Origin: Chloroherpetonaceae bacterium
GTDB lineage: Bacteria; Bacteroidota; Chlorobiia; Chlorobiales; Thermochlorobacteraceae
Direction of reading: 5' to 3'
Length of the DNA stretch: 64,000 nucleotides
NCBI GenBank assembly: GCA_025056565.1
Contig: JANWWA010000005.1
Location: 7,219 to 71,218, forward strand
Shown: positions 1-64,000 of the stretch, piece by piece
How the letters are laid out: each line of letters begins with the position of its first letter
Position numbering within the stretch: the first letter of the stretch is position 1
The notes under the pieces: generated by a model
What the model was told of the DNA's origin: nothing
The model's database searches: none
The model's input: only the letters and a program-made list of their open reading frames with translations
Translations under genes and position numbers: made by a program

Positions 1-730
1 GCGCCGATGGCATCGGCGGCTTGGAAGAGCACATCAATAAGCGGCTTAGGTGCTTTGAGATTTCTATCTCGCACCAGTTGCAACGAGTCTTCCATCTTGT
101 GCGCAAGGTCGCTGATGTTGCGCAGTTGCACCATCGCCGCCGAACCCTTGATGGTGTGCGACCCACGCAACACCCGATTGACCAGCTCAGGCTGCTGAGT
201 GTCCGCAAACTTGTCTAACTCTAACAAATCCTCGTTGAGCTTCTCTAAATACTCCGTCGCCTCCTCCAAAAAAATCTGCTGAAGCTCATTTGGCACGAAT
301 TTGGGCGTTGGCTCGGGCGTGCCGCTGGCAGTAATCGTACCAAACTTATCTAACTGGTCGGTGTAATTTTTTAGGATACTGACAAGTTCATCTTTCTTTG
401 GATGTTCATCTTTGCCGGTGTTGCGGAAGGTGTTGAGCATGGCGCCGATGGCATCGGCGGCTTGGAAGAGCACATCAATAAGCGGCTTAGGTGCTTTGAG
501 ATTTCTATCTCGCACCAGTTGCAACGAGTCTTCCATCTTGTGCGCAAGGTCGCTGATGTTGCGCAGTTGCACCATTGCCGCCGAACCCTTGATGGTGTGC
601 GACCCACGCAACACCCGATTGACCAGCTCAGGCTGCTGAGTGTCCGCAAACTTGTCTAACTCTAACAAATCCTCGTTGAGCTTCTCTAAATACTCCGTCG
701 CCTCCTCCAAAAAAATCTGCTGAAGCTCAT
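1..730 (-). repeat. Tandem 441-bp repeat encoding duplicated Hpt domains
   Basis: Bases 1-289 and 442-730 match at every position except 135/576 (C versus T), which is a silent third-position change. The period is 441 bases, or 147 codons, so the frame is kept. The 152 bases between the identical blocks (290-441) encode a Lys/Glu-rich and Pro-rich linker, and the homology continues weakly past 289/730. Copy 1 is cut by the window edge, so more copies may follow. Confidence 0.95.
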
Positions 731-3700
731 CGGGCACAAATTTCGTGGCTGGCGAAGTAGATTCAGCCATGGGCACAGCAGGCGGAGCAAGGTCAGTAGA
801 AACCTCGCTCATCGCATCACCAGTTGAGCCAAGTTCAGGTGGCGCAGTAAGCGAATCGTCAAGCGTAAGGTCAGTGCTAGAAAAGTCCAAGAGCGACTCA
901 GAGGATGCCAGCTGAGGCTCTTGGGGCGCAGCCGAAGCTGATGCAGAAGGCTCGGTAGCATTGGCTTGCGTGCTAGCTGTGTCCGCGCCTGCTGTATCAT
1001 CAAGCAGCAAGTCCGAGTTAAGGAATGCGGAGTCATCAAGGAAAAGCAGCGTGTCATCAATAGCTTGTTCAGAAAGCGTGTCGGCTGGTTTGTTCTTGGC
1101 TGAAAGGTCATACAGTGATGAAAGCTCCTGTGTGCGCATGTCCGAGTCACTAAGTGCAGTGTCACTCAGTGCCGATTCGTCTAAGAGCAGCTCACTTGCA
1201 AGCAAATCGTCTTGAAGCAAAAGTGAGTCTTCAGCACCAGTATCAGGGGAGGGAGTGACTGATTGCTCGGGTTCAGGTGCAGTGGGCACTTGAGCCGATA
1301 GCTCATCGAGCAGTGCAAGGTCATTCTCCTGTGTGGCTAAGTTGCCACAGTCAGACAAGAGAAGATTATCTGGCTGCGGTTCATCAGGAAAGTGCAGAGC
1401 AGAGTCATAAGTCAGTGCATTCTCCAATGCAGGGGTATCGGCAACTGGAGTAGACTGACTGGTAGGAGACACAGCAGGTGCGTGCAGGTCGACTTCTGAT
1501 GAGCTTAGAGTAGGTGAATCAGCAAGGACATCTAAATCTTTGAAAAGCTCATCGGTAAGTTCGGGCAAAGGCTCAATGAGTGACTCGGAAGGTGGTAAAA
1601 GCAACTCATCTTGAAATTCAGTAGGCGGAGTCGTAGTGGCCGCATGGACAAAAAGCTCCGTGTCAGGAGAAGTGGTCTGATTAGGCAAGGTTGAGCTTGC
1701 TGGTGCATCAACATCAAGCGCTTCATCAGGCAAAATGAAATCAGTAGGTAAAAAGTCAATTTCTTCTGAGAGCTCTTGCTCTGCGTGCAAGCGTTCAAAC
1801 TCTGAGAAGAGCAGTCCGATGGCTTCATTGACTTTGGTCATCAAACTTGCCTTAAACGCTTCGGGCTTCGGCTGTGATTGATTGGCGGAAAGAATGTAGT
1901 TGCCAATGTCGCGAATCGGCGAAAGTGAGGAAGTCTGCAAGGCGCCAAGAAAGTCATCGGAGGCAAGAATGGTCTCAAAGAAATTGGCTGCAAACTCTCC
2001 CGCATCCGTGCGCGGAAGGGTTAAGCGGACTTGGCGCAGGGTGTCTAATGCAAGTGCCAGATAGTCAGGCATATCTGCTGCAGCAGAGCTATCCATCTGG
2101 AAAGTGAGCTCGTTAGAGTCAGCTAATGATGCTAAAGCGTCGCTGAGACTGCCTATTTCATCTGGAGAAGAAATAGCCGCATCCTCTGAGGCAGGGACTG
2201 CCGAAGGCAGCTCGAGCGCTGGTGCATCAGGTATTGAAAGTTCGGAGCGGGCAGATTCAATCAGTGATGAGGTTGATATCGTAGTGGTGCTATCTGCTGT
2301 CTCCGAAATCTCTGCTGAAGGTGACGAAGTTGCTGTATCAGGTAAAGCAATGGCGGACTCAATATCCTGTGCAAGTTCCTCGAGAGCCGCAGGCGGCAAA
2401 GTAGGCAGCGGCTCTTCCTCCGGCAACGGTGGGGGCTTCAAAGTTGAAAGTAGCTCGTCCAGCTCTGCATCAAGTTGCTGGGCAGACGGCGCATCAGTTT
2501 GAGCAGAAAGTGCAGTTGAAAGCGATGAGACAATCTCGTCCGACAGTGCTTGCAGCTTGGCAAGCGGAGTGCGTTGAAGCCAAGACTCACCAATGAAGTT
2601 TGCAAATTCTTTTAGCCACTCGTGCTCAGTTTGGCTAAGCGCTGCCAGAATATCTGGTGAGCTGAGAAGTTCGCTAAGATGTCTGTGGCCAACAGAGTCA
2701 GGCGAGGTTTGCGCCTTGACACGTGTGAGCACCTCTGTAACATATTGAATGTATTGCGCTTCGGTCGGTTCAGCTGACTCAGCAGGCAAGGTATCAGGCA
2801 AAACTGGTTCAAGATCTTGCACAATATGCGTGATGTCAGAGACCTTTGGTAGCTCAGCAGATTCTGGCTCAGCAAGAGGAGGCGGTGCAGCTTTGTCCAA
2901 GAGCGAGAGCACCTCATCAGGCTCTACAGGAGCACTTTCGGCATAATCGGTAAGCTGTGCTACTGTAGCAGGGTTGTTCATTGCTGTGTTGAACAAGCCA
3001 AGCAAGTAAGTGGCAACTTCACTTGCAATCTCACGAGAAAGTTTAGATTCAGAGGCAGATTTCTGACTCTCGAGAAAATCCTTGAAATCTGAGATGCCAG
3101 AGATAAATGAAAGTGTAGAAAGGTCAGCGAAAATGTCGGGCGAATTAGAGAGCTTTGTGAAAGTGCGTAAAACAAGGTGTGAAATGCTTTCACGCTGTGC
3201 AAGCTGGTCAAGATGTTCTGCTATAAAGCGAACAAACTGGCGAATTGCAGGTGGCGTTGTCTCTGCGGTAGAGGTGCGAGTAACTACTAGTGGTGCGGTG
3301 CGGTGAGTGCGAGATGCTTTTTTCCCATTTGCAAAGGTAGCCGCTGGCAGGGAAAAACTGTAGCTGAAAAGCGAAGTAAAAGAAATGCCGAAGTCAGGGT
3401 TGCAAGTATCCTTCACGAAATAAGGGCGTGCACGCTTGGGCACAGCAGAAAATGCAGGGAGCGACACTGTCACCTTCTCCGTAGTCTCAGGAGAAGCGGG
3501 TAGCGACGAAAATGCGGCGTCTTCATATTGCAGACGCTCGAACTGCTCTATGTAATCACTGAGAGCCTTTGCAACATCTTTCCGAGCCTCAATTGCTTTT
3601 AGTGAGTCGCTGAGAAATTGTGCCGTTGGCTCCAAGCTCTGCGTGAGAACATCATGCGCCTTGAGATGACCGCTCATAAGGTCGTCCCGAAGCGACTGGC

Positions 3701-3992
3701 GCGTGCTTTGAAGAAAGTCAGCAAAATCTCGCAGAAGGTCAATTCCAGTGGCACTGAGGTCAGTAATTGGCTGGGATGATTTAGCAAGCGCTTGGAAAAA
3801 TTGCACCACGAGCTTGCTGGAACGTGAACGTTGGGTACGCCGCAGCTGCTTGATATGTGCAGCAAGGTCGGAAAGAAAGAGCCTAATGACTTCGTCAATG
3901 TAGGCTGCAATAGATTCAGCAGAAGAATGCTCAGAGGGACGATTGGGCCTAGCGAAGCCTATTCCTTGCGTCAGAGTCTTTGCTTGTGCCAT
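1..3992 (-). CDS. CheA-like chemosensory histidine kinase with multiple Hpt domains, N-terminal part (runs off left edge)
   Basis: One reading frame stays open from an ATG at 3990-3992 to the window edge, giving at least 1330 residues without a stop; the C-terminus lies outside. Residues 1-190 look helical. Roughly residues 480-1080 are a low-complexity stretch rich in Ser, Asp, Glu, Pro and Leu. From about 1085 comes an Hpt (P1) domain with the motif SHTIKGSAAM, phospho-acceptor His at about 1132; a second, nearly identical Hpt follows 147 residues later (His about 1279). In CheA/PilL/ChpA kinases such His residues take phosphate from the kinase core and pass it to CheY-type regulators. The kinase core itself is not visible here, so the CheA call rests on the Hpt domains and on the MCP gene 74 bases upstream on the same strand. 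A multi-Hpt ChpA-type kinase is the best reading; a stand-alone multi-Hpt phosphotransfer protein cannot be excluded. Confidence 0.8.
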   Translation of the reverse strand, partial: MAQAKTLTQGIGFARPNRPSEHSSAESIAAYIDEVIRLFLSDLAAHIKQLRRTQRSRSSKLVVQFFQALAKSSQPITDLSATGIDLLRDFADFLQSTRQSLRDDLMSGHLKAHDVLTQSLEPTAQFLSDSLKAIEARKDVAKALSDYIEQFERLQYEDAAFSSLPASPETTEKVTVSLPAFSAVPKRARPYFVKDTCNPDFGISFTSLFSYSFSLPAATFANGKKASRTHRTAPLVVTRTSTAETTPPAIRQFVRFIAEHLDQLAQRESISHLVLRTFTKLSNSPDIFADLSTLSFISGISDFKDFLESQKSASESKLSREIASEVATYLLGLFNTAMNNPATVAQLTDYAESAPVEPDEVLSLLDKAAPPPLAEPESAELPKVSDITHIVQDLEPVLPDTLPAESAEPTEAQYIQYVTEVLTRVKAQTSPDSVGHRHLSELLSSPDILAALSQTEHEWLKEFANFIGESWLQRTPLAKLQALSDEIVSSLSTALSAQTDAPSAQQLDAELDELLSTLKPPPLPEEEPLPTLPPAALEELAQDIESAIALPDTATSSPSAEISETADSTTTISTSSLIESARSELSIPDAPALELPSAVPASEDAAISSPDEIGSLSDALASLADSNELTFQMDSSAAADMPDYLALALDTLRQVRLTLPRTDAGEFAANFFETILASDDFLGALQTSSLSPIRDIGNYILSANQSQPKPEAFKASLMTKVNEAIGLLFSEFERLHAEQELSEEIDFLPTDFILPDEALDVDAPASSTLPNQTTSPDTELFVHAATTTPPTEFQDELLLPPSESLIEPLPELTDELFKDLDVLADSPTLSSSEVDLHAPAVSPTSQSTPVADTPALENALTYDSALHFPDEPQPDNLLLSDCGNLATQENDLALLDELSAQVPTAPEPEQSVTPSPDTGAEDSLLLQDDLLASELLLDESALSDTALSDSDMRTQELSSLYDLSAKNKPADTLSEQAIDDTLLFLDDSAFLNSDLLLDDTAGADTASTQANATEPSASASAAPQEPQLASSESLLDFSSTDLTLDDSLTAPPELGSTGDAMSEVSTDLAPPAVPMAESTSPATKFVPDELQQIFLEEATEYLEKLNEDLLELDKFADTQQPELVNRVLRGSHTIKGSAAMVQLRNISDLAHKMEDSLQLVRDRNLKAPKPLIDVLFQAADAIGAMLNTFRNTGKDEHPKKDELVSILKNYTDQLDKFGTITASGTPEPTPKFVPNELQQIFLEEATEYLEKLNEDLLELDKFADTQQPELVNRVLRGSHTIKGSAAMVQLRNISDLAHKMEDSLQLVRDRNLKAPKPLIDVLFQAADAIG

Positions 3993-4066
3993 ATTCCTTC
4001 CCGTGATTTTGCTTCTCTACAGTTGCCGTTTCTAACGAATGACCAAGTGTCAGCACGAGTAAGTCC

Positions 4067-6640
4067 TCAAGGAAGTGGACGTCTGTTAGCACTGCCAGAG
4101 TTTGTGTTCGAGAAATTATCTTCTAAGAAAAGGTCATCTTCAGTTTGAAGCGCTGGCAGCGTAACGTCATCAAGCTTAGAGGCTTGTGGTGATGGCGTTG
4201 AAGTGGGCGGCTGAGTTGCGCTGAGCGCTTCGCCAATTTTTTCTTTCGTGCCTGACGAAGCTGGAATGCGGAAGCGAGACACAGAGCGAGCAAGTTGCTG
4301 CGTAATGGCGTTCAGACGCATAGCCAGCTGAGCCGACTGCTTCGAACCCAGAAGCGATTGCTTAGCGATTTGTGACACTTCATTCATGGCGCTCACAACG
4401 CCGCTGGAAGCGATATCCTGCTGCTTAGCGGCTAATGAAATTTCTTGAATCAGCTCCGTAGACTGCTGAACCACGCTGCGAATTTCTTCCAATGCGCGAG
4501 AAGCTTGGTCAGCAAGTTTGGTGCCGCGTTCTACCTCAAGCGTACCGCGTTCCATGGCGGACACAGCGTCTTGCGTTTCTGACTGAATCGTCTGCACAAG
4601 CTGTGAGATGTCGTTAGTGGCTTTCGAGGAGCGTTCTGCCAGCTCACGCACCTGTTCAGCCACGACGGCAAAGCCACGACCAGCTTCACCTGCGCGGGCG
4701 GCTTCAATCGTAGCGTTGAGCGCCAGAAGGTTCGTCTGGTTTGCAATGTCCTCAATCGTTTGCACGATTTTGGAGATTTCAAGCGACGATTCACCAAGTG
4801 ATTTGATTTTCTGGGCAGAGTCTTGCACAGTTGCGCGAATTCGTCTCATCCCTTCAATCGTCTCAAGCACCGTGTTACCACCGGTTTGTGCAACCTGTGC
4901 AGCGCGCTGAGCTGCTTCCGCTGCCGAGTCAGCGTTCATCGCAACTTGGCGAATAGAGGCAGCCATTTCTTCTACGGCTGCAGAAGCATTAGCAACTTGC
5001 ACCGACTGTTCTTCTGCACCACGCGCCATTTGTTCCGTAGCAGCCAAAATTTCAGAGGCAGCACCACCAACTTGAAGCGCCGCAGTTTGCACTTCTTCAA
5101 TGAGCTTACCTAAGTCATCAACCATGAGGTTGAAGGAATCCGCCAGCGCACCCAGCGCACCTTCGGTAACTACTGCGCGCTGTGTAAAGTCGCCTTCTGC
5201 AGAGTTCGACACGACAATCAGAAGGTCTGTGAGCTGCTTCTGCATCGCATCGCGCTCCGTCTCCGTTTCAATCAGTGCTGAAAGGCGACGAATCATTTCG
5301 TTGAATTGATTGGCAATTTCTTCAAACTCATCGCCTGTAGCAAGGCTGGAGCGCGCATTGAAATCGCCTGCTAGCACGCTACTCATTAGCGACTTAATTT
5401 CGCTCAGTGATGAGAGAATTTGGTCGCTCTGACGCTGCGCAATGAAGAATGCCAAAACCATACCGCCAGCCAGCATCGCCAAAAGAAGTCCAATCACCGT
5501 AAAGAGAAGCGTGTTAGCAGAGCTTTTCTGCGCCTTCATTTGGGAAAGAAACGGTGAATAGTCCAGCGAGACAACAGAAGCACCGATTGTTTCACCTGCA
5601 CTGTTTTTGAGTGCATTATACTGCGCTACGGCTTGGGCTATTACATTCGTGGTTGCGCCTTTTACAAAAGCAGTTTTCTCGTTCTTGACGCGCTCCCACG
5701 CAAAGTCAGGAATCTTGTAGCCAAATGCAGGAATGTCGCTGGAGACTTGTTCAGAAGTTGAGACGCGAATGCTGTCAATCGTAAATGAAATCGCAAAGGC
5801 GTCTTTCGGCGTAAAGGCATGGTAGTCGCTTAGCAAAACCTCTTCATTTTTGTTGAGCAATTTGCCAGCAAATACCACTGCCACAGGTTCGCCTGATTGA
5901 GAGAGAATCGGGGTGACCACGCTAAGCATTAAGCCGCGCTCTTCTTTACCTGCAACATCAAGACCATAGCCCGTTCCATCAACGCGAGCTTGGTCAGCCA
6001 GCGTATTCTTGCCCGCAATCGTGATGTTTGGAACGACGTTGAGCGGAGTAACCGCTTCGGTTTTCAGCACCTCGACAGGGTAAAGCTCAAGTGAAGCGGT
6101 AGCTTGCCCTTGCAAAGCCTGCTTGAAGAGGCGACCGAGAGCCGCTGCAGGGCGCGCAGCCGTCGGATAGTCTTGTGAGTAGACATCATCACCGAATTTG
6201 TTAGGGTCAGTAGCACGGACAATTACACGGCCGTCGGTACCAACTATCGTGAGCATACTGAGCCTGAGGCGCTTCATCGCATCGACGCTTAGGAGGTGAA
6301 GTTTTGAGCGAGCATCATTTGGCGCATAGCTCAGTTGCGCAAGTGCATCACGGTATGCAGAGCGAGAAACCTCGTCTTTCAAGCTGCTTTCAGCCCGCTG
6401 CAGACTCTGCGTAAGCAAAGCCTCCAAGATGCGTTCCTGCTCGAGAATGCGAGACTCAACAACTCGATCAACTTCTGACACATACCGCTTATACTGCCCG
6501 TCTTGAATCGAATAGACAACAACTACAATGCCGATGCTCACCAAGAGGATAGGAACAGCGACAGAGATTAGGAAGTCACGAACAAGCTTTCCTCTAAGGC
6601 TGCTGCTGGAGAATGCATTGCTGATAGAGAGAGTTGCCAT
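4067..6640 (-). CDS. Methyl-accepting chemotaxis protein
   Basis: This 857-residue transmembrane receptor senses a signal outside the inner membrane and controls a CheA kinase. A first membrane segment lies at about residues 22-45. A large periplasmic region of about 330 residues follows, with a Cache-like segment (near [13 protein letters not shown]). A second membrane segment is at about 377-403, then HAMP-type helices and a long methyl-accepting coiled coil. The highly conserved hairpin tip is clear at about residues 640-670 ([20 protein letters not shown]). There is no C-terminal NWETF-type tether; the tail is a Ser/Thr/Pro-rich stretch. The gene stops 74 bases before the CheA-like gene on the same strand, so the two are probably co-transcribed. 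The ligand cannot be told from sequence. Confidence 0.95.
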
Positions 6641-6744
6641 ATTTGGAGTCAGTAGTTTTCACAGTTGTCAATTGCCACAAAAACACTTGCACATAAAATC
6701 ACCTTTGCAAGAGACAAAGTTCACTTGCAAAGATGTTCAGATAG

Positions 6745-6752
6745 CAAATGTA
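6745..6752 (-). promoter_or_regulatory. Candidate -7 box of the MCP gene
   Basis: Read on the minus strand this is TACATTTG, matching the Bacteroidota -7 consensus TAnnTTTG, about 105 bases upstream of the MCP start. No convincing -33 TTG is found at the expected distance, so this is weak evidence alone. Confidence 0.3.
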
Positions 6753-6870
6753 AGATGCTAAACCTGCCGTAGCGGTAAAGTAACAAACACACGTTGATTT
6801 ACAAAACAAGTGGCAAGACGGGCGGCATGCGGGCATCGTGAATGCCTTTTACGGCGCAAGCACCACAATT

Positions 6871-6900
6871 TTGGCAGATGTGTATAAGGTTGTATCTTTA
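6871..6900 (+). promoter_or_regulatory. Bacteroidota-type promoter of tRNA-Ser(CGA)
   Basis: A TTG at 6871-6873 (preceded by further T) and TATCTTTA at 6893-6900 are separated by exactly 19 bases. This is the spacing of the Bacteroidota sigma-A promoter (TTG-N19-TAnnTTTG). The tRNA begins 24 bases downstream. It is the best promoter match found in the window. Confidence 0.55.
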
Positions 6901-6924
6901 TTGCCTTTCTTTCTTACACAGGTC

Positions 6925-7011
6925 GGAGAGGTGCGAGAGTGGTTGAATCGGTCGGTCTCGAAAACCGATATAGCCGTCAGGCTATCGTGGGTTCGAATCC
7001 CACCCTCTCCG
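6925..7011 (+). tRNA. tRNA-Ser (anticodon CGA)
   Basis: The acceptor arms GGAGAGG (6925-6931) and CCTCTCC (7004-7010) pair fully, followed by discriminator G. The anticodon stem TCGGT/ACCGA encloses a seven-base loop CTCGAAA with anticodon CGA, which reads UCG serine codons. There is a long variable arm as expected for serine tRNAs, and the T-arm GTGGG-TTCGAAT-CCCAC is intact. A 3' CCA is not encoded directly after the discriminator. Confidence 0.97.
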
Positions 7012-7042
7012 CACTGACCACGGCTGGGCAGCGTTTGTACCC

Positions 7043-7091
7043 AAAAAAAAACAAATAAGGCTATATGCCTGACTCAGAGGCACATAGCCTT
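7043..7091 (-). terminator. Rho-independent terminator after the cold-shock gene
   Basis: A nearly perfect inverted repeat (AAGGCTAT-TGCCT arms, 7057-7091) is followed on the minus strand by a run of nine T (7043-7051). It lies 46 bases after the stop of the cold-shock gene and also separates it from the tRNA. Confidence 0.8.
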
Positions 7092-7136
7092 CCACACGGC
7101 AATAGAGCGGAGACAGATTCTTTGGCTCGGGCACCG

Positions 7137-7403
7137 CTACTTCATACTACTACCTTTCTCGCCAGATGACTCTGGCCCTTTGGACGACAAGGGCGTCAGT
7201 TGCCTGACGTTTTGCGCTTGCAGTCCTTTTGCGGTGGTAATTAGTTCAAACTCAACTGGCGCGCCCGTATCGAGCATCTTATACTTCCGGTCTGAACTAA
7301 TTGCCGAGTAGTGCACAAAGATATCTTCACCGCCGTTGGGGTTCAAGATGAACCCATAACCTTTCTTGCCGTCAAACCACTTAACATTGCTACGATGTGC
7401 CAT
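7137..7403 (-). CDS. Cold-shock domain protein (CspA family)
   Basis: An 88-residue single-stranded nucleic-acid-binding protein that acts as an RNA chaperone. The cold-shock fold is recognised by the N-terminal VKWFDGKKGYGFI (RNP1) and DIFVHYSAI (RNP2) motifs and the usual length of about 70 residues. A Ser/Gly/Lys-rich tail of about 18 residues is added at the C-terminus. The ATG at 7403 has a GAGGGG ribosome site about 10 bases upstream. An open frame (7390-7656) overlaps its start by 14 bases. Confidence 0.95.
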   Translation of the reverse strand: MAHRSNVKWFDGKKGYGFILNPNGGEDIFVHYSAISSDRKYKMLDTGAPVEFELITTAKGLQAQNVRQLTPLSSKGPESSGEKGSSMK

Positions 7404-7656
7404 TGTTTGGTACCCCTCTGTTTACAGCTTTTACTACGTTGATGGATTCTGCTCCGCTACATACTACCAGCTCTACTTCCTCCCACAGCAATGTATACGG
7501 CTGCTGTAGCTCAAGCAATTGAATGTCCAGAAATTCAGCGACTTGCCAGAGTCGATAGGGTCGTTTTGGGCGGTATCTTGCTACACTGGGCGTATCTACT
7601 GACACTTTGTCGCTACACTTGCCAAATTGAACTGAAAAATTATCGGTCTGTGGCAC
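7390..7656 (-). CDS. Possible small protein overlapping the cold-shock gene start (doubtful)
   Basis: A GTG-initiated 88-codon frame whose end overlaps the cold-shock start by 14 bases, an arrangement that would allow translational coupling. The translation has a plausible amphipathic middle (LWQVAEFLDIQLLELQQ) and ordinary codon choice, but no family is recognised and no clear ribosome site precedes it. It may simply be the long 5' leader that cold-shock mRNAs often have. Confidence 0.25.
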   Translation of the reverse strand: MPQTDNFSVQFGKCSDKVSVDTPSVARYRPKRPYRLWQVAEFLDIQLLELQQPYTLLWEEVELVVCSGAESINVVKAVNRGVPNNGTS

Positions 7657-7875
7657 TACTTTTGTCAGGGTGGAAAGAGACGGTAGCCCGATAGTGCAAC
7701 CAGCAAACGTTCAAGTAGCCAACTGCCCCTTAACTGGCGAAACTTTGGACTTGGCACAGCGTTTGTGCATGTGAAAGTCTTGGCAAACCTAAGTGTGGCA
7801 CTGTGCGGCGCAAGGAGTGTAGGCGCACCGCCTGCTGCTAGGGTTGCCACATCAATCTTTGTAGGAGAGGAAAGT
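7404..7875. other. Divergent intergenic region between cold-shock gene and clpC
   Basis: Apart from the doubtful frame at 7390-7656, this stretch of about 470 bases holds no gene that can be supported. TACTTTTG at 7657-7664 on the plus strand fits the -7 consensus and could start clpC transcription about 210 bases upstream of its ATG. No CIRCE or other known heat-shock operator was recognised. Confidence 0.4.
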
Positions 7876-10458
7876 ATGGAACAGAACTTTTCAAGTGGGG
7901 TTCAATCGGCATTGCGTTTCAGCCGCGAAGAAGCCTTGCGGCTCGGTCACGACTATATTGGCACAGAGCACCTCTTACTGGGGCTACTGCGTGACCGAGA
8001 CAATGTGGCGGTTAAGTCTTTGGAAAATCTGGGCGTCGATATTGATGCGCTGAAAAAATCAATTGAAGACGTGGTCGGTCGCTCATCAGGTGTGCCATTT
8101 TTTGGCAACCTTCCGCTTACAAAATCAGCGGAGGCTGCTTTGCGCCGCATGCCGCTGGAAGCCCAAGCAATGAAGGCGTCGTTCATCGGCACCGAACACC
8201 TTTTGCTGTCGCTTTTGCGCGATGAACAATCAATCGTAACGCAAACGCTGTCCCAGTTCGGAGTTACTTATGCCGATGTGCAGCGTGAGGTGCTCGAGCA
8301 CTTAGAGTCATCGACGTCGTACTCTGGTTCGGAATCTGCAAAAGGCGTGCGCAGCGAAGAGCCAGAGCTGGTTAGTGCCGGCGAAGTGCCCGCCTCCGAA
8401 CCGCCTAAACCGCGCATTAGCCAGCAGCCTAAAGGACGCACAAAGACGCCCGCACTGGACACCTTCGGACGCGACCTAACAAAACTGGCTTTGGAAGACA
8501 AACTTGACCCAGTGATCGGTCGTGATAAGGAAATTGAGCGTGTGGTTCAAATTCTGTCTCGCCGCAAGAAAAACAATCCTGTGCTCATCGGTGAGCCAGG
8601 CGTAGGCAAGACGGCTATTGCTGAAGGCTTAGCCTTACGCATTGTGAAAAGACAAGTGCCAGCTGTACTCTTTGGCAAGCGCGTGGTTGCGCTTGATATG
8701 GCAGCAGTCGTAGCAGGCACAAAGTATCGTGGGCAGTTCGAGGAGCGTATGCAAGCTCTGGTGCAAGAGCTGGCTAAATCACCCGATGTGATTCTCTTCA
8801 TCGATGAGTTGCACACGATTGTTGGCGCAGGCGGTGGGCAAGGATCGCTTGATGCATCAAACATCTTCAAGCCTGCTTTGGCAAGAGGTGAGTTGCAATG
8901 CATCGGTGCAACGACTTTAGATGAGTATCGCGAATACATCGAAAAAGACGGTGCCTTAGAACGGCGATTCCAAAAGGTGCTGGTAGAGCCGCCAACAGCT
9001 GAAGAAACGCTGCAGATTTTGGAGCAAATTAAATCGCGATACGAGGCACACCATAATGTGCGCTACACCAAGGCAGCACTTGAGGCAATTGTGAAACTCT
9101 CAGACCGATACATTCAAGACCGCTATTTCCCAGACAAAGCTATTGATGTGCTGGATGAGGTTGGCAGTCGCGTGCACCTGTCGAACATCGTGGTGCCGCC
9201 TGAAATTATGCAGTTAGAAGCACGGCTCGAGGCGCTGCAGAAAGAAAAGAATGAAATGGTGCGCCAGCAACGCTTCGAAGAAGCGGCAAAGTTACGCGAT
9301 GAGTACAGACGCGTGCAAGAAGAGCTGAAAGCGCGTGAGAAAGCATGGGCGGAGTCAAATGAAGTCTACGAAGTAACCGAAGATGCAGTAGCCGCCGTCG
9401 TAGCCAGTATGACGGGCATACCAGTCGAGAAAGTAAGCATAAACGAATCGCAGAAACTGCTCAAAATGGCTGATGCGCTAAAGGCGCAAGTAATTGGTCA
9501 AGACGAAGCAGTCGAGAAGCTCACGCGTGCTATTCAGCGCAGCCGTGCGGGGCTGAAAGATCCAAACCGTCCAATTGGCTCGTTTATCTTCTTAGGACCG
9601 ACGGGTGTCGGGAAAACCGAGCTTGCTAAAGCTCTTGCACGCTATCTTTTTGGCAGCGAAGAAGCGCTCATTCGCATTGATATGTCGGAGTACATGGAGC
9701 GCTTCAACGTAAGCCGACTGGTCGGTGCACCGCCCGGCTATGTGGGGTATGAGCAAGGCGGTGAGCTGACAGAAAAAGTCCGCCGCAAGCCCTACTCGGT
9801 CATTTTGCTCGATGAAATTGAGAAAGCGCATCCAGAGGTCTTCAATATGCTGTTGCAACTTCTGGACGACGGTATTCTAACCGACTCGCAAGGTCGGCGC
9901 GTCGATTTCAAGAACACGGTCATAATTATGACCTCCAACATCGCTGCACGCGATATTGAAGCGCGCGCCAAAGGCACCATTGGCTTTGCTGTCGAGCGAG
10001 AAGAAGACAAATTCCGCTCCGTGAAATCCACTGTGGAAGAAGCGTTGCGTCGATTCTTCTCGCCAGAGTTCCTCAACCGAATTGACGATGTCGTGGTCTT
10101 CAAACCGCTCGAAAGAGCGCACATTGCAAAGATTATTGACCTGCTGCTTGAAAAGGTCTATGCTCGCTTCAAAGCGTTAGGTATGTCGGTACAGATGACA
10201 GAGGCAGCAAAAACCTTCCTGATTGAAAAGGGCTACGACAGCAAGTTTGGTGCAAGACCGCTGCGACGTGCGTTACAAAAGTATGTAGAAGATCCCCTCG
10301 CTGAAGAACTTTTGCGCTCACGCTTCAAGGCGGGAAGCACAATTGAGATTGACCTCGATGAAAGCAAGGACAAGCTCTGCTTCAGAGAAATCGCAGCCGC
10401 TGAATCGGTGCTGAGCAGTGTGGGCACACTAAGTGGCTCATCGACGCAAACGGTGTAA
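7876..10458 (+). CDS. clpC: ATP-dependent Clp protease ATP-binding subunit ClpC
   Basis: An 860-residue HSP100 unfoldase that feeds substrates to ClpP or acts as a disaggregase. The Clp-N double repeat covers about residues 1-145, with the paired signature [13 protein letters not shown] / [13 protein letters not shown]. The first AAA domain has Walker A GEPGVGKT at residue 239 and Walker [15 protein letters not shown]-type helical motif (about 445-485) marks it as ClpC rather than ClpA or ClpB. The second AAA domain has Walker A GPTGVGKT near 574 and Walker [13 protein letters not shown]. An upstream in-frame start at 7765 exists, but the ATG at 7876 has a strong AGGAGAGG site (7863-7870) and begins exactly at the family's N-terminus, so it is preferred. 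It is followed by its own terminator. Confidence 0.97.
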
Positions 10459-10469
10459 AAAAGCGCAAG

Positions 10470-10506
10470 AAAGGGCGGAGAGCAAGTCCGCCCTTTTGTT
10501 TTTTTA
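10470..10506 (+). terminator. Rho-independent terminator after clpC
   Basis: AAAGGGCGGA and TCCGCCCTTT form a ten-pair stem (10470-10479 with 10487-10496), followed by TTGTTTTTTT. It lies 12 bases after the clpC stop. Confidence 0.92.
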
Positions 10507-10514
10507 CTGGCAAG

Positions 10515-11291
10515 CTATAAGGCCGTAGTTGCCTGCACTGGCTTTTCGTGGTATAGGTTGTGCCTATACATCGTGCTGTTTCGGCAAATGCGCAACAAAT
10601 TGTTGACCGCAATTTCTAAGAGTGCAAATGGAAAAGCCAGCAAGACTTCGTCATCTTTGATGTTCATGCCTGTGTTGCCACCCAAATCACCTAATGTAAA
10701 AGTAGGTTTGCCCGTATGCATCACATAGCTGGAGACCATCTCGCAGGTTGAAGTGCCAGCAATACCGTGCACAATTTCGCCACTGTCAAAGCCGTAAGCG
10801 CGCAAGATGTGCTGTCCCTGATACGGTTTGCAGATAATATAGACAAGGTCAGGGCGAAGTGCCTCTAGATCCATTCGCTCCAATGGCGAGATAATTTGTG
10901 CCACAAACTCACCGTCCTGAAACGGCAAAGTAGATGCCATTGCACGCTTTAAACCTTCCAGCGTGCCGTAGACTAAATTTTCTCCAATCATAAACTTTGC
11001 CGCTTGCTCCACAGGCATCGTGGAACCAAACCCAGCAGCAATCGTGCCACCGCCACAGATGTGGTCGGACTTCACCGTGTAAAATGGGCCGGCACCTGCA
11101 AAAGCATCACCCCACATTGCGCAAAGCATAGACTTTGCAACGCCTTCGGCGTCAGCACCGAACTTTTTGACGCCCGCTGGAATTTCGCTAAGCGACTTGA
11201 TGAACTTGATGCCAATTGGCTTGCGCTCTAAACCTTCAATTGAGACAAGCGCATCGGAGAGTTCTTTTGGTGTTTTCATTGCTGACTGCAT
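10515..11291 (-). CDS. DUF169 family protein (COG2043)
   Basis: A 258-residue soluble protein matching the DUF169 family by its overall pattern: the N-terminal RKPIGIKF strand, the CGGGTIAAGFG segment, and GIAGTSTCEMVSSYVMHTGK. Members are found in anaerobes and archaea and have no assigned reaction; conserved cysteines suggest metal or redox chemistry, but that is speculation. The start is either 11291 or the ATG four codons later; neither has a strong ribosome site. It converges with clpC and appears to be transcribed alone. Confidence 0.8.
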   Translation of the reverse strand: MQSAMKTPKELSDALVSIEGLERKPIGIKFIKSLSEIPAGVKKFGADAEGVAKSMLCAMWGDAFAGAGPFYTVKSDHICGGGTIAAGFGSTMPVEQAAKFMIGENLVYGTLEGLKRAMASTLPFQDGEFVAQIISPLERMDLEALRPDLVYIICKPYQGQHILRAYGFDSGEIVHGIAGTSTCEMVSSYVMHTGKPTFTLGDLGGNTGMNIKDDEVLLAFPFALLEIAVNNLLRICRNSTMYRHNLYHEKPVQATTAL

Positions 11292-11354
11292 TTAATGTTT
11301 GACGAAAGTATGCGTGCAAATGCAACTGTGGCAAAAATCGCACGTGCAGTGAAA

Positions 11355-11385
11355 CAAAAAAAGCGGCTGAAGGTCTTTCAGCCGC
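11355..11385 (-). terminator. Terminator hairpin with no known gene upstream
   Basis: The nine-pair stem GCGGCTGAA/TTCAGCCGC is followed on the minus strand by T(7-8). The next minus-strand gene to its right is rsmB-distant (none until 18731), so the transcript it would end is unknown. It may instead serve as the distal barrier in front of the DUF169 gene. Confidence 0.6.
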
Positions 11386-11719
11386 CAGTGTCCTTTTTCA
11401 ATGGTGTATACGCCGTCTGGAAAAAATGACCGATGCACAGCGGAGGGGAAAGTCGGCACTTTTCCGTCAGGCGTTACTCCTAAATTTCACTACTGAAAGT
11501 TATGCATTTTGCGAACAAGAGGAAGATGCAGATTGCACTTTCGGGGAAAATTTTAGCTGTGTGTAAGTCTTTCTTTTGTGAGGACTTACTCAAAAAATCG
11601 ACTAATTCGTTCTTTGCTTTGCCGAATGGCGTGGGCGACGGGTAAATACTCTCTACGGCAGAGCCACAGTGAGAGCTGAAAAAAATTAGGAAAAGCTAAA
11701 TGCACTCCGTAGAAATTGC

Positions 11720-11727
11720 TATCTTTG
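11720..11727 (+). promoter_or_regulatory. Candidate -7 box (TATCTTTG)
   Basis: TATCTTTG matches TAnnTTTG and is followed by C, as in other examples in the window. It lies about 150 bases upstream of the membrane-protein/ligase pair starting at 11879. No TTG sits at the -33 position. Confidence 0.35.
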
Positions 11728-11878
11728 CATCGCTTATGCCTAAAAAGTTCAAGCTCAGTGTGCAAGTCAGGAGAAGGATTAAAGCTGTTAGCTTAGAGGA
11801 GTGGGAGTGGTTTTGCGTAGCTGGAGCGTAAGCAAACAGTCAAGTCGAAGGTATTTGAGCCTCATAAACAAACTTGGT

Positions 11879-12271
11879 ATGTCCAAAGACAAAAACTTGC
11901 CCCCATCGTCAGGCAGTAAAGAAAAAGCGCCAAAGGGCAGTATGCGTTGGCTTTGGGGTGCTTTGGGCTTGGCAGGTGCAGCGGTTTTAGGTATCGTGGT
12001 CTCGCGCAAGATGAATCAAGCAACCGATAAGCCAAAGCCAGCAAGAAACGAGTGGCAACTCATTTCGCGTATTGATGCGGCGCTCTCTGAGGCAGGTATC
12101 TACGGCGTAGAGGTCTATCTCAGGCAGCAGAAGGTTGTGTTGATTGCAGCGCCGCAGTATCGAGCGCAGCTTGAGCGGGCAGTTGAGGTTGTCCAAAATC
12201 TGGAAGGGGCTACACTCATTGATGCGCTTATTCGTGAAGAATCGGCCATTGCGCCTGAAAAAGGAAAATGA
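11879..12271 (+). CDS. Small membrane protein of unknown function
   Basis: No family is recognised. From the ATG at 11879 the product is 130 residues: a charged Ser/Lys-rich start, one membrane helix (WLWGALGLAGAAVLGIVVS) and a C-terminal domain of about 80 residues with alternating strand/helix pattern (GIYGVEVYLRQQKVVLIAA) that faintly resembles a BON-type fold. The frame is open back to a GTG-like region at 11801, but the longer version adds a basic stretch typical of non-coding leader. Its stop overlaps the next start by four bases (ATGA), so it is translationally coupled to the Ddl-like ligase. Confidence 0.65.
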   Translation: MSKDKNLPPSSGSKEKAPKGSMRWLWGALGLAGAAVLGIVVSRKMNQATDKPKPARNEWQLISRIDAALSEAGIYGVEVYLRQQKVVLIAAPQYRAQLERAVEVVQNLEGATLIDALIREESAIAPEKGK

Positions 12272-13326
12272 AGGTTGCGCTGCTTTACAATCAAAAGCCT
12301 GAAATAGACTCTGGCATCAGTCGTTATGCCTCAGATGAGTATGCTGAATGGGATAATCCTGAAACCATTCAAGCAGTAGCCGGCGCACTGCGTCGCCATC
12401 CAGCTGTCTCGGAACTCATAATGATTGATTGCCACCCTAAGCGGATTCGTGCAATTGTTGAGACCTTAGAGCAAACAAAGCCAGACATTTGCTTTAATAT
12501 CGCGGAAGGCATCGGCTTGCCAAGCCGAGAAGCGCAGATTCCTGCTCTGCTGGATTTGATGGGGATTCCATACACAGGTTCAGATCCAGCCACGCTCTGC
12601 ATTACACTGGACAAAGCACGCACCAAAGAAGTGCTGGCATACTACGGCATACCTACGCCTCATTTCCAGGTCGTAGCATCGCATCAAGAAGCAGAGCAAT
12701 GTGTGCAACACACGCATACTTACCCGCTTATTGTCAAGCCCTTGCATGAAGGTTCAAGCAAAGGGATTTTTGAACGCTCAGTTGTGTATTCTGCCAAGGA
12801 ATTACAAGCACAGTTACAGGAAGTGTTAATGAGGTATCATCAGCCTGCGTTGGTGGAGCAGTTTCTACCGGGAAGGGAATTTACAGTGGGCCTGTTAGGC
12901 AATGCTAATGCTGTGGAAGTGTTACCAATCGTGGAATTGTCGTTTGAGCAGTTGCCGAAAGAATCGCGCCGAATTTATTCCTACGAAGCAAAATGGCTTT
13001 GGGACGATCCAAGTCGCCCAGTCGAGGTCTTCTTGTGTCCTGCGCCGATTGAGACGGACTTAGGAGAAGAAATTGCAAGGCTTTGTCGGCAAGCCTTTCA
13101 AGTATTGCGCTGCCGAGACTGGGCACGCATTGATGTGCGCTTGGATAGCAACCACCAGCCGCACATTCTTGAAGTCAATCCACTGCCGGGCATTTTACCG
13201 AACCCTGACGAACACTCCTGCTTACCGATGGCAGCCCGACAAGCGGGTCTGTCTTACGATGCACTAATCCAGCGCGTCCTTGATGAGGCGCTCAAACGCT
13301 ATGCGCTGGCGCACAGCACACGTTGA
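12268..13326 (+). CDS. D-alanine--D-alanine ligase-like ATP-grasp protein
   Basis: A 352-residue ATP-grasp ligase. The ATP-binding KPLHEGSSKGI loop and the metal/substrate segment EVNPLPGILPN match Ddl enzymes, which join two D-alanines for peptidoglycan. The N-terminal domain is Rossmann-like (MKVALLYNQKP) and carries NIAEGIGLPSREAQIPALLDLMGIPYTGSD, also Ddl-like. It is more divergent than housekeeping Ddl (NPLPG instead of NTLPG, acidic insert near the start), so a related dipeptide or peptide ligase is possible. It overlaps the upstream membrane-protein gene by four bases. Confidence 0.8.
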   Translation: MKVALLYNQKPEIDSGISRYASDEYAEWDNPETIQAVAGALRRHPAVSELIMIDCHPKRIRAIVETLEQTKPDICFNIAEGIGLPSREAQIPALLDLMGIPYTGSDPATLCITLDKARTKEVLAYYGIPTPHFQVVASHQEAEQCVQHTHTYPLIVKPLHEGSSKGIFERSVVYSAKELQAQLQEVLMRYHQPALVEQFLPGREFTVGLLGNANAVEVLPIVELSFEQLPKESRRIYSYEAKWLWDDPSRPVEVFLCPAPIETDLGEEIARLCRQAFQVLRCRDWARIDVRLDSNHQPHILEVNPLPGILPNPDEHSCLPMAARQAGLSYDALIQRVLDEALKRYALAHSTR

Positions 13327-13419
13327 TGGTAAACTCTAAATTTTGTTGTAAATTCCAACCGAACTGAAAAAGTGGCGCAAAAAGCGCTGGACGTTCAGCA
13401 AGGCAAACATTTTCACATT

Positions 13420-14748
13420 ATGACAGCGCGAGAAGTAGCCGTAAAAGTCCTCAAAGATGTTGAGGTGGGCAAAGCCAAGTCCGATACTGCCATCAATCAT
13501 TACTTCAAGCAAGCCTCTTTGGAGCGTGTCGACAAAGCCTTCACGATGGAAATGGTCTATGGCACGCTACGCGAGCGAGCAAAAATTGACCATATCATTG
13601 AGCAATTTTACCACCACGACTACAAGAAGATGGACGTCGATATTCGCAACATTCTGCGCATTGGCGTCTATCAGCTTTACTACCTCACCAAAGTGCCAAA
13701 GTGGGCAGCAGTCAATGAGTCTGTAGAGCTGGCAAAGAAGCTGAAAAATCAATTTTTGGGCAATCTGGTTAATGGCGTGCTACGCAACATCGCTAATAAC
13801 CTTGACACTATTAACTTCAAGGTAAAAGGAGGTACCTTTGCAGACCAGATTGCGCTGCAATACTCACACCCGAAGTGGCTCTTAGAACGGTGGCTGACTC
13901 GCTTTAGCTTGCAAGAGGCGCAAGAACTAATGACGGCTAACAACACGCCACCTTCTATTACCTTTAGAGTCAATCCCTTGAAGACAACACTAGCGGAAGT
14001 TGAGCAAGCCTTGTCTGAAAAGCGCATTACATACACGAAGGGTATTGTGGAGGGCTTTTTGACACCCGAAAAGTTCTTTGATATGGAGGAGCTGCTGAAG
14101 ATAGGCTGGGTGTCAGTACAAAGCGAGTCGCAGGGAATTGCATGTATGTTGCTTGGTGCGCAGCCCGGAGAGCGAATTTTAGATATGTGTGCAGCGCCAG
14201 GCGGTAAGTCCACGTTTCTTGCCGAGCAGATGCAAAACAAGGGTAAAATTCTGGCGCTAGACCTTTACGGCAACAAACTGCAAGATATTGTCAATTTGGC
14301 AAATACGCTAGGCGTAAGCATTATTGAGGCTGTAAAGAGTGACGCACGCACATTCCAGACAGAAGAAAAATTCGACCGTGTCTTGCTCGATGTGCCTTGT
14401 TCGGGCACAGGGGTGCTGTCACGGCGAGCAGAGCTGCGCTGGAGACTGTCTCCAAACGACATTGCTACCCTAGCCAAGACGCAGCGCGAACTGCTGGATA
14501 ATGCAACGCGCTGTGTCAAAGACGATGGGGTGATTGTCTATTCCACTTGCTCTATTGAACCTGAAGAGAACCAGCAATTAGTCGACGCATTCCTCTATGA
14601 CCGACCTGACTGGAAGATTCAAGATGCGCGAGAAGTGCTGCCTAAGTCGTTGCATCATCTTGTAAATGAACAAGGTGCAGTTGAAATCATTCCGCATCGC
14701 CACCGTCTCGATGGAGCATTTGCCGTGCGCTTCGTGCGTCGGCAATGA
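13420..14748 (+). CDS. rsmB: 16S rRNA (cytosine-967-C5) methyltransferase RsmB
   Basis: A SAM-dependent enzyme that methylates C967 of 16S rRNA. From the ATG at 13420 it has 442 residues: an N-terminal NusB-like RNA-binding domain (about 1-145) and a Rossmann methyltransferase domain. The SAM site DMCAAPGGKS, the DVPCSGTGVL motif IV cysteine and the catalytic STCSIEPEEN motif VI cysteine are all present. A GTG at 13372 would add 16 residues, but the family normally starts near TAREVAVKVL, so the ATG is preferred. A terminator follows at 14840. Confidence 0.93.
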   Translation: MTAREVAVKVLKDVEVGKAKSDTAINHYFKQASLERVDKAFTMEMVYGTLRERAKIDHIIEQFYHHDYKKMDVDIRNILRIGVYQLYYLTKVPKWAAVNESVELAKKLKNQFLGNLVNGVLRNIANNLDTINFKVKGGTFADQIALQYSHPKWLLERWLTRFSLQEAQELMTANNTPPSITFRVNPLKTTLAEVEQALSEKRITYTKGIVEGFLTPEKFFDMEELLKIGWVSVQSESQGIACMLLGAQPGERILDMCAAPGGKSTFLAEQMQNKGKILALDLYGNKLQDIVNLANTLGVSIIEAVKSDARTFQTEEKFDRVLLDVPCSGTGVLSRRAELRWRLSPNDIATLAKTQRELLDNATRCVKDDGVIVYSTCSIEPEENQQLVDAFLYDRPDWKIQDAREVLPKSLHHLVNEQGAVEIIPHRHRLDGAFAVRFVRRQ

Positions 14749-14839
14749 GAGGTAGAGAGAGTGTGTCGAGCAAAGTGTCTGTAAGCAATAAGTGTTGCGC
14801 AAGCAATGCTTGCTAGTCGTATATTTAAGAAAAACTAGT

Positions 14840-14870
14840 GCGACTGCTTTTGGTGCAGTCGCATTTGTTT
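14840..14870 (+). terminator. Rho-independent terminator after rsmB
   Basis: TGCGACTGC (14840-14848) pairs with GCAGTCGCA (14854-14862) and is followed by TTTGTTTTG. It lies about 90 bases beyond the rsmB stop and just before the next gene. Confidence 0.85.
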
Positions 14871-14915
14871 TGAAATCAAGAAGCAAACTTCATAAAACCA
14901 GAAACGAAACAGACC

Positions 14916-16559
14916 TTGCTGCAAAAACGCATCGCGCCAGTCGCCCCTCTCCTTATGCTGCTCAGTCTGTTTTGGCCCTGTAAGCTGGAGGCAGGGGGTG
15001 AAACCTTTCCTGCGGGACACTGGGCATATGACATCATTGACCAACTCATTGTGCGCGGCTATCTCACGCGGTTGTATGATGTAGCACGCCCGTATGAGCG
15101 GCTCGATGTAGCAAGGGCAATTTTGGAGACGGACAAGTTTGCGATTGAAGACCGTGTAACACTGTGGCTGTTCCAAAAGCTGGAACAGGAGTTGGAAGAT
15201 GAACTGGGCTGGCTACGTGATGAAGCTTTTCCAAGAGCAGCTGTGCGCCTTGCTTTGCGCCCAGAGTTAATCACAGAGCGACGAGAAGGCCCGCGCCCTG
15301 ATTTGCAATTACCACCTGAAAATCAAGGAGGAATTGAGTTGCGACCCCGATTTCGCGGGCGCGGGCGTCTGGCGCTTTACTTCGATCGCGACTTTGTGCT
15401 GTATAACTCTACGGTAGTGCAACAGGTTGGTGTCTTCGACCTTGTGCCCACACGTCCGTTTGCGGGTGCAACGTCTTACAACGAGCAAGCCTACTTTGCC
15501 TACCACGGCGAATTTTTCCGTGCCAAGCTGGGACGCGATTATGTCAACTGGGGCTATGGACGCTACAGCCTGAGCCTTGCCAACACAGCTGGACCGCTTG
15601 ACCAGCTGATGCTGCAGCTCAATACAAAAACCCTGCGCTTTACGTATCTGGTAGCAATGCTGGAAAAGGTTGAGTATCGCGAGGAGGGCACACCCTTAGG
15701 AGCGATTCAAAGCTGGGTAGAGCGCTACCTAACCGCGTTTCGTGTGGATTTGAATCTCTTCGCAAGCAAAGTGCGCTTAGGCGTTTGGCAAGGCAACCTT
15801 TACGGCGGGCGTGGACGTCCGTTAGACTTGCGATACCTAAGCCCTTTTGCGATTTATTACTCGTATCAATACAACAACCGTGAGGAAATCAATCCAATCG
15901 GTGGATTCGACCTGAGTATTTTCCCATTTAATGGCATCAACATTTATGGCAGTTTCGTGATAGATGACTGGCAGTTCAATGTCGTCGACCAAACAGCCCT
16001 TGAGCCGAACTTGTGGGCTGGGCAACTTGGGATTCGCGCAGCGAATGTGCTCTATCCACTGGGAATTTACGGCACGGACGTCTTTCTTGAGATTGCACGT
16101 GCCATCAACCGCACCTATCACCAGCGGCAGTTTAATCGTTACCAACGCTGGATGTATGACACGAATCCGCTGGCGCATCCCTTAGGCACAGATTTTGAGT
16201 CATTAGAGGTTGGGGTGTCACATTGGTTCTTCAAACAATTTCGTGTATCTGCCAGTCTTTTGATGATTGGCAAAGGTGAGGGAAGTTTGTATGGACCGTT
16301 TACAGAGCCGTGGTTAGATACAACACGCTACAATTTGAGAACAGGCTACAGCGAGCCAGCTCCATTTGGGATTGTAGAACGGCGCACTGCACTCACAGTA
16401 GGCTTTTTCTACCAGCCTTCAAACGCTTTCAATGCAGAGCTAAATCTTACACCAGTGTGGCGATACAACGCTAACAACATTGAAGGGGCGCGACTGAATG
16501 ACTTTCAGATTTTTCTGCGCGTGCTGTTTGAAATTCAACCTGTCCTAAGTTTGTTCTGA
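14916..16559 (+). CDS. Outer-membrane beta-barrel protein, capsule-assembly Wzi-like
   Basis: A 547-residue exported protein. The TTG start gives a proper signal peptide with a basic start (LQKR) and hydrophobic core; the later ATG at 14955 would lose the basic part. Just after it, FPAGHWAYDIIDQLIVRG resembles an S-layer-homology-type segment. The rest is rich in alternating aromatic strands typical of a beta-barrel, with GRDYVNWGYGRYSLSLAN resembling the Wzi family that anchors capsule polysaccharide at the outer membrane. The polysaccharide role is inferred only from that resemblance. The stop overlaps the next ATG (TGATG). Confidence 0.7.
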   Translation: MLQKRIAPVAPLLMLLSLFWPCKLEAGGETFPAGHWAYDIIDQLIVRGYLTRLYDVARPYERLDVARAILETDKFAIEDRVTLWLFQKLEQELEDELGWLRDEAFPRAAVRLALRPELITERREGPRPDLQLPPENQGGIELRPRFRGRGRLALYFDRDFVLYNSTVVQQVGVFDLVPTRPFAGATSYNEQAYFAYHGEFFRAKLGRDYVNWGYGRYSLSLANTAGPLDQLMLQLNTKTLRFTYLVAMLEKVEYREEGTPLGAIQSWVERYLTAFRVDLNLFASKVRLGVWQGNLYGGRGRPLDLRYLSPFAIYYSYQYNNREEINPIGGFDLSIFPFNGINIYGSFVIDDWQFNVVDQTALEPNLWAGQLGIRAANVLYPLGIYGTDVFLEIARAINRTYHQRQFNRYQRWMYDTNPLAHPLGTDFESLEVGVSHWFFKQFRVSASLLMIGKGEGSLYGPFTEPWLDTTRYNLRTGYSEPAPFGIVERRTALTVGFFYQPSNAFNAELNLTPVWRYNANNIEGARLNDFQIFLRVLFEIQPVLSLF

Positions 16560-17170
16560 TGTGGCGTAGAGTGGTACTATGGGCAGTAGCGTGGGCAAGC
16601 TTGACAAATGGCGGGTGGGCACAACTATCAGGAGAATCACCAAAGCTAACCAGCCAAGTATTTGCTGAACTCTACGCCGAGCACTTAGCATTAGAACTGC
16701 AGCAGCAACCGCTACCTAAAAACTTGCTCTTTAAGCCAGCACCACTGTCTACCTTTCAAGGCTTCTTAGATGCCGCACTGCAAACCAAGCTCCTTGCACT
16801 GGGTTTTTCACTCTATGAGCGGGATAGCTTGGAGCAAGCTATGGAGTTTGCGACACTCGAGTGCTACGCAACACAAGCTGAGTTTTTCTACGAGTGGCTA
16901 ACTGACAACAAAGCCAAGCGCTGCTTCGAACTGATGGCAGTCTGCAAAGTCCTAAGTAGGGACAGACAGACGCTTTTGGTGAAAAATCTAACTCTTGCGA
17001 GGCAAGATACAGTTCAAGCAACTCATCTGCAGCGCCTCGAGGATAAGCGCTTCCCAGAAACCGTCAAAACGCCAGTGCCGTCGCTATGGGAGAGTGCAGC
17101 AACACCAATGTTGGTCGTGTCCGCAATTGGAATTATTGTATTTTTATTTTTTAGTGTTCGAAGCCGTTAG
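16559..17170 (+). CDS. Exported protein with C-terminal membrane anchor, unknown function
   Basis: No family recognised. The 203-residue product has a signal peptide (WRRVVLWAVAWASLTNGGWAQ), a helical middle part of about 130 residues, and a C-terminal membrane helix (MLVVSAIGIIVFLFFSV) ending in SRS-R. The start codon overlaps the stop of the barrel gene, and bamD begins 24 bases after it, so the three are probably made together. It may be a periplasmic partner of the barrel, but nothing in the sequence proves this. Confidence 0.7.
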   Translation: MWRRVVLWAVAWASLTNGGWAQLSGESPKLTSQVFAELYAEHLALELQQQPLPKNLLFKPAPLSTFQGFLDAALQTKLLALGFSLYERDSLEQAMEFATLECYATQAEFFYEWLTDNKAKRCFELMAVCKVLSRDRQTLLVKNLTLARQDTVQATHLQRLEDKRFPETVKTPVPSLWESAATPMLVVSAIGIIVFLFFSVRSR

Positions 17171-17194
17171 TTCGACTCAAATGCTTGGAAACGA

Positions 17195-18103
17195 ATGCGC
17201 ATTGCTCATTTCTTCTGCATACTGCTTGGCACAGCCATAGTAAGCGACATAGTAGGGTGTGGCTCAGCGCAGACCTATTACGATGAGTCGCTTAGGGGAC
17301 GGTTTGAGTATGCAAAGTCGCTCTTCGAGCAAAAAGACTACTACGCTGCACAACTGGAGTTCAACAAGCTCACTTATCTTAGCCGCGCAACGGAGTATGA
17401 AGATGACGTACAGTTTTACTTAGCGCAAAGTTACTTTTTCTACGAGCAGTATTTGCTAGCTGCAGATGCATATCAGACGCTGCTGCGCAATACGCCGTCG
17501 TCGCCCTACAGCCGCATTGCGTTTTTTCAGATTGCAATGTGCTACTACAAGCTTGCTCCGATTCACAGCTTAGACCAAGAGTATAGCAAGCGAGCGATTG
17601 CACAGTTTCAAAGTTACATTGACACCTATCCAGCACCCGATTCTGAAAAAGTAACAAAGGAAATCCGAGACTTGCGACTTTTGGCAGCCGAAGTGGAGGA
17701 CTCTGCACGTCGTGCAACCTACGAAGCTTTAATTGCGCGCCTTGTGGCACAGCTGGGGCAGCTCGACACGCTTCGACTGGCAGAGGAAAAAATTATGGAA
17801 TGTCGCAACAAGTTAGCCCTCAAAGCCTTAGAGAGTGCAAGGCAGTATATCCAGCTACGTGCCTTTCGTGCTGCGACAATTTATTTTGATGAAATTCTGA
17901 CAAACTACCCTGATAGCCCCTACTACGAGGAAGCGTTACTAGGGAAAATCGAGACGCTGGTTGTGCGGGAAAAGTGGAGCGAAGCCGAAAGTGAAATTGA
18001 AAAGTATGAAGAAAAATTCCCTGAGAAGAAGTACAAAGTGGAAGGCTTCAAGGCTGTAGTGAAAGAGCAGCTCTTACAAAGCACACAAACGACTGCGAAA
18101 TAG
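17195..18103 (+). CDS. bamD: Outer membrane assembly lipoprotein BamD
   Basis: A 302-residue TPR lipoprotein of the BAM complex, which folds beta-barrel proteins into the outer membrane with BamA. The signal peptide ends in lipobox IVGC with the lipidated cysteine at residue 22. TPR-type helix pairs follow (for example FEYAKSLFEQKDYYAAQLEFNKL and AADAYQTLLRNTPSSPYSRIA), in the BamD/YfiO arrangement. It lies 24 bases after the anchored-protein gene and 2 bases before nadD. Confidence 0.88.
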   Translation: MRIAHFFCILLGTAIVSDIVGCGSAQTYYDESLRGRFEYAKSLFEQKDYYAAQLEFNKLTYLSRATEYEDDVQFYLAQSYFFYEQYLLAADAYQTLLRNTPSSPYSRIAFFQIAMCYYKLAPIHSLDQEYSKRAIAQFQSYIDTYPAPDSEKVTKEIRDLRLLAAEVEDSARRATYEALIARLVAQLGQLDTLRLAEEKIMECRNKLALKALESARQYIQLRAFRAATIYFDEILTNYPDSPYYEEALLGKIETLVVREKWSEAESEIEKYEEKFPEKKYKVEGFKAVVKEQLLQSTQTTAK

Positions 18104-18105
18104 CT

Positions 18106-18726
18106 GTGCAAACACTTGTGCTATTTGGCGGCACATTTGACCCGCCACATTTAGGACACCTCGCACTGCTAACGCTCACCCGAGAACTGATTTGCCCCGA
18201 TAAAGTGATTCTGAGCGTCTCACGCAATCCGCTTAAAGCAGGCACCACAGCGACCGACCAGCAGCGCTTTGAAATGGCACAGCAGCTCGCCGAGGAGCTG
18301 AACGCAACAGGTAATTGCTTCGAGGTGAGTGACTGGGAACTAAAACAAAACAGTCCATCATATACGATAGAGACACTGCAACACTGGCAAGCCCAGTATC
18401 CATCGGCACGCTGGCTACTAGCAGTTGGCGAAGACAATTACCGAATCTTCCACCGCTGGAAGTCGCCTGAAAAAATTTTGGAAATAGTGGAGTTACTTGT
18501 GTTTTCAAGGCAAGTGCAAAACATAAGCAGGGAGTCTATGCAGGCGTTTGCAAATGCGAAAGTGCATTTCATTCAGTTGGACCTCTCTATTTCATCGAGC
18601 GAATTGCGGCAGAGGCTCTCAGACCCTGTGCAACGCCAGCAAGCAATGCGCAAAGTGCCCTCCGTCATTGCACGCTACATTGAAGCAAACAAACTCTACA
18701 GCGCTTCGGCTAGCGTTACAGAGTAG
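18106..18726 (+). CDS. nadD: Nicotinate-nucleotide adenylyltransferase
   Basis: A 206-residue nucleotidyltransferase that makes deamido-NAD from nicotinate mononucleotide and ATP in NAD synthesis. The GGTFDPPHLGH motif binds ATP at the very start, and SISSSELRQRL near the C-terminus is the second nucleotide motif. The start is GTG at 18106, two bases after the bamD stop, and places the GGTFDP motif at the usual position. It ends just before the converging epimerase gene. Confidence 0.95.
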   Translation: MQTLVLFGGTFDPPHLGHLALLTLTRELICPDKVILSVSRNPLKAGTTATDQQRFEMAQQLAEELNATGNCFEVSDWELKQNSPSYTIETLQHWQAQYPSARWLLAVGEDNYRIFHRWKSPEKILEIVELLVFSRQVQNISRESMQAFANAKVHFIQLDLSISSSELRQRLSDPVQRQQAMRKVPSVIARYIEANKLYSASASVTE

Positions 18727-18730
18727 AGGG

Positions 18731-19726
18731 CTACAGCCAGCCCACTTGCTTAGCCCATGCGATGGTCTCTGCTACGCCTTGCTCAAGAGAAGTGGTAGGC
18801 ACATAGCCAAGCTGAGACTTAGCTTTTTCAATTGAGCAAGTCCAATAGCGTTGCGCTCCTTCAATCGCTTTCTCACGATTGATAATGGAGACTTTGCCTT
18901 GTGCAGCGCAGATTGTTTCGCTCAGTGCAGCAACGCCATAGACAAGCCAATCGGGTAGCGTAACCGTAAGAGTGAATGATTTACCCAGTGCAGCTTTGGC
19001 AGCCTCACCAACTTCGTCCCAAGTGTATGACTGCTCAGATGAAATGAAGTAAGTCTCGCCAGCGGACTTAGGGTGCTCCGCTGCCAGAAGGATTCCCTGA
19101 ACAAGGTCGCGCACATGCACAATGTTAAGCCGCTTTTCGACACCGAAACCAAATTTTGGAACAAACCCAAGTTTGACAGCTTTGAAGAATTCAAGCATAT
19201 CCCTGTCGCGCGGTCCATAGACGACTGATGGACGCACAATCGTAATAGGTAGGTCCGACATAAACCTTTTACAAACTAACTCGGCTTGAAGTTTGGTGCG
19301 CCCATACATTGTAAGCGGTCGGCATGGCGCGGTTTCGTCGACGGGGTGATTGGCAGAGGGAGAAGGACCAACAGCCGCTTGCGTCGAGATGTGCACAAAC
19401 CGTTTAAGGCGAGCTGCAGCATGCTGAGTAGCCCTAAGCAGGTTCTCTGTTGCTTCAACATTTGCGCGGTAAAACTCCTGCTCCGAGCGCGCTTTGGTTA
19501 AAGCGGCAGAGTGAAACACGAACTCCACGCCCTCTATGGCACGCAGCAGCGTCTCAGGCTGAGCATAGTCGACAATCACATATTCCACCTCAAGGCCTTG
19601 CAGGTTGTTCCTTGAGCTGGAGGAACGTGTTAGCACGCGAACGCGATACCCGCGCTGCAAAAGCAATTCTACAAGCCAACTGCCAACGAAGCCAGTGGCA
19701 CCTGTTACTAGTGCAAGAGGCGGCAT
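18731..19726 (-). CDS. NAD-dependent epimerase/dehydratase (extended SDR)
   Basis: A 331-residue extended short-chain dehydrogenase. The N-terminal VTGATGFVGSWLV is the dinucleotide-binding loop and YGRTKLQAE carries the catalytic Tyr/Lys pair. The closest types are 3-beta-hydroxysteroid-like and dihydroflavonol-reductase-like SDRs, often acting on nucleotide sugars or polyprenoid-type ring substrates; the substrate is not determined. The frame is open for 66 more codons upstream, but the ATG at 19726 lies at the Rossmann start and has a TTGGAG site, so it is chosen. A candidate promoter and a CRP-like site lie upstream. Confidence 0.88.
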   Translation of the reverse strand: MPPLALVTGATGFVGSWLVELLLQRGYRVRVLTRSSSSRNNLQGLEVEYVIVDYAQPETLLRAIEGVEFVFHSAALTKARSEQEFYRANVEATENLLRATQHAAARLKRFVHISTQAAVGPSPSANHPVDETAPCRPLTMYGRTKLQAELVCKRFMSDLPITIVRPSVVYGPRDRDMLEFFKAVKLGFVPKFGFGVEKRLNIVHVRDLVQGILLAAEHPKSAGETYFISSEQSYTWDEVGEAAKAALGKSFTLTVTLPDWLVYGVAALSETICAAQGKVSIINREKAIEGAQRYWTCSIEKAKSQLGYVPTTSLEQGVAETIAWAKQVGWL

Positions 19727-19764
19727 AACTCCAATGTGCTTGTGCAGTGCAAGAAATTTGCAAA

Positions 19765-19780
19765 AGTGAGCTGTATCACA
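19765..19780 (-). promoter_or_regulatory. CRP-like operator (AGTGA-N6-TCACA)
   Basis: The 16 bases match the CRP consensus TGTGA-N6-TCACA at nine of ten defined positions. The site lies between the candidate -7 box at 19802-19809 and the epimerase start, a position where binding would block rather than activate transcription. Confidence 0.4.
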
Positions 19781-19801
19781 ATTAGATAGGCATCCATAAC
19801 C

Positions 19802-19809
19802 CAAATTTA
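19802..19809 (-). promoter_or_regulatory. Candidate -7 box of the epimerase gene
   Basis: On the minus strand this reads TAAATTTG, a full match to TAnnTTTG. A TTTG lies 16 bases upstream, slightly closer than the usual 19. It lies 76 bases before the chosen start. Confidence 0.4.
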
Positions 19810-20077
19810 ACCCGAAAAAATTTTGCAAATGCGAAAAACTTACATACTTTTGGGCGTGATTTGTTGAAGCGCTTGCAAAGTGAAGAGCCTTTCGCATAGC
19901 CCAGAAGCCAAGCACATCACCCAAATTTACTTACACTACTGTGCTGTGTGTGAATCAGACAGGACGGGCACTTGGTATTCTTGCTTGCATCGCAGTATAT
20001 TCTGCGAACATTTCCCGCCGAAGATTCACAATAGCGAGCATGTAAGCTATCGTAACAACTAAAACAAAGAGGTTACC

Positions 20078-22795
20078 TTGAACGCAGTAAGATACTTCCT
20101 TGCCTTGGTATGTTGTGCTGCTGCAGTGTGGGCTGAGAAAGCCTTTGCTCAAGTCGAAGGATTTTCTAATGCCCTGCCACCCAGTTCGCTGCTTATCAGC
20201 GACAGGGAGTTTCTAAATGACCTGCTAGCCAAAGACCGCTACTTGGCCTTAGCGTATGAGAATCTGGAAATTCTCTCAAAGGACTTCAGTCAGTCACCGC
20301 CAACCATTGAGCGGCTGAGAGCTATTCGTATTGAGGGATTTGGGCATCTAGAAGGTGAGCAAGGCGAATTTCACAATTTTCCAACCAAAGCGGAGTATGA
20401 GCGATTCTATCAATTTGCACGCTATCAGGCAGTGCGCAACGAGCTGAATGCTTACCGCAAGAGTTTGTTAGCGGCAGCGCCACGCTCAACACTCGAAAAA
20501 GCCCTGCGGCTTGATCTCAAGAGTGCTATGCTTCGCTACGAGAAAGGCGACTATATGACTGCTCGCCTCTACTTTGAAGATATCTACGAAACGTATAGCC
20601 CATATTTTAGAAACCTTGACGATGTGCTGTTTCTGCAGGCGGAGTCAAACTTTGCTATCAAAGCGTTTGTAGAAGCAAAAAAGCTCTATGAGCAGCTTTT
20701 AGTGGAGTACCCTGCGTCGCAGTATGCATTGAATGCGGTGCAGCGCATTCTGTTCGTGAGCTATGTCTATGATGACTACAAGCAATTCCAGCGCGATTTT
20801 CGCAAGTATAAACCCTACATTAAGCTCGAGCAAGAAGCAGACTTCAAGGTGTATCTTTTGGCAGGCACGATGGAGTATCGCAATCAGCAGTATGCTCGAG
20901 CAATAGAAGACTTTGCACAGATTCCAGACCGTTCAGAGTGGAAACCGATGGCAGACTTTGCGGCTGGGCTAGCGCACCTAGCGCTGGAAGAGACCAAGGA
21001 AGCCGAAAGAAAATTCCGAAGAATCATTGAGCACCCGTATCTGCCTTGGGACACGAAACTCTCTGGTATCAGGAATGCGGCTGCTATTCAGTTGGCTCAT
21101 CTCCACTACAAGCGCGGATGCAGATTCTTAGATGAAGCACGCCGATTCTACACAGGCGATGAAAAGGAACGTGCAAAAGCCGATTCGACCCTGCAAGCAG
21201 AATTGCGCACGCAACCAGCTGAGCAGCAGCTAGCTGCTTACCAGCGTCAGCTAATAGAAATTCTGAAAAAGATTGAGATTCAAGACACTGCAGTTTTAGC
21301 CCTCGCAAGACGCTTAGAGAGTGAGCTTTCAGCAGTCTCCACTTCTGAGCAGGAGTTGCGTCAGTTCAATGAGGCACTGAAGGAGAATGTGCAGAACATT
21401 GAAGCGGCACAAGAAGGAATCGACCGCATTCGTCTAGAACTGGCAGCAGCACAAGAGGAAGGGCGTCTGGCAGCTGAGCAGATTGCAAGGATGAGAGAGA
21501 AACTGGCGAAAGCGCAGCAGGAAGTACTCTTCCAGCGCTTCAATGCCTATCGCAACTTTGCGCTGGCAGAGTTTGCGCTGGCAGAGCGATACTTCAATGA
21601 AGTCAGCCGTGGCAACCCTGACAGAGACCTCGCTGAGTTAGGAGTGCTTTGGGTAAAGTTTAAGTCAGGGCAGTATCGAGAGGCAAAAAGAGAGATTGAA
21701 AGCTACTTCAGAAAGTTCCGCACATCGGAGAATCTCTACCAAGCAATGTTCCTGGCTGGATACATCACGCAAGCCAAGTATCCAGAAGACCCGCGGTATG
21801 CACTAAAAGATTACAACTTCGTCTATAACGGCTGGACAGGGCTTCAGTATATTGAGAAGTTCTTGGCGAAGAAGGCTATTTTGCGTCAGCAAATGTTGGT
21901 TGCACAGACGGTCGGCTCTGCATCAGAGAATCCAAGCGAAGTCTCAGCAGCTACAGAGATTAGCAACGATATTGCAAAAGCTATAGAGTTGCTTAAATTT
22001 GACCGCCGCGCAATTGTGGGCTCCGAGACAGGCCTTGTCGCCGATGAGCGTCGCCCCGCTTTAGAAGAACTGGCAGGAAAACTGAGTGCTGCAACGGGCG
22101 CTGGTAACAACACGCTTAGAGAGGCAGCAAGCAGTGCAAGTCGAGCAATTAAGGAAATTCTTGAATTAGCCACGCAGTCTGTCTCTAACGACACAAGGCT
22201 ATTTCTCACCCATGCACCACTGCTGGTGAGCAGTGAGCTGGCAGATTACCGAAAGAACTTGGAGTTCTACAAAAAGGTGGCACGCGAGGAAATCGCACGC
22301 TCAGAAGAGCTGATTGCACGCCTGCAGCCCTCTGCTATCAGAGCTGGAGATCCACGGCAGCAGTTGCTAAGCAGCTACTACCTTAACAACGCAAAGTCGG
22401 TGCGCACACTGGCAAGCGCTATGCTGACGGCGTTGCAGCAAAAAGAATTCTTTGGCGAGGAAACTGTTGAGCGTGCAGGCACTGTAGCGCAGTATGCGTT
22501 TAGTGCGCTAACATATGATGAAGTGAAAAAACGCCGGGAACAAGTAAAGAGCTTCGAGCGAGTGGTAAATATGCTCAAATCCTCAATTCGGAAGAAAATC
22601 AATCAGCTGGAGCTCTTCCTCGAACAAGTCAAGAAAGAGGAGGAAGGCACAGCAGTGGTGGTGGTAACGAAAGCAGATTTGCTGCAGAAAGAGTTCGAAG
22701 AAGTGTTGAGTGATTTCCGGCGAGCATTTTTCATTGGGACAGATTACCTATTGCTGAATCGTCAAGGTGAGCAAAAGAAAGTGCTGCTGCCGTAG
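20078..22795 (+). CDS. Exported TPR and coiled-coil protein, first gene of the ExbB/ExbD-type block
   Basis: A 905-residue secreted protein. The TTG start at 20078 is chosen because it has an AGAGG site and begins a clean signal peptide (RYFLALVCCAAAVWAEKAFAQ). TPR-like helix pairs occupy about 130-310 (YFEDIYETYSPYFRN, AKKLYEQLLVEYPASQYAL). A coiled coil of about 115 residues (367-484) follows, then more TPR-like units around 480-560, and a helical C-terminal half ending in another coiled coil. It looks like a periplasmic scaffold. The proton-channel gene begins 72 bases later. No exact family is recognised; a CpoB/YbgF-like or Glt-like partner role is inferred from context only. Confidence 0.85.
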   Translation: MNAVRYFLALVCCAAAVWAEKAFAQVEGFSNALPPSSLLISDREFLNDLLAKDRYLALAYENLEILSKDFSQSPPTIERLRAIRIEGFGHLEGEQGEFHNFPTKAEYERFYQFARYQAVRNELNAYRKSLLAAAPRSTLEKALRLDLKSAMLRYEKGDYMTARLYFEDIYETYSPYFRNLDDVLFLQAESNFAIKAFVEAKKLYEQLLVEYPASQYALNAVQRILFVSYVYDDYKQFQRDFRKYKPYIKLEQEADFKVYLLAGTMEYRNQQYARAIEDFAQIPDRSEWKPMADFAAGLAHLALEETKEAERKFRRIIEHPYLPWDTKLSGIRNAAAIQLAHLHYKRGCRFLDEARRFYTGDEKERAKADSTLQAELRTQPAEQQLAAYQRQLIEILKKIEIQDTAVLALARRLESELSAVSTSEQELRQFNEALKENVQNIEAAQEGIDRIRLELAAAQEEGRLAAEQIARMREKLAKAQQEVLFQRFNAYRNFALAEFALAERYFNEVSRGNPDRDLAELGVLWVKFKSGQYREAKREIESYFRKFRTSENLYQAMFLAGYITQAKYPEDPRYALKDYNFVYNGWTGLQYIEKFLAKKAILRQQMLVAQTVGSASENPSEVSAATEISNDIAKAIELLKFDRRAIVGSETGLVADERRPALEELAGKLSAATGAGNNTLREAASSASRAIKEILELATQSVSNDTRLFLTHAPLLVSSELADYRKNLEFYKKVAREEIARSEELIARLQPSAIRAGDPRQQLLSSYYLNNAKSVRTLASAMLTALQQKEFFGEETVERAGTVAQYAFSALTYDEVKKRREQVKSFERVVNMLKSSIRKKINQLELFLEQVKKEEEGTAVVVVTKADLLQKEFEEVLSDFRRAFFIGTDYLLLNRQGEQKKVLLP

Positions 22796-22814
22796 GAAAT
22801 TTCAAATTCTGTTG

Positions 22815-22822
22815 TAACTTTG
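22815..22822 (+). promoter_or_regulatory. Candidate -7 box of the proton-channel operon
   Basis: TAACTTTG fits TAnnTTTG and lies 46 bases upstream of the ExbB-like start, after the stop of the TPR gene. It would allow separate expression of the downstream genes. No -33 TTG is at the right distance. Confidence 0.4.
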
Positions 22823-22867
22823 GCATAACGAACTTAAACACAAAACAAACTTCTACTGGAGGCTCAA

Positions 22868-23650
22868 ATGGCAAAAAAGAACAAGGTATTTTTGTGGGCG
22901 ATTATCATTCTCTCAGCAGTGGTCTCGTTTGCAGTATATTTCTTCGTGTTTGGGCCAGCCCCAAAAGGAACGCTTCTTCACAATTTTTATGAAGGCGGTC
23001 CGCTTGTAGCAGTGCTAATGGCGAACCTACTTGTGCTCATTATTGTGGTAACGGAGCGCGCAATTGCTTACAACAAGGCGAATGGCAAGGGTAACTTGGA
23101 TAAACTTCTGAAAGAAGTAAAACAAGACTTAGAGCGAGGCGCAATCGTAGAAGCCTTGCAGAAGTGTGAAAATCACAACAGTGCAGTTTCCACCTCCATT
23201 ATGAGTGGTTTGGAGCGCTATCGCTCACTTGATGAAGTAGAACCGCGCTTCAATGCTAAAATTCAAGAGGTTCAAAAAGCGATTGACGAGGCGGCAAACT
23301 TTGAGTCAGCACAGTATGAGACCAACCTTACCCCGATTAAGACGATTGCGACGATTGCAACGCTCATTGGTCTGATGGGTACGACCATCGGTATGATTCG
23401 CGCGTTCAACGCTCTGGCGGAAACGGGTGGCACGCCAGATCCAGCTAAGCTCTCTGGCGCTATCGCCGAAGCGCTTTATAACACCGCCGGAGGACTTTTA
23501 GCCGCTATCTTAGGGACAGTGGCATACAACTACTTCAAGGCAGAGATTGATAACTTCACATACTACATTGACGAAGCAGCTTTTGAAGTGATTCAAACGC
23601 TGACCATTGCTCGTCGCACACTTATCTCTGAACGCGAGCGCGCACAGTAA
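22868..23650 (+). CDS. MotA/TolQ/ExbB family proton channel protein
   Basis: A 260-residue inner-membrane protein that forms a proton channel with ExbD/TolR partners and powers trans-envelope work. Membrane helices are at about 9-28, 44-62, 155-178 and 198-220. The family core is seen in LTPIKTIATIATLIGLMGTTIGMIRAF and the following GAIAEALYNTAGGLLAAI. A first extra helix (WAIIILSAVVSFAVYFFVF) before the usual one is notable. A GGAGG ribosome site precedes the ATG. It leads the channel, ExbD, ExbD, TonB-like gene order. Confidence 0.93.
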   Translation: MAKKNKVFLWAIIILSAVVSFAVYFFVFGPAPKGTLLHNFYEGGPLVAVLMANLLVLIIVVTERAIAYNKANGKGNLDKLLKEVKQDLERGAIVEALQKCENHNSAVSTSIMSGLERYRSLDEVEPRFNAKIQEVQKAIDEAANFESAQYETNLTPIKTIATIATLIGLMGTTIGMIRAFNALAETGGTPDPAKLSGAIAEALYNTAGGLLAAILGTVAYNYFKAEIDNFTYYIDEAAFEVIQTLTIARRTLISERERAQ

Positions 23651-23660
23651 TGGGTAGTAG

Positions 23661-23687
23661 TGGGTCGGGAGAAAAAGCCCCGACCCA
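23661..23687 (+). other. Intercistronic hairpin between exbB-like and exbD-like genes
   Basis: TGGGTCGGG and CCCGACCCA form a nine-pair stem. No T run follows, so it is more likely an mRNA-stability or partial-termination element that sets the channel/ExbD ratio than a true terminator. Confidence 0.6.
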
Positions 23688-23737
23688 ACTGTCGTTGAAG
23701 TGACTGTGAAACGAGATTAAAAAGGAAGGAAAGGTAT

Positions 23738-24238
23738 ATGAACTTTTTTGGATTTTTTATGCACGGGGGCGAAGAGATTGATCTTGCCCCGCTAGTTGAT
23801 ATCGCATTTTTGCTCCTCACTTTCTTTATGATGACCACGGTGTTCCGTGCAACGGATAAGATTCAGGTCGAGACACCGCAATCAAACTCCGCTGCAAAAG
23901 AGCCGACAAAGCGTTATGTGATTGTAACGGTATCGGACAGTTCTGACAAACACGATACGCAAGTGGTGGTCAATATGGATGAATACAAGGTGCGTATGAC
24001 CGCTTTTCAGGGCACGCAATATGAAAAAGAAGCGGCTGGAACAGACGGCGTGTTGCTTAGGGATTGGAGAAAAGAGCTTTACGAAGTATTGCTTCGTGCA
24101 CGGCAGGCTGACCCAGGTCAGACAATCGTGCTCAAGGCAGACAAGAATGCAAAGTTTAGCGTGATTAATGAGGTGATGATAAAAATGAAGGAAGTAAAGT
24201 TTGACCAAGTGCAGATGATTACGCAAATGGAAAAATAA
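23738..24238 (+). CDS. ExbD/TolR family protein (first copy)
   Basis: A 166-residue partner of the proton channel. A short cytoplasmic start is followed by one membrane helix with the proton-carrying aspartate (IDLAPLVDIAFLLLTFFMMT), then a periplasmic domain of about 120 residues. The C-terminal part (TIVLKADKNAKFSVINEVM) is the typical ExbD fold that binds peptidoglycan or TonB-like partners. A good AAGGAAGGAAAGG site lies upstream. Confidence 0.94.
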   Translation: MNFFGFFMHGGEEIDLAPLVDIAFLLLTFFMMTTVFRATDKIQVETPQSNSAAKEPTKRYVIVTVSDSSDKHDTQVVVNMDEYKVRMTAFQGTQYEKEAAGTDGVLLRDWRKELYEVLLRARQADPGQTIVLKADKNAKFSVINEVMIKMKEVKFDQVQMITQMEK

Positions 24239-24254
24239 AAGGAAGGAGGATAGT

Positions 24255-24854
24255 ATGGCAGAAGCGCTGCGTGATAAGGGCAAAACAGTTAAAATCAATA
24301 TGCGCGAAGGAAAAACCAACGCGCAAGCAAGGAAAATCAAGAAGTATAATGAAAAAAGTGATGAAACTTCCCATGTCGACCTTGCGCCAATGGTGGACAT
24401 TGCCTTTCTTTTGCTTACGTTCTTTATGATGACAACCTCGTTTGCAAAGCCGAATGTCTTCCAGATGGGACTGCCCGAGCCACCGAAGCCGAATGCTGCA
24501 CCGAGTGCCGTAGACCCGAAGCTGATGCTCACGATTCAAGTGTCCAAGACAGGGAAAGATGGTGTGTTTATGCTACGCGGAATTGAGAAAGAAGGAAACA
24601 CGCCTGCTTACACAAAGTTTGAAGAAATCCGCGCAAAGGTAAAGGCGATCCGAGACGAGATTCAAAATGACCCGAACCTGAGCAAGTATGATGTGGTAAC
24701 CGCAATCAAGATTCATCCAGATGCAAAGTATGATGATATGATTGAAGTGATGAATGAAGTTTTTGATGCGGGTGTACGCAAGTGGGCAACTGTAGAATTA
24801 AAGCCAGATGAAGCAAAGAAGCTGGAAGAACTGGAAGCAAAGGTGAAGAAGTGA
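24255..24854 (+). CDS. ExbD/TolR family protein (second copy)
   Basis: A 199-residue ExbD paralogue 16 bases after the first. It has a longer basic cytoplasmic start (about 40 residues) and almost the same membrane segment (VDLAPMVDIAFLLLTFFMMT), including the key aspartate. The periplasmic domain is quite different from the first copy and ends in a Lys/Glu-rich helix. Two ExbD proteins beside one channel protein are seen in Bacteroidota TonB systems and in AglQ/AglS of Myxococcus. The strong GGAAGGAGG site supports the ATG. Confidence 0.94.
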   Translation: MAEALRDKGKTVKINMREGKTNAQARKIKKYNEKSDETSHVDLAPMVDIAFLLLTFFMMTTSFAKPNVFQMGLPEPPKPNAAPSAVDPKLMLTIQVSKTGKDGVFMLRGIEKEGNTPAYTKFEEIRAKVKAIRDEIQNDPNLSKYDVVTAIKIHPDAKYDDMIEVMNEVFDAGVRKWATVELKPDEAKKLEELEAKVKK

Positions 24855-24900
24855 AGTATTTTCTGAGCAAACCTCTCGCGAACTAAACACAACAAAATTT

Positions 24901-25905
24901 ATGAAGACCAAAACTAGTGAAATCGGCTCACAGATAACGCTAAGATGGTATGCCGAAAAGCCGTTTGCATATGCGATTCGCGAGAAGTATCAGCAGCGAA
25001 TGATTATTGGGTTTATCTTTGGAACATCGCTCTTGGCATTGGCATTACTGTCTTACTTCATTTCGGGGGCACTGGAAGGTGGAGAAGTGGTAGAAAAGCG
25101 CAAACCTGTTGTGATTAACGTTCAAGCTGACCCACCACCGCCTCCATCAGAGGTGCAAAAGCAGGAAATTACAGAGACCTCAACAGGTGGGGGCGAAATT
25201 GCAAGTGATGCAGTGGTAACCTCCAGTCAAGCAGCAGCTGTCTCTGAAGCGGTCAGCGCCGGTGTCGAGGCAGCGCTAGGTGAAGCACTGGCATCAGGCT
25301 TGCTAGCAGAATCGGGCGGCGGTATCCCTGTAGCAATGGAGGGCGCAGTCGGTGATGCAGGTTTCTTGGGGAGCACAGCAGCAGGCGGACTGAGAGGTCT
25401 TGGTGCAGTGGGTGTAGGTGGATTGGGTAGCACAGGTCTGGGGGGCGGCGATGGCTCTGGGATTGGCTTTGGCACACAAGGAGCAGGAGGAGGCTTAGCA
25501 GGACCGGGGAGTGGGAAAGGGCTTGGTGGTGGAACGGGCAGAGGACTTGGTGTAGGGCGAGCAGGCAAACTGGCTCTTAGCACAAACTTTGCAAAAATGA
25601 GCGTCGGAGCAGGCGGTCGCAGTAAGGAAGAAATTGAAGCTGTAGTCAAAGCAAATCAACCCGCCATATATGCTTGCTACGTAGAGGCACGCCAAGCTGG
25701 AGACATTAAAGGCACGATGGTCGTACGTGTCTTAATTGCACCAGATGGCGCCGTGCGTGATGCGCAGATTGTAAAGACCTCTATCACCAACCAAAACATG
25801 CAACGGTGCATCGTGGGGAAAATGCGACGAATGAAGTTCAAGGCAATTAGTGGTAGCACCATTCAGCAAGTTGATATTCCCTACGACTTTACCGAATCGG
25901 AATAA
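24901..25905 (+). CDS. TonB-like protein with AgmX/PglI-type C-terminal domain
   Basis: A 334-residue energy-transducing protein. One membrane helix lies at about 34-55, followed by a Pro-rich start (VQADPPPPPSEVQ), an Ala/Ser region, a Gly-rich spacer of about 85 residues (137-223) and a C-terminal domain (about 238-333). That domain carries IEAVVKANQPAIYACYVEA and later MQRCIVGKMRRMKF; its two cysteines and the GDIKGTMVVRVLIAPDGAV core match the AgmX/PglI (GltJ/GltG) tail domain rather than a classic TonB box. In myxobacteria these proteins link the inner-membrane motor to the outer envelope. The gene sits directly after the channel and ExbD genes. No ribosome site is evident before the ATG. 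Confidence 0.82.
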   Translation: MKTKTSEIGSQITLRWYAEKPFAYAIREKYQQRMIIGFIFGTSLLALALLSYFISGALEGGEVVEKRKPVVINVQADPPPPPSEVQKQEITETSTGGGEIASDAVVTSSQAAAVSEAVSAGVEAALGEALASGLLAESGGGIPVAMEGAVGDAGFLGSTAAGGLRGLGAVGVGGLGSTGLGGGDGSGIGFGTQGAGGGLAGPGSGKGLGGGTGRGLGVGRAGKLALSTNFAKMSVGAGGRSKEEIEAVVKANQPAIYACYVEARQAGDIKGTMVVRVLIAPDGAVRDAQIVKTSITNQNMQRCIVGKMRRMKFKAISGSTIQQVDIPYDFTESE

Positions 25906-26026
25906 GCACTGTGTAGCCATCACACTGCTGAAAAATAGAAGAGAAGGGGGGGCTTTGCTAATAAGTAGGAAGAAGCAAGGACTCCTTCTTCGAGAGGCTT
26001 TATGCAATCGTTTAATGAGGTGATAA

Positions 26027-29000
26027 ATGAGCAACTGCAGTTACCCGACATCAAATATGTTGCACAAATACGTGGTCTGTGTTTTGCTCTTACTTCTCTA
26101 CACTACCCTCTCTCCAATTGCACTCACCGCTAAGGCGAAAGGAGATGATAAGCCGAAGGGAATTGATACTGCCAAAGTAATGGCAGAACAGGAAAAATTG
26201 GTCGTGCTATCGAGCCTTGTCCCGAGAAATTATCTGACGGCAAGAACAGGTGATGCAGTAACTGACAATGTCTTTTCCAACTTTACAATTCCACAAATCC
26301 AAGTTATTCTAAGCGAGTATGAAAAGAAGTTAGAGCGAAGCAAGGCACAAAAGCAAAAGATTTTAGATATTGGGTTGGAATTAGGTGAGCAGTTTACGAA
26401 GATTTTTGCAGACAGCAAAGTAATTGACGAGGTGGCTATTCGCTACGCTGATATGCTTTATGAAAAGGTATCTGATGAGTTTTACGCCAAGTATGCAATT
26501 TATACCGAAGAACTGCGCAAGTATCTGAACAGCCCCGAGTACGAGCAATACTCCATTGCTGAGGCACGATACGATTCTATTGCGGCAGCTGGCGGTGATA
26601 CAATCAGAAACCCACGACCGACACCACCGCCAGGCAGACCAATTCCACCTGACCCGCAGCTTGACCGTGTCATTGCGCTCTACGACAAAATTATCAATGA
26701 AATGCCCGAAAGTCCATATGTAGTAGATGCGCTTTACAACAAAGCATACATTCTCGGAGAACGATACGGTGATTATCGGGCACTGAGAAATCTTTCAGCA
26801 CGAGAGATTCGGCAGAAGAAAGAGGAAGCAATTGCACTGCTGCAGCAACTGACGCGCAAGTATCCTGACAGCCGCTACACGGTTGATGCCTATATGCTCA
26901 TTGGTGAGTATCTTTTCAGTGCACCAAACCGTGAGCAGCCTGCCAAAACGCGCGAAGCGATTCCATACTACCGCAAAGCCTTAGACCTGATTTTGAGGAA
27001 TGGGCAACGTTCTGAGTATTACAACCAAGCGCTGTATAAGCTTGGTTGGTGTTTCTTCCGCTTAGAGAACTATTCTGAGGCAATTGCTTACTTTACGCAG
27101 CTAATTGAAGACATTGAGCAGGCAGAAGAAATTTTCAGCGGCAAGATTATGCCTGATTACATTCGCCCCGATATGAAACGGGAGGCGATTGAATATATTG
27201 CCGCTTCTTTCATTGAAGAGCAAAACCGAGTTGATCGTAGCAAGACGGCTATTGAGCGGGTTGACAAGTTCTATGCAGCAATGCCCCCGCGCCGATACAT
27301 TCCTCTTGTCTATGAAGAAATAGGTCGCAAGTATGAGGAACTGCTTGAGAGTGCAGAAAAAGTTAACGAGGTGTGGATTGCCTTGCTGCGGCGCTTCCCA
27401 AACTATGAGCGCGCACCGTTTATTGCCGATAAAATTATCTACCAGCTTTACATCACAACGATTAATGGTGAAAAGAAGGAAAAAGAACTTGAAGAGGCTG
27501 AACAAAGACTTTACGAAGAGCGCAAAAATCTTTTCTACAATTATGGTCGCAAAAGTAAGTGGTATGCTGATATGAAGCGACGTATGCAGGCACAAGCCCT
27601 AGGCCTACCACTTGACTTCAAAGATCAGAGCGTATTTCCAACAGGTTTTGACCCAAGAACATTAGAGTATGCAGATAGCATCTCTAAGGTTGCGCTATTC
27701 CAGAATATCGTGTATGCGATTAGTTTTGCGCGTCTTCTTGACGGCGAGCTGCCCTTGCCACTGGGACGAGAATATATGCAGCCGAACATTCCTGATTTGA
27801 AGCGCGCTAAGCAGTTTTATGAGCAAGCAGTCAAAGATATTGAGAACTATACTGACATCTTCTCGCGCTATGACTCTACGGCTTATTTTGCAGAGTTCCA
27901 GCGCTCGCTGATTTTAGACTTCAAGCTGAATCGACCCAGAGATGCCTTGCCCGGCTACTTAAATGTAGCAAGGAATTTTGCATGGGATTTTCATCGCAAA
28001 GAAGCGATTGGCAATGCATATGCTATTATTGACTCAATTACCCGTGCTCAGAAAATCGGTTTCTACACACCAGGGCTGGACACCACTGCAAATTTTGCAG
28101 GGAAGCGCGATTCACTGACAGCAGACGAAAAGCTTTTCTTAGAAGTCGTTGATACCTACATTAGACTTTTCCCACACGATTCTATCAGCGTCAATGGCAT
28201 CAAGCAATTGGCGGATTTTTATATCGCCAAAGGCTATGTTGATGAATACAAGGAAGTGAATTCGCGACTGGCGCTCTACTACCCAATACAAGAAATCTAC
28301 CCAGGCACGCTCGTGAATTTGGCGGCAAATGCATATGAGCTGAAGGACTACACACGCAGCGAACAAATTGCGAAAGCAATTTACTACGGACGGCGCACCA
28401 AAGATCCCAAAGATGCGGAGCGGCGCGCATATGCTTACCGACTAATTGGCAGCTCAATTGATAAGCGAGCACAGTATTATGTTGGAAAAGGCAATTACTA
28501 TGCTGCAGCTAAGGAGTATGAGCGGATTACCAAAGAAGTGCCAAAGTGGGAAGAAGCGGATAAAGCGGCACGGAATGCTGCATTTTACTATGTCAAAGCA
28601 GGGAAAACCGAAGAAAGTGTCCGAATTAGTAACTACCTTTTTGAAAATGCAAATGACCCACGCTTCAAGGTCGAAGCATTGAAGGATATTACATACGCAT
28701 ATGAGCAGGCAAAGAGCTACGACAGTTTGGGTTCTTCGCTTGAGAGGCTCTACGAATTTGTAAAAAATGACTCGATTGACCTAGCGGAAGATGCGCTCTA
28801 TCGTGCAATCCGCGCAAGAATGGCAGCGGAAAATTGGAAAGAAGCAATTCGCGTCTCCGATAAATATCTGGCAAAGTTTGATACAACTCGGCGTGGCGAC
28901 GACGTAGCATTCAACAAGATTGACCTGAATGTCAAAGATGGTAGACCCGAGGGCGTCTTCGAGGCATATGGAGCATATGCAGACAAGTTTGTTACAAAGC

Positions 29001-32000
29001 CACGTAGCGTCGTTGCATACTTCAAGCGCGGCGAGATTTTGGAGGAACGCGGTAACATTGAGGGAGCAAAGGCAGAGTTTACCAAAGCTACCGATCGATA
29101 CTATGAACTGGCAAAGAAAAATGAAAAGAACACGAAAGCAGTTGCAGGTATTGCGGTTAGCGAGAGTATGTTTCGCCTTACAAAGTATCTCCTTGATGAG
29201 TACAAGAAAGTAGGTGTAGGTGTAACGCTAAAGCCAAGCGCATTTGTGCCACCACCGAAGCCTCCAAAGCAGAAGCAGCAACCACCTAAGATTGCTACGA
29301 CAACAAAGAAGAAGACAACACAGGCAGCAAAACCTGCTCCGCCACCAAAGCCGAAAGAACGTGATGTCGCATATGACACCACAGCGAAATATGCACTGAG
29401 GAGAAAAATTGAAAAAAATATTCTCGAACTCTACAAACTCGGTGGATACCGCTCTATCGATGCGCTCTACAATGCGGGATTTGTTGCGGAAAACTTAGCT
29501 GACGCATTTAGCAAAGTGCCTGATACGCTGGCTTCAATCCGAGACCCGAAAACAGGTAGAGGTATTATTCCTGCAAAATTGACGATTAACCAAGTTCAGG
29601 CAAATGTTGATGCAGCAGCATTCTACGAGCGCGCAGGAAATGACTATGCTAAAACCTATCAGGACCTCACCGCAGCCAGAGGTGATTTTGAAAAAGCCTC
29701 TAAGGAACAAGATTCTATTCGGCGTGCTCTGATTAATCCAAACGACTCGGCAAATGTAGCACTGCAGCAAGCGATTGCAAGTCTAGGTAAGATTACAAAC
29801 CGAGAGCAAGGAGAATTGGCGCTCGCAAAACTTGTGCCTGTAACTGAAAAGTGGATTTCGAAGATTGGTATTAGCAATGGTCTAGACGTGCCCGATGAAG
29901 CGTTCCTCGCAACGATTGATGCAACTACTGAGATTGCGAAGTCGAAAATCTCTGAAATGTATTACAAAGCAGGGAAACTCGCTGAAAAGAATGTTTACAC
30001 TTACCTTGCGGCACAAGCTGATGAGGAGGCAAAGAAAACAACACGCACATTTGGAAAAGGACGCAGTAAAGTTACAATTTATTTAGGCGATGTAGTTGAG
30101 CTAGTGCAACTGTCACAAATTGCACAGCAGTTTGTAAGGCCAGCTGTTGAAGTGGCAATTAATACCTATCGACGTGGTGTAGAAAGAGCAGAGAAACTAA
30201 AACTGCAAAATCAATATGTAGAGCTATCGAAAGCAGCTATCAATGAGCTGGCAACCAAAGCAGCCGAGCGCAGCGACTCGCTTGCCAGAGCAGCAACTTT
30301 GCTATTTGATCAGCTGGATAAGCAGTATCGCAATAAGCTCGATAGCTTGACAGGTCAGCCAAAAGCCAAAGACATCGTGGACTTTGCAGTGCTGGCCACA
30401 AAGATGAATTTCATTATCAACACAAACTATAACTTGACACTGAGTGCCTTAGCAGAGTACGGACAAGCCTTGCAATTGCTCAAAGATGCAAATGCACCAC
30501 AAAACCGATATAATGAAGTTGCAACACGAACCTCACGCTTCATCTACGAGATGGGCGAAGGCTACCGTCAGCGTGCAGAACTTTTGAAAAAAACGGTAAA
30601 GCAGTGGGATGAACTCTCCAAAGCTAATCCTGACAAATTCTGGTATTCAGATTATGGTGCAGTTAAGTATGACCCGATTGCTGAAATGTGTCAGAAAACG
30701 GCTGGCTTAATTTTAGCGCAAGTTGTAGCGCTCTTGGTGGACTATGATATTCAAGACGAATATACGAGCCGCGCTTTAATTTCGCTTGGGAAAATTGACC
30801 CAGGCCTATCTAAGCTCATCGGCAAGAAAGGAGAGACGACCGTTGCGACCTCGGGCGGAAGTGGCTGGAAAGTAATCGAGCAGATTGAGCCGGGCAAAGA
30901 ATACGATTGGTTCAAGCGCGATTACAGCGATGCAGCGTGGAAATCTGTCGTAGAAAATGATGAAACTCAGCGTTTCCGTTATTTTGTCCGAGAAACTGAT
31001 ACAACCTTCACAACCAAAGAATTGGATACACCAGCCCGAGCAATCTGGTATGAGCGTATTGTGCCCGGTGCACAGCCAGAGCAAACGCCTGCGCCACAGC
31101 AAAAGGAGGAGCCAAAGAAGGAAGAGCAAAAAGAAGAACCAAAGAAAGAGGGAGAAGCTATACCGACCGAACAGCCTGCTGCAAAGCCCGAGCCAAGCTA
31201 CCTCGCAATTGGAGAGACTATCGTACTGAACCTGACTTTTGAGACAGGAAAAGCAAAAATCACAGGTGGTGCTGAAGCATTAGATAGTCTTGTAGCGAAG
31301 TTCAAGGAAGACAAAAACCTTGTTGTGGAAATTACGCCGAGCGTGGTCTTGGATAGCGGTAGCAAAGTAAAACCTGCTGTGTTAGCGAAGCAACGCTATG
31401 ATGCAATTGTAAAGGAGCTGACGAGCAAGGGTGTTAAGAAAACGCAGCTAAAGCAAGGGAAGTCAATAACTGATACGGTAACTACCTTCAAAGTTATAAA
31501 GTCAAGCCGTAAAACAGGTCGGCTAAATTGGTGGTCGAAGCAAAACCTTGCAAGCAAGAAGGTAACGCTGGTGATGTATGAACAGCACTTTGCGCAAAAA
31601 GGCAAAAAGAAAAAAGCGACAAAAAGCAAAGATGAAGAGTTGCAGGAGAAAGTAAAAGAAGCAGTAGGAGCACTGGGGAACATCACCGTAGAAGTAAAAG
31701 ATGCGGTGGTAACGCTGTCAGGTGAAGTCGCTGACGAAACCGCAAAAACAAATGCTGAAACTGCAGCAAGGAGTGTAAAGGGAGTGAAGAGCGTAACAAA
31801 CAACCTCACAGTGAGACCACCGACGCCACAAGGACCTGTAAAACCACAGTATGTCTACTTCCGTAAGGAATTTACTTTTGAGGGCGCAAAGGAAGTAGCG
31901 CAGCTGATTATGACTAACGAATTCCCGTTTGACTCACTGGAAGTGTATGTGAATGATGTGCAAGTAGGGCCTGATAAAATCGTAAAGTTCAAGAACATCT

Positions 32001-32254
32001 CACCACCCGATTCTGCGTTAGATAACCAATTTATCGTGCTCAATATCTATGATTATGTGGTGCCAGGCAAAAACTTGGTGGCAATCCGGGCACCAGGTAC
32101 TTTGCCAAAGGGAGCAGGACTAAAGATAGCTATTAATATTGCTTATTTTGAGGAGCTTAAGGAGAGCGACCTTAAAGCACTTATTCCAAAGCTCAAAGAG
32201 TATCGCAAGAAGAAGGAAAAAGAGCTCGAGAAGAGTATGCCAAATCCACAATAA
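26027..32254 (+). CDS. Giant exported TPR protein with OmpA-like and BON-like C-terminal domains
   Basis: A 2075-residue protein with a signal peptide (starting at the first ATG or, better fitting, at the ATG at 26057: LHKYVVCVLLLLLYTTL). Most of residues 60-1600 is helical with many TPR-like units (for example ALYKLGWCFFRLENYSEAIAY), broken at about 1068-1111 by a Pro/Lys-rich linker. After a Trp-containing beta-rich segment (about 1609-1678) and a Lys/Glu/Pro linker come an OmpA-like segment (about 1729-1798) and a BON-like segment (about 1868-1931, GNITVEVKDAVVTLSGEV). The end is a beta-sandwich-like region. It probably spans the periplasm and touches peptidoglycan or the outer membrane. 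Function is inferred from the neighbouring motor genes. Confidence 0.85.
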   Translation: MSNCSYPTSNMLHKYVVCVLLLLLYTTLSPIALTAKAKGDDKPKGIDTAKVMAEQEKLVVLSSLVPRNYLTARTGDAVTDNVFSNFTIPQIQVILSEYEKKLERSKAQKQKILDIGLELGEQFTKIFADSKVIDEVAIRYADMLYEKVSDEFYAKYAIYTEELRKYLNSPEYEQYSIAEARYDSIAAAGGDTIRNPRPTPPPGRPIPPDPQLDRVIALYDKIINEMPESPYVVDALYNKAYILGERYGDYRALRNLSAREIRQKKEEAIALLQQLTRKYPDSRYTVDAYMLIGEYLFSAPNREQPAKTREAIPYYRKALDLILRNGQRSEYYNQALYKLGWCFFRLENYSEAIAYFTQLIEDIEQAEEIFSGKIMPDYIRPDMKREAIEYIAASFIEEQNRVDRSKTAIERVDKFYAAMPPRRYIPLVYEEIGRKYEELLESAEKVNEVWIALLRRFPNYERAPFIADKIIYQLYITTINGEKKEKELEEAEQRLYEERKNLFYNYGRKSKWYADMKRRMQAQALGLPLDFKDQSVFPTGFDPRTLEYADSISKVALFQNIVYAISFARLLDGELPLPLGREYMQPNIPDLKRAKQFYEQAVKDIENYTDIFSRYDSTAYFAEFQRSLILDFKLNRPRDALPGYLNVARNFAWDFHRKEAIGNAYAIIDSITRAQKIGFYTPGLDTTANFAGKRDSLTADEKLFLEVVDTYIRLFPHDSISVNGIKQLADFYIAKGYVDEYKEVNSRLALYYPIQEIYPGTLVNLAANAYELKDYTRSEQIAKAIYYGRRTKDPKDAERRAYAYRLIGSSIDKRAQYYVGKGNYYAAAKEYERITKEVPKWEEADKAARNAAFYYVKAGKTEESVRISNYLFENANDPRFKVEALKDITYAYEQAKSYDSLGSSLERLYEFVKNDSIDLAEDALYRAIRARMAAENWKEAIRVSDKYLAKFDTTRRGDDVAFNKIDLNVKDGRPEGVFEAYGAYADKFVTKPRSVVAYFKRGEILEERGNIEGAKAEFTKATDRYYELAKKNEKNTKAVAGIAVSESMFRLTKYLLDEYKKVGVGVTLKPSAFVPPPKPPKQKQQPPKIATTTKKKTTQAAKPAPPPKPKERDVAYDTTAKYALRRKIEKNILELYKLGGYRSIDALYNAGFVAENLADAFSKVPDTLASIRDPKTGRGIIPAKLTINQVQANVDAAAFYERAGNDYAKTYQDLTAARGDFEKASKEQDSIRRALINPNDSANVALQQAIASLGKITNREQGELALAKLVPVTEKWISKIGISNGLDVPDEAFLATIDATTEIAKSKISEMYYKAGKLAEKNVYTYLAAQADEEAKKTTRTFGKGRSKVTIYLGDVVELVQLSQIAQQFVRPAVEVAINTYRRGVERAEKLKLQNQYVELSKAAINELATKAAERSDSLARAATLLFDQLDKQYRNKLDSLTGQPKAKDIVDFAVLATKMNFIINTNYNLTLSALAEYGQALQLLKDANAPQNRYNEVATRTSRFIYEMGEGYRQRAELLKKTVKQWDELSKANPDKFWYSDYGAVKYDPIAEMCQKTAGLILAQVVALLVDYDIQDEYTSRALISLGKIDPGLSKLIGKKGETTVATSGGSGWKVIEQIEPGKEYDWFKRDYSDAAWKSVVENDETQRFRYFVRETDTTFTTKELDTPARAIWYERIVPGAQPEQTPAPQQKEEPKKEEQKEEPKKEGEAIPTEQPAAKPEPSYLAIGETIVLNLTFETGKAKITGGAEALDSLVAKFKEDKNLVVEITPSVVLDSGSKVKPAVLAKQRYDAIVKELTSKGVKKTQLKQGKSITDTVTTFKVIKSSRKTGRLNWWSKQNLASKKVTLVMYEQHFAQKGKKKKATKSKDEELQEKVKEAVGALGNITVEVKDAVVTLSGEVADETAKTNAETAARSVKGVKSVTNNLTVRPPTPQGPVKPQYVYFRKEFTFEGAKEVAQLIMTNEFPFDSLEVYVNDVQVGPDKIVKFKNISPPDSALDNQFIVLNIYDYVVPGKNLVAIRAPGTLPKGAGLKIAINIAYFEELKESDLKALIPKLKEYRKKKEKELEKSMPNPQ

Positions 32255-32273
32255 TGGGAAGGAGAAAAATATT

Positions 32274-32639
32274 ATGTATCGTCTATGGATACTGTGCCTG
32301 CTGGTGGCGGGGATAGCGATATTTAGCTCGCAAGATGCATTTGCACAAAAGCGTCCAAAGAAAGAAAAGCCGAAGAAAGAAAAGGTGGTGGAGCGAAAGA
32401 AAGGTGAATACGAAAGCATCTCACTTGATAAAATCGAAATTACCTTCCGTGTGCAAACACCAAAAGTGAAGTTCAATATTGAGCGAATTCCGATAGATGT
32501 GAAGACTGACCACGCACGCTTTGGTGACATAAGCAAAGAAGTGGAAATGCGCGGGCATAGAGTGCTCTACAGCGACCGAATCTATGAAAAGCCCATAGAG
32601 ATTTCACCGAGAGAAGTGGTGAATCGTGAACGGCAGTAA
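32274..32639 (+). CDS. Small exported basic protein, last gene of the block
   Basis: A 121-residue product. The ATG at 32274 has a GGAAGGAG site and begins a signal peptide (YRLWILCLLVAGIAIFSSQDAFAQ). A Lys/Glu-rich stretch (KRPKKEKPKKEK) and a beta-rich domain follow. It starts 19 bases after the giant TPR gene, so it belongs to the same transcript. No family is recognised; a longer upstream frame from 32139 overlaps the giant gene and is not supported. Confidence 0.75.
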   Translation: MYRLWILCLLVAGIAIFSSQDAFAQKRPKKEKPKKEKVVERKKGEYESISLDKIEITFRVQTPKVKFNIERIPIDVKTDHARFGDISKEVEMRGHRVLYSDRIYEKPIEISPREVVNRERQ

Positions 32640-32653
32640 ATCTGTATGAGGAA

Positions 32654-33200
32654 TTAAAACTGCACACCAAAGGCAATTAGGGCGACAAGTAAGACAAATT
32701 TGGTGTCAAAGCCAATTGTGAAATCTCCATCACTGGATTGATAGGCAGCAAAAATCCTAGGTTGATAGAAGCATTCCGAGTGTTACGAGTCTGCGAGTAG
32801 ATACCACCGAAAGCCCCATAAAGACGCCCACCGAGCCACTTTGTCAATTGCATATTGTAACCAAACTCCGCCGTCAGGACATACTCACGACAATTGAGAC
32901 TGGAGGCAATTAGCGCATTTGTGCAACATATAGCTGGTTGGGAAATGTAATGCCAAGCCTTGCTCCATACTCTATGTGGAAAGGTAGCTGGAGCGGACTA
33001 TCCGAGTAGAATGAAAATCCTGCGCCGAACCCAGCAAGAAAAGAAACTTTCTTTGGAGGTAGCTCTGCAATAGGCTTAATGCCTACAGAAGGGAAAGCAG
33101 GAAAAGACTTCGGGTTATCGCTGCTTAAAATGAAGCCCTGCCCCTTGATGGGGAACAGAGCTATTAAAGCACACAGTCCAGCGAAAAAAATGCGCCTCAT
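32654..33200 (-). pseudogene. Outer-membrane beta-barrel gene broken by two frameshifts
   Basis: The first frame (32910-33200) encodes a signal peptide (RRIFFAGLCALIALFPIKG) and barrel-like strands, then stops. The same protein pattern resumes in a second frame (ALIASSLNCREYVLTAEFGYN, through about 32720) and again in a third, which ends VALIAFGVQF at 32654. A C-terminal phenylalanine is the hallmark of barrel proteins. Together the three pieces make one barrel of about 180 residues. The gene is either a decayed pseudogene or an intact gene with two indel errors in the assembly. Confidence 0.7.
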
Positions 33201-33298
33201 ATTTTGAAACTGTTGTGGTTAACCCCAAGCTGAAGCGTCACAACAATTTTTGCCCTCGCCCCATAGCACCGAGAAGAGGGCTGTGAGAAATTTCTCAG

Positions 33299-34696
33299 TT
33301 ACCGCTGTGGCACATCACCTGAATTGCTGCTAGCGGCAGCAAGCCGAGCTTTGCCAATTGCTTCTGAGAGTTTAGCGGGTGGCAAGCGTAAGCTATTTAG
33401 CCCTTTCTGCAAGGCGTCCTCGCTATCTCGACCTAATCCTTTCACATTCACCGAAACGGAGCTAAGCACGCTTTGGGTATTGCGATTGATGAAGAAAACC
33501 TCGAAGGTGATGTCTTGCAGCACCATCTGGCCGTTTAGGCTTTGAACGGTGCCTGCTTCTCTGGCTGTAAAGGAGCCGCGTGCAACGATGGGTGCATTAC
33601 GCTTGACCGTCACACCATTTTTCTCCAGAGCTTGCACCATCATCTTGGCAAGCATCGCATTTTGCCCATCAGTGATGTCGTTATCTGCCATTTCCACATC
33701 GCAGGCGAAACTGCCAATGCCCTCAACCGTGAAGTCAAAAGGTAGCGTAGTGATGTTGCGTAGCTCAGAGCGCAGTGAAGCAGAAAGGCGAGAAAGGTCA
33801 ATCGTGGCGGTAACTTTACCCTTGTTGCCTTTGATGCCAACAGCTTGAACGACATACTCGAGCTTAGCCATTCCATCTTCACCAGTGATAACAGTCTCTA
33901 CAATCTCGTCGCCAGCCTTGAAGGTAATTGGCACGCCGCGAATCGGCTGTCCTTTCGAGAGGGCTTGCACAACAAACGGCATGGGCAAGTTTTCACCGAT
34001 TTTGCCTCGTTGGTTGTCGCCCGACACTTTTTTGAGCGAAATCATAGATAGCTCATCACGCACTTGCGACTCAATGAATTCTGGACGCACATCCTCAGGC
34101 AGCGCATAACCTTTTGCAACGATGTTGAAGAAAACAACCTTCGGGCCGACATCTTCTGCCAGTGCTAAGGCTTCCATATAGGCATTGACGGCAGAGCCAA
34201 TGTCGCCTTTCTCAGAAAGAGAGGCGCCAGAAGCAATTTTTTCACGGATTTTGGCAATTTCTGCTTCAAGCTCGGTTTTCAAAGTGTTGGTGAATTCCTC
34301 ACGATTCAGCACTGCCAGTGCAAACGCTTTGCCTGTGACCTTCGACTCAAAAGTTTCAGCAATTTCAAGCCCTGTGAGGGTCATTTTGTCGACCTGTGTT
34401 TCGATGCGGTCTTCAAGGTCACTGGTCATTAGTGCGCTATTGCCGACGATTTTTTCTGTTTGCACGAGTTTCGTTTTGCTGGATACGGTGACCTTGAATT
34501 GTTTAGCAATTTCGGCTTTGGCTTTAGATTTGGCTTCATCAAGAGCACGAGCACCCATTCCTTGACCGACCCCGATCCAATAGAGGTCTTGCGGATACTT
34601 AGGGTGCTTGCCAGTAGTCACCCAAGCAGGCTGTGGTTGCGCAAAGGCAGTGCCAGCGGCAAAGCACAAGAGTGTAATCCAGATATGCGTTTTCAT
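33299..34696 (-). CDS. Exported LPP20-family-like protein
   Basis: A 465-residue exported protein with a signal peptide (IWITLLCFAAGTAFAQ) but no lipobox cysteine. Residues 25-150 fit the LPP20 domain (PAWVTTGKHPKYPQDLYWIGVGQ, then a helix-rich AEIAKQFKVTVSS). A central Ig-like segment (about 230-300, KAGDEIVETVITGEDGMAKL) and a C-terminal part with SVNVKGLGRDSEDAL follow. LPP20-domain proteins are surface or periplasmic and of unclear role. The next gene upstream is 17 bases away on the same strand and is also exported. Confidence 0.75.
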   Translation of the reverse strand: MKTHIWITLLCFAAGTAFAQPQPAWVTTGKHPKYPQDLYWIGVGQGMGARALDEAKSKAKAEIAKQFKVTVSSKTKLVQTEKIVGNSALMTSDLEDRIETQVDKMTLTGLEIAETFESKVTGKAFALAVLNREEFTNTLKTELEAEIAKIREKIASGASLSEKGDIGSAVNAYMEALALAEDVGPKVVFFNIVAKGYALPEDVRPEFIESQVRDELSMISLKKVSGDNQRGKIGENLPMPFVVQALSKGQPIRGVPITFKAGDEIVETVITGEDGMAKLEYVVQAVGIKGNKGKVTATIDLSRLSASLRSELRNITTLPFDFTVEGIGSFACDVEMADNDITDGQNAMLAKMMVQALEKNGVTVKRNAPIVARGSFTAREAGTVQSLNGQMVLQDITFEVFFINRNTQSVLSSVSVNVKGLGRDSEDALQKGLNSLRLPPAKLSEAIGKARLAAASSNSGDVPQR

Positions 34697-34713
34697 GGCT
34701 CAATTCCTCCAGG

Positions 34714-35952
34714 CTATGAGTTAGTAATTTCCAGCAGCATAAGTTTGCGGTTGACATTGATGCGCTTTAGTTTGGCGCCCAGCTTCTTGATGTCTTTGTG
34801 GCTCTCGAAGGCTTTGCTCATTGCTTTGAAGAAATCGCGCTCGCTTTCGTAGCTATTTTGCCACAAAATCCAGTCAGAGGTTTCTTTGGTGGTAGCATTG
34901 TTCTTGCGCTTGGTTGTAACTTCTTTGAGCACGTCTTCAAGGGCATCGGTTAGTTCATCTGGGTCGGAAAATTTGCCTGTAATACGGAAGACAACCTTGT
35001 ATTGCCGACCTGTCGCAATGTCTTCCTTCCAGTATGCATTAATGCGGCTCAACACGCGGTCAATCGCAAAGTTCATTGCCTCTTCAATGAGCGCAGCCTC
35101 TGGTGTGTTAGGGCGCTCAGGGCTGTAACCTGTTTCAGTGCCTAAAAGACGTGCAGTAGTGGTCTCATAGGCGCGGCAGCCGACAGCAGCTTTCTTGCCA
35201 ATAGTGCCTTGCTCAATCTGCACATTAAAGGTGATGTAAATATCGGCACCAATTGAGAGCGCCAGCTTGTAGGCAATATCGTCTTGAATGCCAGCAACAG
35301 CTTTTTTGGCACTGACGAGGTCGTTGAGAGCATCTTGCTGCTCGGGGACTTTTACTTCGTAGCGGCGCGCAGTCAGATATGATTCAATGACCTCAGCGGC
35401 TTTTTTAATGTTGGGGTTGCGTTGCAAAGCTGCAATTGGACTTTCACCTTTTGGCACCTCAGGCAGAACCATAATAAACGGGTTACCAGCGACAGCAGCT
35501 AAGTCTTTCATACCCGCTACAACACCTTTCGCAACAAGGTCGTCTTTGAGCTTTTCACGATTGACGCGAATGAGCTTCTCGACCTTCACACTGCCATCTT
35601 GCAACTTCACTTTGCTGAGCACAGTGTTGCTCATAAAAGTGATATAGTTGTTGATGTTTGCGTCCGTGAAAAACTCATTCTCAATTGCCTTGAAGGCCTC
35701 TTTTTCAGCAGGGGTTTGCAGGATAGCATCATTTGCGGAGTAGAGCAGAAAGTAGACGGCGCACTTGCGTGCATCTCGCTCGGCAGCATCTACATCTGGG
35801 CCAATTCCTTTGGCTTTCAGCGTAACTTCTGTGGGCGAGTAGCTTTCCACGAATGTAGCTTCTTGAGAGCGTGGAACTTGCGCAAGTGCACTTTGGGCGA
35901 TAGCCAGCAAACATACTACGCTTGCAACTTTCAGGATAGAATGATACTTCAT
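34714..35952 (-). CDS. Exported protein, DUF6175-like
   Basis: A 412-residue exported protein. The ATG at 35952 has an AGGAGAG site and starts a signal peptide (KYHSILKVASVVCLLAIAQSALAQ). The body has a first domain with EVTLKAKGIGPDVDAAERDARK and a second, mixed alpha/beta domain (FIMVLPEVPKGESPI). It resembles a DUF6175-type family known from Bacteroidota, by general pattern rather than by a strong motif. It is paired with the LPP20-like gene, and both may act in envelope assembly or lipid/lipoprotein handling; this is only inference. Confidence 0.6.
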   Translation of the reverse strand: MKYHSILKVASVVCLLAIAQSALAQVPRSQEATFVESYSPTEVTLKAKGIGPDVDAAERDARKCAVYFLLYSANDAILQTPAEKEAFKAIENEFFTDANINNYITFMSNTVLSKVKLQDGSVKVEKLIRVNREKLKDDLVAKGVVAGMKDLAAVAGNPFIMVLPEVPKGESPIAALQRNPNIKKAAEVIESYLTARRYEVKVPEQQDALNDLVSAKKAVAGIQDDIAYKLALSIGADIYITFNVQIEQGTIGKKAAVGCRAYETTTARLLGTETGYSPERPNTPEAALIEEAMNFAIDRVLSRINAYWKEDIATGRQYKVVFRITGKFSDPDELTDALEDVLKEVTTKRKNNATTKETSDWILWQNSYESERDFFKAMSKAFESHKDIKKLGAKLKRINVNRKLMLLEITNS

Positions 35953-36149
35953 AGTCTCTCCTTTGCAGTTTTGGGTTAAGTGTCGTGGTGTTTGTGCGAA
36001 CATTTGACGAGATGGTTACAAACTCTGGTCAGGCGTGTGCGCCAGCGCACAGTGCAAAGTTCGCACTCTGCTGCAAGAAAGAAAAACGGTAGAAGCTACT
36101 GAAAAGCAAGGGCGATAGGTTAGGGCAAAAGGCAACGATGCGCTTCACT

Positions 36150-37583
36150 TCAGCCGATACGACTGACTTTGATGGTGTCGGTTGTGCCATGCCGAAGAAT
36201 CGGAATACCCATCGTATAGACAATCACATCGCCCGGCTTGATGATGGATTTTTCGGCAAGTTTGGTTTCAATCATTCGGAAACTTTCATCTGTGGAAGTA
36301 ATTGTTTCAGTAAAGAGAGTCTCTACGCCCCAGACAATGCCCATCAGCCGTTGAACTTTTTCGTTATCCGTAACAACGATGATAGGCATAGCCGGTTTTT
36401 GCTTAGAGACTTTGATAGCTGTGCTACCTGTATGGCTTAGAACCACGATGGCTTTTGCGTGAATCTTATTGGCAACATCTACAGCAGAAGTAGCAATTGC
36501 CTCACTGAGGTCGACGACACCATCACTTTTTTGTGCCGGGGCAAATGTTTCTCGCTCTGCCAAAAGAAGCTGGTGAATATCCTTTGACTCCACGTTACTG
36601 ATGATTTCGTGCATCGTCCTGACGGTCTCTACAGGATACTTGCCAGAGGCAGTTTCGCCTGAAAGCATCACGGCATCGGTGCCATCAAAGACCGCATTTG
36701 CCACATCATTAGCTTCGGCGCGCGTCGGGCGAGGATTTTCCGTCATGGATTCCAGCATCTGCGTTGCAATAATGACGGGCTTGTAGGCGGCGTTGCACTT
36801 TTGCACGATAAGTTTTTGCAGAACGGGCACAGCGGCGGGCTTCATCTCAACGCCTAAGTCGCCCCGTGCCACCATAATTGCATTTGCGGCAGCAATAATT
36901 TCATCAATGTGTTCAATTGCCTCAGGGCGCTCAATTTTAGCAATAATCCATGCATTCTTGCCACGGGAGCGAATAATGTCGGCAAGCTGCTGCACATCTT
37001 GTGCGCTGCGCACAAACGAGAGGGCGACCATATCGACTTCATGATCTAACCCGAAGTGCACATCTTCAATATCTTTCTCAGACAGCGAGGGCACGGACAT
37101 ACTGACGCCGGGCAGGTTCAATCCTTTTTGCGACTTGAGCAACCCACCAATGACAACTTCGGTAATCACTTCCTTGTCGGTTTTGTCTAACACTTTCACT
37201 TCGAGCAAACCATCGTCTATCAAAATACGGTCGCCACGTTGCACGTCGCGGACAATTTCTTTGTAGGTAGTGGAGACGCGCTCATAGTTGCCTAAAATCT
37301 CTTCGGTCGTGATGGTAAGCTTTTCACCCGGTTTAAGAAGCACGGTTTTCTCAAGCATGCCGATGCGGATTTTCGGCCCTTGCAAGTCTTGCAAGATGGC
37401 AATTTGCTTGCCAGTAATGCGTGAAGCTTCTCGCACAAGCTCAATGCGAGTTTTGTGGTCGCTATGGGTGCCGTGCGAGAAATTGAGGCGCGCAACATCC
37501 ATTCCAGCATGAATGAGCGAGATAATTTTTTCCAGCGTGCTGGTTGCAGGTCCAAGCGTGCAGATAATTTTCGTGCGTTTCAT
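36150..37583 (-). CDS. pyk: Pyruvate kinase
   Basis: A 477-residue glycolytic enzyme that makes pyruvate and ATP from phosphoenolpyruvate and ADP. The start KRTKIICTLGPATST, the substrate-binding DVARLNFSHG, the active-site segment IIAKIERPEAIEHIDEI and MVARGDLGVE, and IIATQMLESM are all present. The second ATG of the frame (37583) is chosen because the family begins at MKRTKI. The C-terminal regulatory domain is complete. It is transcribed away from the DUF6175-like gene's side, with the peptidase gene 52 bases upstream. Confidence 0.97.
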   Translation of the reverse strand: MKRTKIICTLGPATSTLEKIISLIHAGMDVARLNFSHGTHSDHKTRIELVREASRITGKQIAILQDLQGPKIRIGMLEKTVLLKPGEKLTITTEEILGNYERVSTTYKEIVRDVQRGDRILIDDGLLEVKVLDKTDKEVITEVVIGGLLKSQKGLNLPGVSMSVPSLSEKDIEDVHFGLDHEVDMVALSFVRSAQDVQQLADIIRSRGKNAWIIAKIERPEAIEHIDEIIAAANAIMVARGDLGVEMKPAAVPVLQKLIVQKCNAAYKPVIIATQMLESMTENPRPTRAEANDVANAVFDGTDAVMLSGETASGKYPVETVRTMHEIISNVESKDIHQLLLAERETFAPAQKSDGVVDLSEAIATSAVDVANKIHAKAIVVLSHTGSTAIKVSKQKPAMPIIVVTDNEKVQRLMGIVWGVETLFTETITSTDESFRMIETKLAEKSIIKPGDVIVYTMGIPILRHGTTDTIKVSRIG

Positions 37584-37635
37584 AGTGCTTTGGCTCAAAA
37601 ACAAGGTTGCATATCAGTTTAAGAGAGGCATAGAG

Positions 37636-39801
37636 CTAATTTTTTCGTTTCGCAGGTGTGCGGGCTGACGGGGCTATCTTCGGAGATGGCGCACTTGGCT
37701 GAACTTCTCGTTTGGGCTTTTCACCTGTAAGTTCCTCAACCAGCCGGTCAGCGCCATAGACATATTTGAGTGCTGCCACAATCCCGCCTGCGTGCACCGC
37801 AACGGCGCGGTTGCTCTCTGAGGTGTAGATGAAAGAGCCGGGCAGGCTTTCAATGTTGCCGTCGAAAATCAGCCCCACCGCTTCCAGATTTCTGTTGATA
37901 ACTGCACTGCCACTATTGCCACCAATAATATCGTTAGTCGTAACGAAATTCAGCGGTGTCGCCAGCAGCTCGGGCACAGGAGTCTGCCAGCGTTTGGGCA
38001 GCGACCATGGGTATTTTTTGTCGTGAGAAAAATATCGGTCGTATAGCCCATAGAAAGTCGTTTTAGCAGGAGCTTCAGTGCCGTTGTATTCGTAACCTTT
38101 CACAATACCGTCATTGATACGCAGTGAAAAGGTCGCATCGGGCGGAGTCGATTCGCCATAGACTTCAAAAAATAGGTTAGCTAAACGCGCCCGCAGTCCA
38201 TCTGCTTTTGCATTAAGTTCAAAATGACGGCGGTTTGCATTGATGAAGCGTGAAAAAGCTAACTTCATCAAATCCATAAGCGGGTCTCTGAGCGCAGAGA
38301 TGTCAGCAGCCGATTTTTCTGCTAAGCTGGCAAGAAAGGATTTGTCATAGAGCTTTGACGATGAAAAAAGCCGTTGAGCCGCTGCAGCTGGGGTTTCACC
38401 TCTGAGCGCAGCTTTGACATACTCATCGTTTGCGCCTAAGTAGTCCAAAGCAATTTCCAAGTGCATGGCAAGCAGCTTGGGTTCGAGCGACATATCAGGG
38501 TTGTCGGAAGTAAGAAGTTGCATTTGTGTCTGCAGAATTTGTGCCGTGTCGCCAACTTCTTTGAGCCGTGCCAGACGCATAAGGAGAAATGCATTTTGCA
38601 GCCCTTCGCCTTGGGGATTGAGTGCAAAGCGCTCAGGGAAGAGTTTGCGCATTTCCGCATAGATGCTACGCAACTCTTCCCATACTTTTTCTTCGCCCTT
38701 AAGTTTGGGGTTGGCGGCAACCTTTGTGCGAAAGTCTTTTTCAAAGGCTTGCTTGCGAGCGAAAAGGTATGGGTCATACAAGCCACGAAGTTGCCCAGAG
38801 AACGCCTTGATGCTGTTTTCAAAGCTGAAGATAATGTTCAAGATGCTATCGCTTTGAGCAGTCTGATTATACTCTTTGAGAATAGTGGAGCGAGCACGCA
38901 GGAAGCGCAACTGTGCAGGCAAAAGCACATCGCGATTAAACTCTAATTGTGCAATGGTGCTGAGTCGCTCTGTGCTGCCCGGATTACCAACCACAAACAC
39001 GACCTCATTTTCTCTGACGCCATCGGTGTTGAACTTGTAAAAATCAGGGGTCTTGCAGGGGTGGCCGTTTTCGTCGTAAGCGCGAAAGAACGCTACATCA
39101 AGCGCATAGCGCGGGTAAGTGAAATTGTCTGGGTCGCCACCAAAGTAACCAAGTTGAAGTTCTGGCAAAAACACAAGGCGAATGTCGCTGTATCGCTTGT
39201 AGCCATAGAGTGAATACTTGCCGCCGCTGTAAAAAGTAATCGCTTGAATCTCTAAATCTTTCCAGTCAGGCTTCTCAGAATACTCCTTTTTCAGCCGCTC
39301 AAAGGCACGCTCACGCAAGGCAAGCCGCTCGCTGTCAGTTTTGCCTTTTGCCATTTCTTCCTTTACTTCTTTGGTAATGTCGGCGATTTTCTCGAGCTGG
39401 TCGACAAATAGTCCGGGCACACGTCGCTCTTCAGCCAGTGAGGCAGCATAGAAGCCATTTTCGTTGAAGTTTTCGCCCTTCTTTTCAACTTGCGTGCCAG
39501 CTTCACGAGCAACATGGTGATTGGTCATAATAAGTCCGTTGGGTGAAACGAAAGAGCCTGTGCCACCGACTTCGGTAAAGCGTAGTGCAGCCCGACGCGC
39601 ACGCCGCAGCCAGTCTTCAGTTGGACGGAAGCCATATTCCTTTTCAAAAAACTCAATGGGTGGGCTGTCGAATGTCCACATCTTGCCGTTATCGAACCGC
39701 CCAGGCCGAACGGTGTCTGGGTTGAAGAAAAGCTGCGCTGCAGCACTGTGGAATGCAAAAAATGCGCAAGTGATGAGAGCAAAGAGATGTCGGAACACCA
39801 T
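37636..39801 (-). CDS. S46 family dipeptidyl-peptidase (DPP7/DPP11 type)
   Basis: A 721-residue periplasmic serine exopeptidase that removes dipeptides from peptide N-termini, feeding amino-acid-based metabolism. The signal peptide ends FHSAAAQ. The mature start has the DNGKMWTFDSPP segment; the catalytic His is in MTNHHV (about residue 92) and the nucleophile in IIGGNSGSAV (about 628), both as in DPP7/DPP11. The family is typical of Bacteroidota and relatives. A Lys/Pro-rich tail is added at the C-terminus. Specificity (hydrophobic versus acidic) cannot be set by eye. Confidence 0.94.
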   Translation of the reverse strand: MVFRHLFALITCAFFAFHSAAAQLFFNPDTVRPGRFDNGKMWTFDSPPIEFFEKEYGFRPTEDWLRRARRAALRFTEVGGTGSFVSPNGLIMTNHHVAREAGTQVEKKGENFNENGFYAASLAEERRVPGLFVDQLEKIADITKEVKEEMAKGKTDSERLALRERAFERLKKEYSEKPDWKDLEIQAITFYSGGKYSLYGYKRYSDIRLVFLPELQLGYFGGDPDNFTYPRYALDVAFFRAYDENGHPCKTPDFYKFNTDGVRENEVVFVVGNPGSTERLSTIAQLEFNRDVLLPAQLRFLRARSTILKEYNQTAQSDSILNIIFSFENSIKAFSGQLRGLYDPYLFARKQAFEKDFRTKVAANPKLKGEEKVWEELRSIYAEMRKLFPERFALNPQGEGLQNAFLLMRLARLKEVGDTAQILQTQMQLLTSDNPDMSLEPKLLAMHLEIALDYLGANDEYVKAALRGETPAAAAQRLFSSSKLYDKSFLASLAEKSAADISALRDPLMDLMKLAFSRFINANRRHFELNAKADGLRARLANLFFEVYGESTPPDATFSLRINDGIVKGYEYNGTEAPAKTTFYGLYDRYFSHDKKYPWSLPKRWQTPVPELLATPLNFVTTNDIIGGNSGSAVINRNLEAVGLIFDGNIESLPGSFIYTSESNRAVAVHAGGIVAALKYVYGADRLVEELTGEKPKREVQPSAPSPKIAPSARTPAKRKN

Positions 39802-39915
39802 AGCTTAATGGAAGTTGATGCGAGTTTTAGTCTATCAATATGAAGTTTTTCAGGCGAAGAAAAAAATTTGACGCACTGAGTCGGGAATTTTGACTCTGGG
39901 GTTGTTACAGGGTTG

Positions 39916-40911
39916 CTACGCCATAGGCTGGACAGGCTTTGGTGCAAAAATAGAGCGGATAACGTCTTCAATCGGAATCTCCTCAATGTTTAAGTCGGAC
40001 ACAGGCAGAGAGGTGAGAATGGAGGCAGAGACTTTGGAGATGGCTGACCGTGGCACACGCAGCTTGGCAGAGAGCGGAGAGTAGGTCTCCACCGTGCCAA
40101 AGTGCTCCAGCTGTGAGCGTTCAACGGGTGAGGTGAACTCGAGTGAGAGCAATTTTTCAGATGAAAATTGTTCCAGAATCGTCTCCAAATCACCATCGAA
40201 GAAAATTTTGCCCGCATCAATGATAAGAACGCGCTTGCAGAGCGTTTCAATGTCCTGCATATAATGACTTGTAAGGATAATTGTCGTCTGCTCTTCCTCG
40301 TTGTATTGTTTAATGAACTCACGAATGGATTTTTGTGCCACGACATCAAGACCAATCGTAGGCTCATCCAGAAAAAGCACTTTGGGCGAGTGCAGGAGTG
40401 CACCAATGAGTTCCATTTTCATTCGCTCGCCCAGTGAAAGTCGACGCAACTGAATGTGAAGTTTATCGGCTACATCCAGCAAAGTCGAAAGGCGGTGAAG
40501 TTGCTTTTTGAAAGCGGCATCGGGAATTTCATAGATTTCTTTTAGCAAAAGAAACGAGTCAGCCGCAGGCAAATCCCAAAGCAGCTGATTTTTCTGGCCC
40601 AAAACGATAGAAAACTGGCGGCGGAAAGCATTTTTGCGTTCATATGGAATAAAGCCCAAAACGCTCACTTTGCCAGAGGTCGGGTAGAGCAGCCCAGAAA
40701 GGATTTTTAGCGTGGTAGTCTTCCCTGCACCATTTGCACCTAAGAAGCCAACCAGTTCACCTTTTTGCAACTCAAACGAGACATCGTCAACAGCCACGCG
40801 TGTCAGATACTCTCGCCGAAAAAGGCTTTTGAGCGCACCACGCAGACCTGGCTCTCTTTTAAGCGAGCGATATTCTTTGCGTAAGTGCTCAACTGAAATC
40901 ACCGTCTTCAT
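39916..40911 (-). CDS. ABC transporter ATP-binding protein (ABC-2 type)
   Basis: A 331-residue ATPase of an ABC-2 type exporter. Walker A LGANGAGKTTT, signature RLSLGERMKMELIGALL and Walker B VLFLDEPTIGLD are complete. The long insert LKREPGLRGALKSLFRREYLTRVAV before Walker A and the form LGQKNQLLWDLPAADSF are typical of the NatA/daunorubicin-type subfamily. No permease gene is next to it in this window. Its start overlaps the stop of the upstream gene by four bases (ATGA). Confidence 0.92.
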   Translation of the reverse strand: MKTVISVEHLRKEYRSLKREPGLRGALKSLFRREYLTRVAVDDVSFELQKGELVGFLGANGAGKTTTLKILSGLLYPTSGKVSVLGFIPYERKNAFRRQFSIVLGQKNQLLWDLPAADSFLLLKEIYEIPDAAFKKQLHRLSTLLDVADKLHIQLRRLSLGERMKMELIGALLHSPKVLFLDEPTIGLDVVAQKSIREFIKQYNEEEQTTIILTSHYMQDIETLCKRVLIIDAGKIFFDGDLETILEQFSSEKLLSLEFTSPVERSQLEHFGTVETYSPLSAKLRVPRSAISKVSASILTSLPVSDLNIEEIPIEDVIRSIFAPKPVQPMA

Positions 40912-41948
40912 TTGAAATACAGCGTCACAGATATAGGCAGGTGGTTACTGTATCCGCCAATATACCGCCCATTCCAGAATGTGCTAAAAAGTTTTCCAGT
41001 GGGGTCGCTCCGACGTGAGGGCTGGAAAAGATACGGCGCAGCAAAGCATTCCAAAGAGTTGGTAAGGACAAAGAAGTTCTTCGTGTCAAGCATTGCAGAA
41101 GAGACCAAAGCTTGGTCAAAAGCATACCACTTTGTACCGATGCGAACTGTGCCTGAGGAAGGAGAAAGTTGCGAAAGATTAAGTAGAGCCTCTGAGGAGG
41201 CATGCACAAAGGAAGAATCGCTGCTGGAAAGGAGGGCCTCGGTGATAATTTTGCTGCTGGGGGATACGCCAAAGTCACCCAGAACAAGAATCTCAGCGTT
41301 CGGGTCGCCGTCGCGTAGGCTCTTAATAATGCTCCGTAGCAAGCGAGCTGATTGTGTCCGAGCAGCTTCTACAACGGGGTTGAACAACTTGGGGGTCTCC
41401 CAGTGGTTCAGCACCACGCTTAGCAGCCGTCCGCGATAATCAAGCTTAACGAGCACAATATCACGAGTGGAAAGTTTGCCCGTATCGAGCTTGATAGGAT
41501 AGTTGCTGGCGAAGTTCAGCGCAAATTTGCGGCGATTGAAGGCAAACCCAATGTTTCGACTTTCAGGGTCAGGTGATGTAAAAAAAACGGTTTGAAAATC
41601 GTTGGTCTGCAAATACTTCTGGAAAAGCGTGTCAAGCAGCGACTGCCGCTCAACATTGCAAAAGCCAATCAGGTCAGGAAGAGTAAAGCCGCGTGCCTGC
41701 GCAGCCTCACGAATCACTTGTGCTGTCCGTTTAAGTTTAAGATTCAGTCGTTCTGGTGTCCACTGATACCTGCCGCTTGGCGTAAAGTCAAGGTCGGTGG
41801 TGGTGTCAGCGGTCGTGTTGAAAAGCGCCTCTACATTCCACCACATTGCAAGGAAAGGGGTTTCACGAGGTTGAGCAGAGAGCGGTGAAGGGAGCAGCGC
41901 TGAAAGTGCGAAGCAAAGCAGAAGGTTCATGAACTGGCAGCGTGTCAT
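40908..41948 (-). CDS. Exported endonuclease/exonuclease/phosphatase-fold protein with altered active site
   Basis: A 346-residue exported member of the EEP fold. A signal peptide (NLLLCFALSALLPSPLSA) is followed by WWNVEALF, LIGFCNVE, and LNHWETP, the normal first motifs of a DNase I-like fold. But the later motifs are changed: GDFG where GDxN is usual, and SNH where SDH is usual. The start is either 41948 or 41930; a candidate promoter at 41979-42007 lies between the longest possible start and these, which favours the shorter versions. The gene overlaps the ABC ATPase gene by four bases. Confidence 0.78.
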   Translation of the reverse strand: MTRCQFMNLLLCFALSALLPSPLSAQPRETPFLAMWWNVEALFNTTADTTTDLDFTPSGRYQWTPERLNLKLKRTAQVIREAAQARGFTLPDLIGFCNVERQSLLDTLFQKYLQTNDFQTVFFTSPDPESRNIGFAFNRRKFALNFASNYPIKLDTGKLSTRDIVLVKLDYRGRLLSVVLNHWETPKLFNPVVEAARTQSARLLRSIIKSLRDGDPNAEILVLGDFGVSPSSKIITEALLSSSDSSFVHASSEALLNLSQLSPSSGTVRIGTKWYAFDQALVSSAMLDTKNFFVLTNSLECFAAPYLFQPSRRSDPTGKLFSTFWNGRYIGGYSNHLPISVTLYFK

Positions 41949-41978
41949 AGGAAGGTGCAGTTCTGGCGTTGCTGGGCG

Positions 41979-42007
41979 CAAAATTAGCGAAAAGCCCTGT
42001 TGCTCAA
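41979..42007 (-). promoter_or_regulatory. Bacteroidota-type promoter of the EEP/ABC genes
   Basis: On the minus strand TTG (complement of 42005-42007) is 18 bases before TAATTTTG (41979-41986), close to the consensus TTG-N19-TAnnTTTG. It lies 31 bases before the ATG at 41948 and inside the end of the hydrolase gene. Confidence 0.45.
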
Positions 42008-42832
42008 AAATTTGTGCACGACTTCAAAAAACTCTTTTGGCTGTTCCACCATTGGCACATGCCCGCAGTTTGGAATAATGTGCAAGGTGCTGTTGGGCAC
42101 TTCACGACGGGCAATTTCGGCATACTTTGGTGGAATAAAGCGGTCGTGTTCACCCCAAAGAATTAGGACGGGCAAGCGCAGTTCACGCAGGCGGTTGCGA
42201 ATCCCTGTGCGCTGCAAATCTAAGTGTCGGTAGTCACGGTTAAGTGCCATCATCGCTGCAAAATGTTCATCGCTACGCACCATTTCAATGTTGCGCTGAA
42301 AGTGCTCTTCAGTGATGTGAGAAGGATCGTAATAGACGCTGCGCATGGTTTGTCGAACAAAAGCAGGCGTTGAAACAAGTCGACGCACCAGATGCCGCAC
42401 GCCCCAGAGGCTGGCTGCCCGCACAAACGGTGGCACATAAAGAAACCCATCAGTGTTGCTGACAACTAGCTTTGTAAGTGAATCAGGATAAAGCACGCAA
42501 AGTGCCAAAAGATACTTGCCACCCATAGAGTGCCCAACCGCATACACAGCCCGAGAAGAAAATGCACCAGTCTTTTCCAAGAACTCTATCATAAGTTTTG
42601 CATAAAACGAAAGCGAATAGCGCACCGCAATTGGCTTGTCAGACTTGCCAAAGCCCAAAAGATCTAAGGCAAGAACACGATAATGCTGAGCAAAGCTGGG
42701 AATGACTTTCTCAAAGATATCGAGCGAGGAAGAAAAGCCGTGAGTCAGAAAAAGCGCATCACCTTTGCCAGCTTCTACATACCGATGCTTGTAACCCGAG
42801 AGCGTAATGAATTTGGTTTCAATGTTGCTCAT
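41984..42832 (-). CDS. Alpha/beta-fold hydrolase
   Basis: A 282-residue alpha/beta hydrolase. The oxyanion segment LTHGFSSSLDIFE, the nucleophile elbow GHSMGG (Ser about 105), the acid ILWGEHDRFIP and the histidine PNCGHVPMVEQP are all in order. The cap region (GFLYVPPFVRAAS) is typical of the family. There is no signal peptide, so it is cytoplasmic. The substrate cannot be inferred. A TAACTTTG box (42843-42850) lies only ten bases before the start. Confidence 0.9.
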   Translation of the reverse strand: MSNIETKFITLSGYKHRYVEAGKGDALFLTHGFSSSLDIFEKVIPSFAQHYRVLALDLLGFGKSDKPIAVRYSLSFYAKLMIEFLEKTGAFSSRAVYAVGHSMGGKYLLALCVLYPDSLTKLVVSNTDGFLYVPPFVRAASLWGVRHLVRRLVSTPAFVRQTMRSVYYDPSHITEEHFQRNIEMVRSDEHFAAMMALNRDYRHLDLQRTGIRNRLRELRLPVLILWGEHDRFIPPKYAEIARREVPNSTLHIIPNCGHVPMVEQPKEFFEVVHKFLSNRAFR

Positions 42833-43147
42833 ACCGCTGCAACAAAGTTAAAGTTGGAAGCAATATACATCACAGCCTATAAATTAAAGGCTACAGCGCT
42901 GATTTTGCTCTCACCTTGCGACTTGGCTAGCGAGAAGAGTGGATTGGCTCGCTCGGAATCGGAGAAAGCAAAAGGATGAGGCAAGTAGCCGAAGCAGCAA
43001 TTATGAAGATTAAGGTGATGGCAATTGAAAGGAGCGGTGTGAGTGGCTTGGGGTTAGTCGAGCTTTAGCGTTTGCCATCGTGAAGGCATGCTAAATGAGG
43101 TGATAGTTTCAGTAAAGTGCCGTGAAGCAAAAGGTGGAGTGCAATCT
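42833..43147. other. Intergenic region downstream of the PAS gene
   Basis: About 315 bases between two minus-strand genes. Apart from TAACTTTG on the minus strand at 42843-42850, a likely promoter element for the hydrolase, no gene, repeat or strong hairpin is visible. Confidence 0.5.
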
Positions 43148-43837
43148 TCAAGACTGTTTGTCGGTGCGTGCGTAATGCTTGCCGTAGTCAATGACATGGA
43201 TGCCGTCTGCAATTTGCTTTGTCTCATAGCGTTGCACATTGGCTAAAGCATTCAGGCGTTCCGTGATACGCCGAATGGTTTCATCAAATCGCTTGATTTC
43301 CTCAGGAGTCGCACGGTTTTGTTCCAGCTTGGCGCGGATAAAGACCATGGTTTGTAAGCCGTTAAAGACAATGTCGGTTACGGTTGTCATGGTATCGCGC
43401 AAAGCCTGCAACTGTGATTCTTCGCGCACTTTCTCCAAGTAGTCCATACTGTCTAAGTAGCGTAAGTCAGAAATGGGCGTAACGGTCGTGACTTTATATC
43501 GCTTACCAGTGCGGGTAACGAGCCACTCAGCGGTAACATAGACTTGCATTTCAGTGCCGTCTTTTCGGCGCACGCGCCATTCGCCTGCACTGTCAGGTGA
43601 GCCAGCTATGAAAGCATCGTGAATGCGCCGTGCCGAATCACGCTGTGGCTCTGGCAAGACCATCGTAAAGTGTTGTCCGACCAACTCTCCTTCTGAATAG
43701 CCATACAGCTGACAATAGAACTTATTTACTGCTACAAAGTAGCCGTGTTCATCTGTGATGCAAACGCCAATCTTAGCGGACTCGTAGATAAGAAGAAAAA
43801 GTTTCTCGCTCTCTTGCAAAAGTTCATCAATTGGCAT
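43148..43837 (-). CDS. PAS domain protein with truncated kinase-like helical end
   Basis: A 229-residue cytoplasmic protein. A PAS domain (about 15-130) is shown by GVCITDEHGYFVAVNKFYCQLYGYSEGELVGQ and WRVRRKDGTEMQVYV. The C-terminal helices (about 150-205) look like the dimerisation part of a histidine kinase but have no H-box histidine and no ATPase domain follows. It may be a free sensory or adaptor protein. The ATG at 43837 is preferred to a TTG four codons earlier. A TATCTTTG box lies about 100 bases upstream. Confidence 0.78.
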   Translation of the reverse strand: MPIDELLQESEKLFLLIYESAKIGVCITDEHGYFVAVNKFYCQLYGYSEGELVGQHFTMVLPEPQRDSARRIHDAFIAGSPDSAGEWRVRRKDGTEMQVYVTAEWLVTRTGKRYKVTTVTPISDLRYLDSMDYLEKVREESQLQALRDTMTTVTDIVFNGLQTMVFIRAKLEQNRATPEEIKRFDETIRRITERLNALANVQRYETKQIADGIHVIDYGKHYARTDKQS

Positions 43838-43936
43838 AGCTTCAAGCAAATTTTGACAAAAAGGCGGCTCAAGCCTGCACTACAAGTGAGCTTCTCTCCA
43901 AGAAGAGACTAAGAAAAGTAGGTGCGTTAGTTGCGG

Positions 43937-43944
43937 CAAAGATA
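43937..43944 (-). promoter_or_regulatory. Candidate -7 box of the PAS gene
   Basis: Minus-strand TATCTTTG followed by C, identical to the boxes at 11720, 50038 and 56729. It lies 100 bases before the PAS start. No TTG is at -33. Confidence 0.4.
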
Positions 43945-44080
43945 GAAACTTCTTAGAATTTTGGAAGTGACCACACTCGAGCGCTACCAATGCATCAAGG
44001 CGATGTGTGTTTCAACGGTTGCTAAGTGAGACACTTCGGCAGAATTTTTTAACCACAGTGCAATCTTCTTTCAACCAAAA

Positions 44081-44728
44081 ATGCAACTGAGTATGAAGAA
44101 CCTATCCATTTTAAAGTGGACGCTGGCAGTGCTGCTAATAGCTGGTGGCACGGCATTCAAATTCTTTGAACCAAAGGCAATTGAAGTGGGCAAGCCTGCC
44201 CCTAACTTCAAGCTGATGGACTATCAAGGAAAGATGCATCAGCTTTCGGATTTCAAGGGCAAGGTGGTCGTTTTGGAGTGGTATAACCCAGAATGTCCCT
44301 TCGTAGTCGGTCATTACAAGACAGGCAATATGCAGAAGCTACAGCAAACCTATACGGAAAAGGGGGTTGTTTGGCTGCTCATTAACTCATCGGCGCCGGG
44401 CAAGCAAGGACACTTGACGAAGGAAACGGCTCCTGGAGTGCTGAAAGAAAACAATGTGAAAGCAACAAATCTGCTCTTTGACCACGATGGCACAGTGGGT
44501 AGGCTCTACGAAGCCAAAACAACGCCACATATGTATATCATTGACAAGGATGGCATCTTGGTCTACAATGGAGCCATTGATGATGATGTGAGCACAAAAG
44601 GTGGCGCAAATGCAAAGGTAAACTATGTAGCCAAAGCCCTGGACGAGCTGTTAGCTGGAAAGCCTGTCACAACGGCAACCACGAAACCATATGGATGCTC
44701 GGTGAAGTATGCCGACAAAGTGCAGTAG
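44081..44728 (+). CDS. Exported thioredoxin-fold redoxin (AhpC/TSA family)
   Basis: A 215-residue redoxin with an N-terminal signal or anchor helix (LKWTLAVLLIAGGTAFKFF). The fold is recognised by VGKPAPNFKLMDYQGKMHQLSDFKGKVVVLEW and the active-site region NPECPFVVGHYK, with one conserved cysteine. The cis-proline strand (TTPHMYIIDKDGILVYNGAIDD) is also typical. It probably reduces peroxides or thiols outside the inner membrane. A second cysteine (YGCSVKY) near the C-terminus could act as a resolving residue. Confidence 0.9.
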   Translation: MQLSMKNLSILKWTLAVLLIAGGTAFKFFEPKAIEVGKPAPNFKLMDYQGKMHQLSDFKGKVVVLEWYNPECPFVVGHYKTGNMQKLQQTYTEKGVVWLLINSSAPGKQGHLTKETAPGVLKENNVKATNLLFDHDGTVGRLYEAKTTPHMYIIDKDGILVYNGAIDDDVSTKGGANAKVNYVAKALDELLAGKPVTTATTKPYGCSVKYADKVQ

Positions 44729-45082
44729 GTGCAGTGATACTGTGTGGAATGATAGAGGATAAGTTGCCACACCTACTTGCTCCCTAATCTGAAAATCCTG
44801 ACTCAGCAAAATCTTCCCTCTCTCCTTCAAAAGGAGAGAGGGAAGATGAGGCGCAAGTCTCCCAGTCTCAGTCCCTGCGTTACGCTGCATTTGTGGAGTT
44901 GCACACCGTAACCTTTCTCCCTCTGGGAGAAGGATAGAAGTGATAAAAATGACGATGCGCACTCTCACCCTAAGTGCTTCCGAGAGCAAACCAGCTTGCA
45001 TAAGTGATAAGTGAAATGACAATGCGTTCAGCTCTTGACTTTGTCAAAGCAACCAGTATTGTGGAGAAAAGCAATAGAGCGA
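44729..45082. other. Converging intergenic region
   Basis: About 350 bases between the redoxin gene and meaB. It holds the palindromic repeats described at 44811-44933 and otherwise no supported gene. Confidence 0.6.
44811..44933. repeat. Palindromic repeat region between converging genes
   Basis: A perfect 17-base inverted repeat with a 3-base loop (44811-44827 and 44831-44847, CTTCCCTCTCTCCTT arms) is followed 65 bases later by a shorter one (44912-44933, CTTTCTCCC/GGGAGAAGG). Neither has a T run. The G-rich/C-rich arms resemble dispersed REP-type elements, and the region may also end both converging transcripts. Confidence 0.55.
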
Positions 45083-46030
45083 TTAGCAGGCAGAGGTTTT
45101 TAGCAATTGCTCAGCAATTTGGTAGGGTGAAAGGTTCGTGCGCATCAGCTCTTGCATGTGTTCAGTGCGGGCTTTTGTCCAGAACCGCTGCCGCCACTTT
45201 TCTTCAATGACACGGCAGATGAACGCTTGCTGGCGCATCTGTCGCTTTTGCTGAAGCTGATTGTGTGATTCCTGAAAGTTGCGATGTTCCTGAATCGCAT
45301 GGTGGAGGTCAGAGATGCCTTTGCCAAGTGTGGCAACGGTTTTGACCACTTTTGGACGCCAGTCGTCTGCCGCAGCGTAGCGCAGTTCCAAGCTTGCTGC
45401 CAGCGCTTGCACGGCTTTATCGGCATCTTGGTGGTCGGATTTGTTCATTACGAAAATATCGCCGATTTCCATCAGACCTGCTTTCATTGCTTGAATCGCA
45501 TCGCCAGACTCAGGCACAAGTGCCACAACTGTCGTATCAGCTGCACTGACCACGTCAAGTTCTGACTGTCCTACTCCCACTGTTTCCAAAATGATAATGT
45601 CGTAGCCTGCAGCGTCGAGCACATCAGCAACTTCGGAAGTCCTTTGTGCTAACCCACCTAAGCTGCCACGTGTGGCCATAGAGCGAATAAACACTCCCTC
45701 GTCAAGCATCACATCACTCATTCGGATGCGATCGCCGAGCAATGCGCCACCTGTGAAGGAACTGGTGGGGTCGACAGCGATAATAGCAACTTTGTGTCCA
45801 GCCAGTCGGAACTGGCGTGCAAGTTTATTGGTCAAGGTGCTCTTGCCAGCGCCCGGCGGTCCAGTGATGCCGATGCGATACGCATTTCCTACACGGGAAT
45901 ACAGCTCAGAGAGAATGTCTTCAATGCTTGGGTCACCATTTTCTACACGCGTGAGCAATCGCGCCAGCATTCGCTTATCACCTTGCAGAATGCTCTGTGT
46001 TACCGATAGGTTTGTCGCTGCGCTGCTCAT
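45083..46030 (-). CDS. meaB: Methylmalonyl-CoA mutase-associated GTPase MeaB
   Basis: A 315-residue G3E-type GTPase that protects and loads adenosylcobalamin-dependent methylmalonyl-CoA mutase. The P-loop GPPGAGKST, the Mg/switch segment VDPTSSFTGGALLGDRIRM, ETVGVGQSE and the guanine motif VMNKSD are complete. The helical C-terminus is normal. The mutase genes are not in this window, though the chaperone implies one exists. Confidence 0.94.
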   Translation of the reverse strand: MSSAATNLSVTQSILQGDKRMLARLLTRVENGDPSIEDILSELYSRVGNAYRIGITGPPGAGKSTLTNKLARQFRLAGHKVAIIAVDPTSSFTGGALLGDRIRMSDVMLDEGVFIRSMATRGSLGGLAQRTSEVADVLDAAGYDIIILETVGVGQSELDVVSAADTTVVALVPESGDAIQAMKAGLMEIGDIFVMNKSDHQDADKAVQALAASLELRYAAADDWRPKVVKTVATLGKGISDLHHAIQEHRNFQESHNQLQQKRQMRQQAFICRVIEEKWRQRFWTKARTEHMQELMRTNLSPYQIAEQLLKTSAC

Positions 46031-46134
46031 TTGGTTGGGTTACTTCCGCAATCAATTGGTTGAGAAAAGTCTATTCACGAAAATACAGTTTCGTTTATTT
46101 TGCACAATGTTTAGAATTGTAAAACAATAGAGCG

Positions 46135-47907
46135 TTGCAGCACTGCCTCTATGGCAATTCGTCAATGTTCTTGCCGCTACTTGCAATGCTTAAAGCCTTA
46201 CAGCAAATGAACGCCGGTTTACCCGATACTTGCGTGCAGTCGGTGCCCTTAGCATCTTTGGCATTGCGTTATGCTCTGGTGCTAGCCAGTCTTGGCACGC
46301 TGTTTTTTCTGCCTTTTCTGGGCGCAGTGCATCTTTTTGATTGGGATGAAATCAATTTTGCAGAGTCGGCGCGAGAGATGTTGGTAACGGGCAACTATGC
46401 ACGCGTGCAAATCAACTTTGAGCCATTTTGGGAAAAGCCACCGCTTTTTATCTGGCTGCAAGCCCTCTCGATGCACCTGTTTGGCATTAATGAGTTTGCA
46501 GCACGTTTTCCAAATGCGATTTTTGGTCTGCTCACCTTGCTGACACTGCTGCTGTTGGGTACGCGTCACTTTGATGCTCAATTTGGTTTCTTCTGGGCAC
46601 TGGCCTACTTTGGCTCTTTCCTGCCACACTTCTACTTCAAGACTGGCATCATCGACCCTGTTTTCAATTTTTTCATCTTTCTCGGTGTGTATGAAATCTT
46701 CCGTGCGTCGTTTGCCACTGACCGCTGCACAAGAGTATGGCATCTTCTGCTGGCGGGCACATTTGTTGGACTCGGCATAATGACCAAAGGCCCAGTTGCA
46801 CTCTTAGTTTCGGGGCTATCAGGTGCAATTTACGCTGGTGTGATGTTCTACCGCACGCAAGTGTGGCGGCTTACGCTGAGCGATGGGGTAATTTTTGTGC
46901 TGGTCTCACTGCTCGTGTCGGCACTTTGGTATGGCGTTGAGACCGCGCAAAATGGTGCATGGTTTTTGAAAGCCTTTATTAGCTACCAAATTGGGCTATT
47001 TCGTGAGCCTGTAGCAGGGCATGGTCAGCCGTTCTACTATCACTTTGTTGTGCTGCTCTTTGGCGTGTTTCCGGCTTCGTTCATCGCTATTCCTGCATTT
47101 CGTTCCAGCGCTGAGGAAAAGAGTGAGCGTGCAGCATGGCGGCTGATGATGATCATTCTGTTTGGCGTAGTACTCACCATTTTTTCAATTTCTACCACGA
47201 AGATTGTGCACTACTCCTCGCTGTGTTACTTTCCACTGACCTTTTTGGCGGCGTATCAAATTCACCAAGTGCAGACGGGCAAGGTGAAGTGGTCGGGCTG
47301 GCTAAGTGTGCTGCTCATTGCATTTGGTGTGCTGATTGCACTGCTGCTGATGCTGTTTCCAATCGCACTTCAAAATGTGGATAGGATTTTGCCGCTTGTG
47401 AAAGATGAATTGGTAAAAGCGGTGCTGCAATCGCCTGTTCAATGGGGTGGATACGAATGGGCAATTGGTGCGGGGTATCTGATGATGGTGCTCCTTAGCG
47501 GGCGCTATCTTTGGCAATCTCACTTCAAGCGTGGTTTCGGACTACTCTTCTTCTCAACGGCTCTTGCACTGCACCTTTTTACGCTCTTTGTAGCACCGAA
47601 GGTGGAAGCCTACACGCAAGCCGAGCCGATTCGATTTTACAAGTCGCTACAAAACGAAGACTGCTACATTGTAACAGGATACAAGAGCTATGCGCCGTAT
47701 TTTTATGCGCGTTTTCGCCCGCATCAATGTCCAAGCTCGCTTGACCACGAGTGGCTAGCTACAGGCCCAATTACCAAGCCTGCGTATTTTGTAGCAAAGC
47801 TGGATGGCGCTGAATGGTATCAGCAGTTTCCGCAGCTGAAAGAAATTCGTCGTGTGGGCGGCTATGTCTTCTTTAAGCGCGAGGTGCCTGCTTCGCCACA
47901 GCCCTGA
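46135..47907 (+). CDS. Glycosyltransferase family 39 / ArnT-like membrane protein
   Basis: A polytopic membrane glycosyltransferase using a polyprenyl-phosphate sugar donor. The first periplasmic loop has the catalytic DWDEINFAESAREM and EKPPLFIWLQAL motifs of PMT/ArnT enzymes. About ten to twelve membrane helices follow, then a C-terminal soluble part. The acceptor may be lipid A or a protein. The TTG at 46135 is the longest start; ATG codons at 46165 or 46207 are as likely. The gene diverges from meaB. Confidence 0.88.
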   Translation: MQHCLYGNSSMFLPLLAMLKALQQMNAGLPDTCVQSVPLASLALRYALVLASLGTLFFLPFLGAVHLFDWDEINFAESAREMLVTGNYARVQINFEPFWEKPPLFIWLQALSMHLFGINEFAARFPNAIFGLLTLLTLLLLGTRHFDAQFGFFWALAYFGSFLPHFYFKTGIIDPVFNFFIFLGVYEIFRASFATDRCTRVWHLLLAGTFVGLGIMTKGPVALLVSGLSGAIYAGVMFYRTQVWRLTLSDGVIFVLVSLLVSALWYGVETAQNGAWFLKAFISYQIGLFREPVAGHGQPFYYHFVVLLFGVFPASFIAIPAFRSSAEEKSERAAWRLMMIILFGVVLTIFSISTTKIVHYSSLCYFPLTFLAAYQIHQVQTGKVKWSGWLSVLLIAFGVLIALLLMLFPIALQNVDRILPLVKDELVKAVLQSPVQWGGYEWAIGAGYLMMVLLSGRYLWQSHFKRGFGLLFFSTALALHLFTLFVAPKVEAYTQAEPIRFYKSLQNEDCYIVTGYKSYAPYFYARFRPHQCPSSLDHEWLATGPITKPAYFVAKLDGAEWYQQFPQLKEIRRVGGYVFFKREVPASPQP

Positions 47908-47955
47908 TGCAATGACGGATTCTTTGCATGGTGAACCGATTAAACATTTTCAACT

Positions 47956-49059
47956 ATGAGCTACAAAGACTATCCGTCGCCAGAGACGAAATTTTACCAC
48001 CACGCCTTGCCATTTACGCTGGAATCTGGAGAAGTCTTGCCAGAGCTTGTGATTGCTTACCGCACGTGGGGTTCGCTGAATGCACTTGCAGACAACGCCA
48101 TTTTGATTTGTCACGGTCTAACTGGCTCTGCTGATGCAGATGAGTGGTGGAAACCGCTTTTTGGGGAAGGACGTGCCTTCGATACTACAAAAGATTTTAT
48201 CGTGGCAAGCAATGTCTTAGGTGGTTGCTATGGCACAACGGGTGCAACCAGCCTGAATCCGCACACTGGCAAATGGTATGGTGCAACCTTCCCACATATC
48301 ACCATTCGGGATATGGTAGCCGCACAAGCCCTGCTTATTGAAGCGCTAGGCATCAAGAAACTCAAGCTCGTCATCGGTGGCTCAATGGGGGGAATGCAAG
48401 TCTTAGAATGGGCGGTAATGTTTCCTGAAAAGGTTAAAGCGCTGTGCCCGATTGCTGTCTCTGGGCGGCACTCAGCGTGGTGCATTGCCATCAGTGAAGC
48501 CGAGCGGTTTGCTATCTATGCAGACGCGCGCTGGCAGAACGGTAACTACTCACCTGACGACCCGCCGACAGCAGGACTTGCAGCCGCCAGAATGATGGCG
48601 ATGATTTCTTATCGCAGCAAAGCCAGCTTCGATATCAAGTTCTCACGCGCTCCACAATCGCCCGACTCAGAGCTGTTCGCCGTCGAGAGCTATCTGCGCT
48701 ATCAAGGCAAAAAGTTTATTGACCGCTTCGATGCAAATACTTACATCACGCTCACCAAAGCAATGGACACACATGACCTTGCGCGCGGTCGTGGAGACTA
48801 TGAGCAAGTGTTGCGCTCCATTCAGCAGCCTACGCTAGTGGTCAGCATTCCTTCGGACATTCTCTACTTGCCTGAGGAGCAAGCTGAACTGGCACGCTAC
48901 CTCCCTTGCGCTGAGCTTGCCACGCTGAACTCGCCGCACGGACACGATGCCTTTCTCATTGATATGGAGCAACTAAACGAGATTGTGGTAGCTTTTCTCA
49001 AAAAACTAGAATCTGGCTATCCTATTCGGCGCTGCGACGACGATGACCTTGCATCGTAG
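47956..49059 (+). CDS. metX: Homoserine O-acetyltransferase
   Basis: A 367-residue alpha/beta-hydrolase-fold enzyme that acetylates homoserine in methionine synthesis. The GGSMGGMQVLEWA nucleophile elbow (Ser about 143), VLGGCYGTTGATSLNP, and the acid/base pair SDILYLPEEQ and SPHGHDAFLID are as in MetX. The ATG at 47956 gives the standard N-terminus (TKFYHHALPFTLESGEVLPEL). No SAM riboswitch is possible in the 48-base leader. Confidence 0.95.
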   Translation: MSYKDYPSPETKFYHHALPFTLESGEVLPELVIAYRTWGSLNALADNAILICHGLTGSADADEWWKPLFGEGRAFDTTKDFIVASNVLGGCYGTTGATSLNPHTGKWYGATFPHITIRDMVAAQALLIEALGIKKLKLVIGGSMGGMQVLEWAVMFPEKVKALCPIAVSGRHSAWCIAISEAERFAIYADARWQNGNYSPDDPPTAGLAAARMMAMISYRSKASFDIKFSRAPQSPDSELFAVESYLRYQGKKFIDRFDANTYITLTKAMDTHDLARGRGDYEQVLRSIQQPTLVVSIPSDILYLPEEQAELARYLPCAELATLNSPHGHDAFLIDMEQLNEIVVAFLKKLESGYPIRRCDDDDLAS

Positions 49060-49215
49060 CTAATAGCGTAAAAATGTTTGTTGGCAACCCAAAGCAAGGT
49101 TGCTTTGCAATTCGTCCAAATCGACTTTTGGAGCTGGAGGACTGCGTTGAGCAAGTCTCCTTAGAGAAGTAGATTGCCCACAAATAGCCGTAACTTCGCA
49201 GCAAGGGAGGAAGCG

Positions 49216-49911
49216 ATGGGATTAGGAACTTGGATAAAGGGACTGGCTTCGGCTATTTCATCGGCAGGGGCGGCAGCCAAGGCGGTGGCAAAGCACATGT
49301 CTGCAACTGCCGATGTGGTCATACCAGAAAAAGCCTGTAACCTTTTCTTAGAGGCGATTACCAAGCGTGATAGCCCAATTCAAAAGCCACACATTGTCAT
49401 TCATGACAAATGGTTCGAGCTGAAGTTTTTCCACGTGCAACCGCCAGCACCAGCGCTCTTTTGCGTCTTGCCACTGCATATTGCTGAGCTGGTCATCAAC
49501 TCTGAATATCATTACGCCGTCATTGAGCGAGCGGGTAAGCTCTCGATTGTGTCAGGAAGTGTTTGGCAAAGCATCCCTAACAAACTCTGGCAAGCCTATC
49601 TCAATTCCAGTCGTGGAGAGCGGAGGATTCTGAAAGCGATTGCCGATAGCGTAGAGTTTATTGACTTTTTGCCAGCATTTCGCTTGTGCGGCAATGAATT
49701 GCGACCCGCTTCATTGCGACTGAATTTGACTGAAGTCTTCAAGCAACACCGCGTAACGGCGCTGATGATGGAACACGGCATCACTGACATTGTCGGGATT
49801 TCATCGCTGACCGAAGAGGAAGGGCAATTCGTGCTGAATCTACGGCTTGGGAGCAAAGTAGTCGATAAGCCAAGAGGCACAGACAGACTGTTTGAAAGAT
49901 TTCAATACTGA
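49216..49911 (+). CDS. Protein of unknown function
   Basis: A 231-residue protein with no recognised family. The ATG at 49216 has an AGGGAGG site; the upstream ATG at 49174 does not. After an Ala/Ser-rich amphipathic start there is a mixed alpha/beta domain (about 60-220) with no signal peptide or membrane helix. It lies alone between metX and the PAP2-like gene. Confidence 0.65.
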   Translation: MGLGTWIKGLASAISSAGAAAKAVAKHMSATADVVIPEKACNLFLEAITKRDSPIQKPHIVIHDKWFELKFFHVQPPAPALFCVLPLHIAELVINSEYHYAVIERAGKLSIVSGSVWQSIPNKLWQAYLNSSRGERRILKAIADSVEFIDFLPAFRLCGNELRPASLRLNLTEVFKQHRVTALMMEHGITDIVGISSLTEEEGQFVLNLRLGSKVVDKPRGTDRLFERFQY

Positions 49912-50037
49912 TGCAGTGATTGCTAAAAAATTTCAAAGAGACAAAATCGAACACACGCAAAGGGTATTCACGCACAAACGTCCTTTCATATTGGCTGTGC
50001 CGTAGTTGCCTACAATCAAAGAAACCAAGACAATTGT

Positions 50038-50045
50038 TATCTTTG
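50038..50045 (+). promoter_or_regulatory. Candidate -7 box of the PAP2-like gene
   Basis: TATCTTTG followed by G lies 20 bases before the ATG at 50066, giving a short leader. No TTG is at -33. Confidence 0.4.
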
Positions 50046-50065
50046 GGTAAGGCAACCCTAAAGCT

Positions 50066-50647
50066 ATGGCGCAGAAACTTGCTCGGCTTATCTCAAACAT
50101 ACTGCACCCGATTGTTTTACCTGTTCTGACCTATTGGGCTGTGTTGTTTCTTGGCTTTGAAAACTTAGAGAATCGCTACCTGTATCTTTTCATTGCTTTC
50201 TTGATTTGCACGGTTACGCCAGCAATTGTGGTCGTGATTTTGCTTAGGCGTGGCAAAGTAAATGACTATGACATTTCGCATCGAGAGCGGCGAACGGTGC
50301 CATTTATGATTGGCATCGTGGTATATCTGATTGGTGCGCTCATCTTTGAGGCCTTAGGTGCGCCGCGCATTGCCTCCGCATTTATGATTTGCTATGCAAT
50401 GAACACCTTCGTGGTAATGTTGATTACGTTTGTCTGGAAAATCAGTGTCCATGTTACATCGTTGGGAGGACCGATTGCGGCGCTCTATTTCGTGTTTGGT
50501 AGCCCGATGCTGATGCTGCTGCTTTTAATGCCACCGCTGATGTGGTCGCGTGTGCAGCTGAAAGCACATACACCGATGCAAACACTGGCAGGGGCGATAG
50601 TGGGGTTCTTTCTCACCTTGTTAGAACTGCGCTGGCTGTTGCAGTAA
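50066..50647 (+). CDS. PAP2-like membrane phosphatase with altered active site
   Basis: A 193-residue polytopic membrane protein with five to six helices. The segment FVWKISVHVTSLGG and later WSRVQLKAHTPMQ are like the second and third PAP2 motifs, and SRVQLKAH fits SRx5H exactly. The aspartate usually three residues later is replaced by Gln, and the first KxxxxxxRP motif is not clear. Such proteins often act on undecaprenyl pyrophosphate or related lipids. Confidence 0.72.
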   Translation: MAQKLARLISNILHPIVLPVLTYWAVLFLGFENLENRYLYLFIAFLICTVTPAIVVVILLRRGKVNDYDISHRERRTVPFMIGIVVYLIGALIFEALGAPRIASAFMICYAMNTFVVMLITFVWKISVHVTSLGGPIAALYFVFGSPMLMLLLLMPPLMWSRVQLKAHTPMQTLAGAIVGFFLTLLELRWLLQ

Positions 50648-50770
50648 CTGGGTATCGCTTTACCTTCACATACCTCCATAAACAGAATTGCATATCGAAA
50701 AGAAAATGCTATATTGACCAGCTTTCTTTTCATCGCATAGGGAAAGCACTGTCAGCAGGACATGCACAAA

Positions 50771-50862
<92 letters not shown>

Positions 50863-50896
50863 AAGACACCACGCAAAGGAGGTCATACAATACTGG

Positions 50897-52138
50897 ATGT
50901 TAGCGCCCCAGAAATTCAACACAGCTATGCCGAAAAAAGCAGCGACCGCCAACAGCACAACAAAAACAAGTAAAAAAAACACAGGAGAAAAGGCGGCAAA
51001 AGAGCGCGCTAGCCCTCGCCAACCCACGCTTCGCAAGTCTACTCAGAAAAGCACAAGCAAAGAAGGCGTAGGCAAGAAAAAGGCAGTAAAGAAAGCAAGA
51101 AGCGCTGAGAAAATCACAGAAGAAAGCGCGGCTGAAAAAAGTGGGGAAAGTCGCACTCAAAAGTCAACTGAGCAGCAGGTTACTGAGAGTAAAAAGCAAG
51201 TTCAAAAAGCGCGTTTTCCCAAGAAGTGGCGTCTGAGTGAAACCCTAACTGAAACAAAGGTATCACCTGACTTTGAATCCCCTCGCGCTGCAAAGAAGCC
51301 ATCGTTTGCTTCGCCCAGTGAAGAAGAGAAGGCGCAGCCAGAAAGAGAGAAGTCAATTTTGCTTGGTGAAGAAGAGGCGGCAGACGAAGTCTGGAGCAGC
51401 GAAGCAGAATTAACAGAGGATTTACTCCCTGATGAAGAGGTGATCGAAACGGAAAAGCCCACTGAAGACAGCGAGCCAGAAGTAGAGGAAGAGCCAGAAA
51501 TAGAGGTAGAGTTACCAAAGGAGCTTGAGCCGAAAGATGAAAAACCTTCCTCGCGAGAAGAAGACTATGCACTGATTGACATTATCCGAGAAGGCAACCG
51601 CCGTGAGCAAGAGCAGGCTTTCAAGAAATTGCTAAGCAAGTATCGCGGTCAAATCTACAACCTGATTCTTAAAATCGTTCATAATCCGAATGAAGTAGAT
51701 GACCTTGTGCAAGAGTCGTTCTCTAAGGCCTTCAACTCGATTACAAACTTCAACAAAGAGTATGCGTTCTCCACTTGGCTATATCGCATTGCCACCAATA
51801 GCAGCATAGATTTTCTACGCAAGCGCCGCTTGAAGACCTTCTCAATTGATAATCCTATCAAAACCAAAGACGATGAATACACAGTCGAGATTCCAGATTC
51901 CAGCGAAGAACCAGAAAGAAATATCATTCAAAAGCAGCGTGATACCTTAGTGCGTGAAGCAATTGAACAGCTGCCGCCGAAATACCGCACCGTTATTGAA
52001 ATGCGCCACTTGCAAGAAATGAGTTATGAAGAAATTGCAAAAGCGCTGCAGATTCCGCTGGGCACCGTTAAGGCGCATATTTTCCGCGCAAGAGAGATGC
52101 TCTACAAAATGCTGCGCGATAAGTTGCGTAGTTACTGA
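50897..52138 (+). CDS. ECF-like sigma factor with a very long low-complexity N-terminus
   Basis: A 413-residue sigma-70-family factor. Only the last 190 residues or so form the normal ECF body: region 2 (LLSKYRGQIYNLILKIVHN, DDLVQESFSKAF, FSTWLYRIATNSSIDFLRK) and region 4 (LPPKYRTVIEMRHLQEMSYEEIAKAL, GTVKAHIFRARE). The first 220 residues are low complexity: basic and Ala/Lys-rich at first, then strongly acidic. The ATG at 50897 is chosen because an ideal AAAGGAGGT site lies 13 bases upstream; an ATG at 50927 is possible. It starts 36 bases after the serine tRNA, so the two may share a transcript. No anti-sigma gene is adjacent. Confidence 0.9.
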   Translation: MLAPQKFNTAMPKKAATANSTTKTSKKNTGEKAAKERASPRQPTLRKSTQKSTSKEGVGKKKAVKKARSAEKITEESAAEKSGESRTQKSTEQQVTESKKQVQKARFPKKWRLSETLTETKVSPDFESPRAAKKPSFASPSEEEKAQPEREKSILLGEEEAADEVWSSEAELTEDLLPDEEVIETEKPTEDSEPEVEEEPEIEVELPKELEPKDEKPSSREEDYALIDIIREGNRREQEQAFKKLLSKYRGQIYNLILKIVHNPNEVDDLVQESFSKAFNSITNFNKEYAFSTWLYRIATNSSIDFLRKRRLKTFSIDNPIKTKDDEYTVEIPDSSEEPERNIIQKQRDTLVREAIEQLPPKYRTVIEMRHLQEMSYEEIAKALQIPLGTVKAHIFRAREMLYKMLRDKLRSY

Positions 52139-52146
52139 GCGGTGCG

Positions 52147-52154
52147 TAACTTTG
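52147..52154 (+). promoter_or_regulatory. Candidate -7 box (TAACTTTG)
   Basis: TAACTTTG lies just after the sigma gene, with a TTG 20 bases upstream at 52124-52126. It is about 180 bases before the next gene. Confidence 0.35.
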
Positions 52155-52237
52155 CAGACACTTTCACTCCTCATCGTTTCACATTGTGGTTATCCTGCCT
52201 GAAGTTGCAGCGTGCAAAGTGACGGGCGCAGAAGCAC

Positions 52238-52281
52238 GTGACAATTGTCACAGAAAGAATAAGGGTGTGGCAGTATAATTG
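52238..52281 (+). promoter_or_regulatory. CRP-like operator and promoter of the exported-protein gene
   Basis: A perfect 14-base palindrome GTGACAATTGTCAC (52238-52251) matches CRP-type sites (GTGA-N6-TCAC). TATAATTG follows at 52274-52281. If transcription starts about seven bases after TATAAT, the palindrome centre is near -41.5, the place of a class II CRP activator. The gene starts at 52333. Confidence 0.5.
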
Positions 52282-52332
52282 CGCCGAGTATGTAGGCGGC
52301 TTTCCAAATTCAAATTCTCGAGGAAAATTGCG

Positions 52333-53445
52333 ATGCGATACGTAACGCTATTTTTCGCTGTGCTGCTATGCGCAGCAGCAAATCAAGCAAATGCACAGTT
52401 CCCACAAGGGGTAAGTCTTAGTGGAGAAAGAATTGGCAATCCCCAAATTATCCGAACAGGCGATATTCTGGCACTAAACCCAGAAACAGGGGCATCGCCG
52501 ACTGGCATTGACCTCTTCTACATTGCGCTCATTAACAACTCTGGGCGTGATGTAACGGGTCTGAGATTGCGGCTCATTTTCCGCAAAGACGGCACAGAAC
52601 TGGCACGTGGGTTTTCAAGCAACGTGCCCCCGCGCACGCTGCCGCAAGGGGTTTTGCGCCTTTCCAGCAACCAGATTCCATCAAGCCTGTGGGCGCCACA
52701 AGGCTTTAGCTTCAGCGAGGCAGAAATCCGCCGATTGGCTGGAGCACAGGCGACTGTGGCGGGTGTAACCAATGTGCCTTCATATCTGCCAGCAGGCGTC
52801 TACACGCTGGATTGGACGCTGGTAGACGAGAGAGGAAATGAGAGCAACACGGTGTCTATTGTGTTTAACCTAACGAATCCAACAGGGTTTGTGCAACTGA
52901 TTAGTCCAGGGGCATTGGTTGGTAGCGACCCTGTGGAAGAAGTACCAACTGTATTGCCATTTTTCCTCTGGCAAGGTGATGCACCAGAGTATGAAATCAC
53001 CATTTGGACAGATGACACTGAGGAAGGCAGCGGACGACGCTTCAATGAAGAAAATAGCCCTCATCCGAACCCAAATGTGCGTGAGCGCGTGCGTATGCCG
53101 AGCTATCAATTCCCAAGCGGGGGAAGCACTACAACAGGACGAGTGGTTCGACCCTTGCAGCCCGGCAAAATGGTCTACTGGCAAGTGAAATCTTTTGCAG
53201 ACGTAGCCTTTGCAGGCACAACACCACTTTCAACCTCGCCTGTCTACTCCTTCCGAATTGCAGCAGAAAATAGTCAGGCGATATCGGAACTCATTCAGTT
53301 GCTCAGAGAAAAGTATGGCATTCAAGGCTTAGAAGGAAGCAGCTTTGTGAGTTGGACAGGTGTGGCTAACGGAACACTTTACATAAACAGTGCGGACTTA
53401 CAAACGCTCATCAACGAGCTGCGTCGTAGAACCCCAAGTAACTAA
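52333..53445 (+). CDS. Exported protein with Ig-like domains, unknown function
   Basis: A 370-residue secreted protein with a signal peptide (RYVTLFFAVLLCAAANQANAQ). The ATG at 52333 has a GAGGAAAA site. The body has beta-rich segments in Ig/fibronectin style (for example GLRLRLIFRKDGTELARG and YTLDWTLVDERGNES) and a small helical C-terminus. No family or catalytic motif is recognised. The FecR-type gene follows after 23 bases, so the two probably act together at the envelope. Confidence 0.75.
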   Translation: MRYVTLFFAVLLCAAANQANAQFPQGVSLSGERIGNPQIIRTGDILALNPETGASPTGIDLFYIALINNSGRDVTGLRLRLIFRKDGTELARGFSSNVPPRTLPQGVLRLSSNQIPSSLWAPQGFSFSEAEIRRLAGAQATVAGVTNVPSYLPAGVYTLDWTLVDERGNESNTVSIVFNLTNPTGFVQLISPGALVGSDPVEEVPTVLPFFLWQGDAPEYEITIWTDDTEEGSGRRFNEENSPHPNPNVRERVRMPSYQFPSGGSTTTGRVVRPLQPGKMVYWQVKSFADVAFAGTTPLSTSPVYSFRIAAENSQAISELIQLLREKYGIQGLEGSSFVSWTGVANGTLYINSADLQTLINELRRRTPSN

Positions 53446-53468
53446 ATCAGGGAGGGAGGATTTGCAAA

Positions 53469-54173
53469 ATGATGAAAAAAGTGAATATGAAAATTGCATT
53501 TCTGAGCATTGCGCTCTACTTGACGGCAAGCTGGGTGCAAGCGAGCGAAAAACCCAAGCCCGACGCGTCGAAAACCGATGCACAAGGCGTGGCTATCGTC
53601 GTCAAAGCAATTAAGGTCGTGGAAGCAAAAGAGAAACAAAGCAATTGGCGCAGCGTGCAGCGTGGTCAGCAGCTTAACTCAGGCACGCAGGTCAGGACAG
53701 GTGCACAGTCTTTTTCTATCTTGAAGTTTGCAGATAACTCTGTAGTGCGTATCTCAGAAAACTCAGAGATTGTCATCAAAGGCGACAAAGCGGCTGGCAA
53801 TGCGATGAACAAGACCGTAGAACTTAATCTCGGCAAGGTCGGCTTCAACATCAAGAAGCAAGGGCAAGGTGAGGTCTTCCGCTTCTCCTCGCCAACAGCT
53901 GTGGCGTCTATCAAAGGCACAACAGGCTATTTTGGAAATGGAAGCCTGCTCATTCTCAGTGGACTGGCATCACTGTCGTTGCCTGATGGCTCACTTGCAA
54001 GAGATGTTGGTGAAGGGCAAATTGGCATAGTTGCTAACGGGCAGGTAGAAGTGCGTCCAGCTACTCAGGAAGAATTGGACGAGGCGCGTCGCATCGTAGG
54101 CGAAATCAATGAGCGTATTACCATTAAGTTCCGTGATAAGAATGGTAATATCAGAGAGATTGAAATCAGATAG
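53469..54173 (+). CDS. Exported FecR-domain protein
   Basis: A 234-residue exported protein with a FecR domain (about 60-150: QLNSGTQVRTGAQSFSILKFADNSVVRI and SPTAVASIKGTTGYF). Such domains occur both in anti-sigma regulators and in free periplasmic proteins; here there is no membrane helix after the signal peptide, so it is probably a periplasmic or surface protein. A strong terminator follows. An ECF sigma gene lies two genes upstream, but a regulatory link is only possible, not shown. Confidence 0.85.
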   Translation: MMKKVNMKIAFLSIALYLTASWVQASEKPKPDASKTDAQGVAIVVKAIKVVEAKEKQSNWRSVQRGQQLNSGTQVRTGAQSFSILKFADNSVVRISENSEIVIKGDKAAGNAMNKTVELNLGKVGFNIKKQGQGEVFRFSSPTAVASIKGTTGYFGNGSLLILSGLASLSLPDGSLARDVGEGQIGIVANGQVEVRPATQEELDEARRIVGEINERITIKFRDKNGNIREIEIR

Positions 54174-54199
54174 TGTTTGAGGTTTAGCACCAAGTTGCA

Positions 54200-54248
54200 A
54201 GCGTGCCTTGACTCCCAATCTTCGGAGCTCAAGGCACGCTGCGCTTTT
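54200..54248 (+). terminator. Rho-independent terminator after the FecR gene
   Basis: AGCGTGCCTTGA (54200-54211) pairs with TCAAGGCACGCT (54229-54240), with further CTCC/GGAG pairing inside, and GCGCTTTT follows. The rest of the 286-base gap is featureless apart from the promoter box at 54424. Confidence 0.85.
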
Positions 54249-54423
54249 ATGTGATAGGCTGCTATGTCCGAAAGCGCATGTAGCAGCCAAAAATCTCCTA
54301 AGCGAACTCGAGGGCACACGACAAGGGATTGCATCAACTAATTCGTGCAAAAAATTTACCCTTGCTTCCACCGCATAAAGACTTTCATCTTTGAAAGAAC
54401 GCTCTCAAGAAACCGGCTTGCGC

Positions 54424-54431
54424 TATTTTTG
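54424..54431 (+). promoter_or_regulatory. Candidate -7 box of the DUF58 gene
   Basis: TATTTTTG followed by C lies 28 bases before the ATG at 54460. No TTG is at -33. Confidence 0.4.
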
Positions 54432-54459
54432 CACACCTAACTCAGACTGAACTTGAAAA

Positions 54460-55350
54460 ATGGCAGAGGCGCTTCCCAAAGAAATTTTTAAGAAAGTGCG
54501 GCAACTGGAAATTCGCACACGCGGACTTGTCAACAACATTTTCAGTGGCGAGTATCACTCGGCGTTCAAGGGCAAGGGAATGGAGTTTGCTGAAGTGCGC
54601 GAGTATCAGTTCGGTGATGATGTGCGTTCAATTGACTGGAATGTTTCAGCACGGCGAGATGATGTCTTCGTTAAGGTCTATGAAGAAGAACGCGAGCAAA
54701 CGTTAATGATTCTCTTCGATGCGTCAGGGTCTGGCGCATTTGGTTCTGCAAATCAGTTCAAGCGCGACTTAGCGGCAGAAATTTCTGCGACGCTGGCTTT
54801 CAGTGCTATCAAAAATAATGATAAAGTCGGACTGGCAATTTTTACCGACACGGTCGAGAAATTTGTGGCACCACGCAAAGGGCGCACACATGTGCTGAGA
54901 CTGTTGCGAGAAATTTTCTTCTTTTCACCGAAGGGACGCACCACAAACATCGCCGCAGCACTGGACTTTGCTATCCGCGTGCTCAAACGGCGTGCGATTG
55001 TTTTCCTCATCAGCGACCTGATGGACTCAGGATACATTGAAAAAATGAAGCTCATTAACAAAAAGCACGATTTTGTAGTGATTCACATAACGGATCCCCG
55101 AGAGCTTGCACTGCCGCCCATAGGGCTGCTGGAGCTGGAAGATGCGGAAACAGGAGAACATATCGTGGTCGACACATTTGATACAACCTTTCTCAAAAGC
55201 TACGAAAGTCGGATTGCGCAACTTCATTCAAACCGAAAAGCACAATTGCAGCGCTTGCAAATTGACGTGGTGCAAGTGTCCACGCATCAATCTTACATCC
55301 AACCACTGGCAAACTTTTTCCGACAGCGTGAGTTGCGTCAAGCGTTTTGA
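54460..55350 (+). CDS. DUF58 protein with von Willebrand-type domain
   Basis: A 296-residue cytoplasmic protein of the DUF58 family, often found with MoxR ATPases and Bat proteins in aerotolerance or complex-assembly operons. The DUF58 signature SGEYHSAFKGKGMEF and GDDVRSIDWNVSARRD is at residues 30-75, and the metal-site motif FDASGSG marks the vWA fold. Here the gene stands alone; the MoxR and Bat genes are not in the window. Confidence 0.92.
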   Translation: MAEALPKEIFKKVRQLEIRTRGLVNNIFSGEYHSAFKGKGMEFAEVREYQFGDDVRSIDWNVSARRDDVFVKVYEEEREQTLMILFDASGSGAFGSANQFKRDLAAEISATLAFSAIKNNDKVGLAIFTDTVEKFVAPRKGRTHVLRLLREIFFFSPKGRTTNIAAALDFAIRVLKRRAIVFLISDLMDSGYIEKMKLINKKHDFVVIHITDPRELALPPIGLLELEDAETGEHIVVDTFDTTFLKSYESRIAQLHSNRKAQLQRLQIDVVQVSTHQSYIQPLANFFRQRELRQAF

Positions 55351-55413
55351 GGGCCTTTCTGAGCGCAGCTAAATCTCTCGAGGGGAATACAGTCGAGCAC
55401 TGCGACAAGTGAC

Positions 55414-56685
55414 TTAATCTGTCTCTGTCAGTGTAAGACGCAACCAATCCAATGCAGCTTGTGAGAAAAGTTCCTTGTTTTGCAAGCGGTCCTTGGTAAA
55501 ATAAAGCGTTTTGGTTTTAACTTGGTTGCCAAGCTTGTGATTGGTAGCTAAGCCAAGGCAGAGCATCCCGACAGGCTTGGCATCAGAGCCCCCGCTGGGG
55601 CCAGCAATACCCGTAGTGGCGATGGCGATGTCAGCACCTGACTTTGCCAAGCATCCGATAGCCATCTCGCGCGCCACTTCTTCACTGACGGCACCAAATT
55701 CCGCCAGCGTTTCATGCCTCACCCCAAGCGAGCGCTCTTTTGCGGCATTGTTGTATGTTACAAAGCTCTGCAAAAAGTAACTCGAAGAGCCGGGCACATT
55801 GGTAATGCGATGCGCAATCAATCCCCCTGTGCACGATTCGGCAGTGGCAAGCGTCAGCCGGCGTGCCTGTAACAATTTCCCAACTACAGCTTCAATCGGT
55901 TGATCATCAGTGGCGTAGAGATACTTCCGAAGACGACGGGTAATGAAATCTACAACCGCTGAATTTTCTTGCTCAACTTGCTCGCGGTCGGTGCCGCGTG
56001 TGGTGATTCGGAGTTTCACATGGGTTGTTTGTGGAAGATAGGCTAAGGTGGTCTGAGGTAAGAGAAAGGCTTTTTCATCGCCCAGAAGCTCTGAAATCTG
56101 CGATTCACCAATGCCGCTGGTCATCAGATGGGTGTGCTTAATGTAGGTCTTTGAGAGCGGTGCAAAGTAAGGCAAAACAGAGCGGCGCATCATTTCTTGC
56201 ATTTCAATAGGCACACCAGGCATCACAACCACATATCGCTCAGGGTAGCTTGGCAAGTGATGCAAAATCATACCGGGAGCCGTGCCACAAGAATTTTGCA
56301 GCACGAGAGCACCCCGAAGGACTTCGGCTTGTGAGCGGTTGATGTCAGGCATCTTGAGACCACGTCGTTGAAAAAGTGAGAGGCAATTCTGGTAGGCTTC
56401 CTCATTAAATTCGTACTCTAAGCCAAAAAGCTCGGCTAATGCTGCTTTGGTGATGTCATCATGTGTAGGACCTAAGCCACCTGTAAGCACGGCGATATCG
56501 ACTTGTTCCAAAGAGGCTTTTAGTTCAGCTTGAATGATAGCTTTCTGGTCGCCCACGGTTACGATGCGACGCGTCGCAATGCCAATGCGATCGAACTCTT
56601 TTGCAATAAACGAAGCGTTGGTATTGACAACTTGCCCAATGATAAGCTCATCGCCGATAGAGAGAATATCCAGCTGCATTTGCAT
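55414..56685 (-). CDS. cinA: CinA family protein / nicotinamide-nucleotide amidase
   Basis: A 423-residue protein with an N-terminal MoCF-type pyrophosphatase domain (ILSIGDELIIGQVVNTN, LTGGLGPTHDD) and a C-terminal PncC deamidase domain (ATAESCTGGLIAHRITNVPGSS, ATTGIAGPSGGSDAKPVG). It recycles nicotinamide mononucleotide by deamidation and may clear oxidised pyridine nucleotides. A second in-frame ATG two codons on is equally good. A TATCTTTG box lies 44 bases upstream. Confidence 0.95.
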   Translation of the reverse strand: MQMQLDILSIGDELIIGQVVNTNASFIAKEFDRIGIATRRIVTVGDQKAIIQAELKASLEQVDIAVLTGGLGPTHDDITKAALAELFGLEYEFNEEAYQNCLSLFQRRGLKMPDINRSQAEVLRGALVLQNSCGTAPGMILHHLPSYPERYVVVMPGVPIEMQEMMRRSVLPYFAPLSKTYIKHTHLMTSGIGESQISELLGDEKAFLLPQTTLAYLPQTTHVKLRITTRGTDREQVEQENSAVVDFITRRLRKYLYATDDQPIEAVVGKLLQARRLTLATAESCTGGLIAHRITNVPGSSSYFLQSFVTYNNAAKERSLGVRHETLAEFGAVSEEVAREMAIGCLAKSGADIAIATTGIAGPSGGSDAKPVGMLCLGLATNHKLGNQVKTKTLYFTKDRLQNKELFSQAALDWLRLTLTETD

Positions 56686-56728
56686 TGAGATTGAGATTCC
56701 GCACTGAGCTGCTCAAATGAAGGCATAG

Positions 56729-56736
56729 CAAAGATA
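56729..56736 (-). promoter_or_regulatory. Candidate -7 box of cinA
   Basis: Minus-strand TATCTTTG followed by C, 44 bases before the start. Confidence 0.4.
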
Positions 56737-56787
56737 GGACTTTTCTCGGCTTTTAGGCACAGAGCAACTCAGTGCAGAAAGAGGGTT

Positions 56788-57069
56788 TTAAACTGTGGCT
56801 GCCGAGGGAGTCGAGGAAGTTTTTTCGCTGGAGCTGTCTGACTTTGTAGATTCGGTGGACTTGCTGTGGCCGTTCTTGGCGGAGCTATTCTTGTAGTCGG
56901 TGTTGTAGAATCCTGTGCCCTTGAGCACAAAACCGCCTGCAGCGCTAATGACGCGTTGAAAAGTTTCCTTGCCGCAGCTGGTGCAAACGGTTAAAGCAGG
57001 TTCGGTAATGCGTTGTTGAATTTCAGCTTCATAGCCGCAGGCAAGGCAGCGATAGTCATACATTGGCAT
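56788..57069 (-). CDS. FmdB-type zinc-ribbon protein
   Basis: A 93-residue protein with a zinc ribbon: two CxxC pairs (CLACG and CTSCG) spaced as in the FmdB family, then [14 protein letters not shown]. The tail is Ser/Thr/Lys-rich. The frame runs far upstream, but the ATG at 57069 has a strong AAGGAGGGG site. The family is widespread but of uncertain role. It is divergent from the gas-vesicle cluster. Confidence 0.93.
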
Positions 57070-57133
57070 AGTCGTTCCCCTCCTTACGGTTTTGAAGTTG
57101 TTTTTTCCGCCGAGAGCAAACGCTTGGGACGTA

Positions 57134-57147
57134 GCGGAACGTTCCGC
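57134..57147. promoter_or_regulatory. Perfect palindrome between fmdB and gvpA
   Basis: GCGGAACGTTCCGC is a perfect 14-base palindrome in the 254-base divergent region. It lies about 65 bases before the fmdB-type gene and 177 before gvpA, and could be an operator of either. A small hairpin (CGCTTCGGCG) follows directly. Confidence 0.4.
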
Positions 57148-57323
57148 CGCTTCGGCGAAGAATTTTAGACAAGAAATTGGACGATTTCCGCCAAAAGCAT
57201 CGCAAAAATATCCGTTGTGATTTGTGGCACAGATGTTGTAAGTTGAGACAGATACGCAGAGCGACAGTTGCCGCCACTTCGCTTTGCGTAAGCAGCAAGG
57301 CGGAAACTTAAACACCGTTCAAA

Positions 57324-57530
57324 ATGGCAATCGAAAAATCAACTGGTGCCTCGAGCCTTGCGGAAGTCATTGACCGCATTTTAGACAAGGGCATCGTCAT
57401 TGATGCATTTGCACGCGTCTCACTGGTTGGCATTGAACTGGTCGCCGTGGAAGCGCGCGTCGTGATTGCCTCCGTTGAGACCTATCTCAAATATGCCGAA
57501 GCAATTGGTCTGACCGCAACGGCTGCCTAA
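57324..57530 (+). CDS. gvpA: Gas vesicle structural protein GvpA
   Basis: The 68-residue main shell protein. The sequence is almost the family consensus ([52 protein letters not shown]). Many copies assemble into the ribs of the hollow gas vesicle, giving buoyancy. It is the first gene of the cluster and the next gene starts nine bases after its stop. Confidence 0.97.
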
Positions 57531-57539
57531 GGAATAGAC

Positions 57540-58343
57540 TTGCTGACTTGCCCTTTGAAAGCAACCAAAGTGCATGTCACCGAGTCTAAGGCGCCAGAAA
57601 TGAGAATTGCCATCGCAAAAAGCGGAACAAAGAGCAGAAAAACCTGTAGAACGATGCATAAGGCAACAGAGCCAGCGTCTATGACTGTACCTATTTCCTC
57701 AAGTGAAGCGACGGCATTATATCAAGAAGCTTTGCAGATTCTTCAGAGCGCGCTGTGCTCAACGGGAATGCTTGTGAAAGCATTTGAAGAGACAACCACA
57801 CAAGCACGCACGATGCATACTGAGTACGATGGAGTGTTGCGTGCGTCCTTAGCCCAGCACTGCTCGGTGCGCTACAAAGATTTTGATCAGATGTTGCAAC
57901 AGGCGCTGGCAGCGCAGCACCAATGCGAAAAAGAGCTATCGCTATCTTTACAGCAATTTCTGCAGGAGCAAACTGAGATAAGCCAAGAAGTCCTCACTGA
58001 GTTGGCGGCTTTGCCAGCAGCTCAGCAATCTGAGCGCCAGCGACGTGCTGAAGAGGTAGCAGCACTCACTAAAAAGTTTGCAGAGTTGCATCAAAGGCGC
58101 CGTGAAGAGCTATTAGAAATGCTAAGTGCGTTCAAGGCGGAGCAAGAGGCGTTTTCTATGCGCCTGCGCGAATGCTTGGCAGAGGCAAAGAAAATGCGTC
58201 TAAGAGACCTTCGAGAAATGTTCCAAGCTTTTGAGCGTGCGACGGCTGCACGCATTGCGCAAACTAAAGCTCGCCGGCAAGAAGTTGCCGAAATGCTCCA
58301 GCGCTTCAGGCAGCAACGCAAGAACAATTCTAAAAACCCGTAA
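57540..58343 (+). CDS. Coiled-coil protein in the gas-vesicle cluster (possible GvpC analogue)
   Basis: A 267-residue helical protein rich in Gln, Glu, Ala and Arg. The TTG at 57540 has a TAAGGAA site six bases upstream; ATG codons at 57600, 57654 or 57681 are alternatives that would remove a basic start. The motifs EMLSAF and EMFQAF near the end lie exactly 33 residues apart, the length of the cyanobacterial GvpC repeat, and a related EMLQRF follows after 25. No sequence identity to GvpC is claimed. Its place straight after gvpA fits an outer stiffening protein. Confidence 0.72.
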   Translation: MLTCPLKATKVHVTESKAPEMRIAIAKSGTKSRKTCRTMHKATEPASMTVPISSSEATALYQEALQILQSALCSTGMLVKAFEETTTQARTMHTEYDGVLRASLAQHCSVRYKDFDQMLQQALAAQHQCEKELSLSLQQFLQEQTEISQEVLTELAALPAAQQSERQRRAEEVAALTKKFAELHQRRREELLEMLSAFKAEQEAFSMRLRECLAEAKKMRLRDLREMFQAFERATAARIAQTKARRQEVAEMLQRFRQQRKNNSKNP

Positions 58344-58347
58344 CATA

Positions 58348-59028
58348 ATGACTTCGACGATGACCGTTTCAAGCAGCCCAACTATGCACGCCATTGTGGA
58401 AGGCATTAAAGTCGCTCGCCAAGAGCGAGCACGCAAAGCAATTGAGCGCGCAGAGTTTGTCAAGCAAATGCAAACAGAGACGGCTCGGCTGCGCAAAACT
58501 TTTGCTCACCAGCAAGAACAAGTTCGCAAAGAGAATGCAGCAAGAAAACAGCAAGTTGAAACAATGTTGGCGCAGCATCAAGCTGAGCTAAAAGCCGCCG
58601 TCAAGCAGCTCTCACAAAGGCATCAACAGTTAAGAGAGCGTTGCCGAGCTGAGCACAAAACCCTGCAGCTAATGATAAAACAGCAAGCCGTAGCGCTGCG
58701 TACCAACCTGAAAACAGCTGAGCAAACACGCCTGCAACAGCAGCAGGTCTTAATGAATCGCATTCACGATGTAATTTGCAGCAAGCAAGAAGAGGTGAAG
58801 CGCATTCAGCAAGAAGTTACGAAGCTAAGACAGCGTGCAAGAGAAGTGGTGCAAGCGTTTGCGCAAGAACACAAGCAAAATCAAGCAATTTGGGCTGAGC
58901 TATCACAGCAAAAGGCACTGAGTGTGCCAAAATCGACAAAGGTGGCAACAACCAAAGCAATGAATGAACTAAGCGAGCTGGAAAAGCAATTTGCCATCAA
59001 TATCCCATTTGCAAAGCCAAAAAAATAA
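58348..59028 (+). CDS. Second coiled-coil protein in the gas-vesicle cluster
   Basis: A 226-residue helical protein, almost wholly Gln/Lys/Arg/Ala/Glu coiled coil (for example QQVETMLAQHQAELKAAVKQ). The ATG at 58348 lies four bases after the previous stop; the frame is open back to 58231 inside the previous gene, which is a shadow. It shares style but not clear sequence with the preceding protein. The short C-terminal segment (ELEKQFAINIPFAKPKK) is distinct. Role unknown, probably gas-vesicle assembly or surface binding. Confidence 0.75.
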   Translation: MTSTMTVSSSPTMHAIVEGIKVARQERARKAIERAEFVKQMQTETARLRKTFAHQQEQVRKENAARKQQVETMLAQHQAELKAAVKQLSQRHQQLRERCRAEHKTLQLMIKQQAVALRTNLKTAEQTRLQQQQVLMNRIHDVICSKQEEVKRIQQEVTKLRQRAREVVQAFAQEHKQNQAIWAELSQQKALSVPKSTKVATTKAMNELSELEKQFAINIPFAKPKK

Positions 59029-59047
59029 CCACTAACCTGACTGTCTT

Positions 59048-60064
59048 GTGAAAACGATGAACGAAGAGATTAGCACCGTTATAGAGGCGTCGCCATTACC
59101 AGACTTTGTGGAAACCAAGTATGTCAAAGATTTGACCTACCGTGCTCTGACTTACATTGAGGCAGGTTTCCCAATTCACTTGCGTGGCGCCAGTGGCACA
59201 GGGAAAACCACACTAGCAATGCACATTGCAAGCAAGATTGGTCGCCCGATTGTGATGATTCACGGCGATGCAGAATACAAGACAAGCGACCTTGTTGGAG
59301 GTGAGTATGGCTACCATAGCCGGCGTGTTGTTGACCGCTTCCAATCACGAGTGCTCAAGGTGGAGGAAGATTTTGCCAAGCGTTGGGTCGACAGCCGCCT
59401 CACAGTGGCGTGCAAGTATGGCTTTACGCTGCTTTACGACGAATTTACACGCTCCCGCGCCGAAGCGAACAATGTATTGCTGTCAGTGTTGCAAGAAAAA
59501 ATTTTAGACATTCCCGCAGCACGTGCAGGGGAAGATGGCTACCTGAAGGTGCACCCAAACTTTGTAGGCATCTTCACTAGCAATCCAGAAGAATACGCAG
59601 GGGTGCATAAGGCGGCCGATGCGCTCCGTGACCGAATGATTACCATTGATTTGGACTATCCTGATTTTGAGACCGAAGTGGCAATTGTCATGGCAAAATC
59701 TAAGCTCTCGCAAGCTGATGCAGAAGAAATTGTCTCAATTGTGCGGGCGCTACGCGAGAGCGGTCGCTGTGAATTTGCACCAACGGTGCGTGCCGCGATT
59801 ATGATTTCTAAGACCTTAGCCGTGCAGCGCACCAAAATCTATCAACCGCCTGATTTCTTTTTGCAAATCTGTCAGGATATCTTGGCATCGGAGACTAGCC
59901 GCATTGGCTCAAAGACCAATCAAGAAGAAGTTCGTAGCCTTGTAAAAAAACTGGTCGAGCGGTCGCGCCTCTATCGTGAAACCGCTATCGCCAGCAAAGT
60001 GCCACTGCCGCGAAGTGCGGAAGCAAACTTGCATGTATTGCGCTCAGAAAAACTCGCTAAGTAA
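59048..60064 (+). CDS. gvpN: Gas vesicle AAA ATPase GvpN
   Basis: A 338-residue MoxR-type AAA ATPase needed for gas vesicle enlargement. Walker A GASGTGKTT lies near residue 48, Walker B FTLLYDEF and sensor FTSNPEEYAG follow, and KTSDLVGGEYGY is typical of GvpN. The GTG at 59048 is used; an ATG three codons later is just as possible. The gene is in the same strand and order as the rest of the cluster. Confidence 0.94.
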   Translation: MKTMNEEISTVIEASPLPDFVETKYVKDLTYRALTYIEAGFPIHLRGASGTGKTTLAMHIASKIGRPIVMIHGDAEYKTSDLVGGEYGYHSRRVVDRFQSRVLKVEEDFAKRWVDSRLTVACKYGFTLLYDEFTRSRAEANNVLLSVLQEKILDIPAARAGEDGYLKVHPNFVGIFTSNPEEYAGVHKAADALRDRMITIDLDYPDFETEVAIVMAKSKLSQADAEEIVSIVRALRESGRCEFAPTVRAAIMISKTLAVQRTKIYQPPDFFLQICQDILASETSRIGSKTNQEEVRSLVKKLVERSRLYRETAIASKVPLPRSAEANLHVLRSEKLAK

Positions 60065-60082
60065 CTGCTCGCCAATCGTGCT

Positions 60083-60337
60083 ATGAACTTTGAAGAAGCG
60101 GCAAAAAAGGTGATTACATTTGTCGGTGCGATGACGGGTAGCACGGCAAAGCTCATTCGGCTCGAGAAAGTGTCAGATGGTTGGCTGGGTTACGCAGAGG
60201 TGTATGAAGAAAGTGCGTTCATCAAATCAATCGGTCTGCCAAGCCGCGTAATGGATCGCAACATTTATGAGGTAAAGCTCAATCCATCGCTGGAAGTGGT
60301 CGCCTTTGCGCGCAAAACCGACAGTGAGGTGCTATGA
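60083..60337 (+). CDS. gvpO: Gas vesicle protein GvpO
   Basis: An 84-residue protein that fits GvpO by length and pattern (GWLGYAEVYEES, RVMDRNIYEVKLNPSLEVVAF). GvpO helps assembly and may regulate expression. Its stop overlaps the next start by four bases (ATGA). Confidence 0.85.
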   Translation: MNFEEAAKKVITFVGAMTGSTAKLIRLEKVSDGWLGYAEVYEESAFIKSIGLPSRVMDRNIYEVKLNPSLEVVAFARKTDSEVL

Positions 60338-60660
60338 GCAAAGATGGCATCACCTACTCCACTGGCAGCAGCTCACTGGCCGATATTTTGGAGCGCGTCT
60401 TAGACAAAGGCGTGGTCATTGCTGGCGACATTAAGGTCAATCTGGCAGATGTAGAGCTGCTTAGCATTAAAATTCGTCTGGTAATTTGCTCCGTCGAGAA
60501 AGCAATGCAAATGGGCATCAATTGGTGGCAGAGCGACCCAATGCTGTCCAGCGAAGCACGCACCAAAGAATTAGAGCAAGAAAACATAGAACTCAAAGCG
60601 CGGCTTGAAGCGCTCGAGAAGCAACTTTCAACGCTTTTGCCGCCGCAACCTAAACCCTAA
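60334..60660 (+). CDS. GvpA-family minor gas vesicle protein (GvpJ-like)
   Basis: A 108-residue paralogue of GvpA: residues 12-60 (SSLADILERVLDKGVVIAGD, DVELLSIKIRLVICSVEKA) align with it, and a C-terminal coiled coil of about 40 residues is added. GvpJ, GvpM and GvpS share this plan and are thought to form the vesicle tips or start nucleation; which one this is cannot be decided here. Confidence 0.88.
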   Translation: MSKDGITYSTGSSSLADILERVLDKGVVIAGDIKVNLADVELLSIKIRLVICSVEKAMQMGINWWQSDPMLSSEARTKELEQENIELKARLEALEKQLSTLLPPQPKP

Positions 60661-60667
60661 GTAGGCA

Positions 60668-60967
60668 ATGGCAACCATGAAGACGATTAGCGCTATTAAG
60701 TCAGCTCGCAGCCTCAAGCGCATCCCAAGATCCAAAACTGCAAAGCCTGTCGGTCCTAGCGGCAACTATCTCAATCTTTATGTGCTCTCCACCGAAAAAG
60801 AACGCTTGGAAAAGGAACTGGCGGCAGTAGAGCGACGACGCAGTGAAATCATCAAGCAACTAGCGAATGTAATGAAAGAAATCGAGGAGCTGACGAAAAA
60901 GCATCTGAAAGAGAGTGAAAAAAAACAGCCTGATAAGCCGTTCAAGACAATGTCGCTAAACTACTAA
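60668..60967 (+). CDS. Small coiled-coil gas vesicle protein (GvpV-like)
   Basis: A 99-residue protein with a basic start and a coiled coil (LNLYVLSTEKERLEKELAAV, ERRRSEIIKQLANVMKEIEE). The combination of L-x-LY and E-K-E-R-L followed by ERR resembles cyanobacterial GvpV in outline, but the match is from memory of the pattern and needs a profile search. It lies 8 bases after the previous gene. Confidence 0.55.
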   Translation: MATMKTISAIKSARSLKRIPRSKTAKPVGPSGNYLNLYVLSTEKERLEKELAAVERRRSEIIKQLANVMKEIEELTKKHLKESEKKQPDKPFKTMSLNY

Positions 60968-60980
60968 CGAGGATAGAACG

Positions 60981-61505
60981 ATGGCACAAGAAAAGTCCAA
61001 GGATCCAGTTAGCACCATTCTGGAAGGCATTGAGCGACTGGCACAGCTGGCAGAAACTCTGCAGCAGAAAGCAGAAACCTTCTCAAGAGAAGGAGAGATT
61101 GATTTAAGTGCCCTTAAAGAGGGAATGAAGGCTCGATACAGCATTGCTCTAAAGACGGTTTCAGGAGGAAATGCAGCGCGTGCTGCACGCTTTACCACTA
61201 AGTTTACTTCATCGGCAAGCGTGCGCCAGCAGCCAAGTAACTCTGCTTCTGTGCCAAAAACTATTGAGCCTGACACAGACCTCTTCGTAGAAGCGACGGC
61301 AATTAAAATCTATGTGCAGTTGCCCGGTGTGCAAGAAAAAGATATTCGGCTCGTGCTGCGAGGTGACATTTTAGAGCTGGAAGCGAAGGGTACACGGCAA
61401 CATTTTTACAAGGAAATTTTGCTGCCTAAGCCTGTTCAGCCCAGTTCGCTGGAAAAGCATCTACGCAATGGTGTGTTGGAGATTAGCCTGTGGCTGTCGG
61501 TCTAA
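60981..61505 (+). CDS. Hsp20-like gas vesicle protein (GvpH-like)
   Basis: A 174-residue protein. The first 75 residues are helical and linker-like; residues 92-174 form a small heat-shock alpha-crystallin domain (EPDTDLFVEA, KIYVQLPGVQEKDIRLVLRGDILELEA, YKEILLPKPV). GvpH and GvpG-adjacent Hsp20 proteins of this form stabilise gas vesicle components in other bacteria. It is the last gene of the cluster and converges with the transferase gene. Confidence 0.82.
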   Translation: MAQEKSKDPVSTILEGIERLAQLAETLQQKAETFSREGEIDLSALKEGMKARYSIALKTVSGGNAARAARFTTKFTSSASVRQQPSNSASVPKTIEPDTDLFVEATAIKIYVQLPGVQEKDIRLVLRGDILELEAKGTRQHFYKEILLPKPVQPSSLEKHLRNGVLEISLWLSV

Positions 61506-61540
61506 TCTCTTTCAAAAACAAAAGGTAGCTCAGTGAGTGA

Positions 61541-63250
61541 CTAATATCCTGCGGCTTGCCCATCTTTGCGTGATTCTGAAGCGCCGTAGTAGACCTTATT
61601 TTTCGCATCATACATTATGGCTTGGTAACCGCCATAGCTGCTCAAACCGTAGCCAACACGATGACCGAGCTTCAGAAGCTCGCGTATGGTTTCGTGTGCA
61701 AATCCAGTTTCCAGCAGAACCGTGCCGCCATCTGTCATTTTTTCGCCCGTAGGTTCAGAGGAGCCTTCGTGTGCAATGCGAGGAGCATCACCTGCTTCTT
61801 GAATGTTCATTCCGTAGTCAATAATGTTCATCAAGATTTGCACATGTCCAAGCGGTTGAAATTCACCGCCCATTACGCCAAAGCTCAGGAAAGGCTCTCC
61901 GTCTTTGGTAACGAAAGCAGGAATAATCGTATGGAATGGACGCTTATGAGGGGCATACACGTTTGCATCGCCTTCATTTAGCGAGAACAGTTCTCCACGG
62001 TTCTGTAGCATAAAACCAAGTCCATCTGGCACCATACCTGACCCCATGCCACGATAATTGCTCTGAATCAGCGAGACCATATTGCCGTCTTTATCCGCTG
62101 TGGTAAGGTAAATGGTGCCACCCTCTTTAAGGGCAGGATTCCCTGCTTCAATGCGGCGTGCTGCACGCTCCATGCTGATGAGTTTGCGCCGTTCATTGGC
62201 ATACTCTTTCGAAATCAGTGCAGCAACTGGCACCTTGGCAAAGTCAGGGTCAGCGTAATATTTGGCGCGGTCTTCAAACGCAAGTTTCTTTGCTTCTACG
62301 AATAAGTGGATATGCTCTTTGCTGCCAAAAGGGATTTTCTGAAAGTCGTATCCTTCCAAGATGTTTAGCATCTGCAAAGCAGCAATGCCTTGACTATTGG
62401 GCGGCAGTTCCCAAACCGTATAGCCACGATAAGTGGTAGAAACGGGCTCGACCCACTCAGACTTATGGTCTTCAAAATCTTTTGCGGTCAGAAAGCCACC
62501 TTGCGCTTTCATAAAGGTCTCAATGATTTTGGGAATCTCACCCTTGTAGAATGCGTCTCGGCCACCGTTTGCAATTTTCTCGAGCGTATTGGCAAGAAGA
62601 GGGTTTTTGAAGATTTCGCCTTTCTTGGGAGTGCGCCCATTAGGGGCATAGACTTCTTTCACATTTGGAAACTGCGCAAGGGCTGCAACATTACGCTCCC
62701 AGTAGTAAGCAATCAGCTCTGAGACAGGGAAGCCCTCGCGGGCATACTTGATGGCAGGGGCGAGCAAAGTTTTCATCGGCAGTTTGCCAAACCGCTTATG
62801 TAACTCAAACCAGCCATCTACACAACCGGGCACACTCACAGGCAGCGGCCCGACGGAAGGAATTCGCTTTAAGCCACGGTCTTTGAACTCTTTAAGTGTA
62901 AGCGCATAAGGGGAGCGACCGCTGGCATTGAGCCCATAGAGTTTTTTGGTTTTGGCATCCCAGACAATTGCAAACAAGTCGCCGCCGATACCACAGCCTG
63001 TCGGTTCCATAAGCCCGAGTGCAGCGTTGGCTGCAATCGCCGCATCAACTGCGGTGCCGCCTTGCCGCAAAATATCAAGCCCAATCTGGGTAGCAAGGGG
63101 CTGGCTAGTGCAAACCATTCCGTTCTGTGCAATCACTTCTGAGCGTGTGGCAAAGCTCTTGCCTGTGATACGGTCTTGTGCCCAAAGCAAGAGCGAAATG
63201 TTAGCAAGCCATATAAAGAGTGCAAACACAGTCAAAAGTAATTTTCTCAT
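61541..63250 (-). CDS. ggt: Gamma-glutamyltransferase
   Basis: A 569-residue periplasmic enzyme that cleaves gamma-glutamyl bonds such as in glutathione and self-processes into two chains. The signal peptide is RKLLLTVFALFIWLANISLLLWAQ; the ATG at 63250 is chosen for it, though the frame runs 30 codons upstream. The large-chain motifs AAIAANAALGLMEPTGCGIGGD and the nucleophile region GGTIYLTTADKDGNMVS (Thr about 378) are present. The nucleophile segment is of the bacterial YwrD-like type. Confidence 0.94.
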   Translation of the reverse strand: MRKLLLTVFALFIWLANISLLLWAQDRITGKSFATRSEVIAQNGMVCTSQPLATQIGLDILRQGGTAVDAAIAANAALGLMEPTGCGIGGDLFAIVWDAKTKKLYGLNASGRSPYALTLKEFKDRGLKRIPSVGPLPVSVPGCVDGWFELHKRFGKLPMKTLLAPAIKYAREGFPVSELIAYYWERNVAALAQFPNVKEVYAPNGRTPKKGEIFKNPLLANTLEKIANGGRDAFYKGEIPKIIETFMKAQGGFLTAKDFEDHKSEWVEPVSTTYRGYTVWELPPNSQGIAALQMLNILEGYDFQKIPFGSKEHIHLFVEAKKLAFEDRAKYYADPDFAKVPVAALISKEYANERRKLISMERAARRIEAGNPALKEGGTIYLTTADKDGNMVSLIQSNYRGMGSGMVPDGLGFMLQNRGELFSLNEGDANVYAPHKRPFHTIIPAFVTKDGEPFLSFGVMGGEFQPLGHVQILMNIIDYGMNIQEAGDAPRIAHEGSSEPTGEKMTDGGTVLLETGFAHETIRELLKLGHRVGYGLSSYGGYQAIMYDAKNKVYYGASESRKDGQAAGY

Positions 63251-63361
63251 CTTGCTTCTTTGCTGGTTTGTTTGATAACCTGAATATAATCCGTGCAGCC
63301 TTGAATGCAACTTTTCGTAAAGAAAAAGTGCCCACTGCAACCTAAACGAAAAGGGACAGCT

Positions 63362-63529
63362 ATGGAACTTATTTTGCTAACCGTCTTCGGTTTTCTCGTG
63401 CTGCTCTTCTTAGTGCTATTCTTTGGCTGCGAAAGTGTATCGTCACTGTTCAACGACGAAGCGCGGCAAGAGGCACCATCACGGCTGAGAAAGAAGCGGT
63501 ATGAAGATTTGCACCAAGTGTCGCGGTAA
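63362..63529 (+). CDS. Small membrane protein
   Basis: A 55-residue protein with one membrane helix (LILLTVFGFLVLLFLVLFF) and a charged tail ending LHQVSR. The ATG at 63362 lies at the helix start; the frame from 63305 adds a basic tract and is unlikely. No family is recognised. Confidence 0.5.
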   Translation: MELILLTVFGFLVLLFLVLFFGCESVSSLFNDEARQEAPSRLRKKRYEDLHQVSR

Positions 63530-63541
63530 AGAATGTCTGCA

Positions 63542-64000
63542 TCACGCCGTTTGTCGGTTTAGCACATATCGCCGCAGCAGGTAGTCGACACCGAAGAAAA
63601 GCGATACGAAAAGCACATCGCCGAGAACTTGATTGCGGAAAAATGGAATCGCAGCCACATAGCAAGCAATAAGCCCTTCTATGGTATAACCATACCACCC
63701 ACTGAGCCACACGCCAAAGTTTGTAATCACAAAGAAGCTCACTGAAGAGAGAAGAGTGCCCGCTGCCAACCGCCCGTAGCTAAACTGCGCGCGAATCCAG
63801 AAGCCTATTGCAGAAACGCAGGCAAAAGCACCATAGACATACCACATGCCGCTATGAATACCCGGAAAAGGCGACAGCCCTATGCGATACATCAGTTCCA
63901 AGATACCGTCGGAAAGCAGCATAGCGGCTAGTGGGATAAGGAAAGCTCGCCTCTTATCCGTGATTTTGTTTGCGCCATAGAGTGCTACAGCGGAAATCGC
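63542..64000 (-). CDS. DUF6580 family membrane protein (5' end beyond the window)
   Basis: The frame is open to the right edge; an internal ATG at 63922 is not the true start, as LYGANKITDKRRAFLIPLAA is readable upstream of it and continues the family pattern. The 153 residues seen have four or five membrane helices and FHSGMWYVYG-like (IHSGMWYVYGAFA) and SVSFFVITNFGVW motifs typical of DUF6580. The role is unknown; the family often lies beside vitamin-B12 or metal transport genes. Confidence 0.85.
   Translation of the reverse strand, partial: AISAVALYGANKITDKRRAFLIPLAAMLLSDGILELMYRIGLSPFPGIHSGMWYVYGAFACVSAIGFWIRAQFSYGRLAAGTLLSSVSFFVITNFGVWLSGWYGYTIEGLIACYVAAIPFFRNQVLGDVLFVSLFFGVDYLLRRYVLNRQTA

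Follow-up and report, generated by a model that had tools for sequence, protein, structure and literature searches.

A collinear block of seven genes

The mechanism by which Chloroherpeton glides is, to our knowledge, unexplained so far. A block of seven genes (positions 20078–32639) in the window analysed here, a 64-kb stretch of Chloroherpetonaceae DNA, raises the question of whether the motor is encoded there, as a sequence-only reading of the locus had proposed, or whether these genes serve another purpose at the cell envelope. The DNA comes from a species of Candidatus Thermochlorobacter. The block very probably encodes a force transducer that spans the envelope and is driven by protons, and curated models set it apart from TonB uptake, Tol–Pal and Agl–Glt; it is a good candidate for what powers movement, gliding being a plausible reading, or the export of surface proteins.

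The seven open reading frames were confirmed: all lie on the (+) strand and, as the earlier reading had described them, they are collinear and closely spaced, with intergenic gaps of 16–121 bases (in order 72, 87, 16, 46, 121 and 19). The gene order is a TPR protein (P0001), an ExbB (P0002), two ExbDs (P0003 and P0004), a TonB-like protein with an AgmX tail (P0005), a giant TPR protein (P0006) and a small exported protein (P0007). The linkage of these genes goes beyond chance because it recurs across the genomes of three families of Chlorobia (f1, f2 and f3), the ExbB of other block carriers being 73–94% identical to P0002.

The block is collinear in Chloroherpeton thalassium and relatives known by name, as well as in genomes G012, G010, G003 and G005; the P0006 orthologue of Candidatus Thermochlorobacter aerophilum is 87% identical, and the other relatives with names are Thermochlorobacteriaceae bacterium GBChlB and Chloroherpetonaceae bins. 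The giant protein is present in eleven genomes of the block-carrying families f1–f3 and in none of the 86 genomes of the Chlorobiaceae, which probably correspond to our family f4; genome G008, which is 81% complete, shows only a paralogue. It is also found in all four genomes of a distant class of Bacteroidota (f5), where the order is P0001, P0006, P0007, ExbB, ExbD, ExbD and AgmX, where the channel belongs to a different subfamily (about 30% identity to the block channel) and where the first ExbD has an Asn at the Asp position. The accessory genes and the AgmX protein are thus linked to another channel subfamily in another gene order as well, and this recurrence of channel set and TPR module side by side, in different layouts, speaks for a functional tie between the two. 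The f5 block has dnaE, trxA and trxB upstream and shares these neighbours with the Chloroherpeton block, which argues for an old vertical descent and, therefore, for loss of the block on the Chlorobiaceae branch.

The survey of gliding and non-motile relatives called for by the sequence-only reading thus gave the expected distribution, with the block in Chloroherpeton and its relatives and in 0 of 86 Chlorobiaceae, but the match amounts to one branch only, and this branch has a TolQ and has no SprA either. Since the absence of the block, of SprA and of the AgmX tail, the presence of Tol–Pal and non-motility all share the Chlorobiaceae stem, presence and absence within the class do not separate them.

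Channel, ExbD pair and transducer

P0002 (22868–23650) is a channel subunit of the ExbB/TolQ type (260 amino acids; MotA_ExbB, 7e-28, 97 bits), and its PDB matches are TolQ and ExbB. Residue alignment shows that the transmembrane Asp is intact in both ExbD proteins, P0003 (ExbD 1, 23738–24238; ExbD, 1.1e-20, 74 bits), where it lies in VDIAFLLLTFFM, and P0004 (ExbD 2, 24255–24854; ExbD, 2.6e-20, 73 bits). P0005 (24901–25905), the TonB-like transducer of 334 amino acids, is made up of a 34-residue cytoplasmic end, a single transmembrane helix (residues 35–53), a Gly-rich linker and an AgmX/PglI tail in which the alignment reveals two conserved Cys. This type of tail had already been recognized in the sequence-only reading, and it scores 67 bits with NF033768, i.e. 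27 over the cut-off of 40.

Nearly every one of the Chlorobia sampled also has a paralogous exbB–exbD–exbD–tonB set, among them 28 of the 29 non-motile Chlorobiaceae. Its channel is 43–48% identical to that of the block, and its two ExbDs have the same VD-AFLLLTFFM helix; it differs from the block in being present in the non-motile family too, in having an ordinary TonB-type tail and in lacking TPR partners. In a tree drawn without the Agl/Glt sequences of Myxococcus, the channels of the block fall apart from those of the general Chlorobia set, a split with moderate support (91/91), and the nearest relatives found for P0002 are these Chlorobia ExbB paralogues. Because the paralogous set is so widespread, non-motile species included, the combination of a single channel and two ExbDs has no diagnostic value. 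The AgmX tail is more telling: it exceeds its cut-off in 10 of 158 sampled Bacteroidota, all ten of them block carriers, and in none of the 29 Chlorobiaceae.

The giant protein and the other exported proteins

P0006 (26027–32254), an exported protein of 2075 amino acids, consists of TPR and other helical stretches until about residue 1600, followed by a jelly-roll that is split in two. The first half (approximately 30860–31060, residues ~1612–1678) forms beta strands in the model and is kept in Chloroherpeton and f5; the second (approximately 31840–32200, residues ~1939–2058) has an FRK and GKN core that is invariant in all lineages. The stretch between the halves varies. In the lineage studied here, it comprises an OmpA-like insertion (approximately 31230–31600), delimited by alignments and without a match in Pfam, which has a fold match to 9uu2, an OmpA C-like structure (probability 1.00, TM 0.55 on the target), and a BON domain (31631–31819, residues 1869–1931; PF04972, 6.9e-15, 55 bits); the Chloroherpeton protein has a linker rich in repeats here. 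The model of P0006 is of moderate confidence (mean pLDDT 66), and its jelly-roll is similar in fold to the beta-sandwich seen in GH156 and GH2 enzymes; the f5 orthologue matches an alpha-L-rhamnosidase model in the same part. Our reading of sequence and model is that the two halves together probably form one jelly-roll of the sugar-binding type, into which the OmpA-like and BON domains have been inserted. According to the alignments, both domains are missing from the Chloroherpeton and f5 orthologues, and they therefore lie outside the conserved machine. The 'OmpA-like and BON-like ends' of the sequence-only reading are thus present here, but as insertions, the conserved end being the split jelly-roll.

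P0001 (20078–22795), an exported TPR/coiled-coil protein of 905 amino acids with a TTG start and a signal peptide (TPR_6, 2.8e-7), has an all-helical AlphaFold model (mean pLDDT 65) and orthologues in f1, f2, f3 and f5. The TPR proteins of the block match only generic TPR, YbgF and BamD models. A fold search with P0001 was uninformative, returning generic TPR superhelices at low TM-scores, with SprE of the type IX secretion system (T9SS) as one among many. A wider spread of P0006, suggested by weak matches in ~46 other Bacteroidota to a profile that included f5, was rejected: the matches are mostly generic, TPR-only proteins of ~1000 amino acids, and the inspected loci are without other block genes.

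P0007 (32274–32639), the small exported protein, has a QTPRVKF-like motif that is conserved in the alignment of its orthologues. Its more probable start is the ATG at 32274, which gives a protein of 121 amino acids with a signal peptide and has GGAAGGAG upstream, rather than the TTG at 32139.

Comparison with Tol–Pal and TonB uptake

Clear orthology to a TonB-uptake or Tol–Pal system, the outcome that the sequence-only reading had named as speaking against a gliding motor, was not obtained: the block proteins stay under the cut-offs of the ExbB, ExbD, TolQ and TolR equivalogs. The block could nevertheless do the work of Tol–Pal in another guise. According to this reading, which we hold to be somewhat unlikely, the motor would pull the P0006 scaffold so as to tie the outer membrane to peptidoglycan and to constrict it when the cell divides; YbgF/CpoB-like TPR proteins and an OmpA domain resembling Pal would be among its parts. 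Among the 41 Chlorobia searched, a TolQ-type channel is found in 29 of 29 Chlorobiaceae, which are without the block, and in none of the 11 block carriers, a 30% fragment in G010 lying outside any tol context. TolQ and the block are thus complementary within Chlorobia, so that the block could take the place of Tol–Pal. All four Chlorobiaceae loci examined read tolQ–tolR–tolA–tolB–pal–ybgF by sequence features and gene order. The two systems also share the channel family, YbgF/CpoB-like TPR partners, these models being among the best scores for the TPR parts, and, in this lineage, an OmpA-like fold, accompanied in P0006 by the BON domain. Against a substitute stand the scores of the block proteins, which are far under the cut-offs (85 of 221 bits for TolQ, 53 or 36 of 127 bits for TolR), and the absence of TolB and Pal among the seven genes and their neighbours, the true Tol–Pal being a separate operon of Chlorobiaceae. 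Moreover, the Pal-like and BON parts are not conserved in Chloroherpeton and f5. Finally, Tol–Pal is missing from most Bacteroidota (PMC12204202), and so is the block, which argues against a general need for a substitute.

Alternatively, the block could be a dedicated TonB-type energizer, duplicated from the exbB–exbD–exbD–tonB set of Chlorobia and powering the transport of one particular polymer or nutrient by way of a protein in the outer membrane. The paralogy of the channels described above fits this idea, as does the resemblance of the jelly-roll to carbohydrate-binding modules; the AgmX tail is itself TonB-like, with 34.4 bits against a cut-off of 27.1 for the TonB C-terminal model TIGR01352, although it remains under the cut-off of Pfam TonB_C (19.8 against 24.6), and the PDB match of P0005 to TonB is weak. 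We consider such an energizer improbable, as the channel reaches only 57 of 206 bits with the ExbB equivalog, every ExbD equivalog is under its cut-off, and no TonB-dependent receptor lies within the block or adjoins it. We also know of no giant TPR scaffold in an uptake system. A scan of the transmembrane helices of P0005 orthologues found no His of the SHLS motif, which marks the transmembrane helix of TolA/TonB transducers (PMC12204202), although the general paralogous TonBs of Chlorobia are likewise without it.

SprA, gliding and related motors

Chloroherpeton glides, and gliding is also ascribed to Ca. T. aerophilum, whereas Chlorobiaceae are nonmotile (PMC9318685). SprA is present in the genomes on the carrier side (at full length in most; 1300+ bits) and in f5, and none was found in Chlorobiaceae. 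In an earlier survey, Bacteroidetes were the only group reported to have T9SS (PMC4793230). Type A sorting domains of T9SS occur in three block-carrying lineages, namely Chloroherpeton, G012 and one f1 relative. In agreement with the gliding without known gldK–N genes that the sequence-only reading had put forward, profiles of uncertain sensitivity outside Bacteroidia detected neither GldL nor GldM over cut-offs in the block carriers; PilT was not found in them either, and a GldK-like protein of the FGE fold at locus L022 scored 91 of 350 bits. Given that SprA and sorting domains occur where GldL, GldM and PilT go undetected, the block is a candidate for the motor behind gliding linked to SprA. 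However, the GldM profile gives only weak matches outside the core families, so that the absence of GldM may reflect sensitivity, and SprA is also present, with GldM undetected, in ~200 other sampled Bacteroidota that lack the block, which indicates that a state with SprA and no GldLM can do without it. In the SprA neighbourhoods, no block gene adjoins. The link between the block and SprA-linked gliding is thus weak. Two sharper correlations were rejected: that SprA without GldM coincides exactly with the block carriers, given the ~200 other genomes in the same state, and that the AgmX tail marks all genomes with SprA and without GldM, given that it exceeds its cut-off in block carriers only.

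The boldest form of this idea casts the block as the motor so far missing for an SprA-type T9SS and for gliding in Chloroherpetonaceae, with ExbB, ExbD and AgmX replacing GldLM and with P0006 as a periplasmic track or drive rod. The block resembles GldLM/PorLM of T9SS in being a predicted proton-driven inner-membrane motor that would reach the outer membrane in SprA-bearing bacteria; it differs from them in that no GldL or GldM passes the cut-offs in carriers and in that, by the searches made, the components are non-homologous. We regard a replacement of this kind as distinctly unlikely.

The nearest published architectural relatives of the block are the Agl–Glt core (PMC3169522) and the TPR–tolQ–tolR–tolR–vWA modules of the PVC group (PMC12204202). 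The latter share with it TPR proteins, a TolQ-like protein, two different TolR-like proteins and a membrane-tethered transducer, but the transducer has a vWA head there and an AgmX/TonB-like tail here, and equivalents of P0006 and P0007 are unreported in these modules (PMC12204202). The Agl–Glt/Nfs system of Myxococcus (AglR, AglQ, AglS; GltC, GltD, GltE, GltG, GltI, GltJ) likewise has a channel of the TolQ type, a pair of ExbD-type proteins, a transducer ending in an AgmX/PglI tail and exported TPR proteins, one of them giant. In the block, by comparison, seven genes form one cluster, the transducer is without an FHA or other cytoplasmic domain, the TPR proteins match no Glt model, outer-membrane Glt proteins are missing and the giant protein ends in a jelly-roll. 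The resemblance to Agl–Glt drawn in the sequence-only reading stands for the general plan (one channel, two ExbDs, an AgmX tail), but not as a mark of gliding, the channel pattern being found in non-motile Chlorobiaceae too. A gliding motor of the Agl–Glt kind, which would move surface adhesins directly and independently of SprA and thus overlap in mechanism with the explanation that we prefer while differing in cargo, is highly improbable: the AgmX/PglI tail, a partial GltG match of the f5 protein (101 bits) and a giant TPR protein recalling GltI (4132 amino acids; PMC3169522) are outweighed by the failure of the profile search to yield a full-length match (56 of the 650 bits needed for GltG, 43 of 450 for GltJ), by the lack of an FHA domain in P0005 and of GltA-, B-, F-, H- and K-like genes in the block, and by the published range of GltI and GltJ, which were reported for Myxococcales and Bdellovibrionales alone (PMC3169522).

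A possible mechanism and its meaning

We take the block to represent a hitherto undescribed variant within the motor family to which TolQ and ExbB belong. As its output, we favour motion or export at the cell surface in connection with SprA, with Tol-like envelope work close behind; the stoichiometry, the force path, the cargo and the role of the block in gliding that follow are those that we infer. An ExbB pentamer would turn around an ExbD dimer, probably a pairing of P0003 with P0004, both of which carry the proton-binding Asp. This rotation would move the AgmX-tailed, TonB-like rod P0005, which in turn would pull a periplasmic scaffold made of the giant P0006 and the TPR/coiled-coil protein P0001, and the jelly-roll end, joined in this lineage by the OmpA-like and BON modules, would hold peptidoglycan or surface glycans. 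The output would most probably appear at the outer membrane or cell surface, where SprA-dependent surface proteins would be moved or exported, contributing to gliding. Taken as a whole, transducer and SprA-dependent output together, this proposal is tentative, and we put it somewhat short of an even chance.

If motility or T9SS does depend on the block, it would represent a type of motor for proton-driven surface transport previously undescribed in the phylum. For the question of how SprA is energized in Bacteroidota without detectable GldLM, the block offers seven candidate genes, present in a cultured species whose genome is complete. Even if its role turned out to be envelope upkeep, it would provide an example of one accessory module coupled to different ExbB-type channels.

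Conserved neighborhood and the ExbD pair

In the window, the block is preceded by a gene for a BamD-like protein and nadD (16559-18726) and adjoined by convergent genes whose products are of the LPP20 type and the DUF6175 family (32910-36003). The BamD-like/nadD pair likewise lies upstream of dnaE-trxA-trxB and the homologous block in a distant Bacteroidota class (f5), a further sign of old synteny. Residue alignment reveals that, in f5, the proton-binding Asp is replaced by Asn in the first ExbD of the block (L051:3058-3648; L052:3078-3653; L053:3001-3576) and kept in the second; an ExbD heterodimer with a single Asp would be an unusual arrangement.

An additional TPR protein, exported and about 400 aa long, is absent from the window but encoded after the block in Chloroherpeton, genome G012, GBChlB and T. 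aerophilum (L029:2704-3885; L025:1952-3181; L021:19156-19899; L060:16606-17802). In the T. aerophilum OS assembly, the exported TPR/coiled-coil protein P0001 is divided between two reading frames of 347 and 499 aa (L060:3969-6687); either the gene is disrupted or the contig is misassembled there.

Paralogues and the T9SS motor

The middle helical part of the giant TPR protein P0006 has a stand-alone paralogue elsewhere in the genome under study (L054:9012-10667), in G003 (L055:9242-11167) and in G009, taken to be C. thalassium (L056:9584-10498); in G004, about 3 kb separate such a paralogue from an AgmX-tail protein (L098:12742-13149). Several genomes of the block-carrying families f1 and f3 contain solitary paralogues of P0005, i.e. 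AgmX-tailed TonB-like proteins without a channel of their own (L101:12268-13248; L121:8227-9285; L122:9666-10673; L123:7276-8283; L127:8540-9520), which may share the motor of the block.

Finally, about two thirds of the sampled Bacteroidota carrying the T9SS translocon SprA gave no GldM match with TIGR03517; outside Bacteroidia, therefore, T9SS has either a highly divergent motor or another kind of motor.
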